Assembly (NCBI GenBank): GCA_032622095.1
Contig: CP136061.1
Location: 19,160,991-19,224,990, forward strand
DNA from: Siphonodentalium dalli
Lineage: Eukaryota > Mollusca > Scaphopoda > Gadilida > Siphonodentaliidae
DNA: 64,000 nt
Reading direction: 5' to 3'
Shown here: positions 1 through 64,000 of the stretch, one piece after another
Layout of the letters: every line of letters begins with the position of its first letter
Position numbering within the stretch: position 1 is the first letter of the stretch
Made by a program: the position numbers and the translations under genes
Notes under the pieces: generated by a model
Told to the model about the DNA's origin: nothing
The model's input: the letters and a program-made list of their open reading frames with translations, nothing else
The model's database searches: none

Positions 1-235
1 ACTTTATTTACTACCTTGAATAATCAACTTACCATTTTATTAATCAGCTTAGCTATCTTGATTAATAAACTTAGCTATCATGATTAATCAGTTTTGTTAT
101 CTTGTTTAAACAGTGACTAAATTGGCCGCTTTGAGTTATGTTCAATTGTATGCGGTGTTCAAAGTCGAGTCATGTTGTGACCCTTGAGCATGCAATGTCA
201 CTCGTGCTGTGTATATGATTCGCACCGCTCATGCG
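1..235. other. Non-coding, degenerate short repeats
   Basis: No gene is visible. Roughly 27-bp degenerate units around TTAGCTATCTTGATTAAT occur at about 30-110, and a related stretch reappears near 893-925. Confidence 0.4.
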
Positions 236-635
236 TTAACCCTTTACCCAACAAACCGGCCAAAACCGGCCAAATAAAGCTTCAACAGCCTAAAATATCT
301 TCGGTCTGTCTCAATAGAACCATACAAATATGGATATCATTGGAACCGGCTCCTTGACCACATTGTGATAGTTACAGTTATGCCCTGTGCCAATGCATTC
401 TCTTATATATGCGAGTCGACCATAGGTCGCCTCGCATATATAAGAGAATGCATTGGCCTAAAAAAAATCTTTTTTTAACACTTTTTACCATTTTTTCTTA
501 CATTCTTTAACAATTTTATAATTTTTAATGTGTTAAGCCAATGCATTCTCTTATATATGCGAGGCGACTTATGGTCGACTCGCATATATAAGAAAATGCA
601 TTGGCACAGGGCCGTTCTGTTGGGTAAAGGGTTAA
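236..635. mobile_element. TTAA-flanked foldback MITE, copy 1 (piggyBac-like ends)
   Basis: A 392-bp element (240-631) lies between TTAA at 236-239 and 632-635. Its ends are inverted: CCCTTTACCCAACA on the left and the reverse complement on the right. TTAA duplication with CCC-starting termini is the hallmark of the piggyBac superfamily. There is no transposase frame, so it would be non-autonomous. It carries two 67-bp near-perfect hairpins (390-456 and 538-604) in inverted orientation to each other. A second 392-bp copy is at 54259-54650. In this copy the second hairpin has point changes that weaken the pairing. Confidence 0.8.
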
Positions 636-1142
636 CACGTAAACACGTACCAGTCAGCTTGTCTTACTGGTGAGTATCAGAGTATATTCTGATAAAACTA
701 AATCAGCGCCTGCAATGGCTGCAGCCGGTTCAATGGATGGATTGTACATGTGACTGGGGTAATATTGTAATGTTAAAAGTGAAGTGTCTATATAGAGCAA
801 GCAAGTAATTGGTCAAGCGCTATATAAAAAACATCATTATTACACGGCAGCGTAGAACCGCCACTCCCTCGTCTGTTACTCACTTGTTAAAAACAACTTA
901 GCTAACTTGTTTAAACAACGTATATGTAACTCGACCCCACGGTCGAAGTTTGGCTCCACACGGGGTTATAGGGTGGTTATATAGGGTGGTTGGCAATATA
1001 TATCGAGCAATACTCGACATATCGACCGAGTGTGGGGCTGGAAAGATGTTACTAAGTTACTTTTTTTTATAGCTATTTTAAGTTAAGTAACTTGTGCAAC
1101 CGACCCCCCGGGCACGTGCCTTCTGTTGGTAGTATTAAGTAT
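636..1142. other. Non-coding spacer
   Basis: No gene seen. The stretch separates two elements that share a hairpin module. A short GGTTATAGGGTGG direct repeat is present near 963-990. Confidence 0.35.
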
Positions 1143-1607
1143 AATTGTGACCCGCCATATCAAATCCAGTCGTAAGTCGGGATTTTTTTTACCCTGTGCC
1201 AATGCATTCTCTTATATATGCGAGTCGACCATAGGTCGCCTCGCATATATAAGAGAATGCATTGGCCTAACAATGTTTTACAATTTTAATAATTGTTTTT
1301 GTATTCTTTAACAATTTTATAATTTTACCCATACAGAGCCCCAGACAAACATGAGCAGACGACACTCTTCTATATGCTTCTATATATGTGTGGGGCTCCC
1401 TGCAGGGTAATGGATGTTTTTAATTTTATGTCCTAAAAAATGTAAGAGACATTTATTAAAACAAAATGATAAAAAATTGTTAGGCCAATGCATTCTCTTA
1501 TATATGCGAGGCGACCTATGGTCGACTCGCATATATAAGAGAATGCATTGGCACAGGGTAAAAAAAATCCCGACTTACGACTGGATTTGATATGGCGGGT
1601 CACAATT
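1143..1607. mobile_element. Foldback element with a different TIR but the same hairpin module
   Basis: Termini are inverted from AATTGTGACCCGCC (1143) to its complement ending at 1607, with matching sequence through ATCCAGTCGTAAGTCGG. The arms continue into the 67-bp hairpins at 1199-1265 and 1485-1551, the same module as in the 236-635 element. The centre holds a further inverted GAGCCCCA/TGGGGCTC pair. No convincing target duplication was identified and there is no coding frame. It is a non-autonomous DNA element of uncertain superfamily. Confidence 0.7.
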
Positions 1608-3596
1608 GTTGTATGTGTTATTCTGTATAGGATGGGGCCAGGACACTACGTCATCAACTGAGTCTCTAACCCAAAGCGGTTTTGATTTTTAATTTGTTTA
1701 AAACATATACACGCGACTAAAATTGCCAAAATGGTGCACAATAAATAAGGGGAGGGGTGTTTCTAACACATGCCGGCGATTTTGTCCGCCAGTTTTAATA
1801 TATTCATAAATAAAAGATGTATGCATGTGTCAACGGGTAAACACTTCTATATGCATGACCAACTCAAATAGATAGTTATTGAGCTGCTTTTCGTGTACTT
1901 TTTGGGCAGTAGCAGTGCATTATGGGTAGAATTGAAATAAAAGCAAGGTTTTTCACCAAATGGCTGCCATGGCAACCGTACGTGTTTTCCACCCATTGAT
2001 GCAAACAAGAAGACTTGTTTTGGGGAATGCGGGAACAATGCTGGCGATTTGTCTATCAAGATGTTGAATTCAAATTTGTGTGTTGCTATGAGGTATCATT
2101 CAAACAGTCTTCCCTCTTAAAGGGAAACTGTACACTAAATCTGGCCATTTATGAGACTATCCCCTTTTATACTCAACATAGTATATGCAACAAATGAATG
2201 CATTTGAGCCATGATTTAGTGCAAAAATACACTCAAGATGCTAGAATTAGAATGAGTATATATACCCCAAAACCGGTTAAATTTTCCAATATCCGTTATC
2301 CAAGAGATCAGCAAGAAAAACTGTGACGTCATCGCTATATTGTTAGCCCCATATCTCCCGTATACCAACTAGTTTCTATCCTTCGATAAAGTACCTTCAT
2401 GATTTTCAGATCATCGAGAATCTAGCACATTTGGCCGTACCACGTGGTTACCAGGATCTTGCGAATAGAACCTGTGGGTGGTTATTCTATGCCAAAAAAT
2501 TTACCGTCGTTGTAGCCATTTTGAATTCAATGCAATATAATTCCATCCGCTAACCAGTATGTTGTGTGCATAACGTGTAAATATGCTGTCAGTGGTAAAC
2601 AATTGTGATTTTTAGATTTAGCATTGTTTTTATTATGGAAATTCGGTATCTGTATCCAGGTGGTTGTCATGGCACTCTTCTGAATTGTAATTACTTTCAT
2701 CTCAGGTACACATTATGTCGAAAGCGATTTGATCACAAATTGCACAAATTTGCCCAAATGTATACACGAGGCCGCTGAAATAGTCTGACGAGATGAACTA
2801 TAGTACATGATATTTTAAAATTCAAAATGAGATTCAAACAGCAGTAATCGTCAAAATCCATTGTTATAACTGGAATTTACCACGAAAATTGGCCACTTCG
2901 ACACTCTGTCCTGTTTGCCGTCATGAGAACAAAGCAGAGATTCGAAGCCCCCATATAGCCAGTGTATAGTCCATATCTATACACGAGTTCCAGATACATA
3001 CAGCAGCTGTATGATGTATGGTTTCCGAATGTTTGAAGCAACGGTTTAGTACACTAGTACACCAAGCTTTTCAACCTGATAACCCCTTAGAATATTTCCA
3101 ACTGACTATTATTTAAGACCAAGATGTTGACAAAAAGTAGAAAAATATACTACTGATGTCTATAAAAACAACAAACTCCCCAATATCTACTAGTTGGAAA
3201 ATCAAACAATGAGATCATATGCACGTGGTGTAAATTTTTCGACTAATGTTGTGTCAGGCATGACATTTCCAACATTTTACTGTTGAATTTTGACAAAAGT
3301 TGGTGGGGTAGGCACACCAACCCCCTCCCCATGTCGAGTTGCAGTTGGAAAAGTGGACCTCCCTTAGCCCAACGAAGACCATCCCTGGAATCGCGTTATC
3401 CGATATCTGATATGCAACTTACCTAGCACAGCACATGTTTGTGACGACGGATGATGGATATGCTGAAGGGCAGCACCCATGGGGACATGTTCTTTGGGTT
3501 CCGTCGATTAGGCAGGCGTTACCAATCAGATCTGTAATATAGGAACCACATATACCAATCTAATTAACTTCAAATAAATTCCAGTCACATACTCGG
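1608..3596. other. Non-coding, no gene recognised
   Basis: Frames are short and lack family motifs or a supported exon structure. No clear repeat was recognised in this stretch. Confidence 0.35.
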
Positions 3597-3616
3597 GGAT
3601 AAAAAAAAAATACGAA

Positions 3617-3785
3617 CACGATTAGATAGCGAAATATACTTAATCGTGTTTCACGATTAGATAGCGAAACATACTCAATTGGATTTCCGATTAGATACCG
3701 AAATATTCTTAATCGGGTTTCGCGATTAGATACCGATATATATTTAATCGGGTTTCACGATTATATAGCAATTTATATTCAATCG
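3617..3785. repeat. 35-bp tandem repeat, about five units
   Basis: Units of the form CGATTAGATAGCGAAATA followed by an ACTTAATCGGGTTT-like half repeat every 35 bp (GATTAG at 3620, 3655 and so on). Copies are degenerate. GATTA and TAATC halves make each unit partly palindromic. Confidence 0.75.
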
Positions 3786-4727
3786 CAGGAACACGTGCCA
3801 CGCGACGTTAGGATTGATGATATGATTGTGTTTTAAAGAGAAAATAAGGGATATTAAAGAACGTTTCCCAAACCTTCACCAAGCCCATCGACCCAATAGG
3901 AGAATGTCATTTGTCCGACCAAAGTTGATCACTTGTGGAGTTGTAAAATTCTTGCATCGCGCCAAATTATGCATCGCGCCAACCGTGACGTCAGCACATG
4001 CTGGTCAATATAGTTAGAAGACTATAGCCCGAGCGATCGCGCCAAATTCTGACCCCATCCCAGAGTATGACGTCAGCATCCCGTAATAGTTCTCAGGTGA
4101 TAATTTGCACGCTGGGCCATGATCAAAGCTACTCTCCGACGCTTAAATCATCCAATCAAAAGACAGTATGACATATACTGAAATAGTCCCATGCACTTGC
4201 TATTCAGAAGATACCATTAAGTGAAAATAGCGCTCGCTCTTCCACCAAAAGGCACTATGGCCCTCTACACAAATCGCGACCTGATTTCCATTCTGTCCTA
4301 AGTGACATGCTGGTACGAAACGTCCGTATGGGTATCGTTGGAATCGACATCAAATTCCGCGTATAACGGTACCGGCCCCTAAGCGGTATCTGCTTTTTTC
4401 GCGGTGATATTAGCTATTCTTTTCTGTCCGTTCTGCATAAAAACACTATTTCTTAGAACCAGTATGTCCTATAAATAAAACATACTTATAAAGCCAGTTA
4501 TATCCTGTCATTTAAAAACAAAGATGAATTCTATCTTGAGTTTCAGACACAACAGATAATTATTCAGATCGATGTTGTTCTATGTGCAGTTCGGCTTTAC
4601 GAACTGTCATTTACTACAGGATGGAACTGAAATATTTTGCTAAATGCTCTCACATCGAACAGGTTGCAACTCAAGTTGCGATCGAACAGAGAAAAGTTTT
4701 CCCGCGAAAAGAAACACACGTAGTCGA
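3786..4727. other. Non-coding; two CRE-like palindromes and GCGCCAAATT repeats
   Basis: TGACGTCA, the CREB/ATF consensus, occurs at 3986-3993 and 4068-4075 about 80 bp apart, each near CGCGCCAAATT motifs that also recur. Whether these act as regulatory sites is unknown, because no gene start is recognised nearby. A segment at 4268-4305 is matched in inverse at 9825-9863, outside the strong arms of the large inverted repeat. Confidence 0.4.
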
Positions 4728-7700
4728 GGAGATATTGGTCGACCTCTGCACCCCAGGACTCAACTTCACCCCACTAATTTTCTTTCTTAATGTCTCCTCT
4801 AATTTTGTTCGGTTGTTAACAACAACAAAAAGTGGCCACAGAGACTCCAGACAAGATGGCGTCCATCATGGCGTCCATTTTTGTATATGCACCAGGTCTC
4901 TTTGATCGCCGTTATCGTAAAGATTATATCAAATGCGGTCTTGTTTTCTGATCGATTCGTTATGCCAATATATAACCCTTACAAATTAGCCAAAAGTCCG
5001 ACACCATAATCTAATAAGGCGGCCAAGATGGCCGCCGAAATGTGAAAATATGCTATTTTTCTGACATTTCACCACTTTTTGTTTGTCTCTATGGGAGTAT
5101 ATTGGCATCTTGGCGTGAATGTATACATTTATCGTATAGAAGAACACAATGGGATCATAATATATATTAATTGTGGGATATTTTTGTCCGATATCACGTT
5201 TTCCCAAATGCCGATATAATAGGTCAAAGCCGAATCGACGCTAATAACGCGATGTAATGTTTCGAATCAATGAAAGTTATTGCTATCATAACAACACCCA
5301 TGCATATATGTGCAGGAGATACTCGAGCTATGATTCCTCTTATATACCTGAGTTGAGGAATAGTCACCCAAATCCAACATGGCGGCCAAAATGGCCACCA
5401 GAAATAGAAAAATTGCCGAAAATCGCTGATTTTAACATTAGTGAGCGTTATTGTCACGACAACTCCACACCTGCTTATTATTGTGAATTTGGAACTGTCA
5501 TTGTACCATATCCAAATAAAAGTTTCCAAAATGGCGCCACAATGGCACCGAAATGCCCTCATATTCACATCATTGGATACTATTGTCGAGACAACTCCAC
5601 CCATGCTTACAGTTGAGTTGGAAATACTCTGGTACAAGAAATTGTTTTCCAAATCGAACATGGCGGCCAAAATGGCCGCCGAAATTTTAAAACACGCCTA
5701 CATTCCTTAATTTCCTATACTTTCTTACGATGGGCGTAAATGTTTCGCGATTTCTACCCCCCATTACATGTTGAAATGGAATATTGATATGAAGTATTCA
5801 TTTGAGTTTGGCAATTGATACTCACAGTCAAGATGGCGGCTAAATTGGCGGCCAGAAATTGAAAAGAAATCGATATTTTCACATACGAATTTCAACTTTT
5901 TGTCATAATATCAATGTGTGGACGAAACTGTACATAAACAATCTATTAGTTTAACTTAATACGTATCAAAATGCATAAAATGGCTCGTATCCTTCTGGAA
6001 AGTCGAAAACCCACCATTAATATCGCGATGTGGCATTTCGAAATCCATTCTCCACTTAGCACCGATAATGGCCGTAACCGTAGGTGCGCCGAATAGTAAT
6101 ATTAGAACAATTACCTGATAACAGATTCTGATTTGCCACGTCCATAATTATCTGGACCAGCTTCCATTTCTTTGTCTGGTAAATCGGGGTCGCTCACACC
6201 GACAAAGTATTCAACACCTCCTGGGAGAAGGGTCCACCCTAATCATAACGTATCAAACAATTCATTCTCCGGTGTCTAGCTTACGATTTTAAATATGCTA
6301 AATATGGGATTTGTGCGTCATCTTGAACTAGAAAGGCATATGGTCGATGAGTATACAAGCTTGCATAATGTCATCTCCATGTATGTGTCTCATACCCCAT
6401 GGGGATAACGACATGTACACCTGGCGAACCAATTATCTAGTCACTTCTCAATAGATGGTTCGTCAACTCACAAACTCAGCGAACGCATTGGCATATGTGG
6501 ACAACTTCGGCATTGTTTCGAAGGTTGCTAGCTGTCTCATTCCCTTGGACAGATGTATATCTGCTAAGGAGAAGACCATAATGTACCGACTACCCACACT
6601 TTCTTGACCATGATCCTAAGGAAACTGTGTGATGTCCCGCAGTCGTCTCGTCGAATAGCTCCAAGCAGAGAAGAACAATACTCGCGGTGTAAAATGGTCG
6701 GAATGGTGTTGTTGCCAAGAAATCACTTGGTGTACCCAACGTACGTTGAACTGAATGCAAGACCTCACCAACGTAACATTCCTCTGGATGTTCTTCGCGT
6801 TGAACATTTCACCCTTGTGTTGATGGGATTTGTACTTTCATGAACCATACCGACCACCACCCAGTGTGTGCATGACATATCAACCAACTATGAAAGGCAT
6901 CGTCTTTAAGACTACACCCCAGTCTGGGTGGGGATTATATAGTAGTAGCCAGTGGTACACGCCTGGTCCAGTTGATTGTGAACGGCTTCCAAACGGATGG
7001 GAACAATCTTAGCATACAAGGAAAGCAAAGCCACACATGAGATCATGTCTGAATCTAAAACATACCCAAAGAAGAGCGATGCAGTCATGGTCCAATTTCA
7101 TTTCCACTATCATGACACATGCCCACAAACTAGCACCGTGCGTATTGTTATTATCTGCTTGAATTTGTTCGATCAGACAATTGCTGTACGCAACAAGATT
7201 TTTCTTTTGTTCATGGTCAAGACGTGCGGGTATGTTATGCATTATGGTCTTCTACGCCTTAGCAGAAAGGCATCCGTCAAATGTCTGGCTTTCAACATTC
7301 GAAGCCATATACATATGTTGTCCGGGTACGTCAGTGTATTAGATGAGTATGTGAATTCATGAACCATATAATGAGAAGTGGCTGTTTGGTAAGATCACCA
7401 GGTGTATATGTTGTTATCCCCATTAGGTCATCAAAGCTGAAAATACGCAGATGGCGAGGTCCTTCTGAAAGCTAGTATACGCATCGACCACATTCCTTTC
7501 TAGTTTATCGCACAAAATAACGCTCAGATCCCATATGTAGCATCTGAATTATACCATAAGCTATACCACGAATGAAGATCGCCAAGAATAAGGATAAGAA
7601 TTCCCAGCTTTCGAGACAAACACGTGAGCTGGACACCGGCATATGTATTGTTTGAAATATTCCGATTAGTGGGACCTTTCTAAAAAGAAGTGTAGAAAAC

Positions 7701-9238
7701 TGTGATGGTGTGAGAGAGATAGATTAATCTGACGAAGAGACGGACACTGGTCCATGCAGATAATGCTGAATGTGGCAAATCAGAATAAGTTCAGGTACTG
7801 TTGTAATGATTTTTGAAGGCCATACTATGGCTATTTGGCGCACCTAAACGGCCATTATGGGCGCTTATGGTGGACAATGGATTTCGAAATGTCACATCGC
7901 GATGATTAATTGTGGGGTTTCATCTTTCCAGAAGGCTACGACTTATGTTGAAACTAATACATGGCCTACAGTATGTACAGTGTCGTCCATACGTATCGAT
8001 ATAATGCCAAAAAGTTGAAATTAATATGTGATAATATGGACTCCTTTTCAATTTCTGGCCGCCAGTTTGGCCACCAACTTGACTGTGAGAGTTTGCCAAA
8101 CTCAAATGAATACTTCATATCAATGTTCCATATGAACATGTAATCGTGGGCAGAATTCGCGTAACAATAACGACCATCGTAAGAAAGTAAAGGGATGTGA
8201 GCTTGATTTCAAATTTCGGTCTCCATTTTGGCCGCCATCTTCGATTTGGAAAACAATTTATTGTATGAGATGCAAAGTAATTACTTCACCTCAGTATTTC
8301 CAAATCAACTGTCCGCATGTGTGCAGTTGTCTCGAAAATAATGCCCAATGATGTGAAAAAAAATATATGAGTGAATTTCGGTGATTTTTCAAAATCCTTC
8401 CGCCATTGTGGGCGCCATTTTAGATATGGGGAACTTTTATTTGGATAGGTATAATGAAAGTACTTCGTCTAAGTGTTCCCAACTCACAATAGTTAACAGG
8501 TGTGGAATTGTCGTGACAATAACGCTCACTGATGTTAAAATCAGCGATGTTTGGCGATTTTTCTATTTCTGGTGGCCATTTTGGCCGCCGTCTTGGATTT
8601 GGATAAATATTCCACAACTCAGGTATAAGAGGAATCCTAGCTCGAGTATCTCCTGCACATATATATATATGCATGGGTGTTGTTATGATAGCAATAACTT
8701 TCATTGATTCGAAACATTACATCGCGTTATTAGTGTTGGTTCGGCTTTGACCTATTATACCGGCATTTGGGAAACGTGTTATTGGACAAAACTATCCCGC
8801 TATGAATGTATTTTATGATCTCATTGTGTTCGTCAATGACTCTTATATACGATAAATGTATAAATTCACGCCAAGATGCCAATATTTTCCCATAGAGACA
8901 AACGTAAGGTGGTAAAATGCAAGAAAAATAGCATATATTCACATATATTGGATTCTGGTGTCGGACTTTTGGGTAATTTGTGAGGGTTATATATTAGCAT
9001 AACGAATCGAGCGGAAAACAAGACCGCTTTTTATATCATCTTTACTATAACGGCGATCAAAGAGACCTGATGCATATAAACAAAATGGCCGCCACGATGG
9101 ACGCCATCTTGTCTGGAGTCTCTGCGGCCACTTTTTTTCTTGTTAACAACCGAAACAAATTAGAAGAGACATTAAGAAAGAAAATTAATGGGGTGAAGTT
9201 GAGTCCTGGTGGGGGTGCAGATGTCGACCAATATCTCC
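4728..9238. repeat. 4.5-kb imperfect inverted repeat
   Basis: The left arm (about 4728-6615) is mirrored by the right arm (about 7209-9238) around a roughly 590-bp centre. Matching blocks include GGAGATATTGGTCGAC at both outer ends, the paired blocks 5826-5870/8045-8090 and 5985-6090/7800-7945, and CTTGACCATGA at the inner ends. Arms are clearly diverged, with many substitutions and small gaps. Each arm contains several spaced blocks of the type ATGGCGGCCAAAATGGCC (for example 5022, 5380, 5660 and 5832). No protein-coding frame with family features is seen. It could be an old foldback transposon or a segmental inverted duplication. No target duplication was found at the strong arm ends. Confidence 0.75.
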
Positions 9239-12154
9239 TGCATGGACTAATATATACGCGTCAAATTCGCAATGTAACATTAACGAAGAGTACATTCCAT
9301 GAAGCCATATCAACATTACGTATGCAATATATCATCAAGAGTCGCGTGCTTTCCTTACAACACCAATTCAAAATGCTTTGTTTCTATGTCGATGTGCTGG
9401 CTAACTGTTCCAAAGAGCGCACATATCACACTCTGCTCACATTGTAATCTTTAATTCTATAATGTTATATGGTAAATTGAGACTAAATATTTCTTCATGT
9501 TGTCCCAAGTGCGTATTATCTCTTTTATAATCACCACTTGGAACAGACCGGTCCTGAAAAAATTTCCGTTTCCATAGTGTCCCACGAAAAATATTCTACT
9601 AAGACTGAGTCCATATTGTGCTAAATGCAAAAAATCGCACCCACCTCCCGAATCTGGTCGAAATATCATATAAGAAAGAGCATCTCCTTATCGAAGTTGG
9701 TGGTTATTGGCAGAATGAATACTGATTTCTTGGCAGATACCAGGATATCCACCATAAGTATAATAACAACCAATTGCCAGAACTTTGAAATTTAAAAATC
9801 GATTTACTCGGAAACACAAAAAATGCACTTAGGACAGAATGGAAATCAGGTCGCGAAATTGTAATTAATTTATACCGTGAATTCACATAGGGTCGTAATA
9901 CTACATGTCCTTTACTTGGACGAAGCGCCATCACGTATCCGAGAGCACCTTTGACCATTGACCGATGCACCAACTTTCTAAGAGCCGGAACTAATTTAAC
10001 AATCCGTCATCATGTTTTGTGTGAACTAAAACAATGGCGACCAACCAGTTATATACGCTTCACGTTTCAAGTAAATAAATACGGACGAATTCGTGGACGC
10101 TAATACAAATTGAGATAAGCTTCCTACATGTTAATCACCAAGAACCTTCAACATAACCTCACTTGCAGATGCAGAGTTGCACAACATGCAATACAAGAAA
10201 ACCATAATCAGAAATGGTAACGCACTCAAGATCATATTATTAGCCATATATATAAATTATAATATAAAATATATTGATTACATGAATGCACCGCCTCAGA
10301 ATTCCGTTAAAACAACTAATCCTTCAAATTATTACAAAAAACTACGGCTTATTACTGCATGTTTCTCATTCACCACACCAGAAAGCTTCTAAATGCGGAT
10401 CAAAAATCGGAGGCATTGTGTTCCCGCCAAGAGTGCATGGCCCAGCCATTGTTCATACCTAAACATCGAAAGCAATTAGCGCGGTCATAATAGTTACATA
10501 CTGCAACTATAAGACATCCAGCGAATACACACCCCACGAAAACCCGAAATGTGTTGTCATACGAGATCTCCCATCGCTATAGCTCAATTTGACACAGCCA
10601 GGTTAATAAATTATTTTCAGGCTATCAGTTGGTTGAATACTATTTCCCTTTTTACTAAAGTAAATAACAAGTAAATATCGAATGACGATACATATATGTA
10701 AACAAGCATTGCAAATAATGTTACTGGGACGAAAAGTCGCAAGACTTGTTTCGTATTATGATGATGATGATGATGATGATATGATTGACAGAACAAACTA
10801 CTATTATGATGATCGTGTCGTTATTTGTTTAAAATACGTATCAATTGACATATACGCACCCGTTCCCCCATTCAAATCAATATATTTCGACCATTTTAGG
10901 CGATCTCCGCGAATTCTGGGAGCTCCGCAAATAGACCTCCGCAAACAGGGACCTACTGCTAATTGTCACAACCGAAAAAAGGAAAAACCAATTATCTATT
11001 TATAAAACCTCCACAGACACGCAGCTATAACAAATTTGTCCACCAGTATACACCCGATGGGCGTTAATAAACGACTAATTGTGCGAACACATACCATCAG
11101 ACAGAAGGTCCCAAGCGAAACTGGCATTACTTGCACATTTCGTAACATTAAACAACAGCCGCTTCACAAATGACGAACGAAATAGTTCCGCATTCGAACA
11201 GTTGTCATCGTTGCAATAAATCGTCGAACGCGTCTGACTAACATTTGTCTGTCATATATACACATGTTTCCTTTTCTAATGGACATTTCCCCCATGACAA
11301 ACCCGATTAGTCTAGTTGTTATACTTCATATCACTATACGCGCGTTTCTCTGAATATATGCAGGTGCAACGATGTGACGTATTCATGTCGATTTCATAAG
11401 ACCATGTCCATTTCACTCCAACGTATTAATCCTACGCGCACGGATAGCGCACTTTGTATTTACAGTATGATATATACCGAAATCATACCAGATAATCACT
11501 ATGTATCGTATCAGATGTCTCCCCAGATGTATCATTACGAAGCTTCTGGAATGTGCCAAAGATTGGTATAAAAAAAAAAACAATCGGAATGATGCTCTCG
11601 GGCCCAAATATCTGGCCCCTCGGGTGAGATTTTTCCATCCCACACCTCAGGTCATGATGGATAATATTAATCTCCCGGTCTATAGTCTCTAGCTATAGTT
11701 TCCGCCTGTTGAAGTCACATTCTGGCGCGAGGCCAGAATTTGGCGCAATGCCAGAATTAGCACAATAATTTTGGCGCGAGGTCAGATTTTTTGCGAACTA
11801 TCTCCCGGGCTATAGTCTCCGAACTATTTCCCACCCGCTGACGACACAATCTGGTACGAGGCCAGAATCATTCTGGCGCGAGGCGAGGCTTACGTCATAT
11901 ATAATAACACACATATTGACTGATTTGGGTGGTACACCGAGTGCTATTTTCCGTCTATGGTGTCTGCTGAACAGCAAGTAGGACTCTTGACCTCGACATG
12001 TCCCCTGCGGCATCGGTCATTGTACAAAAGATACCATCTCTGGAAAATAATTCTCGCTGTTCCACCCCAAGGCAGTCAATATGTGCATACTATATATTTT
12101 GATCTGAATATTTGCATGGAAATCGCCATTAAAATTGGTCACTTGACCTCTTCC
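9239..12154. other. Non-coding region with microsatellite and GCGC-type repeats
   Basis: No gene is supported. A GAT microsatellite lies at about 10756-10783. A cluster of TGGCGCGAGGCCAGAAT-like units lies at about 11722-11890. A dispersed repeat copy is listed separately at 10195-10268. Confidence 0.4.
10195..10268 (+). repeat. Dispersed repeat X, copy 1
   Basis: The block beginning AAGAAAACCATAATCAGAAA and running through TGGTAACGC to ATTATTAGCCATA is also found at 35441-35515 (+) and, reverse-complemented, at about 50330-50420. Three diverged copies in unrelated contexts indicate an interspersed repeat. Its class is unknown. Confidence 0.6.
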
Positions 12155-12158
12155 TTAA
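12118..12158 (+). mobile_element. Right end of a GGAGGAGG-family TTAA MITE (copy D, fragment)
   Basis: The sequence ATTGGTCACTTGACCTC followed by TTCC and TTAA (12155-12158) matches the right terminus of the complete copies at 13336-13740 and 13745-14157. The left part was not recognised, so this is a fragment. Confidence 0.55.
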
Positions 12159-12464
12159 AATATTTATTTGATGTTCCTGAATAGTTTATACAGATACTGG
12201 CTTTTCTTTGACTTGTTCGGATTTGACTCAAATGTTTGCTATGAATTCGATCATGGAGTATTCATCATATTTTGCAGCTATAATTAATTAAGCTATTGGT
12301 CAAAAGAAATCACGTACCACAATGCAACCGCAAATTGCTGGGGAAAACATTTCCATATGATAAAAATAAGTCACACAATTCATGGTAAATATTTGGGGCC
12401 CACTAATCATTAAGAAAAATTACGACTGTCTAGAAACAGCATCAGTTTTGCCACAAAAACATGA

Positions 12465-13095
12465 TAGCTCATTCGTCAGGCCCCACCAACATGATAGCTC
12501 ATTCAGCAGGACCCACCAACTGTATAGCGAATTCAACAGCCCCCCCCCCCCACCAACATCATAACATATTCAACATGCCACAACCAACTTTATAGCTAAT
12601 TCAGCAGGCCATAACCAACTGTATAGCTAATATAGCTAATTCAGCAGGCCACAACATCATAAATAATTCAACATCATAGCTAATTCAACAGGCCCCACCA
12701 ACATCATAGCTAATTCAACAGGCACCACCAACAGTATACCTAAATCAGAAGGCCCCACCAACTGTATAGCCAATTCAGCAGGAGCCACCAACGGCATCGC
12801 TAATTCAGCAGGACCCACCAACGGCATCGCTAATTCAGCAGGACCCACCAACGGCATCGCTAATTCAGCAGGACCCACCAACGGCTTCGCTAATTCAGCA
12901 GGGACCCACCAACGGCATCGCTAATTCAGAAGGGACCCACCAACGGCATCGCTAATTCAGCAGGGACCCACCAACGGCATCGCTAATTCAGCAGGGACCC
13001 ACCAACGGCATCGCTAATTAGGCAGGACCCACCAACGGCATCGCTAATTCAGCAGGACCCACCAACGGCATCGCTAATTCAGCAGGGACCCAATA
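12465..13095. repeat. 30/31-bp minisatellite
   Basis: About twenty units of GGACCCACCAACGGCATCGC plus TAATTCAGCA. Copies are nearly identical from about 12780 on and more degenerate towards 12465. Thirty-bp units keep a reading frame open on the minus strand (12657-12881, ten-residue repeat), which is a by-product of the period. A C11 run occurs near 12541. Confidence 0.9.
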
Positions 13096-13124
13096 CTATA
13101 GCACAAGAGCAGGACATCGGGAGT

Positions 13125-13331
13125 TCAGGTGACCAATTTTGAATAGAGATTCCAATGCAAATTTGAGGAGCAAAAGTTACAAATATTATTGGGTGCGAGT
13201 TGATGTGTATGGAAAACAATAGATAGTTAGTGTTGGTAAACTTATTTCTTGAATTTCATGTTGATTTTCAAAAGTAGATCCAAGTGTTGTAATTCCATAA
13301 ATATTGTTCATATTGTCACTTGACCACCCTG
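13125..13331 (+). mobile_element. GGAGGAGG-family TTAA MITE, copy C (internally deleted)
   Basis: The left side starts with GTGACCAATTTTGAATAG, then has GAGCAAAAGTTA as in the complete copies. The right side ends GTCACTTGACCACCCTG directly against TTAA 13332-13335, which is also the left TTAA of copy A. The left TTAA is lost where the minisatellite begins. Confidence 0.55.
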
Positions 13332-13744
13332 TTAAGGAGGAGGTCAAGTGACCAATTTTGAATGTGGATCTCAATGCAAATCTCCGGAGCAAAAGTTATT
13401 TATGAAGCAGTTGTCCGGGAACAAAAGCAGGGATAACATTGAACAGTCATAATATTTAACGGGCAGGTGCGCTGGTAAATCATAAAATTTTGCAATAGAT
13501 ATATTTTTGAGAATGTTTTTTTTTTAAATTGCATCACATGACCTACATTTGAAAAATCAATATAATATTCAAAAATAAATATACCAAAATTATAATCGAA
13601 CAAATTCCAAGCGGACCCGCCAGACAAATACCTGTTGTTTCCAATACCACATCAAGTGACACTCAGAAGCAACACTTTAACTTTTGCTCCGCAGAATTGC
13701 ATTGAAATTCCCATTCAAAATTGGTCACTTCACCTCCCCCTTAA
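13332..13744 (+). mobile_element. GGAGGAGG-family TTAA MITE, copy A
   Basis: A 405-bp element (13336-13740) lies between TTAA 13332-13335 and TTAA 13741-13744. Termini are inverted for about 70 bp: left GGAGGAGGTCAAGTGACC, right complement GGGGGAGGTGAAGTGACC, both followed by AATTTTGAATG and GGAGCAAAAGTTA. No coding capacity. TTAA flanks suggest piggyBac-type mobilisation, but the GG-starting termini are less typical. Confidence 0.75.
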
Positions 13745-14161
13745 CGAGGAGGTCAAGTGAAACATTTTTAATGGGGATTTCCATGCAAATATCCGCAGAA
13801 AAAGTTATATATGAAGCAGTTGTCTGGGATTTAAAGCAGCCATATCATTAAACAGACATAACATTTAACTGGCTGCTGGACTTGGTAAATTGCCAATTTT
13901 TGCTGTAAATTTATTTTTGAGAATTATTATCTTGAATTACAACACTTGACCTAGTTTTGAAAAATCAATATATAATTCAAATACAAATACACCAACTTTC
14001 TAATGAAAATAACCCCAAGCCAACCAGCCAGGTAAATATGTATTGTTTTCAATACCGCACAAAGTCACGCCCAGAAATATTTGCAACACTGTAACTTTTG
14101 CTGTGGAGAATTGCATGGAAAGGCTCATTCAAAATTGGTCACCTGGCCTCCTCCTCCTTAA
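13741..14161 (+). mobile_element. GGAGGAGG-family TTAA MITE, copy B
   Basis: A 413-bp element (13745-14157), clearly homologous to copy A along its length and in the same orientation. It begins right after the TTAA that ends copy A and finishes at TTAA 14158-14161. The shared TTAA means A and B abut with a single target site between them. Confidence 0.75.
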
Positions 14162-15114
14162 GGACTTTGCTAACCCAATTTTCCCCAAATTTTATGGAGT
14201 CAAAATTAAGGTTTATGTTCACTTTTATTAGTGATCACAGTAACCAAACCCATGAATTCAACATTTTAAGAGTTTAAGTCATGGTGGAGCATGTTAGAAA
14301 TACTAAATGTGAACTTTATAGAGGTTTTTAAAAATATTGTTTTCGAACGCAAATCCAACAAACACAAAGTCCATATCTAAGAAAAAAATATGGGAATGTG
14401 TGCTGAACACTGTGAAGAATGATGAACAATAAAAATATATTCATATTTACCAAGCATTCTTTGAAAAATATATTCAGAACCACTTGTTTGCAAATGGTAG
14501 ATTAACTTTCTCAGTAATGCTGTCCAGAAGATGACACTTGATGGGTGGATTATGGGTCACCTTGTACCCTGTCTTGCTGGGATTGTTATCAGCCTGTGTG
14601 CCAGTCTGTGGCCATTGGACCATAAGGGATTAGTCCATGATTGCTGACCTATTTAGTGGTTACAGGGTGGTCTGCTAAATTGAAGCTTAAGAAATTATTT
14701 TGTCAACTCACCGCTGTCAATAGTTAACCAATCGCTGCCAGCTCTCAGTTAGCCATGTTGGGGAAATAATTCTGGCATTTGTTAACAACTGGTTATATGT
14801 AATGTTTTCAAAGAACACTTGGTAAATATTAATATATTTTTATTGTTCATCATTCTTCACAGTATTCACTACAAATTTCCATATCTTTTTCTTAGAAATT
14901 GATTTTGTTTTTGTTGGATTTGGGTTCGAAAAAAATATTTTTTTAAACCTCTATAAAGTTCACATTTTGTATTTCTGAGATAATCACCACTAATTATACT
15001 GTTAAAATGGTGCATCCATGGGTTTGGTTGCTGTGATTACCAATAAAAGTGAGCACAATCCATTATTTTGACTCCATCAAATTTGGGTTGAAATTGGGTT
15101 AGCAAAGTCCTTAA
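14158..15114. mobile_element. Long-TIR TTAA element E (949 bp)
   Basis: The element 14162-15110 starts GGACTTTGCTAACCCAATTT and ends with the complement, AAATTGGGTTAGCAAAGTCC, between TTAA 14158-14161 and TTAA 15111-15114. Inverted arms of about 310 bp (to about 14472 and from about 14801) include matched blocks such as CCTCTATAAAGTTCACATTT and ATTCTTCACAGT. The 330-bp centre has no coding frame. Its left TTAA is the right TTAA of copy B. Confidence 0.8.
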
Positions 15115-15176
15115 TCGGATATGTTACTAATTGTCTGGCGTCATTCGCTGTCATTTGACGAGGACCGACTAGTTCA

Positions 15177-15298
15177 GTGACTATAGTAGTCTACTAGTCT
15201 ATATATAGTCGGCATTAGCCGCGTATATATATAGACAGTGAATGTAGTAGTCTACTAGTCTATAGTCAGCATTAGCCGCGTATATATATAGACAGTGA
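15177..15298. repeat. Two-copy ~62-bp tandem repeat
   Basis: Units contain GTAGTCTACTAGTCTATA, then CATTAGCCGCGTATATATAT and AGACAGTGA. The second copy begins at about 15239. Confidence 0.75.
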
Positions 15299-15328
15299 CT
15301 CGAAAATACACGACTTAGTTCGAAAGAT

Positions 15329-15463
15329 CAATGACCCCCCCTGCATTCACGTTACAACCATTACTTCGAATGAGCAATGACCCCCGTGCATTCACGTTAC
15401 AACCATTACTTCGAATGATCAATGACCCCCGTGCATTCACGTTACAACCATTACTTCGAATGA
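15329..15463 (+). repeat. 45-bp tandem repeat, three units
   Basis: Three near-identical units (ATCAATGACCCCCGTGCATT, then CACGTTACAACCATTAC and TTCGAATG). Because 45 is divisible by three, a plus-strand frame stays open across them as a 15-residue repeat (15331-15582). There is no other sign of coding, and a short GGTCATGCTCGGA duplication follows at about 15605-15640. Confidence 0.8.
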
Positions 15464-15834
15464 CAATACATGATTATACTTACCAGGTCGCAAAGTCATC
15501 CCTGCTCACAGTGGCATCAACAAGAAACGAAATTATCCACGAACGAACGGTGGTGATTGAAAACTTAGTCCGATCAACATGATCAACTTCTCGGCGTCAT
15601 CAACAAGGTCATGCTCGGAGATCAACAAGGTCATGCTCGGAAGTCCATGCTTTTTGTGTGCAATTTTGTCCATCAATCTGGGTCACCTGAGCGGGACAGT
15701 GGATGTCCGAAAAACAATTTATGCAGATAGATTTATTCCCTCAAGCCATCGGATAATGGCGCAGAGAGGTAAAACACAAAAAAAAATAGATTTTACAATA
15801 TCGGTCAACATTGTGATAAGGAACAACATACCAA

Positions 15835-15882
15835 TTAAAGGTACACGGTCCGATGCGATGGTCCTCATATCATTAGATTCCG

Positions 15883-15936
<54 letters not shown>

Positions 15937-16279
15937 TTTCTTGAAATGTCTCTTCAGTTATCAAAATCGATTAATTGACAAAAAATAATGCAAACCATTG
16001 TCAACTATGTTATAAAATTGCACAAAAAAGTGTTATATATATCAACATTTTGTTCAACGCAGCTTTGTATCGAGAGTTTATGTCGGTTCGGGGCAATCGT
16101 CGAACATTTGCCAGGTCGCCAAATATTCCAGGTGGTGAAAAATAATAAATATAAAAAATCCATATCTGATAAATCTGAGCTTTGATGGGTGGGTTCCTTA
16201 ACTCGAATAAAATATTTGTTCACCCTCGAAGCCAAAAAATTGTAAATTAGGAGCGTTAATTCGGATTGTACATCTTTAA
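15835..16279. mobile_element. TTAA-flanked dispersed element R, copy 1
   Basis: The element 15839-16275 (437 bp) lies between TTAA 15835-15838 and 16276-16279. Ends are weakly inverted: AGGTACACGGTCCGAT versus complement AGATGTACAATCCGAA. It contains an AAC trinucleotide run (about 15886-15938). Internal blocks such as TCAACATTTTGTTCAA and GTCAACTATG recur in inverse at about 19130-19394 and 54145-55015. No coding frame. Confidence 0.65.
15886..15938. repeat. AAC microsatellite
   Basis: About 18 uninterrupted AAC triplets inside element R1. Other copies of R have shorter TTG runs at the homologous place (19348-19362, 54957-54973), so the run expanded within the element. Confidence 0.9.
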
Positions 16280-16430
16280 AATATAAAATTAGATGAGAAA
16301 ACAACACGAGTTAGCTATGCGGTTATGATTAGGAGTTTTTTTTTTACATACATAGTGTATGAATCTACATAGCGTATGGATATTAATATGAGACAAACCG
16401 GTATGTCCTTCATGTAAGAATACACTAACT

Positions 16431-16477
16431 CTAACCCTAGCCCTAACCCTAGCCCTCACCCTAACCCCATCCCTAAC
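16431..16477. repeat. Interstitial telomere-like tract
   Basis: Degenerate CCCTAA/CCCTAG hexamers (CTAACCCTAGCCCTAACCCT and onward) of about eight units. TTAGGG is the telomere repeat of most non-arthropod animals, so this may be an interstitial telomeric remnant or a chance C-rich minisatellite. Confidence 0.6.
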
Positions 16478-16546
16478 ACACATGGAGAATGGAGGGGGTG
16501 TGCGTGGTTTCGTGTATTCTTATATCAAGGAGATAAACCGGCGTAG

Positions 16547-17882
16547 TAAGGGTGGATACACACATGCATGTAATCTCTGTAAATATCGTGTATTTGGCGT
16601 TTTACATGGATCATACACACCGTGTAATATGTGTCCGCTGACAACCCAATCATTGCGACTGTGTTTGACCACAGTGAGTTAAACTCTGAACCGCTGAAGA
16701 GCCGTTGACTGGGACGAAGTCGTCAGGCCGCTTAAAATAATTATTCGCGCGATAACTCAAATGGTCGACGTTCTGTTTAAATCATTGTCAGTCTTCTATT
16801 GATGTTAATACCAGTGGTGGCCTCTTCCCCAAAGCAGGGGCCTATGACCCCCAACATGCACGGGGAGCTATATTATCTCAGAAGCTACCGAATTCACCAT
16901 TGTATATTTCCTCGACGGGGGTGTGCATGCAGCACCCTGAGTCCTGACAGCCTGCTTTATAAATATCGTAGTCATGTCTGTCGTGTCTGTTTTCTACGAG
17001 TGATTAATCTAATATGCAGCAATTTATGCTATTCATATAATTATGAACATATTATACAGCTTTAAATTTGAATGCATGGTGTTGCTGTTTGTCTTCATTC
17101 GTCGAAAGGGTTGCCTAGCTACGAGTTCCCAACTACATCACCTTTCCTCTCTTGTGTTATACAGTTATACATGTATACGCAAAATTTACAACTATGGAAT
17201 ATTTAAGTAAAACATAATATTGTAATTCTTGCCCAGATAATCCCGGCTGATACATTCAATTAACTCCCTTAGTTATTGGAAGCTTTCGAGAACCAGCCGC
17301 TCCCCCAATCATGGATTATGGTCGAAAATGTTATAATTCAAGCTTGTGACAGTTAGGAGCTTGTTCAACCTTTGGCTTGAGAAACATATATATACATGGG
17401 GGGGTCACTCTTTTTAATTTCAACGCTGTACCTGCATTATTTTTTGGCGCTATAATGAATACTTACAATCCCAATTGCTCTCAAATTAACAGAGAAATCT
17501 CAACAAGCCGGTATCATCCTATAAAAGAATTCTGCATATTTTATTTTTGTTTTGGATGACCCTATTTCCAAGAAATGACAGAAACAAATCAAGTATAAAA
17601 TCGACCGGCTCTAATCCACTTTTCGAAATGAATTATAACTCGTGAAAAACAGCAACATATATCAGACAAGAATTACTCATTTCGGCATCCATGAAAGAAG
17701 ACATGTTTATGACTGGCCTGAAATTTCTTGATGGCAGTTTGTTTGATAATGGCTTATAACTACTCACTGGTGAAATTGACCTCTCGCGCGCAGGTGATTA
17801 ATTTTGTCAATTATTGGTGTGGCCATGTAAAATACATGTATTTTACATACAGACATTACATGCATGTGTGTATCCACCCTAA
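16547..17882. mobile_element. Harbinger-like TAA-flanked element F, copy 1
   Basis: The element 16550-17879 (1330 bp) begins GGGTGGATACACACATGCAT and ends with the matching complement GTGTGTATCCACCC. It is flanked by TAA at 16547-16549 and 17880-17882. A three-base TWA duplication and GGG-starting termini fit PIF/Harbinger. No transposase frame is present. Copy 2 at 58043-60980 shares long internal blocks (for example 17230-17440 with 60166-60413), and it also has TAA on both sides. Confidence 0.75.
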
Positions 17883-18106
17883 CGTTCAATAGTATATATA
17901 TACAAAATAAAGAGCCTCTTATGGGATTAGCCCTCTTGGTGAAAATTTGGGTTGGCCTTGTAAAATTTAACACCAAACCCTCAAACCCTTTCAAGTATTT
18001 TATATATTGTTACAGAAAACTGTCTGTTTGTGATGTGAGTCTTTAGGCATGTTCGTTATTTCGTAAAAGTGATACTTAACGAAATAACTGACATCTTAGA
18101 GGCTAA

Positions 18107-19048
18107 TATACTTAGTCCAAGTCTTCTCGTACTAAAACTAGCTAAGATTTTGGGATGGAGATGCTAGTATTTAGTCCGAGTTCCAGGCCCATGCATTCCT
18201 ATGACACGACTTAAGCGTTAGTGACCCGCTCAAATAAAACCACAATTATATGAAATAAAATATCACAATTGCTACAATAAACGGATAGATTCCGCAGAAG
18301 ACATGCTATTTGATCTGAAACCCACATCGGTTGTGAATTGAAAGCGGTAATTTAATGTGAAAAGAAACATTTGCCGCAGTGTTTACATATTTTTTAAAGT
18401 ATGCGAACTCAGTTGACCTTGCGAACTGCGTTCGGCATTTTCCGGTGAAAATATTCCGTAGATTTTCAATCAACCACGCACGATGAATTCTCCATTGTAA
18501 TCGTAATTATACGTGACAATAAATAAATAATTACATAGATTAAATACATATTGAAGATATAAATGTAATACATTAAATAAATTACGGGAATTACAACCAT
18601 CTCACAGTTTAAAACAGTGTAAACACAATGAGCATTAGAATATCATGGGGCCGCCATTTTGTTTGTATCGAAATTCGTCTCGGCCAAAACAAACACCGGA
18701 CAATGCCGAAGTTCTTCGGAACCTGAGTTCGGCTTTCAGTTAAGTAAACAAACAGAAAAAACAACGATGTTTGTGGCAATCAACCGGAATATTCTATGTG
18801 TAATTTAACATTAAAGTTAGATTATTATACACCATTATGACCATAAGATGTGACTCTCTCCGATGTATATAACATCATGTATTGTTTTGTTAGGTAATTC
18901 GAGTAAAATACACCACAGATTCCCGCCACAGATCCTGGGCGTAACTCGTGTCATAGGAATGCATGGGCCTGGAACTCGGACTAAATACTAGCATCTCCAT
19001 CCCAAAATCTTAGCTAGTTTTAGTACGAGAAGACTTGGACTAAATATA
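18107..19048. mobile_element. Long-TIR element T (942 bp)
   Basis: Inverted arms of about 106 bp (18107-18212 and 18943-19048) are almost identical, starting TATAYTTAGTCCAAGTCTTC and including CTAGCTAAGATTTTGGGATG. The 730-bp interior has no coding frame. Termini may include a TA duplication, as in Tc1/mariner, but the ends are too AT-rich to fix the boundary. High arm identity suggests recent origin or gene conversion. Confidence 0.8.
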
Positions 19049-19049
19049 C

Positions 19050-19110
19050 TGTGCCAAGTTACATAGTTGGAAATATTTCTGGGCGTGACTTGATGCGGTA
19101 ATGAAAATAA
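19050..19110 (-). mobile_element. Fragment of GGAGGAGG-family MITE
   Basis: The block with AAATATTTCTGGGCGTGACT followed by TGCGGTA matches, in inverse, the segment 14040-14090 of copy B. It abuts the right end of element T. Confidence 0.5.
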
Positions 19111-19129
19111 TACGATTGATCTGGCGGAT

Positions 19130-19398
19130 ATTCGTCAAGCCGACGGTCTCGGACCAAATTGCGGATGAAGATGGATAACTCCAAAAAATAAAGTGGCTTT
19201 GGTGTTAGATATTTGACAAATCTCTTTGAAAAAAATGTTGATAAATCATACGTTTTTGGGAAATTTTATACCATAGTTGACAATGGTTAGCATTATTTTG
19301 TTGTCAATTAGTCGATTCTAATAATTGAAGCGGCATATCAAGAAATGTTGTTGTTGTTGTTGGAATCTGATGATTGGAATCGGATTGTTTACCTTTAA
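19130..19398 (-). mobile_element. Element R, copy 2 (one end missing)
   Basis: Inverse of R1: it contains AAATGTTGATAAATCATACG, ATAGTTGACAATGGTTAGCA, a short TTG run and GATTGTTTACC before TTAA 19395-19398. The other terminus was not found, so the copy is truncated. Confidence 0.55.
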
Positions 19399-19707
19399 TT
19401 CGTTATCTTAATTTGGCGAAGCAGATGATTGAGAAGCATTACACAAGTTCGTGTCTTGTTTTGTCCTCGCGTTAGACGGGTCAAAGTTAGCATACTGTCC
19501 ATCAAGATAGAGATAGGTCAAAGGTCAAGGAGTCATGATGTCATGATGTCATGATGTATGTTGGAGATTCAATGAATTATGTAAGTATGCATCTAAACAT
19601 TGTTTCGCCAGAGTTTTATCGTGTTGCCGCGTTTTACGGCGAATAACTCGTGGACTACCGTTACCAATCTCTCAGATATGGATTTATGATAAGGTGCGAT
19701 GTCTGCA
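19399..19707. other. Non-coding spacer
   Basis: No gene seen. A GTCATGATG nonamer is tandemly repeated about three times near 19531-19557. Confidence 0.4.
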
Positions 19708-22700
19708 TTAAAAGCACACTTAATTTTCGAGTCACCGGTTATTTTGTATGCGGTTTTAATAACAATCTATGGCATAAAATATGATTAAAATACTATAATT
19801 CATCACCACTTGAAACGTCTGTGTCTCAGAAGATGCCCATATATAGAAATAAAAAAGCTGAAATCATAGAAAGATTATGGCTTCCAGAATGCAACAGAAT
19901 TCTGACTAAAAATGTATGTTCAATGGAAGGGGAATAAGTCTATCTTTAAGATATAGAGTTATTACCCCGATTGAAAATAATACACTCTGCACTACAATTC
20001 AGATGCAACTTAAGCACAAAAAAACTCAACAAAAACAATCTGTTCACAGTTTATTACACCGGGTAACTTGATAATACAATGTTTTGGAGCTTCCTCTTTT
20101 AAATGGTATATAATATGTCATATATTTTATATAATGTGATCTGGGGGTTCATGGTATATAATATGTCATATATTTTATATAGGTGATCTGGGGGTTCATG
20201 GTATATAATATGGTATATATTTTATATATGTGATCTGGGGGTTCATGGTATATAATATGGTATATATTTTATATATGTGATCTGGGGGTTCATGGTATAT
20301 AATATGTCATATATTTTATATAATGTGATCTGGGGGTTCATGGTATATAATATGTCATATATTTTATATAATGTGATCAGGGGGTTCGATGGTATATAAT
20401 ATGGTATATATTTTATATAATGTGATCAGGGGGTTCGATGGTATATAATATGGTATATATTTTATATAATGTGATCAGGGGGTTCGATGGTATATAATAT
20501 GGTATATATTTTATATAATGTGATCAGGGGGTTCGTGGTATATAATATGTCATATATTTTATATATGTGATCTGGGGGTTCATGGTATATAATATGTCAT
20601 ATATTTTATATAATGTGATCTGGGGTTCATGGTATATAATATGTCATATATTTTATATAATGTGATCAGGGGGTTCGATGGTATATAATATGGTATATAT
20701 TTTATATAATGTGATCAGGGGGTTCGATGGTATATAATATGGTATATATTTTATATAATGTGATCAGGGGGTTCGATGGTATATAATATGGTATATATTT
20801 TATATAATGTGATCAGGGGGTTCGATGGTATATAATATGGTATATATTTTATATATGTAATCTGGGGGTTCATGGTATATAATGTGATCTGGGGGTTCAT
20901 GGTATATAATGTGATCTGGGGGTTCATGGTATATAATATGTCATATAGTTTATATAATGTGATCTGGGGGTTCATGGTATATAATGTGATCTGGGGGTTC
21001 ATGGTATATAATGTGATCTGGGGGTTCGATGGTATATAATATGGTGTATATTTTATATAATGTGATCAGGGGGTTCGATGGTATATAATATGGTATATAT
21101 TTTATATATGTGATCTGGGGGTTCATGGTATATAATATGGTATATATTTTATATATGTGATCAGGGGGTTCGATGGTATATAATATGGTATATATTTTAT
21201 ATATGTGATCTGGGGGTTCATGGTATATAATATGTCATATATTTTATATAATGTGATCTGGGGGTTCATGGTATATAATATGTCATATATTTTATATAAT
21301 GTGATCAGGGGGTTCGATGGTATATAATATGGTATATATTTTATATAATGTGATCATGGGGTTCGATGGTATATAATATGGTATATATTTTATATAATGT
21401 GATCAGGGGGTTCGATGGTATATAATATGGTATATATTTTATATAATGTGATCAGGGGGTTCGATGGTATATAATATGGTATATATTTTATATATGTAAT
21501 CTGGGGGTTCATGGTATATAATGTGATCTGGGGGTTCATGGTATATAATGTGATCTGGGGGTTCATGGTATATAATATGTCATATAGTTTATATAATGTG
21601 ATCTGGGGGTTCATGGTATATAATGTGATCTGGGGGTTCATGGTATATAATGTGATCTGGGGGTTCGATGGTATATAATATGGTGTATATTTTATATAAT
21701 GTGATCAGGGGGTTCGATGGTATATAATATGTCATATATTTTATATAATGTGATCTGGGGGTTCATGGTATATAATATGTCATATATTTTATATATGTGA
21801 TCTGGGGGTTCATGGCATATAATATGTCATATATTTTATATATGTGATCTGGGGGTTCGATGGTATATAATATGGTATATATTTTATATATGTGATCTGG
21901 GGGTTCATGGTATATAATATGTCATATATTTTTATATGTGATCTGTGGGTTCATGGCATATAATATGTCATATATTTTATATAGGTGATCTGGGGGTTCA
22001 TGGTATATAATATGTCATATATTTGATATATGTGATCTGGGGGTTCATGGTATATAATATGTCATATATTTTATATATGTGATCAGGGGGTTCGATGGTA
22101 TATAATATGGTATATATTTTATATAATGTGATCTGGGGGTTCATGGTATATAATATGTCATATATTTTATATAATGTGATCAGGGGGTTCGATGGTATAT
22201 AATATGGTATATATTTTATATATGTGATCTGGGGTTCATGGTATATAATATGTCATATATTTTATATAATGTGATCAGGGGGTTCGATGGTATATAATAT
22301 GGTATATATTTTATATATGTGATCTGGGTATATAATATGTCATATAGTTTATATAATGTGATCTGGGGTTTCATGGTATATAATATGTCATATATTTTAT
22401 ATAATGTGATCAGGGGGTTCATGGTATATAATGTGATCTGGGGGTTCATGGTATATAATGTGATCTGGGGGTTCATGGTATATAATGTGATCTGGGGTTT
22501 CATGGTATATAATATGTCATATATTTTATATAATGTGATCAGGGGGTTCATGGTATATAATGTGATCTGGGGGTTCATGGTATATAATGTGATCTGGGGG
22601 TTCATGGTATATAATGTGATCTGGGGGTTCATGGTATATAATGTGATCAGGGGGTTCATGGTATATAATGTGATCTGGGGGTTCATGGTATATAATGTGA

Positions 22701-23349
22701 TCTGGGGGTTCATGGTATATAATGTGATCTGGGGGTTCATGGTATATAATGTGATCTGGGGGTTCATGGTATATAATATGGTATATAATATGGTATATAT
22801 TTTATATATGTGATCTGGGGGTTCGATGGTATATAATATGGTATATAATATGGTATATATTTTATATAATGTGATCTGGGGGTTCATGGTATATAATGTG
22901 ATCTGGGGGTTCATGGTATATAATGTGATCTGGGGGTTCATGGTATATAATGTGATCTGGGGGTTCAATGGTATATAATATGGCATATATTTTATATATG
23001 TGATCTGGGGGTTCATGGTATATAATGTGATCTGGGGGTTCAATGGTATATAATATGGTATATATTTTATATATGTGATCTGGGGGTTCATGGTATATAA
23101 TGTGATCTGGGGGTTCAATGGTATATAATATGGTATATATTTTATATAGGTGATCTGGGGGTTCATGGTATATAATATGTCATATATTTTATATAGGTGA
23201 TCTGGGGGTTCATGGTATATAATATGTCATATAGTTTATATAATGTGATCAGGGGGTTCGATGGTATATAATATGGTATATAATATGGTATATAATATGG
23301 TATATAATATGGTATATTCAGGGGGTTCGAAAATTAAGTGGGCCTTTAA
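19708..23349. mobile_element. Putative TTAA element S containing a satellite
   Basis: TTAA (19708-19711) is followed by AAGCACACTTAATTTTCGAG. Near 23325 the complement, TCGAAAATTAAGTGGGCC, precedes TTTAA (TTAA at 23346-23349). A third copy of this end, with about 180 bp of adjoining sequence homologous to 19712-19830, lies at 36226-36410. The inverted ends bracket the 3.2-kb satellite, suggesting that the satellite expanded inside an element. Boundary assignment is an inference. Confidence 0.5.
20104..23322. repeat. AT-rich satellite array (27-bp and ~47-bp units)
   Basis: A core GTGATCTGGGGGTTCATGG is joined to TATATAATATGTCATATATT-type sequence. Long units (about 44-48 bp) dominate, while 22400-22960 is mostly the 27-bp short form (TATAATGTGATCTGGGGGTT plus CATGGTA). 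Variants carry ATCAGGGGGTTCGATGG. A block at 20751-21002 recurs identically 639 bp further on (21390-21641), showing segmental duplication inside the array. Both strands keep long repeat-encoded frames (22216-23166 minus; 22319-22813 plus), which are not genes. Confidence 0.95.
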
Positions 23350-24271
23350 CTGACGCCAAAGAGTCCATTTATGTCACGTTCACGTGATCAGCAAGAAAAT
23401 ATCAGGCATGTTCCATGTGACTCACTTGAACCATGACAAAAATACCGGACAATATCAGACTAATGAGAAGTGCATTTTTCAAATTTAAATGTCTTTATTA
23501 ATTCCTTAGATATATAAGTCACGTTTTTACATAGCCCATACACACCCACGTGGCAGGGATAAGGGCGTTCTTTTTGTCTGAAATAAAAGGATTATTATAT
23601 ATTGTACAGATGTTGTTCCATAACGCACTTCTTGGTAATAGGGTGGTCTGCTCTACGTCATTGTGGGGAAATTATTACAAGTTACAACACACAGAGGCTC
23701 CATACACACGGCAAACAGTCCCTATATTATTCTAGGACATATATAAACACTATATAACAATATATACCGTATGTATTGGAACCTATGTCTATGGCATTGC
23801 CCCCACTTTCTGTATAGGCGTGGTATTTTCAAATTCTAAATTAGTGACTAAGGAGTTAATAAAGAAAAAAACAAATATCAGATGCTTTGGTGTATCGGGA
23901 AGGATGGTGGGCTGCTACGTACGTATAGATAGATAGTTTAGTCAAAGAGGTTGAAGGCGGTCGATGACAAAACCATCTCCATATATGATCAATACGTTCA
24001 CGTTCATAAGTCCAGTATAGGATCCAATATTGCCCATCTATTAGAATATGATCATTATCAAGAAAAAAACAATCAGTTATCCAGAAAAAAACAATCAATT
24101 ATGACATGGAACACTTTTTGATACCAGTATGGTGCATCTTCGAAAAAGTACAAAAAAACTGACTACAACGGATGAAAACATACAAGTCCTCGAATTTTTA
24201 TAGAAATAGGGAAATTGTATGGTACACCATCGACCAATTGATAGATCGTGCGCCTATTGTGAAGAGATATA
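23350..24271. other. Non-coding, no gene recognised
   Basis: No family motif, exon structure or repeat was recognised in this stretch apart from duplicated AGAAAAAAACAATCA words near 24060-24100. Confidence 0.35.
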
Positions 24272-24595
24272 TTATAATAACATTGAATATTTATTATGTG
24301 TTACATATCCAGCTTGACAAGAACAGTGAATATCCGAAATTATTGAACAATTTATCTCAAAATCTACGCCATGTGCAGGTTCATTTTTCATCATGCTTCG
24401 GTGGTAATTTGCCCCAATAAAGAGCTTGTCGTCGCAAATAAACATTGAAACTGAATGTATGTAGCCTTCACTAAAGTACTTGTATCCTTGCTGTCGCGAT
24501 TTCAATGAAGTGCCAGTCGAATTGAAGAACAATCCAGCGAAATCTGGTGGTAAGTCCACCAAATTTGAAACACGTCGTTCCTTGTTGTCAGACAT
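24272..24595 (-). pseudogene. SWIM zinc-finger-like protein fragment or exon
   Basis: A minus-strand frame of 107 codons resembles the region preceding and entering the SWIM zinc finger of uncharacterised invertebrate proteins, often fused to YqaJ-type nuclease domains. Visible landmarks are a GYKYFSEGYIHSV stretch (about residues 37-49), a YHRSMMKNEP stretch (about 64-73) and a CSC-x-AG motif at about residues 91-95, the first half of CxCx(n)CxH. The second half of the zinc motif is absent: the frame continues a few codons and stops. A GT lies just after the CSCQAG codons, so this may be a first exon ending in a splice site, but no following exon was found. Function is not inferred; remnants of mobile genes of this type are common. 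Assignment is by recollection of family pattern. Confidence 0.45.
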
Positions 24596-24921
24596 ATCGG
24601 CGTGTGATGTCTAACCTGCTATAATTCAGTCTGGCAATTTATGGCAGGCGTGGTTATCGCCGCTGGGCAGTAGCGTGAATTGACAACGCAGTTGGACAAT
24701 TCAACATCACAGTTGCTGCCGACCAAGAAGACAACTGCGACATTCATGGGTACATGGAAGATATCGCACCCACCACCATCACGCCGCCACAACCAAGCAA
24801 TCGATGCCAACGAAAGCCGAGAATTATGTATACGCCAAACTGATATAAAACAATTCGTGTATTATTATTATTAGCCATGTATTATATATCACTATCGCAT
24901 TCATAATTATCATTAAATCTA
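24596..24921. other. Non-coding spacer before the Helitron array
   Basis: No gene seen. The stretch ends with ATCTA, supplying the A that precedes the 5'-TC of the first Helitron-like unit. Confidence 0.35.
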
Positions 24922-25531
24922 TCTATTATATATTTTGGAAGATCTGTGTGTGTGTCTGTGTGTCTGTGTGTTCGCGATGAACTCGAAAACGGTCGAGCCG
25001 ATTTCGATGAAACTTGGTATGTGGGGGTATTTTCGGCCGGCGGGTGGCATGGGCCTATTAATTTGTCCGTGCGACGTGACCTTGACCTTGAAATCGGGTC
25101 ATTTCAAGGTCAAACGCCCGAATATCACGGGATTTCGATGAAACTTGGTATGTGGGGGTACTTTCTTATGGCGAGTCTCATAAGCATATTCATTTGCCCG
25201 TGCGACGTGACCTTGACCTTGAAATCGGGTAACTTCAAGGTCAAATCGCCAATTTTGATGGGATTTCGACGAAATTTGATACGTGGGGTTAGTTTTGTCC
25301 ACCGATTGTTTTGGACGGGTCCAATCGTGACCCCGACCAGACCTTGACCTTCAAAATGATCAATTCAAGGTCAAATCGGGTAAAACCGGATGGATTTCGA
25401 CGGGCACGTTTGTCAGGTACGTTTGTCCGGGCAGTGTTTTTGGACTGGTCAAATCGTGACCCCACTTGACCTTGACCTTCAAAATGGACAATTCAAGGTC
25501 AAAGCCCGGACGAAGTCGGGTCACCTTCTAG
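24922..25531 (+). mobile_element. Helitron-like non-autonomous element H1
   Basis: It begins TCTATTATATATTTTGGAAG after an A (24921) and ends CTAG (25528-25531) followed by T. A hairpin, CCCGGACGAAGTCGGG, lies about 9 bases before the CTAG. These are the structural marks of Helitron ends inserted in an AT target. A GT-rich microsatellite follows the 5' end. The body is made of about 120-bp repeats with AAGGTCA and TGACCTTGACCTT motifs and the phrase TTTCGATGAAACTTGGTA. No Rep-helicase coding. A close relative is at 51384-52414. Confidence 0.75.
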
Positions 25532-26030
25532 TCTCATATATATTTTGAAGACCTCTGTCTGTTTGTCTGTCTGTTTGTCTGTTTGTCATTTATACAAATC
25601 TACGATTCTCGACCGATCGGGACGAAACTTGGTACGTGTGTGTAGTTTGACCAGGCGGTGGACGTTGTCGTATTGGCGAGCCCGTGCGGCGCCCGCTTCG
25701 CGCAGACGAGATATCGGAAACGGGTGGAGCTATCGACTTGAAATTTGCTATGTGAATGTATCTTGCCCCGGATACGAATTTTATCGGGTCGCCGAGCCCG
25801 TGCGACGCCAGCTTCGCGCATGCGCAGACCAGATCTCGGAAACGGGTGGAGCTGTCGACTTGAAATTTGGTTTTTGAATAGCCCGGACAACGTCGCCCGG
25901 ACAACGTCGGGCTCATCGGCTAGCCCGTGCGACGCCAGCTTCGCGCAGACCAGATCTCGGAAACGGGTGGAGCTATCGACTTGAAATTTGGTTTATGAAT
26001 AGCCCGGACAACGTCGGGCTCATCGGCTAG
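25532..26030 (+). mobile_element. Helitron-like element H2, abutting H1
   Basis: It starts TCTCATATATATTTTGAAGA immediately after the CTAG of H1 and ends CTAG at 26027-26030, preceded by the perfect hairpin AGCCCG-GACAACGT-CGGGCT. The body carries two to three roughly 120-bp repeats around CGGAAACGGGTGGAGCT. Confidence 0.75.
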
Positions 26031-26034
26031 TCTA

Positions 26035-29000
26035 TCTATACTATATATTTTGAGACTTCGTATATATGTGTGTGTGTGTGTACTTCATAGAATCCAAAAC
26101 GCGTGTACAGATTGAGATCAAATTTCGTATGTAAGTGTAAAATCCCACCGACACCGCCGTAATCGTGTTATCGAGAAGCTCTGAGCACCCTTTATCCACT
26201 CCCAGTCATCGAAATCAGCTCAAACGGCACGGCCGGGGTTAATAACGTCATTATATATATATATGAAGTCAGAGTCTCCAAAGTTATACCGGAACAAACA
26301 CGTGTTTACGTCGTCTTGGGGGTCCACGATGGGAGTCTGACTTCAATGCAATGTTATCGCTCGAAACACGTGTTTACTTCGTGTTGAGGTTCACGATGGG
26401 AGTCTGACAATTGTTATCGCTCGAAATAGTACATTAGGACGGGAACGGCTGGACAGATTGAGCTCAAACTTCCTATCTAAAGGTAAAATACCACGTACGA
26501 TGTCGTCCACGCGTTTTCCAGAAGCTCCGAGCACCCGTACTCCACTCCCAGTCATAAAAATCAGCTCAAACGGCACGGCCGGGGTTAATAACGTCATTAT
26601 ATATATATATACGAAGTCAACGTTATTAGCATCTGCATTGAGTGCATTTCCTAGAACGCAACACGTGTTTTACGTCGTCTTGAGGTTCACGATGGGAGTC
26701 ATTTCAATGCAATGTTATCGCTCGAAACACGTGTTTACTTCGTGTTGAGGTTCACGATGGGAGTCTGACATTTCAATGCAATGTTATCGCTCGAAATATT
26801 ATGCAGAAAGGCAGATCTCGGAAACGGGTGGAGCTATCGACCTGAAATTTGCTATGTGAATGTATCTTGCGCCGGGTACAAATTTTATTGGGTCGCCGAG
26901 CCCGTGCGACGCCCGTGCAGCGCATGCGCAGACGAGATCTAGGAAACGGGTGGAGCTATCGACTTGAAATTTGCTATGTGAATGTATCTTGCGCCGGGTA
27001 CAAATTTTATCGGGTCGCCGAGCCCGTGCGACGCCAGCTTCGCGCATGCGCAGACCATATCCCGGAAACGGGTGGAGCTACCGGGTACAAATTTTTCTTA
27101 TTGAAACGCGTGGAGCTAAAAATTAAAAAAAAATATATAAAAAAAATGTCATGTTTCGGACAAGCCGCCGGTGGCGGGCTAACCTGCTAGTCTATACTAT
27201 ATATTTTGAGACTTCGTATATATGTGTGTGTGTGTGTACTTCATAGAATCCAAAACGCGTGTACAGATTGAGATCAAATTTCGTATGTAAGTGTAAAATC
27301 CCACCGACACCGCCGTAATCGTGTTATCGAGAAGCTCTGAGCACCCTTTATCCACTCCCAGTCATCGAAATCAGCTCAAACGGCACGGCCGGGGTTAATA
27401 ACGTCATTATATATATATATGAAGTCAGAGTCTCCAAAGTTATACCGGAACAAACACGTGTTTACGTCGTCTTGGGGGTCCACGATGGGAGTCTGACTTC
27501 AATGCAATGTTATCGCTCGAAACACGTGTTTACTTCGTGTTGAGGTTCACGATGGGAGTCTGACAATTGTTATCGCTCGAAATAGTACATTAGGACGGGA
27601 ACGGCTGGACAGATTGAGCTCAAACTTCCTATCTAAAGGTAAAATACCACGTACGATGTCGTCCACGCGTTTTCCAGAAGCTCCGAGCACCCGTACTCCA
27701 CTCCCAGTCATAAAAATCAGCTCAAACGGCACGGCCGGGGTTAATAACGTCATTATATATATATATATACGAAGTCAACGTTATTAGCATCTGCATTGAG
27801 TGCATTTCCTAGAACGCAACACGTGTTTTACGTCGTCTTGAGGTTCACGATGGGAGTCATTTCAATGCAATGTTATCGCTCGAAACACGTGTTTACTTCG
27901 TGTTGAGGTTCACGATGGGAGTCTGACATTTCAATGCAATGTTATCGCTCGAAATATTATGCAGAAAGGCAGATCTCGGAAACGGGTGGAGCTATCGACC
28001 TGAAATTTGCTATGTGAATGTATCTTGCGCCGGGTACAAATTTTATTGGGTCGCCGAGCCCGTGCGACGCCCGTGCAGCGCATGCGCAGACGAGATCTAG
28101 GAAACGGGTGGAGCTATCGACTTGAAATTTGCTATGTGAATGTATCTTGCGCCGGGTACAAATTTTATCGGGTCGCCGAGCCCGTGCGACGCCAGCTTCG
28201 CGCATGCGCAGACCATATCCCGGAAACGGGTGGAGCTACCGGGTACAAATTTTTCTTATTGAAACGCGTGGAGCTAAAAATTAAAAAAAAATATATAAAA
28301 AAAATGTCATGTTTCGGACAAGCCGCCGGTGGCGGGCTAACCTGCTAGTACTATATATTTTGAGACTTCCGTATATGTGTATGTGTGTACTTCATAGAAT
28401 CCAAAACGCGTGTACAGATTGAGATCAAATTTCGTATGTAAGTGTAAAATCCCACCGACACCGCCGTAGATGTGTTTTCGAGAAGTTCTGAGCACCCTTT
28501 ATCCACTCCCAGTCATCGAAATCAGCTCAAACGGCACGGCCGGGGTTAATAACGTCATTATATATATATATGAAGTCAGAGTCTCCAAAGTTATACCGGA
28601 ACAAACACGTGTTTACGTCGTCTTGGGGGTCCACGATGGGAGTCTGACTTCAATGCAATGTTATCGCTCGAAACACGTGTTTACTTCGTGTTGAGGTTCA
28701 CGATGGGAGTCTGACAATTGTTATCGCTCGAAATAGTACATTAGGACGGGAACGGCTGGACAGATTGAGCTCAAACTTCCTATCTAAAGGTAAAATACCA
28801 CGTACGATGTCGTCCACGCGTTTTCCAGAAGCTCCGAGCACCCGTACTCCACTCCCAGTCATAAAAATCAGCTCAAACGGCACGGCCGGGGTTAATAACG
28901 TCATTATATATATATATATACGAAGTCAACGTTATTAGCATCTGCATTGAGTGCATTTCCTAGAACGCAACACGTGTTTTACGTCGTCTTGAGGTTCACG

Positions 29001-31802
29001 ATGGGAGTCATTTCAATGCAATGTTATCGCTCGAAACACGTGTTTACTTCGTGTTGAGGTTCACGATGGGAGTCTGACATTTCAATGCAATGTTATCGCT
29101 CGAAATATTATGCAGAAAGGCAGATCTCGGAAACGGGTGGAGCTATCGACCTGAAATTTGCTATGTGAATGTATCTTGCACCGGGTACAAATTTTATCGG
29201 GTCGCCGAGTCCATGCGACGCCCGTGCAGCGCATGCGCAGACGAGATCTCGGAAACGGGTGGAGCTATCGACTTGAAATTTGCTATGTGAATGTATCTTG
29301 CGCCGGGTACAAATTTTATCGGGTCGCCGAGTCCGTGCGACGCCAGCTTCGCGCATGCGCAGACCAGATCTCGGAAACGGGTGGAGCTACCGGGTACAAA
29401 TTTTTCTTATTGAAACGCGTGGGGCTAAAAATTAAAAACAAATATTAAAAAAATGTCATGTTTCGGACAAGCCGCCGGTGGCGGGCTAACCTGCTAGTCT
29501 ATACTATATATTTTGAGACTTCGTATATATGTGTGTGTGTGTGTACTTCATAGAATCCAAAACGCGTGTACAGATTGAGATCAAATTTCGTATGTAAGTG
29601 TAAAATCCCACCGACACCGCCGTAATCGTGTTATCGAGAAGCTCTGAGCACCCTTTATCCACTCCCAGTCATCGAAATCAGCTCAAACGGCACGGCCGGG
29701 GTTAATAACGTCATTATATATATATATGAAGTCAGAGTCTCCAAAGTTATACCGGAACAAACACGTGTTTACGTCGTCTTGGGGGTCCACGATGGGAGTC
29801 TGACTTCAATGCAATGTTATCGCTCGAAACACGTGTTTACTTCGTGTTGAGGTTCACGATGGGAGTCTGACAATTGTTATCGCTCGAAATAGTACATTAG
29901 GACGGGAACGGCTGGACAGATTGAGCTCAAACTTCCTATCTAAAGGTAAAATACCACGTACGATGTCGTCCACGCGTTTTCCAGAAGCTCCGAGCACCCG
30001 TACTCCACTCCCAGTCATAAAAATCAGCTCAAACGGCACGGCCGGGGTTAATAACGTCATTATATATATATATATACGAAGTCAACGTTATTAGCATCTG
30101 CATTGAGTGCATTTCCTAGAACGCAACACGTGTTTTACGTCGTCTTGAGGTTCACGATGGGAGTCATTTCAATGCAATGTTATCGCTCGAAACACGTGTT
30201 TACTTCGTGTTGAGGTTCACGATGGGAGTCTGACATTTCAATGCAATGTTATCGCTCGAAATATTATGCAGAAAGGCAGATCTCGGAAACGGGTGGAGCT
30301 ATCGACCTGAAATTTGCTATGTGAATGTATCTTGCGCCGGGTACAAATTTTATTGGGTCGCCGAGCCCGTGCGACGCCCGTGCAGCGCATGCGCAGACGA
30401 GATCTAGGAAACGGGTGGAGCTATCGACTTGAAATTTGCTATGTGAATGTATCTTGCGCCGGGTACAAATTTTATCGGGTCGCCGAGCCCGTGCGACGCC
30501 AGCTTCGCGCATGCGCAGACCATATCCCGGAAACGGGTGGAGCTACCGGGTACAAATTTTTCTTATTGAAACGCGTGGAGCTAAAAATTAAAAAAAAATA
30601 TATAAAAAAAATGTCATGTTTCGGACAAGCCGCCGGTGGCGGGCTAACCTGCTAGTACTATATATTTTGAGACTTCCGTATATGTGTATGTGTGTACTTC
30701 ATAGAATCCAAAACGCGTGTACAGATTGAGATCAAATTTCGTATGTAAGTGTAAAATCCCACCGACACCGCCGTAGATGTGTTTTCGAGAAGTTCTGAGC
30801 ACCCTTTATCCACTCCCAGTCATCGAAATCAGCTCAAACGGCACGGCCGGGGTTAATAACGTCATTATATATATATATGAAGTCAGAGTCTCCAAAGTTA
30901 TACCGGAACAAACACGTGTTTACGTCGTCTTGGGGGTCCACGATGGGAGTCTGACTTCAATGCAATGTTATCGCTCGAAACACGTGTTTACTTCGTGTTG
31001 AGGTTCACGATGGGAGTCTGACAATTGTTATCGCTCGAAATAGTACATTAGGACGGGAACGGCTGGACAGATTGAGCTCAAACTTCCTATCTAAAGGTAA
31101 AATACCACGTACGATGTCGTCCACGCGTTTTCCAGAAGCTCCGAGCACCCGTACTCCACTCCCAGTCATAAAAATCAGCTCAAACGGCACGGCCGGGGTT
31201 AATAACGTCATTATATATATATATACGAAGTCAACGTTATTAGCATCTGCATTGAGTGCATTTCCTAGAACGCAACACGTGTTTTACGTCGTCTTGAGGT
31301 TCACGATGGGAGTCATTTCAATGCAATGTTATCGCTCGAAACACGTGTTTACTTCGTGTTGAGGTTCACGATGGGAGTCTGACATTTCAATGCAATGTTA
31401 TCGCTCGAAATATTATGCAGAAAGGCAGATCTCGGAAACGGGTGGAGCTATCGACCTGAAATTTGCTATGTGAATGTATCTTGCACCGGGTACAAATTTT
31501 ATCGGGTCGCCGAGTCCATGCGACGCCCGTGCAGCGCATGCGCAGACGAGATCTCGGAAACGGGTGGAGCTATCGACTTGAAATTTGCTATGTGAATGTA
31601 TCTTGCGCCGGGTACAAATTTTATCGGGTCGCCGAGTCCGTGCGACGCCAGCTTCGCGCATGCGCAGACCAGATCTCGGAAACGGGTGGAGCTACCGGGT
31701 ACAAATTTTTCTTATTGAAACGCGTGGGGCTAAAAATTAAAAACAAATATTAAAAAAATGTCATGTTTCGGACAAGCCGCCGGTGGCGGGCTAACCTGCT
31801 AG
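26035..31802 (+). mobile_element. Tandem Helitron-like array, five ~1.15-kb units
   Basis: Head-to-tail units lie at 26035-27190, 27191-28348, 28349-29497, 29498-30655 and 30656-31802. Each begins (TCTA)TACTATATATTTTGAGAC with a TG microsatellite and ends with the hairpin CCGCCGGTGGCGG, about 10 bases before CTAG and a T. Units alternate in length and in variant: those starting at 28349 and 30656 share a 5' form (TAGTACTATATATTTTGAGA) and a shorter 3' part, while those at 26035, 27191 and 29498 share the other. Landmarks such as the frame at 27547 and 29854, or 28698 and 31005, are exactly 2307 bp apart, a dimeric higher-order period. Internal frames recur in every unit and are not genes. Confidence 0.85.
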
Positions 31803-32905
31803 TACTATATATTTTGAGACTTCCGTATATATATATATGTGTACTTCATAGAAGCCAAAACGGCTGGCTCGATTGAGTTCAAACTTCCCATCTAAATTTA
31901 AAAACCCACGGGAATCGTCGTCGCATCGTTTTGGTGAAGCTCGGAGCACCCGTTCTCCAATCTCAGTCACAAAAACGGCACTGCGGGGTTAATAGCGTTG
32001 ATAGTTAAAGAGCGTTCGTGTCCGCAGTGTGTTGATAAAGAGCGTATGTGTTTATTGTGACTCTTACGTCTGGGTCTCGGCATGAGCGTGTAAGACTGTA
32101 CCCAGACATGAGCGTGTTGTGTGACGACATTCCCAACACATAACAGGGACAAATATCTATTAGCCACCATCAAGGCGAGTAACGACATTCCCAACACCTA
32201 ACGGGGACAAATATCTATTAGCCACCATCAAGGCGAGTATTGCGACGTATTAATTCAAATGCTTTCGATCAAACAATATTCTCTATCGCACTCATATTTC
32301 GTCATCTCTACGAAAGCAGCACATGTCGCGTTGGTGATGGGGTGCGCGGCGGGATTAATTTAAATATGTCATGTTGGTACCAATATCTAGCCGAGAATTC
32401 CTCAGACCTACAGACGAATGCGACCAGCAAATTTCAAAATTGGTCACTCGACCTCCCTATGAATATCTTCTGGGAAATGCCAGGGAATGCGTGCCCATTA
32501 TCGGGCCATTGTGTGTGTCGCGGTCGCGCAATTTGAACACTTTCGAGGTAAATACACGTGGTTGTGAATTACGTCACGCCACGTGGATCCAGGCGGAAGT
32601 TAAACTGACCCTTCCAATGCCGCGTACGTTAGTGATGCCGGAGTTATAGCTGACCGCAATGCCTGATCCGCCGAATGTGAGCATGTTATCACCTGTTATG
32701 GCAGTCCGTGGTCCACGGCAGTCAGTTGCCGTGTCGAATATTGAAGCCTACTGATCAATTCAAGGTCAAATCGGGTAAAACTCGCTGTTTTCGACGAAAT
32801 TGTACACCTAGGTGCAGCATGTATACGTGTCTCGGAAGCTGTTGCAATTGCTTTTTCGAACAATGCCATGAGACGAACCACGCCAGTGGCGGGCTAACCT
32901 GCTAG
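31803..32905 (+). mobile_element. Divergent terminal Helitron-like unit
   Basis: It starts like the array units (TACTATATATTTTGAGACTT) and ends CGCCAGTGGCGGGCTAACCT and GCTAG|T at 32905, but most of the interior differs. It includes a 58-bp duplication (32123-32237) and a piece with AAGGTCAAATCGGGTAAAAC near 32762. A fragment near 32433 (AAATTGGTCACTCGACCTCC) resembles the right end of the GGAGGAGG MITE family. It closes the concatemer. Confidence 0.7.
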
Positions 32906-33643
32906 TAATGTATAAAGAAAGTGGTTCTTCCCAATCAACAACAGATTACCGACATGGGTCCCGGATTGTTTTATTTGTTTTATTATATTATTTTGAGAAA
33001 TAATTTGAAATAATATAATAAAATAACAAAATAATGATCCCGGACACCCTGATTTATTGGCCAAACCGCGGCGATCCCATTTGGGCGTAATATTAACTGG
33101 AGCGCTCGAATGGGTAACTGGATACTGTCCGCAGCTGAGTAAAGTACCACCGCCGGTATCAATCGGCAAACCTCGGTGATTTCCGTACGCAAATAATTAT
33201 TATTTTCCCAAGAACAATAATCCGAGAAGTTGCGATTGCGCCGGTATGAGTGATTCATTGTACACAAGGCGCGTAACGCTCGATTGGGCGCTTTTGGGAA
33301 ATGTACATACCTCCGTATGATCAATTCAAACATTGACGAATGGTGCATGAAGCGACATTGACCAATCCTATTATGATTTACGTCATGTACCACTATAGAG
33401 ACATGAAAGATAATATTTACTTCTCTCTGTGTGGAACTCAATGTGCGTATCGAAGCTCCAATATATCGGACGTCTCTGTTTTCTTTTGTTAATTCAGTGT
33501 TACAATTCATTTCAAGGATTTTCACTCTTGATCCTGGAATTGACTCGATCACTGAACGACTGAACTGGCTCTGTGGACACGAATTTCCGTCACGGTTGAA
33601 CACAATTCATCCTCTCGGCTCAAATCGATATCCATTACAGCAC
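32906..33643. other. Upstream region of the intronless Shisa-like gene
   Basis: A minus-strand frame of 206 codons (32983-33603) is open here but shows no recognisable domain and ends in the promoter of the plus-strand gene. It may be chance. An inverted TTATTATATTATTTTGAG-type hairpin lies at about 32978-33030. Confidence 0.35.
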
Positions 33644-33650
33644 TATATAA
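33644..33650 (+). promoter_or_regulatory. TATA box
   Basis: TATATAA followed by GGGGGCG lies 71 bases upstream of the ATG at 33721. Transcription would be expected to start about 25-30 bases downstream, near 33675-33680, leaving a short leader. Confidence 0.55.
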
Positions 33651-33720
33651 GGGGGCGTTCGATCCCACCCCTGGATTAGCAACTGTGTGCAATTGACAAC
33701 GATTTCAAATAGTTGGCAAT

Positions 33721-34200
33721 ATGATGTTCTCTTTTGTGGAGTTGTCTTTCTTGCTGGCTATATCGTTCGCCTCGTTGGATATTTGTTCATCGGAATGGAG
33801 ATCTGGATCAAGTTCATTCTCTCGTTCGCCTTCGTCGTCGGGATGGCGGTTCACAACCAGGAGTTCCTTGACGTCATCCACCCGCACGATGCTTTTGGTT
33901 GGAACCCTGTATGGATCTCGATATTACATGAGGCGACGTCGTTATTCGTCCAATCGTGAACCACAGATATGCACGAATTATAGTTATAATGCAACCAACG
34001 CCACCACTGACGACGCGGGAAAATTTATTTGTCCAATGGATGGCCAAGGAGAGGATATGGAGTACTGTTGCGGAGATTCTGGATCTAATTATTGCTGTAC
34101 ATTCTGGGACACACCTATCCATGTGGTGGTTATTTGTATCGCCATCATTATTTTCGTCCTGATATTGGCTGTGGCAATATATATATGCTTTATTCTCTGA
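33721..34200 (+). CDS. Intronless Shisa/CYYR-like single-pass membrane protein
   Basis: A 159-residue frame starts at the first ATG after the TATA box. Residues 1-20 form a hydrophobic signal peptide. A Ser/Arg-rich stretch follows (24-80). A cysteine-rich ectodomain has C84, C104, C116-C117 and C125-C126, ending in CC-x7-CC (CCGDSGSNYCC), the pattern of the Shisa N-terminal domain. Sequons at N86, N90 and N93 suggest glycosylation. Residues 133-158 are one membrane segment, and the chain stops right after it, so there is almost no cytoplasmic tail; Shisa proteins usually have a proline-rich tail with PPxY-type motifs. Vertebrate Shisa proteins act in the ER and membrane on Wnt/FGF receptors or AMPA receptors; no specific partner can be inferred here. 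A His-rich frame just downstream (about 34259-34450) could be a tail exon, but the junction is weak. It could also be a retrocopy. Confidence 0.65.
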   Translation: MMFSFVELSFLLAISFASLDICSSEWRSGSSSFSRSPSSSGWRFTTRSSLTSSTRTMLLVGTLYGSRYYMRRRRYSSNREPQICTNYSYNATNATTDDAGKFICPMDGQGEDMEYCCGDSGSNYCCTFWDTPIHVVVICIAIIIFVLILAVAIYICFIL

Positions 34201-34469
34201 TCAAATGTGACATGAGAAAACGAAATTATATACAAAATATGAATAGAACGAAGAAATTTTGAATGTACAAAATATACAACGACCTCTCGGGTGTCATAAT
34301 CAGCATTATCAACACCACCTTCGTCACCACCAGTTTCTTCCTCAAAATAATAGTTATCATTATCATTATCATCATCATCATCATCATAGTCACCATGATC
34401 ATACTATTCATAATATGATCACCACGTGCCGGCTTCAAAGTGGTTGTTAAAAAAATGACAACAGTAACA
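34201..34469. other. 3' flank with His-codon repeat
   Basis: A CAT/CAC-rich stretch (ATC triplets at about 34359-34388) keeps a plus frame open as a histidine-rich segment of about 45 residues ending at 34450. No clear AATAAA lies directly after the gene. Either a simple repeat in the 3' UTR or an alternative tail exon is possible. Confidence 0.35.
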
Positions 34470-34740
34470 ACAACAACAACAACAACAACAACGACGGATT
34501 AATCGTTGTTATCCAACTTAAAGTTAATCAATCGTATAAACGAGCAAAGTCTACGTAAAAAAGTTACGTCATTCAAATTTAGTATGTCGTCTAAGATATC
34601 AATAGTCGCATTTTGTATACTTGTAAATTGTCGGGGCATGAGACGATTTCTAGCCTCGATTAAACATTCACATTCCATCAAGTAGTGCATTTCATCTCCA
34701 AGTTGACGTTTATTACGCCACATGTGGTGTATCTAGTTTC
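34470..34740 (-). pseudogene. 5'-truncated non-LTR retrotransposon relic
   Basis: The minus-strand frame 34499-34723 (74 codons) contains GDEMHYLMECECLIEARNRL, the C-terminal GDE-x-HyL-x-C motif found downstream of reverse transcriptase in many LINE ORF2 proteins. On the minus strand it is followed by its stop and a TTG-repeat tail (plus-strand AAC repeat at about 34467-34492), as expected for a LINE 3' end. Reading frame is lost upstream, near TACCACATGTGGCG, so only about 250 bp of element remains. Confidence 0.6.
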
Positions 34741-34795
34741 TGTGATTTTGATATTGTGTGGTGGACAGGGCGAATGTATTCTTGGAGATTGTACC

Positions 34796-35215
34796 TTACT
34801 CAATCGTACCGATAGAATCACGTAGATGCCGAAATTGTAAAGTTAACGCCACCGGTGTATAATATGTTTATGAAAATATGATAAATCGTATCGATAGAGT
34901 CAGGACAGGCTGAAATTGTAAACTTAAAGTCACCGGTGTAATAATATGTTGTTGAAAATATAAATAATTTGATAGACTGAAAATAATATATAACCCATTG
35001 GGAGCCCCTAATGTATTCTTGGACATTTTGTTTTGTACCATTACTCAATCGTACCGATAGAATCACGTAGATGCCGAAATTGTAAAGTTAACGCCACCGG
35101 TGTATAATATGTTTATGAAAATATGATAAATCGTATCGATAGAGTCAGGATAGGCTGAAATTGTAAACTTAAAGTCACTTGTTGTTGAAAATATAAATAA
35201 TTGGTTACTTTTATT
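34796..35215. repeat. 245-bp tandem duplication
   Basis: The unit starting at ACTCAATCGTACCGATAGAA (34798) recurs 245 bp later (35043). Inside each unit a roughly 80-bp sub-repeat (TGCCGAAATTGTAAAGTTAA and CACCGGTGTAATA) is itself repeated. Minus-strand frames at 34818-35066 and 35063-35269 are mirror products of the repeat. Confidence 0.85.
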
Positions 35216-35440
35216 ATGTTTGTAAAACATATTAAAAGATTTAATTTTCTCGGAGTAACTATTAATCATCTGTATTTGCGTTCATTTGTCCCACAAATAA
35301 AGTAATTATGCTTGATTTTGGCAGTTTAACATGCCTTCGCCTATATGTCTTCGTAGCCCAATAAATAATTCATATGGCCTAATTCATTCTTCGTTCATGC
35401 GCCACAATACGCATGCCGCACAATAGCCTGTCAATTAACA

Positions 35441-35515
35441 AGAAAACCATAGTCAGAAATGGTAACGCCACCAAGATCGTATTATTAGCCATAAATATAA
35501 ATAATAATACAATTA
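35441..35515 (+). repeat. Dispersed repeat X, copy 2
   Basis: AAGAAAACCATAGTCAGAAA, TGGTAACGCCACCAAGATCG and ATTATTAGCCATAAATATAA match 10195-10268 and the inverse of about 50330-50420. Confidence 0.6.
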
Positions 35516-35639
35516 TTCTATAAACTAGCTTTCAAATTTTATGCGGGAAATTTGCGTACTTCCATATTTCAAGTTTTCCCGTTTCTCGTGGCATACATTA
35601 CTTTCATCAAACTGTCTTCTTTATTACACAAGCTGATAG

Positions 35640-36215
35640 GCCCGACTTCACCCGGGCTGTTTCACATCTGCTTTCCGGTGAAAGGTGCGATTTGACCTTC
35701 AATTGACTATTTCGAAAGTCAAGGTCAGGTCAGGGTCATGATTTGTCCAGTCCAAAACACCCCCACCCGTAGAAAACTACCCATAGGTATCAAATTTCGT
35801 CGAAATCCGTCCGTTTTACCCAACTTGACCTTTAATTAACAATTTTGAAGGTCAAGGTAAGGTCAGAGTCATGATTTGACCCGTCCAAAACACCCCCCCC
35901 CCCCGACAAAAGTACCCATAGGTATCAAATTTCGTCGAAATCTATCCGTTTTATCCGAGTTGACCTTTGATTGGCCATATTGAAGGTCAAGGTCAGGCCG
36001 AGGTCACGATTTGACCCGTTCAAAACTCTCCTCAGACCAAAGTATCCCTAGTATCAAATTTCGCCGAAATTTGTCCGTTTTACCCAAATTGACCTTGCAT
36101 TGACAGTTTTAAAGGTCAAGGTCAGGTCGGGGTCACGATTTGACCCGTTCAAAACACTTCCCGGACACAAATACCCATAGGTATCAAATTACGTTGAAAT
36201 CTATGGAAAGCCGAG
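35640..36215 (-). repeat. ~133-bp tandem repeats of Helitron-body type
   Basis: Four units of TTGACCTT...AAGGTCAAGGTCAGGTC, GATTTGACCCGTCCAAAACA and GTATCAAATTTCGTCGAAAT. The same phrases occur in the opposite orientation in the bodies of H1 and the 51384-52414 element. CCCGACTTCACCCGGG at about 35642 resembles the inverted 3' hairpin. It is probably a degraded minus-strand Helitron-like copy without intact ends. Confidence 0.6.
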
Positions 36216-36225
36216 GAGGACATGT

Positions 36226-36410
36226 TGGTTGCTAATTGCTAGATATACGACGCGGTATTTTGAAGGTGTTTCAAACTAGGAGATAGAAGTATTCTGCCTT
36301 TCAAATGGTGATGAATTATAGTAGTTTATTCAAATTTTATGGCATAAATTGTTATTAAAACCGTATATACTATAAAAAATTAATGACTCGAAAATTAAGT
36401 GGGCCTTTAA
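36226..36410 (-). mobile_element. Element S end fragment
   Basis: The segment from TGGTGATGAATTATAGTA to TCGAAAATTAAGTGGGCC and TTTAA is homologous, in inverse, to 19708-19830, the left end of the satellite-bearing element. Only one end is present here. Confidence 0.55.
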
Positions 36411-36609
36411 ACAAAGTCACAATTGCATTTAGGCTCATCTCATACTCGTCCATTCAGCGATATTCTACTGCGCAGTTTGTTATAGCCTCCAGTATTTATT
36501 GAGCGTTATACCCCCAACTGTTATAATTCGCCTTTAGCAGGCGTACTCTTGCCTCAGATTATTGAGATATTAGGTCACACATAATCACATTAAATCGCAT
36601 CGTAACATA

Positions 36610-37440
36610 GCAATTGTGTGGGCTCCTTGGCGTGAATATGTAATGAGAAATAAGGTCATACGTAATGACATTAAACTCAAGAAAACCCTCGAAAACAAAA
36701 CAAAATTACATTTAATGTTTTACGTTATTTCCTTCATCAAAAGAATCTTCGTGATAATGAACCCTCTCGTTACTTTAGAATATAGAATTAACCTTAAAAT
36801 AAAAAAAATCTTTGGAACACAGAACCTTCGGAATAACGAACCTTCGGATTGGTGAAACTTCGGAATAGCGAACATTCAGAGAAATTTCGGAATAGTGGAC
36901 GTTCGGGATAGTGAACCTTCGGAATAGAGCCATGCCCCCCAATATTCATATTATATGCCCAGAGTTCAAAGGTATGGACCCATAAAATTCTAAACTTGGC
37001 CCTTAAAATAATGAACTCCAAATTGGAGCACACACAGAACACCACTTAAGTCAACTGAACCTATGTCATGTCCCAATGCGGGAGGGTCCATATATACCAC
37101 AACATTCATAGTATATGCCAAGAATTCAAAGGTATGGGCCCACGTAATGACATAAAATCTCAAGAAAACCAGCGAAAACAAAACAAAATCACATTTAATG
37201 TTCTAAGTTAAGTTATTTCCTCCTGTATCTGTATCGGTGTGCGCGCATGATCAGTTCGGATGTGAGCGCACACTCCATATAAAGAATCTTTGTGAAAATG
37301 AACCCTCTCAAATTAGTCTCAATACTTTAAAATATAGAATTAACCTAAAAATAACAAAAACCTTCGGAATAGAGAACCTTCGGAATAGCGGACCTTCGGG
37401 ATAGCAAACCTTCATAATAGAAGCATGTCCCCACAATTAC
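36610..37440. repeat. ~480-bp duplication with GAACCTTCGGAATAG repeats
   Basis: Blocks at about 36640-36930 recur at about 37140-37430 (shared: AAAACAAAACAAAATYACAT, AATGAACCCTCTC, TATAGAATTAACCT). Each block ends in several 14-16-bp units of GAACCTTCGGAATAG. No gene is seen. Confidence 0.7.
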
Positions 37441-37872
37441 ACCGGTGACGTAAACACATGTGCCAATCTTAGTTGTACTCTCGTAATTATCGGTACGATG
37501 AAACGGTGACGGAATCTGACGAGGTTTGCCGAATGTACAATCACCCAGTGAATTATCGATCGCCCATGCGATACAAAAAAACCAAAAGCAATAAACACCA
37601 CACTACGGTGGCGTAATAACACGCAATGAGTTGTTCTCTTCTTACCATGGGTCGACATGCAGACGCGGTTATTTCATACTGAATTGACTTTTACTGACGA
37701 CTGGTCGAACTATATGGAGTTCGACGTATCAATAACTTTATTTTAACTTGATATTACAATGGTTTTAACATGGTTTTAACTGAAAGTTATCATCTTGAAA
37801 TATTAACGTACACCATCTGATTGAGTTTATTCGACACTGGATCCAACTAGAATTCTTACTTCTAAAATCATT
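37441..37872. other. Non-coding spacer
   Basis: No gene or repeat recognised. The stretch runs up to the left target duplication of the foldback element. Confidence 0.35.
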
Positions 37873-40800
37873 CATACTGGGGGACATGACAATCTGCGGG
37901 ATGGGATGGGATATGGGACAAAACGACAATCTGCGGGACAGAATTTCAAATTGCGTGGGACGGCCGATATATCGAGGAATACAGGGCGTAGGGAGCTCAT
38001 TTTGGTGTCTAACGAAAGGCCCACATTCGCCCTATCCACACATATTAACCCCACCACTGACAGGACATAAGAAGTTGCATTATTTGATCGACAACTGACC
38101 TAACATGGGGTGGAATTTGGGATAGAATGACAATCTGCGGGACAGGATTTTCAAATTGCGTGGGGCGGCCGATATCTCGAGGAATACAGCGCGTAGAGGG
38201 CTACGTTTGGTGTCTAACGAAAGATCCACATTCGCCCTATCCACACATATTAACCCTGCCACTGACCGGACACCGGAAGTTACATTATTCGGTCGACAAC
38301 TGACCTAACATAAAATTCCACAAACACGAAAAACTGCGTTCGACATTAATGTTTAGAATTTAGATTTCTCGTTGAATACACTATCAAACAACTAGTTTTA
38401 GGTATCAAATAACGCAGTGGAATACTGTGCATTCGTCTTTAGCTACAATATGGCTGTTTTAGTGCGAATATTGTAATGGCGAACACGCAAACACGCTCCG
38501 ATAAAACAGCTAAAAATAGACTCGATGTTTACAATTACAGGATCGATTTCAGCCGGTATATTCAATATAATGGGGCGTATAGTATATCAAAATGTAGAAT
38601 TAGACACAGGGAATGTATTTTTTCCCAAATGGGTCCACCAGGCGGTGAAATTGTTGCAGAAATTCGCTCCAAGATATTCGCACTTATTTTTATTTCAGTT
38701 GTGACTAAAAGCCCAGATGCCGGAGCCCAGCGACTAAAAGCCAAGTTACAAAATAGATCAACTGGTTTGAACGAATGAATATGTCAATGGTAAGACTATT
38801 CAAAAGAATATTCAAATCAAATAGTGTTTATAGACTTAAAAACTTATGTGTCCGCCATTCATATATGCGGTGGAAGTTCTCATATTATCTGCCAGTCATA
38901 CGCGGGGGAGGTTCTCATATGAACATATTATCTGCCGGTCATACGCGGTGGAGGTTCATATTATCCACCGGTCATACGCGAGGGAAGTTTTCATATTATC
39001 CTCCAGTCATACGCGGGGGGGGGGGGGGTCTGATATGAACATATTATCCACCGGTCATACGCGAGGGAGGTTCTCATATTATTCTCCGGTCATATGATGG
39101 GGAGGTTCTCATATGAACATATTATCCGCCGGTCATACACGAGGGAGGTTCTCATATTATCCACCGTTTATACGCGAAGGAGGTTCTCATATTATCCTCC
39201 GGTCATACATAGGGGAGGTTCTCATATGAACATATTATCTGCCGGTCATACGTGGTGGAGGTTCATATTATCCGCCAGTCATACACGAGGGAGGTTCTCA
39301 TATTATCCTCCGGTCATATATGTGGGGGAGGTTCTGATATGAACATATTATTCGCCGGTCATACGCGGTGGAGGTTCATATTATCCACCGGTCATACGCG
39401 GTGGAGGTTCTCATATGAACATATTAGCCGCCGGTCATACGCGGTGGAGGTTCATATTATCCGCCGGTCATACGCGAGGGAAGTTCTCATATTATCCTTC
39501 GGTCATAGGTGGGGGAGGTTCTGATATGAACATATTATCTGCCTGTCATACGCGGTGGAGGTTCATATTATCCGCCGGTCATACGCGGTGGAGATTCTCA
39601 TATTAACATATTATCTGCTGGTCATATGCGAGGGAGGTTCTCATATTATCCACCGGTCACACGCGAGGGAGGATTGACCGGCGGATAATATGTTCATATG
39701 AGAACCTCCCCAACGTATGACCAGAGGATAAAATTAGAACCTCCCTCGCGTATGACCGGTGGATAATATGAACCTCCACCGCGTATGACCGGCAGATAAT
39801 ATTTTCATATCAGTACCTCCCCCGCGTATGACCGGAGGATAATATGAGAACTTCCCTCGTGTATGACCGGCGGATAATATGAACCTCCACCGCGTATGAC
39901 TGGCAGATAATATGTTCATATGAGAACCTCCACCGCATATGAATGGCGGACACATAAGGTTTTAAGTCTATAAACACTATTTGATTTGAATATTCTTTTG
40001 AATAGTCTTACCATTGACATATTCATTCGTTCAAACCAGTTGAAAATATGAAAACTTCCCTCGCGTATGACCGGTGGATAATATGAACCTCCACCGCGTA
40101 TGACCGGCAGATAATATGTTCATATGAGAACCTCCCCCGCGTATGACTGGCAGATAATATGAGAACTTCCACCGCATATATGAATGGCGGACACATAAGT
40201 TTTTAAGTCTATAAACACTATTTGATTTGAATATTCTTTTGAATAGTCTTACCATTGACATATTCATTCGTTCAAACCAGTTGATCTATTTTGTAACTTG
40301 GCTTTTAGTCGCTGGGCTCCGGCATCTGGGCTTTTAGTCACAACTGAAATAAAAATAAGTGAGAATATCTTGGAGCGAATTTCTGCAACATTTTCACCGC
40401 CTGGTGGACCCATTTGGAAACAAATACATTCCCTGTGTCTAATTCTACATTTTGATATACTATACGCCCCATTATATTGAATATACCGGCTGAAATCGAG
40501 CCTGTAATTGTAAACATCGAGTCTATTTTTAGCTGTTTTATCGGAGCGTGTTTGCGTGTTCGCCATTACAATATTCGCACTAAAACAGCCATATTGTAGC
40601 TAAAGACGAATGCACAGTATTCCACTGCGTTATTTGATACCTAAAACTTGTTGTTTGATAGTGTATTCAACGAGAAATCTAAATTCTAAACATTAATGTC
40701 GAACGCAGTTTTTCGTGTTTGTGGAATTTTATGTTAGGTCAGTTGTCGACCGAATAATGTAACTTCCGGTGTCCGGTCAGTGACGGGGTTAATATGTGTG

Positions 40801-41165
40801 GATAGGGCGAATGTGGACCTTTCGTTAGACACCAAAAGTAGCCCTCTACGCGCTGTATTCCTCGAGATATCGGCCGTCCCACGCAATTTGAAAATCCTGT
40901 CCCGCAGATTGTCATTCTATCCCAAATTCCACCCCATGTTAGGTCAGTTGTCGATCAAATAATGCAACTTCTTATGTCCGGTCAGTGGTGGGGTTAATAT
41001 GTGTGGATAGGGCGAATGTGGGCCTTTCGTTAGACACCAACATGAGCCCCCTACGCCCTGTATTCCTCGAGATATCGGCCGTCCCACGCAATTTGAAATT
41101 CTGTCCCGCAGATTGTCGTTTTGTCCCATATCCCATCCCATCCCGCAGATTGTCCCCATACTGGG
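37873..41165. mobile_element. Foldback/Mutator-like element with 9-bp target duplication
   Basis: CATACTGGG occurs at 37873-37881 and again at 41157-41165, directly outside a 3275-bp palindrome (37882-41156). Termini read GGACATGACAATCTGCGGG on the left and, complemented, GGGACAATCTGCGGGATGGG on the right. Arms of about 1.5-1.8 kb contain, from outside in, a roughly 207-bp duplicated block (GACAATCTGCGGGACAG...), a conserved middle segment, and tandem units of GGTCATACGCGGTGGAGGTT with CATATTATCCGCC, meeting at about 39670. The right arm has an extra partial copy of the middle segment (39950-40030). Long TIRs built of tandem repeats with 9-bp duplications are typical of Foldback and Mutator-like elements. 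No transposase is present. A 100-codon frame is mirrored in both arms (38476-38778 plus; 40264-40566 minus) and has no recognised domain. Confidence 0.8.
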
Positions 41166-42469
41166 TTATTTTCTTGATTGATTTGATCAGACCTGTGAGA
41201 CCTGTGATCCATCAGGTTCCCGACGCTCAGCCAGTTTGAAGACGACACACATGAACGAGGTATGATCCAACCAAAACATTATCTCCGTTGACGACGCACA
41301 ACTGTTCGAATACAATTCAAGCTCGAGTCCCATCTTTGATCCTGTACGGTGAACTTACCAAACTAACAGTGAGCGTGATTATGATCGATGAACATGGAAG
41401 AGGTGCTCGTGCTACAGTTTTATGCTTTATAGCCGCCAACCTTCTTATTGGGAGAGATAGGTCTACATACCTATATGACATTAAATTTGTTCTGACAATG
41501 TGTCACAGTCTGTGGGACTTGACCCGTCATCTGACTTGCACTGTTTCCAATAATTCGATCCCAGTGCCTTAAAGTACACTCATATATAATTATGCTGTCT
41601 TGTTTTAATTGGCTAAACTAAAAGCCCTGCAAATACATTGTCTTAGATTATATATTTTTATTATTACCCAAATGGCCGTGTATGTCGCGCAAGGTAACGC
41701 GTTATATCGAATCATGTAATACAAATATAGATATATATATACACGGTACTGATTAGCTTCTATGTGCGCGTTTTTAAATAGTACTGGTGTGTGTATATAC
41801 TTCACTTACAATGTATTTATATTTCGTATCAGTTTGACTCCTTGCATGGTATTGAGAAATTGTTATGTCTAAATAAGTGCTGATATCAGTGTATGCATGC
41901 ATCTCATGGGACAGTCATACTAGTTACGTGTTAGCACAATTTGACATTGGAAGTGTTCTACATGGCAAGTATATATGCCATGCATGTAACAATATAGGTG
42001 TATTAATTTTCGAGCCTGGTTGATACCGCGAGGGGGATGGCTATATTTAATTTTACACACACGTGAAATATATGGATATTCATTTTCGAATCAAGTCTAT
42101 AACGCGAGTGATGACTATATTTTAATTTTACATACAAAAATCTTATTTTACTGCATAGACAGTTTTTGTTTGTATTTTATATATGTTGGTATTGCACGTG
42201 TATAATATTTAGCATCGTGTGAATTCCAATTGATCAATATTAATACTTTATAAGTACCACAAATGATGGTTATATTTTAATTGATGCAGTAAAACATGAA
42301 CAAATACTCATATTTTACTGCATTTACAACAGTTGCTGTTGGTATTTTAAATGAGAATATGTATACAGTATCTTGATATTATATATATGTGTTTTATATT
42401 TAGCATCAGGTTGTGGCCAATCGAACAATATTAGCATTTTATATGTACAATGTCGATCTACATAATAAT
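41166..42469. other. Non-coding; weak ~230-bp duplication
   Basis: No gene recognised. Between about 42030 and 42420 similar blocks (TATATTTTAATTTTACATAC, ATATTTTACTGCAT, TTTAGCATC) occur twice in degenerate form. Confidence 0.35.
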
Positions 42470-42610
42470 ACTTTTGATGCCATTCAGGCAAATTTGATGT
42501 CTTACGGACTATTGACGCCCTCTGGGCAATTTTGATGCCTTTCTGGCAAAATCGATGACATACGGTGAATTTTGATGCCATTCGGTCAAATTTGCTGTCG
42601 TGTCCGCCCG
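42470..42610. repeat. GCAATTTTGATGCC minisatellite, block 1
   Basis: About 27-bp units of ATTTTGATGCCATTCGGGCA interleaved with TCCTACGGACTATTGACGCC. The same motif family appears at 43330-43590 and 45225-45720. Confidence 0.65.
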
Positions 42611-43223
42611 ATATTAAGTGTAATATGCTCAGAATGAAAAATAAATTTCACATGTACGCAATAGTACTAACCAGACATTATGGTTCATATACTCTCCTAA
42701 CTGTTAATCGGAATGTTATAGAAGTTATATTGCGCATTCGTTTGTGTATGTGTACATATTTAAACATGGATTCATTGATGCTGGTTCATTTCGAATAATT
42801 ATAAATTTCTAAGTATTTTTGAGAATAGAACAAAATAAACTTTGCTACTTTGGCCTTACACTATCAAGTTACATTTCACATGATCATTTCTGGTCGCGAT
42901 TTCGACAATTGATACTGCACATACATAATTGCTCTATATGCAATTTGGATTTCGCTCATAAAGATGTACTTTTAAAAATATTATTTTGCCATGCACCATT
43001 GATCTAGTTTGCATATATTATAAAATATGCGTGCTTCATACTATTTGTTCTTATATGTCAAAATAAGCTATATAATTTTACCCTCTTGTTTTAGTGCACA
43101 AATAATACATTATAATACGCTTTTGTAACGACTGGGTCCTCTCGCCTTTGTAGCCGCCACAAGTGGTCTTGAATATGTTACCATCGAACATATATATACG
43201 ACCTTCCTTGGGAAACATTGGTG
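42611..43223. other. Non-coding, no gene recognised
   Basis: Short frames only; nothing beyond AT-rich sequence was recognised. Confidence 0.3.
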
Positions 43224-43600
43224 AGTCGACTTTGTCACTTTGAATCGACTTTGTTGCTGGATTCGAATAAGTTCATTGTTTTAGTGCCTAATGCCATTTG
43301 AGGCAAGTGCCTGATGAAATTTTGAGCTGATTTCGAAACCACGCATATGGCAATTTCGACGCCCCACGGGCAATTTTGATGCCATTCAGGCAATTTGATG
43401 TCCTACGGACTATTGACGCCCTCCGGGCACTTTGAATCGACTTTGTTGCTGGAATCGAATACGTTCATTGTCTCAGTGCCCGATGCCACTTGAAGCAAGT
43501 GCCTGATGACATTTTGAGCCGAATTCGCAATTGAAACCACGCATACGACAATTTCGACACCCTATACGGGCAATTTTGATGCCATTCACAGGGGGGGGGG
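43224..43600. repeat. ~206-bp duplication plus GATGCC minisatellite, block 2
   Basis: CACTTTGAATCGACTTTGTT, GCTGGAWTCGAATA and GTGCCTGATG recur about 205 bp apart, with GGCAATTTTGATGCCATTCA units between. A G13 run follows at about 43590. Confidence 0.65.
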
Positions 43601-45224
43601 GGTCTGCAAAAACAATTCCGTATATAGGCCGGGGTGGGTGGGTGGTCCAGAGACGGAAACAAATGGTGCTTGTAAATTTTGGGTTTTTTCAAACAATTTA
43701 CAAGTACTGACCATGTAATGTTGTTTGTAAGCATGTTAGTACCATGCTTGTTGGTATAGGGCTATATAGGTAGCTAAAGTGACTCTTTAGCCTCAGATTT
43801 AGCAACATTCTGGATTTCACAGTATCCCGGACCACTTCATAGTGGACCACCGTATTAACGTTCAGGAAACTTATGATCAACGGAAGAAATATTTAGTAAC
43901 AAAATTAATATATTACCCAGTTGTATTATCTGAATAAAAGTAATAAAACAAAAAAACTCTATCACAAATTGGATACTACATGGTGAATACTCAATGATGA
44001 CTACTAGTAGATATAATTAACCTGATTGTTGCATAACATGAAATTGAAAAGGGTATCTCATAAATTTCTAATGTCTGAAATACTGTCTTGTTCTGGCATG
44101 TAATCAAATTCATTCCTTCTGGTTATTTCTCATCTTGAATGATTGCAAGTAATGTTAATTTGCAACAATTATCCAAATAAAACTGAATTGGTTATGATGA
44201 ATGACATTACTGTTTACTGCTCAGACAATCCCAAATGAAGGTGACGCTATTCTCATTGAATTTCCGAACTTCATCTGGGAGCTTTACTGCTCAACAAGAC
44301 GAAACTAAAATAATAATTGTATACTGTTATCACTTACAAATAGATGAACTGAAATAATGTGATGCATTCAGATGCATTGAGAAATGACATTCAATTCTTC
44401 ATTCTGGTCTATCACCATACCAAACCACATCAAAATTTGACAACCGACACTTAACTTATATTGCAAAAACTTTGTATGGACTGAATTTCATAAAGTCGAA
44501 CAGGGCCCATAACTCTGGTAGGCATTGGTGGTCACAACCCGCGATATTATGCATATTCGTCCCCCATTTCTGGTCCGTCACCATGCCGTAGGGCATCAAA
44601 TATGACAACTGACTCTTGAGTTAAAATTCAAAATGTTTATACGGACAGACGGCTCGAGACGTCAACTATATACCTGCCGACTAATATCGGGCAGTATAAT
44701 AACCATATATCTATGTGTATACCTAACCAAAAAACAATTCCCCTCCCCACCCCATCCCGTTGGATAAGACTAAAGAGTTCTTTGATCATGCACATATAAT
44801 TGTGGAACCCCTGACCTGTTTACCACTATTTACACTGGCCAGTGTTCTCTGTCAGACACAACACACTCGATATATTAAGGCTATAATGGGGTCTAGGGCA
44901 ATTTGTGACATATAGTGTACCTACACAATGCTTAATTAATAGTGTTGTTAGATACTGAAAACACCAGGAAACACATGGAAATACAGTATATTTTTCGTTT
45001 TTCTGATCTGTGTTTACCAATTAGTAAGGCAGTTAACACAGTTATTGAAGAACGGCTAAAAAAACCTCTGAAATTTTTATAAAAACATGAGAAACGGGGG
45101 GTGGGTCCCCAAAATTTTGGAGGAAAAAAATATTTGTTTTGCAAAAATAGGGTGGTGGGTCCCTCGAGGTCGGAATTTTTTTTTTTGGGCCCTATATGTG
45201 AATTTTTTTTCCAGACCCCCCCCC
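43601..45224. other. Non-coding, no gene recognised
   Basis: Contains homopolymer runs and GGTGGGTCCC words near 45100-45180. No exon or family motif was seen. Confidence 0.3.
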
Positions 45225-45720
45225 CTGCCATTCAGGCAAATTTGATGTCCTACGGACTATTGACGCCCTCCGGGTAATTTTGATGCCTTTTTGGCAAAAT
45301 CGACGAAATACGGTGAATTTTGATGCCATTCGGGCAAATTTGATGTTCTACGGACTATTGACGCCATCCGGGCAATTTTGATGCCTTTTTGGCAAAATCG
45401 ACGACATATGGTGAATTTTGATGCCATTCGGCAAATTTGATATCCTACGGACTATTTACGCTCTCCGAGCAGTTTTGATGCATTCTGGAAATTTGGATGC
45501 CTTTCGGGCAACTTTGATGCCTTTCTCGGGCAATTTGACACCATTGGGGTAATTTTGACACCATTCGGGAAATTTCGACACCATCGGAAAATTTCGACAC
45601 CATTCGGAAAATTTTGACGCCATTCAGGCAATTTTGACACCATTTGGACAATTTTAACACCATTTGGACCATTATGACAACATTCGCGCAGTTTTTACGT
45701 CATTCAGACAATTTTGAATC
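45225..45720. repeat. ~27-bp minisatellite, block 3
   Basis: About 18 units of AATTTTGACACCATTCGGGA type with interspersed TCCTACGGACTATTGACGCC. Minus-strand frames (45445-45672, 45452-45643) are products of the period. Confidence 0.75.
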
Positions 45721-46596
45721 TCACGGCATTCCAAATTTTGTTATGTCATTTCGCCACAACTTTGACATTATTTCAATATTGAACTATTTTTTGACAGAAT
45801 TCATTTGAGGTTATTTGGGGAGCTAGTTTAAGTATGCCATTGGCGCCTTGTTTACATGTGACACGTTAGATATCCATTGTCATACAGAGTACAGACCAGT
45901 TATTAACTATACAACTATACTATACGAATTTAACGACATGTCATATGTTTTATTTTGAAATGGTATATGGCATTTTCGACACTTAAAATAGATCGCATAT
46001 TCGACAGCACTATATATCAGGATATTCCATTTTGATTTAAATTTTATCGGCTTCCGATATCCGAGACATGCCTGAGTGTGGCTCTATGTCTAATTTACAT
46101 CAATCTTGTACGAAATATTGAATTCGACATTTTAACTTGAAGCCTAGCTTTAGCATACTTTCGCACACAACGCCACTTCGTGCTATACCTTTTACATCAC
46201 GAACGTTGTCTATATAACTATATAACTGTTGTCTATATGACTTCTATATATATCCACATTTAAATGGTTGTTTTCTCAAGTTCCATTTGTTGCATGTTAT
46301 ATATAACACGTTATTTGAATAATGTAGTAATAATCTTCTGGGAAGATAAAGGTCGTTTCATAGTTGAAATGAATGATCTCAAATCATTTCTGTCAAGAAA
46401 TAATTTGTTGAAAATGTTTTAGATCAACAATTTATAGTAATCAATTTATGAGCAGAGTTATAGATGGTTCACTTGACTGTTCACAAATTTAAAACTTTAA
46501 CTAGTTAAACATAGTTGTGTTGACGTCATACAACTATGGTATAATATGCTGGTTTAAATGTTGGATTATCCAGTACAGTGATATTTCCATTTCCCA
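45721..46596. other. Non-coding, no gene recognised
   Basis: AT-rich unique-looking sequence without recognisable motif or repeat. Confidence 0.3.
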
Positions 46597-47127
46597 ATGT
46601 TTTTCCCCACTCATGAAATTGATGTACACTCATTCATAGAGTTTGTTGCAGTAGTGTCCGTAATAATATTTCAATCCGGGGGAGGGGGTATTGCAGGTTG
46701 GTATGGTGTTAGCAATATTTGTGTGAGCGGGGATGAATTACCCACAGAAGTGGGTTTGCTTCCCTTGTTTAGTCACCCTGGGCCGGAAATTCCTTGCGAT
46801 GTGACTCGGGGGTCTAGAGATGTTCACACATTTATTTCTGTCACTACGATTTCACAATTATTATTGTGTAATTATTTGTATTTAGTTGGTTATGGTGTTG
46901 GCAATACATGTGTGTTCGGGGATGACTTACCCACAGAGGTGGGTTTGCTTTCCTTGTTTAGTCACCCTGGGCCGGATATTCCTTGCGATGAGACTTGGGG
47001 GGGGGTCTATTCTGTTATACTTTTCCAATTCTCTTCCATTATTGTATTCTCATACTTTGAAATCTTGATACTATTTACTGTAAACCAATTAACTGAAAAT
47101 AATAGTACTTGTATTGAGATTTTGTAA
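46597..47127 (+). CDS. Unrecognised 176-codon frame spanning a 189-bp duplication
   Basis: The frame covers two diverged copies of a 189-bp unit (CCCACAGAAGTGGG at 46741 and CCCACAGAGGTGGG at 46930). The period is 63 codons, so the frame is kept, and both copies read about LPTEVGLLxLFSHPGPxIPC. Differences between copies are partly synonymous. The start codon of this frame is not an ATG in good context, G runs occur inside (46679, 46999), and no domain, signal peptide or exon signal is recognised. It may be repeat-derived rather than a gene. Confidence 0.25.
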   Translation: MFFPTHEIDVHSFIEFVAVVSVIIFQSGGGGIAGWYGVSNICVSGDELPTEVGLLPLFSHPGPEIPCDVTRGSRDVHTFISVTTISQLLLCNYLYLVGYGVGNTCVFGDDLPTEVGLLSLFSHPGPDIPCDETWGGVYSVILFQFSSIIVFSYFEILILFTVNQLTENNSTCIEIL

Positions 47128-47490
47128 TACTTTATTATCATTAATATGTTATATAAACATGTGTATATTGGGGAGCTAGTAGTTACGCTCCCCAATATAA
47201 TTTGGCAAATAAATATATATAAATATATCACGTTGAAAGAGTTCTCCATTGGGAAAATATCACCAAGATTTCTCCACTCGATTCTCTTAAACTACACCCG
47301 AATCGGTCAAATTCTTTTGATAATTATATCTAAATACATCTTAGCTACTATTCGGATCTGCTGTCCCGGTCTAAAAAGGGATAGTTTGACCAAAACGACT
47401 ATTGACAAAACTTTGTTTACAAAGTGAGCGCACTCGATGACCGGGTTGACCCGTCCACGCTGCAAATTTATTATCGAAAACAAATTCAAT

Positions 47491-47825
47491 TTCTTCCATC
47501 TAAAACATAATTACGCGATGGACTCTGTCATTTTAGGAATATATATGTATCCCACGCACACACACCAAGTCTCAGCTTAATATTTTGAAAAATGACAGTT
47601 TTATCGACATAAATCGATTTTAATGGCAAATGCCATGTTAAATTTTATCATTGAAAAAAATTCATTTCTTCCATCTAAAACATAATTACGTGCTGTACTC
47701 TGTCATTTTAGGAATATATAACTATCCCACGCACAAACACCAAGTCTCAGCTTAAAATTTTGAAAAATGACAGTTTTATCGACATAAATCGATTTTAATG
47801 GCAAATGCCATGTTAAATAAATTTT
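47491..47825. repeat. 175-bp tandem duplication
   Basis: TTCTTCCATCTAAAACATAA (47491 and 47666) through TTTAATGGCAAATGCCATGT and TAAAT in both copies, highly similar. Confidence 0.85.
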
Positions 47826-47879
47826 AGGGCCCTGCAAATATTTTCTGAGCTGTTCCATATTGGGCACTAGAGTCCATAT

Positions 47880-48660
47880 TTGACCGGTTACACCTGATAA
47901 TTGTGCGACAGTACAGTCGCGTTACTTTATACATCAACATTGGTCATTATCACCCGACAAATTTATTTTGGTCTATCGTATCAACCCCTATTTTCTCCCG
48001 TGTAGCCTGACTAAGTGTCAACATTGGTCTTTATCGCTCTACTAATTTGTATCGTTTCATCGGTATGAATTCCATATCCAATTATCCACATATAACCAAC
48101 CCAACCTCTAATCCCGGTCAAATTTATTTATTTCTTTCATTGGTATAGTCACGTTACGTAATATTTTATCGCGTGATACTTGTACTTATATGTCTATGGT
48201 ATTACTATAGTATACCGTATACGTATATCAATTGCTATTCCTTTCTATATAATCCTGGTGCCATCTATAGACATAGAGATAATTTCAGACCCCCCCCCCC
48301 CCCAATTTTATATCATTGCTGCTTTAGTACAGTCGCGATACATTACATGGCAACATCGCTCCACTAATTTATGTCAGTTCATCGGTACAAACCCCTTTTT
48401 CTCCGAGTCCATATAACCAACCCAACATCTTATAGAAGTCCATAAATGACTATTCTGGCACTATATAGAGATGACTAAGATTCTGACACCCCCTATTTTA
48501 TAGCCTTGTTGCAATGTTCAGTAGAGTTGAGGTGCATAATATGTCAACATTGGTCATTATCGCTCTATAAATTTATATCGGTTCAACCCTTAGTTCCCTG
48601 TATCGCCCACCCCTCCCTGAATTTATTTTTTCATTTGTATTATAGTCTCGTTACGTACAC
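47880..48660. repeat. Degenerate ~220-bp tandem repeats
   Basis: Three to four diverged units share CAACATTGGTCATTATCGCT, AATTTAT-CGGTTCA and CCATATAACCAACCCAAC. A C14 run lies at about 48289. Confidence 0.55.
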
Positions 48661-48900
48661 ATTTTATCTCTTGTAACTTTTGCTTCAATGCGTCGAGTTC
48701 CGCTGCAGAGAATACAAAACTGACAACATTTTGAAATGTTAGCAGGCTTCAAACTCATCTTATCCAAGAAAAACTCTGGTTACATAAGAAATTTGTGTAT
48801 ATGGTGTACGCGCATTTGTTGAGATAAAAACCAAAGGTCCCAAGTCAAGGTCCAAATCCCCAACACACTGTAGTGAGGTTTAACTCCATCTACATACAGT

Positions 48901-49371
48901 AATGTCCAAAGTAATTGATCACTTAACCACAGCAAAATTATGGGTATTTTTTCATGATTTTAAATCCTGAAAAATTACCCATAATTATGCTGTGGTTAAG
49001 TGGTCAATTACTTTGGGCATTTTGTAACCAATATAAGGATTTGAGGTTTAATGATAACTCAATCCTCATACAGTAATGTTCAAAGTAATTGACAACTTAA
49101 GCACAGCAGAATAATGGGTAATTTATCAGGATTTTAAATGCTGAAAAAATACCCATAATTCTGCTGTGGTTAAGTGGTCAATTACTTTGGGCATTACTGG
49201 AACCAATATAAGGATTTGAGGTTTAATGATAACTCAATCCTCATACAGTAATGTTCAAAGTAATTGACCACTTAACCAGAGCAGAATTATTTGTAATTTT
49301 TCAGGATTTTAAATCCTGAAAAATTACCAATAAGTCTGATATGGTTAAGTGGTCAATTACTTTGGGCATTG
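48901..49371. repeat. Three tandem copies of a ~120-bp hairpin
   Basis: Hairpins at 48901-49020, 49075-49195 and 49250-49371 each pair AATGTCCAAAGTAATTGACC, ACTTAACCACAGCAGAATTA and TGGGTAATTTTTCAGGATT with their complements. They are separated by a conserved ATATAAGGATTTGAGGTTTA spacer (period about 175 bp). The paired arms are about 55 bp with few mismatches. This may be a palindromic MITE amplified in tandem; no target duplication was identified. Confidence 0.85.
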
Positions 49372-49439
49372 CTGTAACCAATATAAGGATGTGAGGTTTA
49401 ATGAGAACTCCATACACATAACAATTAAATATGTGTGAA

Positions 49440-51383
49440 AATTAAAACAAAACAAAATAAATTCCATGATGGCGTCCAATATGGACTGCCTAATTCTGCT
49501 CCAAAACATGTATATTGAATATATGGATGTTTATTGGGGGAAACCGATTATTTCAATGATATTTTCATTAACTGGGATCCAAAACCCGACTTATGGGAGC
49601 GTGCTTCGCGCGCGACTGTATCTTAAGCGTATGTGCATATTTAATAAGCCAACAATTGGAATCCCAACAGAAGATTGGGGTGGGTCCCTTGTGCGATCTG
49701 TCCATCGAAAACTATTTAGACATCTCAAGACACGTAAGACCCAGTAACTTAATATACAGAATAGATACATCTATTGCCTGAGTGACTAATATTTATATTT
49801 GTTACAATGAGGTCAAATAGTTGCGAAGCCAGCACCACAATTCTTTCCCTCCATAGTAAATCTTAAAACAACTTCTAAAGAATTATTAATTTACCTTATA
49901 TTTGGTATGGAGCGTCCTTGGTTTACTGGAGTTCAGATTTGTTAACATCACGTCACCAAGTTAATTATTTGCGAAGCCACAGCCATAACTATTTCCCTCC
50001 ATAGTAATTCTCAAAACAACTTCTTACGAACAATTGACCAGGTCAGTCGCGCAATTATTGGAAGAGCCACGGTCAATAATTTTTTTTAAACCAAATGTTA
50101 CATTTAAATTATTGCTTTATTTAACCAAAAACAAAAAATTAAATGAGAAAATTAACTTTTACTACTTGCTAAATTTTATCTTTTAATTATTTCATTTAAA
50201 TTTTAGTATTTACAGTATACTAAGTCCAAGTCTTTATAATCTGTTGAGTGACCCCACAGTCGTTTACTTGCTTTGTTAGTAATAATTTGAAGGATTACTT
50301 GTTTAAACGCAATTGTTATCAAAATATTTTATGTATTTTTTTATAATTTCTATTTATATGTAATACTATAATCTTGGTGGCGTTACCATATCTGACTATG
50401 GTTTTCTTGTTTCTAGTGTGTGGATACGTTCACCTTGATTGGTGGTCATCCGTGTTCGTTAAACAATCTCTCCGGGGTATACGCTCGTAACCATGGACGC
50501 GCTCGAGTTATGATCCATCAATATTATCGTCTGTTTCTATAACTGACTGCAATTTCATTTTAGATTGGTTGTCGTTGATGTAATATGTGTGCAATGACGT
50601 GGCTAGAGGGTCTCCGTTAACGGGGTTTTCATGTGGGATTTCCAAATGCACCCCTTAAAAAATCAACAGTTGGAAATTTCATAATGACAAAACATAAACA
50701 AACAAAAAATAAAAACAAAGAGAAAAAAAAGACAAACGGAACAAAACAAAGAAATGGTCACTGACCAAAATGTCCCCCCGCCGAAAGTGGCAGATTTGCA
50801 GGATTTATGGGTTTCAGATCCCTATGCTACAAATTGTAGGAGGAATTGTTTACCAATATGATACAAAGTGCATAATATTCACTAAATATGTTGCACATCT
50901 TCAATGTGTCGAGAAAGGATCAATAACTCTAAAAATAAAAAACATAAAACATTTCTAAAATGGCAATAACTCCGTCAAAATGACTCCGACTGAACTCAAA
51001 ATCGCACCGAACTCAGAATCGAAGCAGCGCAGGTTCCCGTGCTGGTTGACATATGTGCCAAGTTTAAATAGAAATTGATTGGGAAATGACGGAATACAGA
51101 CTCGGACAAAAGATGCGCCCATGATGTACGATTCTGTGTAAAAAAAAAATGAAGGCCAATAACTACGCCAAAATGAGTCCGACGAACTCAAAAATCGTAA
51201 GTGCGCAGATTCCCATGCTGGTTGCCAACTGTCCCAAGTTTAAAACAAATGACTGAACAATGACAGAACACAGACTCGGACAACAACACACATGACCACT
51301 GTTCGGGCAGATTACCGACTATATATATTTACATCAACACTATGCACATTTTCTATCCCGAAAAGTAGGAAGAAATTGAAGTA
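49440..51383. other. Non-coding; two small duplications and repeat X copy 3
   Basis: A ~160-bp duplication is seen at 49808/49966 (TTCCCTCCATAGTAA, AAAACAACTTCT). A ~205-bp duplication is seen at about 50958/51165 (GGCAATAACTCCGTCAAAAT, CAGACTCGGACAA). The inverse copy of repeat X is at about 50330-50420. A 93-codon frame at 49466-49747 has no recognisable features. Confidence 0.45.
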
Positions 51384-52414
51384 TCTATTATATATTTTGA
51401 AAGATCTGTGTGTGTGTGTGTGTGTATCTGTCTGTGAGTGTGTGTGTAATCGACCGACCCGATTTCGATGAAACTTGGTACGTGGGGGTATTTTCGGCCG
51501 GGGGTTAACATAGGCCTATTGATTTGCCCGTGCGACGTGACCTTGACCTTCAAAACTCATATCTCGGGATCCGCAGTGCTATCACGCCGGATTTAGCACT
51601 GCGATGCAGGGAGGATAACTCTATATTCATACGTCGACGAACGTTAGCAATTTGCAGGCATGCAATTACGCATCGTGCATTTTTCCCAAAATTATAACAT
51701 TTACAATATATATTGTCAATTTGCAGGCTATTAAAAATCGTGCATCTATCCCAAAATATATCATTTATTACAATTTCTGATATATAAATTTTGTTACAGC
51801 TAATATTCTTAGGTCTATTGTCGATAAGATTTATTTTTTGTATATTCACACCACGCATAGGCTCAAGCTGTTTACATTTACCCCGCGGGTCTGGAATCTC
51901 ATCCAAGAATCCATTTAGCTGAAATGATACTTCGTTGTTGCGAAATGGAATCTACCGGTGGCCCCAAGCCGTCAATGTCAACAACATCGAAATTGTTCAA
52001 CTTTGACTGCGAGAAAATAATTAGTTAAAATTTACCACACAATGCTAATTTATCTTTACGTTGAAGCTTGATAATTAATGAGCGTGTGTATATGAGGCGC
52101 GTTTACATACTTTAGTGGAAATCAAATCGGTTAAAACTGGCGGATTTTTACGGACGAACTTTGATACATAGGGTATCTCGGTATCCGCTGGGCCGATTTC
52201 CCGGTATCCGCTTGCCCAATTTCCACCATTTTTGGGGTGTTGGTGTTGGAAAATTGCCAGACGGATTTTGACAAAATTTGATACTTAGTGGACCATAGTG
52301 GTAATTGTTTCCAGGGAGTGTTTTGGACGGGTCAAATCGTGACCCCACCTGACCTTGACCTTCAAAATGGTCAATTCAATGTCAAAGCCCGGACGAAGTC
52401 GGGTCACCTTCTAG
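51384..52414 (+). mobile_element. Solo Helitron-like non-autonomous element
   Basis: It begins TCTATTATATATTTTGAAAG after A51383 and ends CTAG (52411-52414) before T52415, with CCCGGACGAAGTCGGG about 9 bases before the end: the same two ends as H1, in an AT target. A TG microsatellite follows the 5' end. Between about 51555 and 52090 the interior is unlike H1. The 3' part has GACCTTGACCTTCAAAATGG and TTTGACAAAATTTGATACTT. No coding. Confidence 0.75.
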
Positions 52415-52926
52415 TAGTATATATGATGTGATTATAGATCTCCTAAATTTGCGTACTAGATTGTATTTGGTATGGACATTACAAGCTTCGTCCCCACACA
52501 CTTTGTTGAGTGTGTCACACTGCATGGTTCATCCACCCTCAAATGATTTGGATCGTATATATATTTAGTTGGTCACACTTTGTCTAATTAGCAGGTAATA
52601 TGGTCAACTCCGGGTATAGCGTCTGGTGGCATGTGTGTGTGACCGACAAGCGTAAGCCTGAAAAGTGTGAATGGTGCTTAATTATTCAATAGGTTTTGCT
52701 TTAGGGTATACATGATACGATTACGAAGATCCATAATCCCAAGCCACTGTACATATCATATGAGGACGTCCACAATAATTGACCAGCCATAACTTCGCCT
52801 TAGCAACTATACGTTTATGTTGATAGTCACAAGGCGAATCGATATCTGCCGTTTTCTTCCATGAAGAGGTTTGGGTTTTTGTGAATTTGTGTGTAAATAA
52901 AAACAACTTCTTTGCTTTATTGCGAC
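52415..52926. other. Upstream flank of the spliced Shisa-like gene
   Basis: No gene seen. A TAAATAAAA sequence at about 52893-52901 is the closest TATA-like element, but it is only about 30 bases from the ATG, so the true promoter is uncertain. Confidence 0.35.
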
Positions 52927-55900
52927 ATGGACTGTTTAATACAGGTTGTGGTTATATTTGGAATAGTCATTCTTTCAGGTTATCAAGGTGAGTTTTTTGC
53001 GCAACTTATTTCACTGCATGTGAGATCAGACCTCAATAACAAATTTAACAATATTCCATGTTTAACTGCAATAATTGTTGTGCTGTCGTATGATGAAGTT
53101 GTAGAAACAAGTTTCAGATATACAGGCGATTGTCTGTTGCTGTTGTTTTTTGTTTTTGTTTTGCATCCAGACACCTCTCGGCAATAAACAACTCCCTATA
53201 TATAGCTTTTCCATATTTAGAAAGTTCTACTCTGCAGTATCAGACAACCATGCAACGCGTTTTTTGTTTGTTTAAATTTTACGATATATTTTCAAACACC
53301 CGGGACACAATCGATATATAAAAAAGTCAAGTGTTTGTCTGTCTGTCTGTGTGTGTTTGTTTGTTTGTGTTTATCTGTCACGATTTTGGCGCGTTTAAAA
53401 ATATATCATCCCATATCGGATTGCGCCCAAATTTTGACCATGTCCTGAGGCACATCTTAGAATTAGCGGTGCAGCGATGACGATATTTCCGGCATGTCAT
53501 GTTCAAAGTCATTCATCATTTTTGACCTCAGACGACTTAAATGGGCACATAGCGGCCTAGGATAACTTAAAGGGGGGCTGATGAATTGCATGATTAATAA
53601 ATAGCATTTATTGTCAGCTCAGAAAATAGGTGGGAAAATTTGTGACCACAGGTAACACCTCACGGGGAATGTCACGACATAGCTGACGTGGTAAAAAAAG
53701 GCACTCGTAATCAGCAATCAAGAGCGTTTATTATCAGCTTAAATAATTATTCACACGTTATTCCTGCATGCATGTCATGTTTGTCACCCATAATTTTTAC
53801 GGTAAATCCCCTTGTTAAAATATAAATCGTGGAAATTTTGTCCAAACCTCAAACTGTCGAAGGGTTCTTCCGAACTTCTTGTGCAATGCGTTGGAAATAT
53901 TAGATATCGTCCGCATAGAATAGACATTATGACAATAAATATTCGCTGTTTTACCAGGGATATTTTTATTTTTCAGTTGATGCAAAATGGTGTTCAGCTT
54001 ACCCAAGTTCAAAGTATTGCGCTTCGCTTTGCTGCGGATCATACTACGGCAGATACTGCTGTGGTGATGAAACGTGGAGGTAAGTCACCCGCCCTTGTGT
54101 TGACGACAATGTACGTATATATACCCAGCCTGGGTCACTGTTAAAGATGCATAATCCGAATTAACGCTCCCAAATTACTATTTCTTTGGCGGCCTGGCAA
54201 ATATTCGACAAGACGATAGGATAGGATATTATATTTTATTTCAATATACACATATTAACCCTTTACCCAACAAACCGGCCAAAACCGGCCAAATAAAGCT
54301 TCAACAGCCTAAAATATCTTCGGTCTGTCTCAATAAAACCATACAAATATGGATATCATTGGAACCGGCTCCTTGACCACATTGTGATAGTTACAGTTAT
54401 GCCCTGTGCCAATGCATTCTCTTATATATGCGAGTCGACCATAGGTCGCCTCGCATATATAAGAGAATGCATTGGCCTAAAAAAAATCTTTTTTTAACAC
54501 TTTTTACCATTTTTTCTTACATTCTTTAACAATTTTATAATTTGTAATGTGTTAAGCCAATGCATTCTCTTATATATGCGAGGCGACCTATGGTCGACTC
54601 GCATATATAAGAGAATGCATTGGCACAGGGCCCTTCTGTTGGGTAAAGGGTTAATACATAGTACATTTGACAAATATTGTATTGTATTTCGAGGTGTGGC
54701 ACAGTCAGGTTAGATTGTTTTCTTGCTACCCCAAGTCGGACCATATTGTGCATGACGATGAATATCTCTAAAATCAAGTGGCCTTGACTGTTAGCGATAT
54801 GTGACCATCCGCCCAGATTTAGTTGAACAAAATGTTGATAAATAACACGTTTTGTGCAATTTTATACCATATAGTTGACTATGGTTAGCATTTTTGTGGG
54901 CAATTACTCGATTCTGATATATATATAACTGAACAGGTATTTAAAAATAATATTGCTGTTGAAATTGTTGTTGGAATCTGATGATATTGGGACCATCGAA
55001 TATGATTGAGTATCATTAAAGGCACGTGAGGCCTTAGTTGCCGAAAATATTCATATTTGTTCCAATCACCGTAAACAGAAAAACATTAAAACGCATACAG
55101 TTTCGTTCATATATACCATGACCATCGCGTAAACAGCATGTTATCATAAATATTTACTATATTTTACCTAAGCAAGAGCCTGATTGTGTTACAGAAGACA
55201 GCACAATGCTGCTGGCTAATCACACACAAATGGCATAAACGCTCTTTATTCGTTCCATATCAGGAATTCACCAACAAAGAACGCTCTTTATGTTTACCAT
55301 CATAATATAAACAAACACCAGAAAAGTTACTTTTTATGCATTTGTTTACATAACAATGGTCAGATATATGACAATAACATACTGTTTATGCGATATTTCT
55401 TATTTGTATACGGACAAAGTCTGTCTACATTTTGTTGTTCTTTCTGTTTGTGGCGGTTTTTGACGGGTGGAAATATTTTCACAGGATACCCACCGCCAAG
55501 GCCAACCGTACCTTTAAATGGTAATTGTTTGGGAAAGGTGTCTATCTTTGAAATGCCAGCTGCACTCACAGGAAGACCACAGAGACACGGCTAAAATGTA
55601 GTTACCGAGTAAGGCTGTCCAACTTTGGACTGTACCCCTCCCCCATTGAAGAACAAAATTCTCAACTCTCTGGGAAAACTGTTTGGCCCACCCTTGACTT
55701 GGTAATTCCAACTGACACCTCGAACTTTTAAACTGTCGGAAAGGAAAATTTCAATCTAACTCCCCGAACCATTGGACAATTTAAAACTGATGGTTGTGTG
55801 TAAGTCTAAACGTGGGACTTTATGATAGTCCTGTATACTAAATGGAACGGTGTCTTTTCCAGAAAAAAATATGCTATTGCTTGCACTAACATTAGCTTTT

Positions 55901-57709
55901 AATTGAACCATGCACATGTTGGAATATAGAGCTTTTTCAATTTTCAATTTGTCAATTTACACTGATATGGATCATTCGAGCGTCCAACTTGAATTTTTGT
56001 CTACGTAAACTGGAAGGACGTATAAGACAGGATATACCGGCTTCATATGCTCTGTAAAAAAACTTTCCATGGTCACAGCCATTTTCCAGCTGTTGTTATT
56101 TTTCGCACGGAAGTGAAACGCTCATTATTTATAGAATATCAGAAATAGACACGGATTCTCTTTTCTTTTGTGCCATGCCGTGCCAATGGCTGTTTCTTTT
56201 ATTTGGGACCAACACATCGTCTTCAACGTTGTATTTTTATGACTCCAATGCGTCTTTCTGTGACATATAATGCTCCTAGAAAGGTAGCTAGTTTCCATAG
56301 AAAAATTCAAAAGCAAATACTATTTGGTGTATTTTTGGAGCGCAAAACGCCAAGTGGCTTTAAAGGTACTCAGTCCGATTAGACGCTCATAAATTACTAT
56401 TTCTTTGGCTTTGGGGGTCAAAAACATTTGATTCGAGTCGAGGAACCCACCCATCAAAGCTCAGAGTGATTAGATATCGATTTTTGATATCTATTAATTT
56501 TCGGAGATGTGGGCCACAAGTTGACAGAACCACGTGCTCAAAATGGACAAACTGCGGGTGTAAGATGGATAACACTAAAATCAAGTGGGTACTGTTAACA
56601 ATAATAACCACTTGATTTTAGAGTTATCCATCTTACACCCGCCCTCTATGGGTGTTTTCTCTGGAGGTGTTTTTTAGTTGTCAATGGACCAATGGGCGAA
56701 ATATGATTAAAACTATACTTGGATATTTTCGTACGGTACTCGAACCATATGATTAGAAAGGTACTTGTCTGTTTTGCAGCACTGGCTTGATTGTCGGTAT
56801 CGCCGTTGCGTGTGTGGTGGGAGCATTAATTTTCTTCGGGTTTATCATACTAGTCCTCGGCTACCAACAAAAGAAAAGGACAAGGGTTACAGACACAGTG
56901 ACAGTTTTCAATAGAAATCCCGGTAAGTTGATTTGCAATATACATGTAGTTGTGGAAATGTACATCGCTTGCATCCTCAACAAGGCCTGGAGGCTTGGAA
57001 AATCATCTGTTAATCCGGGTTGGGGTCAGAAAAGACTCATACACAATCTAATTTTAGATTTGAAGTAAAGCAACAATATTAATGCTATCCTACGAGAACG
57101 AGGTGGAAAAAGTCAAGGTATATAAGGTCCTAGATCATGCCCCGAATCTCTACTCTCAGAGTAGTACTCTGGCTGACGTCCGTAGAGATCGTATTCCACC
57201 AGCACAAAACCTTGGAACTTTTTTAAGTTTTGACAGGGAACCGTATAAAGTGATAAAATAACACGGGGAATATATTTCTTAATTATTATCTGTTCCCTAA
57301 TAATGTACTTCACTGTTGGTGAAGGTCCCCAACGCTAAATTTGATGTTTTCTATGACTTTTGTGAGCCGATATCGCAATAGACATTCAATTAATTACCCG
57401 TGCAGGATAAATTCCATAATTGACAGAAACGCAAAGCAAAATCGCTCACAAAGTCACCTAAATCATGACATTTTTATTTGGGATCTTCATCCACAGTGAA
57501 GTACATTATTAAGAAACAGATAATAACAAAGAAATATATTCCATGTGTTATTTTTTCGATTTTATAATGTTTCCTGTAAAAACTTCAAAAACTTCCCAGG
57601 TTTTGTACGGGTGGAATATGATCTCCAAAAGGTCCATGTGGGTGGTGTGTCCGAAAGCCATGCAATGAATAGGAATGTCTTGAAAATGATTTTATTAATG
57701 AATTTATAG
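52927..57709 (+). CDS. Spliced Shisa/CYYR-like membrane protein, five-exon model
   Basis: Proposed exons: 52927-52987 (61 nt), 53977-54079 (103), 55485-55520 (36, cassette), 56780-56922 (143) and 57600-57709 (110), stop TAG. Every intron is GT-AG (donors GTGAGT, GTAAGT, GTAATT, GTAAGT; acceptors TTTTTCAG, TTTTCACAG, GTTTTGCAG, CTTCCCAG). Phases join exactly, giving 150 residues, or 138 without the 36-nt exon, which also keeps frame. Residues 1-20 are a signal peptide. The ectodomain has C26, C35, C39-C40 and C48-C49 (CCGSYYGRYCC), the six-cysteine Shisa-type pattern. The cassette adds a sequon (NRT) and a cysteine. Residues about 70-93 are the membrane segment, followed by a basic stop-transfer (YQQKKRTR) and a short tail. 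Family members modulate receptor trafficking; the partner here is unknown. Exons 1, 2 and the membrane exon are strong; the last exon and the cassette are less certain. Confidence 0.7.
54141..55019 (-). mobile_element. Element R, copy 3, in intron 2, interrupted by a MITE
   Basis: Starts after TTAA 54141-54144 with AGATGCATAATCCGAATTAA, stops at 54210-54258 where the 392-bp MITE intervenes, and resumes with GTTGAACAAAATGTTGATAA, ATAGTTGACTATGGTTAGCA and the short TTG run, ending near TTAA 55016-55019. Subtracting the inserted 396 bp leaves about 475 bp, close to the 437 bp of R1. It lies only about 60 bp after the donor of exon 2. Confidence 0.6.
54255..54654. mobile_element. TTAA-flanked foldback MITE, copy 2
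   Basis: 392 bp (54259-54650) between TTAA 54255-54258 and 54651-54654, almost identical to 240-631. Both hairpin modules (54409-54475, 54557-54623) pair better than in copy 1. It is nested in element R3 inside intron 2 of the Shisa-like gene. Confidence 0.85.
55485..55520 (+). other. Candidate 36-nt cassette microexon
   Basis: Preceded by AAATATTTTCACAG and followed by GTAATT. Read in the phase left by exon 2 it encodes twelve residues with an NRT sequon and ends in a codon completed as Cys by the next exon; there is no stop. In another phase it reads as proline-rich (GYPPPRPTVPLN), which resembles Shisa tails but does not fit the neighbouring exons. Genuine cassette use cannot be decided without transcripts. 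Confidence 0.4.
56360..56640. mobile_element. Element R derivative with a 33-bp-arm hairpin
   Basis: TTAA at 56360-56363 is followed by AGGTACTCAGTCCGATTAGA and the R-family block with ACCCACCCATCAAAGCTCAG. Then a hairpin at about 56554-56637 pairs GGGTGTAAGATGGATAACAC and TAAAATCAAGTGG with their complements around a 19-base loop. The distal part of R is missing, so this is a rearranged copy in intron 3. Confidence 0.5.
57113..57210 (-). pseudogene. Inverted duplicate of the Shisa-like terminal exon
   Basis: On the minus strand, an AG (complement of 57211-57212) is followed by a 98-nt frame that, entered in the same phase as the plus-strand exon, reads GFVLVEYDLYGRQPEYYSES and on to a stop, 32 residues in total. 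The first nine residues match the plus-strand terminal exon at 57600 (GFVRVEYDL), then the two diverge. No minus-strand upstream exons were found, so this is probably an orphan copy created by the surrounding inverted duplication. Confidence 0.5.
57170..57640. repeat. Inverted repeat around two terminal exons
   Basis: Arms of about 190 bp (57183-57375 and 57445-57640) pair through ATTCCACCNGNACAAAACCT, GGAATATATTTCTT, TATTATCTGTT and TAATAATGTACTTCACTG. Each arm holds the intron end and the start of a terminal exon, facing outward from a 70-bp centre. Confidence 0.75.
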
Positions 57710-58039
57710 AAATATGATATGGACCAAAAGATGGGTTGAAGTCTTTACAGTAATATATATTAAATGTGTTAAAAAACGACACAGAAATGGTATTGATTCA
57801 TTGTGGTATATTTTTCCCCCATTTTTTTGGGGGTCCTATTCTCATCGTGATAAAACGTGGAACACAACAAAAAATGCATCATCTTTGGAGTGTATCTGTG
57901 TAAACGCATGTGCATACTTATGGAGCTCTCAATATACACGAAGACATCAAATATAACAACATAATGCTGTAACATAATGCTGTACTTCACAAACTGCAAT
58001 GCTCCTGGATTTCTGAAGATCAACCGAATACGGTTGTTC
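57710..58039. other. 3' flank of the spliced gene
   Basis: No further exon recognised. ATTAAA at about 57756 is a possible weak polyadenylation hexamer. Confidence 0.35.
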
Positions 58040-60983
58040 TAAGGGTGGATACTCACTTTCATGTAATCTATGTAAATATCTTGTATTTGGCGACTTACAT
58101 GGGAATTACAGATCGTGTAATATTTGTCCGCTGACAACAGAGGCGGGGGGGGGGGGGGGTAGTAAAAAATTTGCAGGAATGCATGCCTTTTTTTTGCATA
58201 TGACATTTTCGGGGACCCACCACCCCAAACCTGCACACAAAAAAATTACTCCCATTTTGTTGACACCCATCACCCAAATTTCACTAAAATTGGTCTAAAA
58301 TCTCATAAAACTCTACTGATATCACTCACATGACTGGGAATGATCTCAATTAGTTCAAATAACAGTTTAACCTGGTTCAGAAGCTGTTTTAATTGAAAAA
58401 AAATAGGTCATTGTGCAGGATACACACAATTTCATAATTTCTAACTATTTCCTTGCTAGTATTAGTCTGTCAACCAGCCCATTATCTAACATATTCCATA
58501 CTTCTTATGTTAATCTACTGGAGCAACGTACTTCTATTATACTAAACTATTATACTAAACTAGCTGAAACAGGCTCCGTTCGGAGATACCTATGGCCCCC
58601 TTTAGCTTTGTGGTACTTCGCACACATTTTGATCTTAGACAGAGCCTTTATTTAGCGGCGGCCCCTTTATGCGATTGAAGCACATTTTGATCATTGAAAC
58701 ATTTTTATTTATATATATTGTTTAATATATTTTTTAGATTGAATTCCTTGCTCAATTTAACAAAACCAATTTTATTTTATTTTTATTTAATTAAAAATGT
58801 TAATACCATTATAATATCCGCCAGGGTACCCCGAGTCACCACACCAAATTTGGTTGAACTCGGTCCAGGGGTCTGAGAGAAAAATGCGGACAGATCCTAC
58901 TCGTTTACATATAGATGACAAGCAGTCACCGCGCTATACCAGACTTGCATAGTTTAGGTCTTGTGAGATATCATCTGAGTTGATAGACATGCAAAATAAT
59001 TCACTGGTTGGCTTGATGCACTGATGACAGATATTTTCTACCCATTGATAGTCACATTAATGTTTGAGACAGTTGCTCGCTCTTTTCCATGCACCCAATG
59101 ATCTAGGCATTAGTTACATCAGGACAAGTTTATTTATATATGCAAACTTAGGTCATTGTACAGGATACACACAATTCCATAATTTCTCACCATTTCTCGA
59201 TTAGTCTGTCAACCAGCCCATTATCTAGCATTATGCCTTAACACTTTTGTTAATATACTGGAGCAACGTCTGTTATAATAAATGACAAACAGTCACTATG
59301 CCAGACTTGGATATTTTAGGTGTTGTGAGAGTAACAGATCATATGAGTTGGTAGACATGCAAATATTTCACCGATTGGCTTGATGCAACGATGAACAGTG
59401 TGATGACAGTTATATTCCAGCCATTGATAGTCACATTAATGTTTGAGACATGTCACAGTTTCTCGCTCTTTTTCCATGCACACAATGATCTAGGCTTTAG
59501 TTACATCAAGACAAGTTTATTTATTCCATTTTTACATTTCTCGAAGCTTCTTTCCGAAGGGCGTCGGGAAGGAATGTTTTCACCCCATATGCAACATGCC
59601 ATAGCTTAATGTCATCTCCACTAAGGTCCATATGAGGTCCCACTAACATATATATGGTGTTTTTGCAGTTATAAATTCTTATAAAAATGTTTTAAACTGT
59701 TAGAAATGTCAAAACAGGGCACAAAAGGTCTTTAGTAAAACAATTGCATGAGGTTGTAAAAAACGCGTTTATTGCCCCTCGGGCCACCCACCCAATCCGG
59801 CATACCTTCCAGCAATTTTTTTATTACTCCCTCTGCTGACAACCCAATCATTACACATGTGTTTGAAAGCACAGAGTTCTAGTTCTAATAAGTGGGATTG
59901 TACAGGAACCCGACGGAGTCACCAGGAAATAATTGTTCGCGCGAAAACCCATATGTTGGACGTTTAGTTTAAGCCATTATCAGTCTTCTCTTATTTATAG
60001 CAGTGTTGGCTCAAGATTTCCCCGACGCAGGGACTATATATGATCACCAACGCCCCCGACGTGGTGGTTATATGATTCCGGAAGCTACCAGGATGACCAT
60101 TGTATATATTTCGGTGGGGGGGGGGGCTAACTCTTGGTCATTTTTGTAAAACAATATATTGTACCTTCTTGCCCAGATAATTCCGACTGATACATTAACC
60201 AAGTCCCTTGGTTATTGGTAGCTTTCGAGACCCCCCCCCCATTCGAGAATCATGTTCAAAATGTTCAAATTCAAGTCTGTAGATGCTATAATTGTGACAG
60301 CTAGGAATATGTTCAACCTTTGGCTTGAGAAACATATTCTTTTATAAATACTGACTGAACAATGGTATGGGGCGTCACTCTTTTTTTAATTTCAGCGCTG
60401 TACATGCATTAGTAATTGAATGTTTTCACTTGAGCTCTCACTCAAAATATCCGAGCATTCTCAGCCTACCAGTATTTCTTTCTGAAATTTCCCATGCACG
60501 TTATTCAAGGTTAAATATTGAGCTCAGCCATGCATAATTGAAAAAAAATCTCCTCTTTCTGATTTCGTCTATTAGGCTAATGGATGTTCATGATATGCGA
60601 ATCTCTAGAAATGACATGCAAATCGCATGCATGCAAGTTCTGTCAACATGGGATTCACGATGTATGAGTTATTCGAGTTCCATGTGCATCCCACACCTCC
60701 TGTTCAAATGACGCTGCTGCTGTGCGCGCATTAACACAATGCCAGGTATCAGAAGACTTGATTCATTTCGGCATCCATGAGAGAAGACATGTTTATGACT
60801 TGCCTAACATTTCCTGATAGCAGTCAGTTTTACAATCGATTATAATCACTATACTTGTCTCGCCTGTTAACGACGAACCACTCGTGAACTGCAGGTGATT
60901 AATGCTATCAATAATTTGTGTGGCCATGTCAAATACATGTAATTTACATACAGAAATTATATCCAAGTGTATATCCACCCTAA
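58040..60983. mobile_element. Harbinger-like element F, copy 2 (split)
   Basis: Termini GGGTGGATAC (58043) and ATATCCACCC (60980) are flanked by TAA on both sides (58040-58042, 60981-60983). The sequence matches F1 from both ends but is interrupted at the F1 position GTCCGCTGACAACCCAATCA by a 1.7-kb insertion (58139-59834). Without it the element is about 1.24 kb, similar to F1. Confidence 0.75.
58130..59843. mobile_element. hAT-like insertion inside F2
   Basis: GCTGACAAC at 58130-58138 and 59835-59843 brackets 1696 bp. The ends are inverted: AGAGGCGGGG...AGTAAAAAATTTGCAGGAA on the left and, complemented, AGAGGGAGTAATAAAAAAAT, TGCTGGAAGGTATGCC on the right. An 8-bp duplication with CAGAGG-type ends would be hAT; one ambiguous base makes 8 or 9 bp possible. 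The interior has a large direct duplication (58407-58545 with 59151-59280; 58906-59130 with 59280-59520) and no transposase. A G15 run at about 58144 lies just inside the left end. Confidence 0.7.
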
Positions 60984-61429
60984 ATATATATATATGTGTA
61001 TTACAATTCTATTTTTCTTATATTAGTGCAAATCGGGCCAGGTGTTAGTGTAAACATATTTTATTCCAATCAAAATAATAACATATATAAACACTTAACA
61101 GACATTTTACAGGAGAATAGAATAATATAAATTCGATTGATTGGAAAGGGGATTAAACAACAAGCCCAAGTGCTTTTATTAAGTTTGCTCCCCTTTTGTT
61201 TCGCGTCCGCTCTTCATTAAGTGTAGAGAGGGGGTCGGACGGGAAGGACTGAAAATATCATAATTATAGTAATGATGATGTCGTTAGAAGCAGGGAGAGA
61301 AATTGTGAACGAGAAAGAGGTAGAGAGGACGAGAGAGAGAAAGAGAGAGCGAGAGAGATAGAGATATAAAAGGGATGAGATGCTGGGAGAGGGGGTAGTT
61401 TTCAATAGTTGAGTTGATTTATTGCGTAT
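60984..61429. other. Non-coding; GA-rich tract
   Basis: No gene. A GAGAGA-type low-complexity purine tract lies at about 61300-61395. Confidence 0.4.
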
Positions 61430-64000
61430 TAGTAATGATGCTCGTCTATAGTATTCTTCGTGCGTCAGGCGCCATGGGAGGGGGTCAAGCCCAGATATTT
61501 ATTGGTTGCATTTGTCAATTTGTAATTAGGCATAAACAGTGGGGAATATCGTGATGCCGCATAACTCGACCAGAATCCAAAGCAATTCGTTGTCCGTATG
61601 TATACAGGTGATAGAATCATGGGAATCTTTTTGTTCTCATGATATATGTCTGAACTGCATTAAATATTTCTTTGTTTTCGCGAAGGCTAAGCTCCCCTGA
61701 TCCCCGCAGTAGAGTGTTTTCAGATAGGGCAACATTGGGTAGGGAGTCATATAGTTCTCGTCTGGGCTCTTGATAAAGTGTACATTCAAAGAGATAGTGG
61801 TAAGTTGTCTCAAATTCCCCACATAGACAAAAGGGGAAATTTTTAACATGATTATCTGTCAGGTCTCCACTCAGGTGGCTACAGTTCAGTCTTAACCGGG
61901 TATGAAGGATGTGTGATTTACGGCATTTACTATGATAAAAATGGGCAGGTGGACGCATATTGTCATTGTTGAGTTCCTTTTTGAATTCGTCGATTGTTCT
62001 GCTACCCTTTGTAGATTCCGGCAGTTTGTTCCATTCAGTAATTGCCGCTGGTAAGAACGAATCCATATAATAGTCATAGTTAATATTCGAGGGTGGTCTT
62101 ATATGTTCAAATCTGAAGTTATATCTAGAGTTATTTGCCTGGATTGGTCGAACATAATTTCTTAAAATTGACGGGGCAGTTCCGCGTATCATTTAAAAAA
62201 ACTGGCATAGTTTGTGTTTTCTACGACGTGAGGAGAGGAGTTCCCAGCCAGTTTCTGATAAAAGACGCGCGTTACTCGTACTGATGGTTGCGCCTGTTAC
62301 TATTCGGGCCATTTCATACTGAACCTTTTCAATGTCATCACTAAGATAATCAGGGCAGTTATCCCATACGGGGGAGGCGTATTCCAGTATTGGTCGGATA
62401 AATGTATAATGTATTTTTTCAAGCGTTACTCTGCTTAGCCTGTATCTGTGCTTACGTACTAGATTTACTCGACTCCATGCTTTGTCAAGCATAGATCTGA
62501 TATGGATAGCCCATGACCCCGTGTTGTCGAAAGTGAGCCCCAGATGTTTATGGCTGTCAACCTCAACAATTGTCGCGGTTCCCATGGTCAAGTGTGGATG
62601 ATATACTGGCGTTTCTTTCCTGGAGATTAAGAGAGCTTCCGTTTTCAGGGGATTGAATTTTACAAGCCATTCTGATGCCCAACACATGGGAGTTTCGAGG
62701 TCATCGTTGATTAGTTTTGCGGCCATAGTGGGGTCTTCGATAGTAAGAAATAGAGAGGTGTCATCAGCAAATAGACGAATGTTGCACCGTATATTTTCGG
62801 TTATATCATTAATATAAATTAAAAACAGAAGTGGGCCTAATACTGACCCTTGTGGGACACCGGCTGTTACATCTTGCAATTCTGAGTGTGTGCCGTCAAT
62901 GACAACTTGTTGTTGTCTGCATTCAAGATACGATTTCATTAAATTATACAAGTTTCCTCTTATACCAATTTTTGTCAGTTTGTTCAAGAGGCCACGGTGC
63001 CAGACCTTATCGAATGCTTTACTTATGTCGCAGAATATACACCGGACCTCTTTTCCGTCGTCTAGTGATCGACATATATTGCCATATATTTCGGTAAGTT
63101 GGAAAACTGTTGAGTCGTTGCGCATAAAACCAGCTTGGTAAAATGATAGGAGTTTGTTTTCATCGAGAAATTCCCATAGATATTTATAAATGCATTTTTC
63201 ATAGACCTTCGATATGCAGCTTAGTAGGGAAATTGGTCGATAGTTTGACATAAGACTGGGATCACCGCTCTTGAATATGGGTGTAACATGGGAACGCTTC
63301 CACTGGGGTGGGTAGTAGCTGTTTTCGTTAAATATTCTAAAATAGAATTCAAGAGGACCACAGAGCGAAGAGGCGCAGATTTTCAAAACTCTAGGACTTA
63401 GTCCGTCGGGCCCACTTGACTTTTTGAGAAATTTTGAGGCCTTTTAAAGCTTTGTAAATGTCAGGGGCTGTGATTTTTATTTCGCTTAATGTAGATATGG
63501 GGTTATCGGGGTCGAGCACTGGTAGGCGTTTCCCGACGTCATCAACTGATGAAATATTACAGAAATAGGAGTTGAAAGCATTTGCTTTTTCAGTTGGTGA
63601 TATCAGGAAGTCGCCGTTTGTGTTTAAGGGGGGTATTGTTCGATCACGGGTTGCAAAAATTACTTTTTGAAGGGTTTTCCACCAGGAAGACTGGTCATTT
63701 GATGGATTGTTCAATGTATTTTCATTATTGGTGTCATAATCGCGTTTGCTTTTTCTAATAGCCGATGTTGTTTCATTACGTTTAGATCGAAAGTTTGCCC
63801 ATGTTTGTGGTGTGTTTTGCTTTTTAGCTATCTTATGTAATCGATTTCTTTGCCTCATCAGCTTCCGTACATTACACGTAAGCCATTGGGGACTACCTTT
63901 TCGGATCTGTATTATCTTATTGGGGATATTTTCACTGCATACCTTCTTAATTTTTGCAGTCAACTTGTCTGCATGAGCTGACAATTCAGATGTTGTGTCA
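61430..64000 (-). mobile_element. Non-LTR retrotransposon, 3' part, runs past window end
   Basis: Minus-strand LINE whose ORF2 is present from the endonuclease-RT linker to the C-terminus. The 3' UTR follows at about 61430-61616 with AATAAA-like words (complement near 61496-61501 and 61421-61427). The endonuclease and 5' end would lie beyond position 64000. The 3' limit is approximate. The clade is likely in the Jockey/CR1 group by the general look of the RT and the CxCGE...H...C tail, but this is not resolved. Confidence 0.75.
61617..63984 (-). pseudogene. LINE ORF2 with RT domain, broken by a frameshift and a stop
   Basis: Three consecutive minus-strand segments make one degraded ORF2. 63984-63391 (197 codons, continuing upstream) is the linker before RT. 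63386-62193 (397 codons) holds RT: YPPQWKRSHVTPIFKSGD (about 25-42), NYRPISLL (48-55), catalytic D120 in FCDISKAFD, GVPQGSVLGPLLF (176-188) and FADD with D208-D209. 62192-61617 (191 codons) holds the C-terminus with CLCGEFETTYHYLFEC. The first break is a one-base length change in the A5 run (plus strand T5 at 63421-63425), after which the frame resumes with SSGPDGL. The second is an in-frame TAA at 62195-62193. RT catalytic residues are intact, so the copy is young but not competent as it stands. Confidence 0.8.

Follow-up and report, generated by a model that had tools for sequence, protein, structure and literature searches.

Helraiser/Helibat elements of bats have TC...CTAG ends with a palindrome before the 3' end, leave A|TC and CTAG|T junctions with a preference for AT, bypass their 3' end and form head-to-tail circles (PMC4778049). 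Tandem or nested copies and compound elements with several termini have been described in bats, Drosophila, rice, maize and fungi (PMC5148889, PMC3288121, PMC5876387). Plant centromeres contain head-to-tail rolling-circle Helitron arrays (Xiong et al. 2016, as described in PMC12628747), and in many of these arrays several 5' ends accompany a single 3' end (PMC12628747). In Crassostrea gigas, tandem-repeat Helitrons/HINEs combine end boxes, a microsatellite and a short tandem-repeat array, and the HINEs prefer T-rich/TT sites (PMC8268682, PMC7492417). Background on Helitron ends and insertion sites is given in PMC6544945 and PMC4067079, and 12 passages of the grasshopper paper PMC7754599 contained nothing on tandem Helitrons.

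We analyzed a stretch of 64,000 nucleotides (the 64-kb window) that contains, at 24922-32905, eight Helitron-type units arranged end to end, each closing in CTAG followed by T. The array is a member of the known class of tandem Helitrons, made of non-coding Helitron-like units, and such stacks are already known. It resembles Helraiser/Helibat in its CTAG ends, A/T insertion, CTAG-TC joints and proposed bypass, with TC starts in five of its eight units and a possible palindrome, but it is non-coding, three of its eight units lack the TC, its hairpins are weak and no RepHel domain was found in the 20 ORFs scanned. Compared with the tandem or nested Helitrons of bats, Drosophila, rice, maize and fungi, it differs in joining eight units of several kinds, all ending in CTAG, together with TCTA tags in which the succession of insertions may be preserved. 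Unlike the plant centromeric arrays, every unit keeps its 3' end, and a plant-type rolling-circle array of 3'-truncated Helitrons was rejected because all eight retain CTAG. The likeness to the Crassostrea elements is one of plan, and the site used here is A^T; Helentron/HINE membership was rejected since it would predict T-rich/TT sites, yet both the array and a solo copy lie at A^T.

Organization of the array

All eight units lie on the plus strand, and their CTAG|T ends at 25528, 26027, 27187, 28345, 29494, 30652, 31799 and 32902 are every CTAGT found within 24801-33000, confirming the eight Helitron-like units with CTAG ends that a first-pass annotation had described in this array. CTAGT by itself is unremarkable, with 37 occurrences in the window including the eight of the array; it is the context of the 5' and 3' ends and the kilobase-long repeats that make the array special, and not CTAGT alone. 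With up to three mismatches allowed and patterns taken from the array itself, the 20-nt 5' end of the long units gave six matches for 0.02 expected, and their 19-nt 3' end gave six (U3-U8) for 0.00 expected.

The first two units, U1 (24922-25531, 610 bp) and U2 (25532-26030, 499 bp), are non-autonomous, Helitron-like and of the TC...CTAG type, and abut each other without a gap. U1 contains a GT/GTCT-rich stretch followed by tandem repeats of ~131 bp, and its limits rest on a solo relative; U2 contains tandem repeats of ~121 bp, and its limits rest only on the CTAG|TC joints, a 5' box and a hairpin. They are followed by five units of ~1.15 kb of two variants, namely U3 (A, 26035-27190, 1156 bp), U4 (A, 27191-28348, 1158 bp), U5 (B, 28349-29497, 1149 bp), U6 (A, 29498-30655, 1158 bp) and U7 (B, 30656-31802, 1147 bp), and by U8 (31803-32905, 1103 bp), a related but different element. 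The units had been annotated as joined without spacer, which holds everywhere except for a 4-bp TCTA between U2 and U3 (26031-26034, plus strand).

Measured from start to start, the five long units are offset by 1156, 1151, 1156 and 1151, in agreement with the annotated values. Their order is A-A-B-A-B, that is, two dimers (U4-U5 and U6-U7) plus one extra A; the proposed A-B-A-B alternation was thus retained for the pairing of U3/U4/U6 and U5/U7 into substitution-free groups and corrected for the order. Likewise, the proposed dimeric period of 2307 bp corresponds to an A+B dimer present twice (2307 and 2305 bp) beside the extra A. The two dimers are identical at 2305 of 2307 positions, with two gap columns and no substitution. 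Copies of the same variant show no substitutions, U4 and U6 being fully identical, and the sole difference within variants is one TA step in a microsatellite, whose second TA tract counts 14 bases in U3 and U7 and 16 in U4, U5 and U6. The earlier description as a satellite with higher-order structure was overstated: satellite DNA with higher-order repeats implies many copies, and the window holds two dimers and one monomer.

Variants A and B are separated by 20 substitutions (U4 against U5), all of them outside an identical core of 693 bp. A substitution-free core of this length was never obtained in 200,000 random placements of 20 substitutions, and, judged from the sequence, this core probably reflects exchange or conversion between A and B. 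None of the five long units is an A/B hybrid. U8 had been noted as divergent, and it indeed shares 48-49% with the long units over a forced full alignment. Locally, about 210 nt of its 5' end match A and B at 74-75%, its 3' end matches them at 24 of 25 positions, and its first 28 nt are the same as those of B. It is presumed to be the oldest unit of the array.

Unit ends, insertion sites and relatives in the window

A TC start is present in U1, U2, U3, U4 and U6 as well as in the solo copy, while U5, U7 and U8, to which 5'-TC ends had also been attributed, begin with TACTATAT without TC. The 3' ends conform to CTRR, with CTAG in all eight units and in the solo copy. The hairpins annotated before CTAG are bulged and weak: their stems stop 6-7 nt before CTAG, and their z-scores range from -0.22 to -1.88 for six folded ends, three of which are one sequence. 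When the window was searched for ungapped stems, one of the eight unit ends was recovered and the solo copy was missed.

An A precedes the 5' TC of the whole array and a T follows its last CTAG, exactly as in the solo copy, so that both are flanked as expected from insertion at A^T. No empty site was found within the 64-kb window. The joints U1-U2, U3-U4 and U5-U6 read CTAG|TC. The AT target that had been placed at CTAG|T is not supported: this junction reads G^T, and A^T sites are found at the 5' edge (A|TC) and four bases inside (TCTA^TACT).

The solo copy (51384-52414, plus strand), the only such copy complete at both ends within the window, is bounded as A|TC...CTAG|T and reveals the element ends of the U1 family, sharing 84% with U1 over the first 172 nt and 93% over the last 106 nt. 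That solo copies should end in TC...CTAG was thus borne out by this single U1 relative; within the 64-kb window none was seen for A, B, U2 or U8. A related remnant with U1-type repeats lies on the minus strand (35629-36201), where a hairpin-like 3' end CTTG|T, which is not CTRR, was read by eye and no 5' end was found.

Pfam was run on 20 ORFs of the window. The window has 21 ORFs that reach 120 aa, and 16 of them were included (all but 22216-23226, 22298-22813, 25600-25992, 30955-31362 and 55220-55594); of the 51 that reach 60 aa and overlap 24900-32920, 7 were included. No Rep/helicase or other Helitron domain was detected in these 20 ORFs, and the one assignment was a reverse transcriptase at 62193-63443. 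Below the cut-off, matches to Shisa_N and to GLOD4_N, Herp-Cyclin, PAE and DUF6084 were listed; the latter four, with E-values of 0.02 to 0.098, are taken as chance. ARAGORN found no tRNA in the window and Rfam gave no match at its thresholds. Two 19-nt patterns from the array ends, searched as exact matches in viral contigs, gave 0 and 0 matches.

Proposed growth of the stack and rival explanations

Two TCTA tetramers stand outside the units, at 24918-24921 left of the array and at 26031-26034 between U2 and U3, both on the plus strand. Prefixing TCTA to U5, U7 and U8, whose 5' ends are short, restores the first 25 nt of A exactly; over 30 positions the restored ends show five mismatches with A, the first of them where A and B next differ. 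With the duplicated dimer taken only once, the two TACT junctions (A to B and B to U8) pair in nested order with the two upstream tags. Insertion at TCTA^TACT accounts at once for the TCTA missing from the B units and U8 and for the extra TCTA before U1 and U3. In our reading the first tag consists of the first four nucleotides of an older element (in the model, U8) that were displaced, and the second is the 5' end of a B unit displaced in the same way. The first tag could otherwise be an additional TCTA of U1 or host DNA, and both could be plain (TCTA)n variation. TCTA makes up 198 of the 63,997 tetramers of the window, and the number of TCTA at the family 5' end is based on few copies, the sole solo one being of the U1 family.

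The best mechanism found, which we hold to be somewhat better than an even bet, is stacking of non-autonomous Helitrons on the 5' side, re-insertion of a compound A+B via terminator bypass, and then conversion or exchange. An initial end-bypass or repeated insertion had already been proposed, with a target site that is not supported here. Because the first base of a Helitron is a T preceded by an A, each insertion would retain an A^T target (A|TC) at its own 5' border, and the 5' end TCTATACT would offer a second one four bases in. The position of A^T at the 5' edge, and not at CTAG|T, points to growth on the 5' side, and CTAG|TC joints are expected from insertion at A|TC. We propose that U8 inserted into the host site AAA^TAAT, that B then entered U8 at TCTA^TACT, its tag now being upstream of U1, and that A entered B likewise at TCTA^TACT, leaving the tag now upstream of U3. 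U2 would have landed between both tags (TCTA^TCTA), with U1 inserting at U2's own 5' border. A compound running from the TC of A past the bypassed A terminator to the CTAG of B would then have inserted anew at A's 5' border and so produced the two 2.3-kb dimers, after which one further A would have been added and the middle of A and B levelled by gene conversion or exchange. Under this model, solo A, B and U8 5' ends would bear a single TCTA and not TCTATCTATACT, nor would a natural TACTATAT start follow a host A.

The unit limits, the A-A-B-A-B order, the identities, the TCTA tags, the junction types and the identical core are observed; the succession of events, the choice of insertion sites, the bypass and the conversion are inferred. 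Against the model weigh its need for three processes (insertion, compound re-insertion and conversion), the indirectly deduced bypass of an intact CTAG in A, the weak 3' hairpins and the lack of an empty site in the window. By analogy with Helraiser, in which AT targeting is not strict (46 of 1,751 insertions at other dinucleotides; PMC4778049), the G^T of CTAG|T may also have been entered directly.

The first A, B and U8 could have arrived by Helitron insertion while the extra A and the second A+B arose by unequal crossing-over or replication slippage, to which identical tandem repeats are prone. The substitution-free 693-bp core points to exchange or conversion in the same way, but crossovers within it would yield A/B hybrids, of which there are none among the five long units. 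A hybrid-free crossover leading to A-A-B-A-B is confined to the 51-bp identical 3' tail (U4 compared with U5), which represents 4.5% of the identical positions, or 3.1% and 0.3% if 25 and 50 bp of identity are required, and it needs a prior A-A junction. Conversion after duplication could have masked part of the hybrid evidence, and we regard this route as unlikely though a serious competitor.

Still less probable is a rolling-circle concatemer, in which a circular intermediate is copied repeatedly and the multimer inserted in one event. The CTAG|TC joints are similar to those of Helraiser circles (PMC4778049, PMC5876387), and a concatemer could still explain the A+B doubling alone; it leaves unexplained why units as different as U1, U2, A, B and U8 stand together, as well as the TCTA tags and the TACT joints, and many plant arrays have several 5' ends with a single 3' end (PMC12628747), whereas here all eight units keep CTAG. 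An assembly artefact giving a false number or order of A and B copies, for instance by joining two haplotypes, appears similarly improbable: same-variant copies that differ by one TA microsatellite step do look like duplicated assembly sequence, but A and B differ in their 5' joints, the second TA tract has 14 bases in U3 and U7 and 16 in U4-U6, and U1, U2 and U8 are independent of the A/B copy-number question.

A possible route from single transposons to higher-order repeats

The array seems to retain traces of its own growth, and may be a readable case of Helitron pile-up in which 4-nt tags allow an order of insertion to be put forward. We tentatively suggest, at a little under even confidence, that the start with T after A and the second A^T form a self-renewing landing site, giving rise to a one-way stack, TCTA nesting tags and compound dimers that move as one unit. 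If true, such a site would offer single transposons a way of becoming a higher-order repeat. Reviews name 5'-edge insertion, terminator bypass and unequal exchange side by side as satellite origins (PMC12628747). The tag rule lends itself to scripted checks wherever a genome carries tandem Helitrons, and it would help to separate these three routes to tandem transposon arrays.

Termini and relatives of the array units

The array at 24922-32905 (plus strand) is made of eight successive Helitron-like non-autonomous units, U1 (24922-25531), U2 (25532-26030), U3 (26035-27190), U4 (27191-28348), U5 (28349-29497), U6 (29498-30655), U7 (30656-31802) and U8 (31803-32905). As claimed in the first-pass annotation, the units run head to tail and each is closed by CTAG followed by T; no other CTAGT is present in 24801-33000. 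Since this motif is common by itself (37 occurrences in the window, eight of them inside the array, a number not above chance), the case for the array depends on the sequence context. We therefore consider the conserved ends: the 19-nt 3' end of U3-U8 and the 20-nt 5' end, both patterns derived from the array itself, each occur six times in the window, versus 0.00 and 0.02 expected from shuffles, respectively. The last 25 nt of U8, a related but divergent last unit, agree at 24 positions with those of the A (U3, U4, U6) and B (U5, U7) variants. The 3' hairpins are a weak point, with bulged stems and a folding energy that is not significant, and no Helitron protein domain was detected among the 20 window ORFs scanned.

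A solo relative of U1 at 51384-52414, with borders GAAGTA|TCTATTATAT...CACCTTCTAG|TAGTATAT, begins with TC, finishes with CTAG and is flanked by A and T. This copy shows the element ends, for the U1 family only. When the whole array was searched by BLAST against the remaining window, the matches were of the U1 type apart from two short ones of U8; A, B, U2 and U8 had no solo copy there, and their ends are therefore read from the array itself. A minus-strand remnant (36201-35629) contains U1-type repeats and terminates in CTTG|T. The units contain short tandem repeats (~131 bp in U1, ~121 bp in U2 and ~122 bp in A/B), a plan resembling published descriptions of oyster Helitrons, in which end boxes and a microsatellite accompany the tandem repeats (PMC8268682, PMC7492417). 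A and B themselves look composite because their 5' module is present twice (copies 346 bp apart), the second being nearer to the U8 module (79% vs 73%), and because their repeats resemble those of U2.

Other features of the window

An imperfect palindrome (32965-33035, 78% over 74 columns) lies ~60 bp past the array 3' end, and directly downstream of the array an open frame at 33697-34200 (+) gives a Shisa_N match below cut-off (E 0.0024). A ~3-kb minisatellite at 20103-23282, of period about 49 and related, is strongly GC-skewed (0.585 at 20001-22000) and contains a 336-aa open frame consisting of the repeat. A 1113-bp inverted repeat (37888-39000 / 40042-41154, 98.6% identity) flanks a ATACGCGG-type minisatellite array, the whole looking like a large foldback element. 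Three 175-bp tandem units, each largely palindromic, are located at 48881-49410. A 400-bp repeat with inverted repeats inside (236-635 and 54255-54654, 98.75% identity) is perhaps a MITE. By its look, 61617-63443 (-) is a non-LTR element, with a frame for reverse transcriptase at 62193-63443 (RVT_1, E 1e-32) and then a 191-aa frame. Together with the repeats, this frame suggests that the window is eukaryotic DNA.

Variants and dimers

No substitution was observed among U3, U4 and U6 or between U5 and U7, whereas A and B differ by 20 substitutions and a few indels. The unit order is therefore A-A-B-A-B: the two variants proposed earlier are confirmed and their regular alternation is not. The successive offsets of these five long units are 1156, 1151, 1156 and 1151 bp, as reported before; the proposed 2307-bp dimeric period fits U4-U5, the second dimer, U6-U7, being 2305 bp long, with no substitutions and two gap columns between them. 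With two dimers in the window, describing the array as a satellite with higher-order structure is an overstatement. The second TA tract has 14 bases in U3 and U7 and 16 bases in U4, U5 and U6. Despite the 20 substitutions, U4 and U5 share 693 identical positions in one run. Since none of 200,000 random placements of 20 substitutions over 1149 aligned positions gave a run as long, this core was probably exchanged or converted between A and B, provided that mutation is even along the unit.

Junctions and proposed order of growth

The units had been described as adjoining without spacer, which is true of the seamless joints U1-U2, U3-U4 and U5-U6 (CTAG|TC) and not of U2-U3, where a 4-nt TCTA intervenes. 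Another TCTA lies directly left of U1. At U4-U5, U6-U7 and U7-U8, the joint reads CTAG|TACT and the right-hand unit is devoid of TCTA. A^T sites, the caret marking the split made by insertion, are found at the 5' border (A|TC) and at positions 4, 9, 11 and 13 within the 5' end. The AT target formerly placed at CTAG|T is in fact G^T; judged by Helraiser, the canonical bat Helitron, for which 46 of 1,751 insertions are reported at non-AT dinucleotides (PMC4778049), insertion there would be unlikely, not impossible. Insertion at position 4 (TCTA^TACT) would leave TCTA to the left and TACT to the right of the newcomer. When the duplicated dimer is counted once, the array has two TACT joints, one from A to B and one from B to U8, and these are matched in nested order by two TCTA tags.

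We infer the following order of growth. U8 would be the oldest unit, B would have inserted into U8 and A into B; U2 would then have landed between both TCTA tags, followed by U1 at the border of U2. A compound A+B unit would next have entered at the border of A, one further A being the last addition. The host target would be AAA^TAAT, of which no empty copy is present in the window. The compound step would require bypass of the A terminator, an event described for Helraiser (PMC4778049), and compound elements derived from nested Helitrons are proposed in reports on maize and Fusarium (PMC3288121, PMC5148889).

The tags could possibly represent (TCTA)n variation; as TCTA accounts for only 198 of the 63,997 window tetramers, two tags at fitting places are unlikely by chance. 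The main rival is that the second A+B dimer and the extra A arose from unequal crossing-over. However, a hybrid-free crossover would be confined to the 51-bp identical 3' tail, namely 4.5% of the identical positions, and this share drops to 3.1% if 25 bp of identity are needed and to 0.3% with 50 bp.

Stacked Helitrons are already known. To these, the locus adds an eight-unit mixed stack with all terminators kept, TCTA tags that may record the order of insertion, and a compound unit present doubled.
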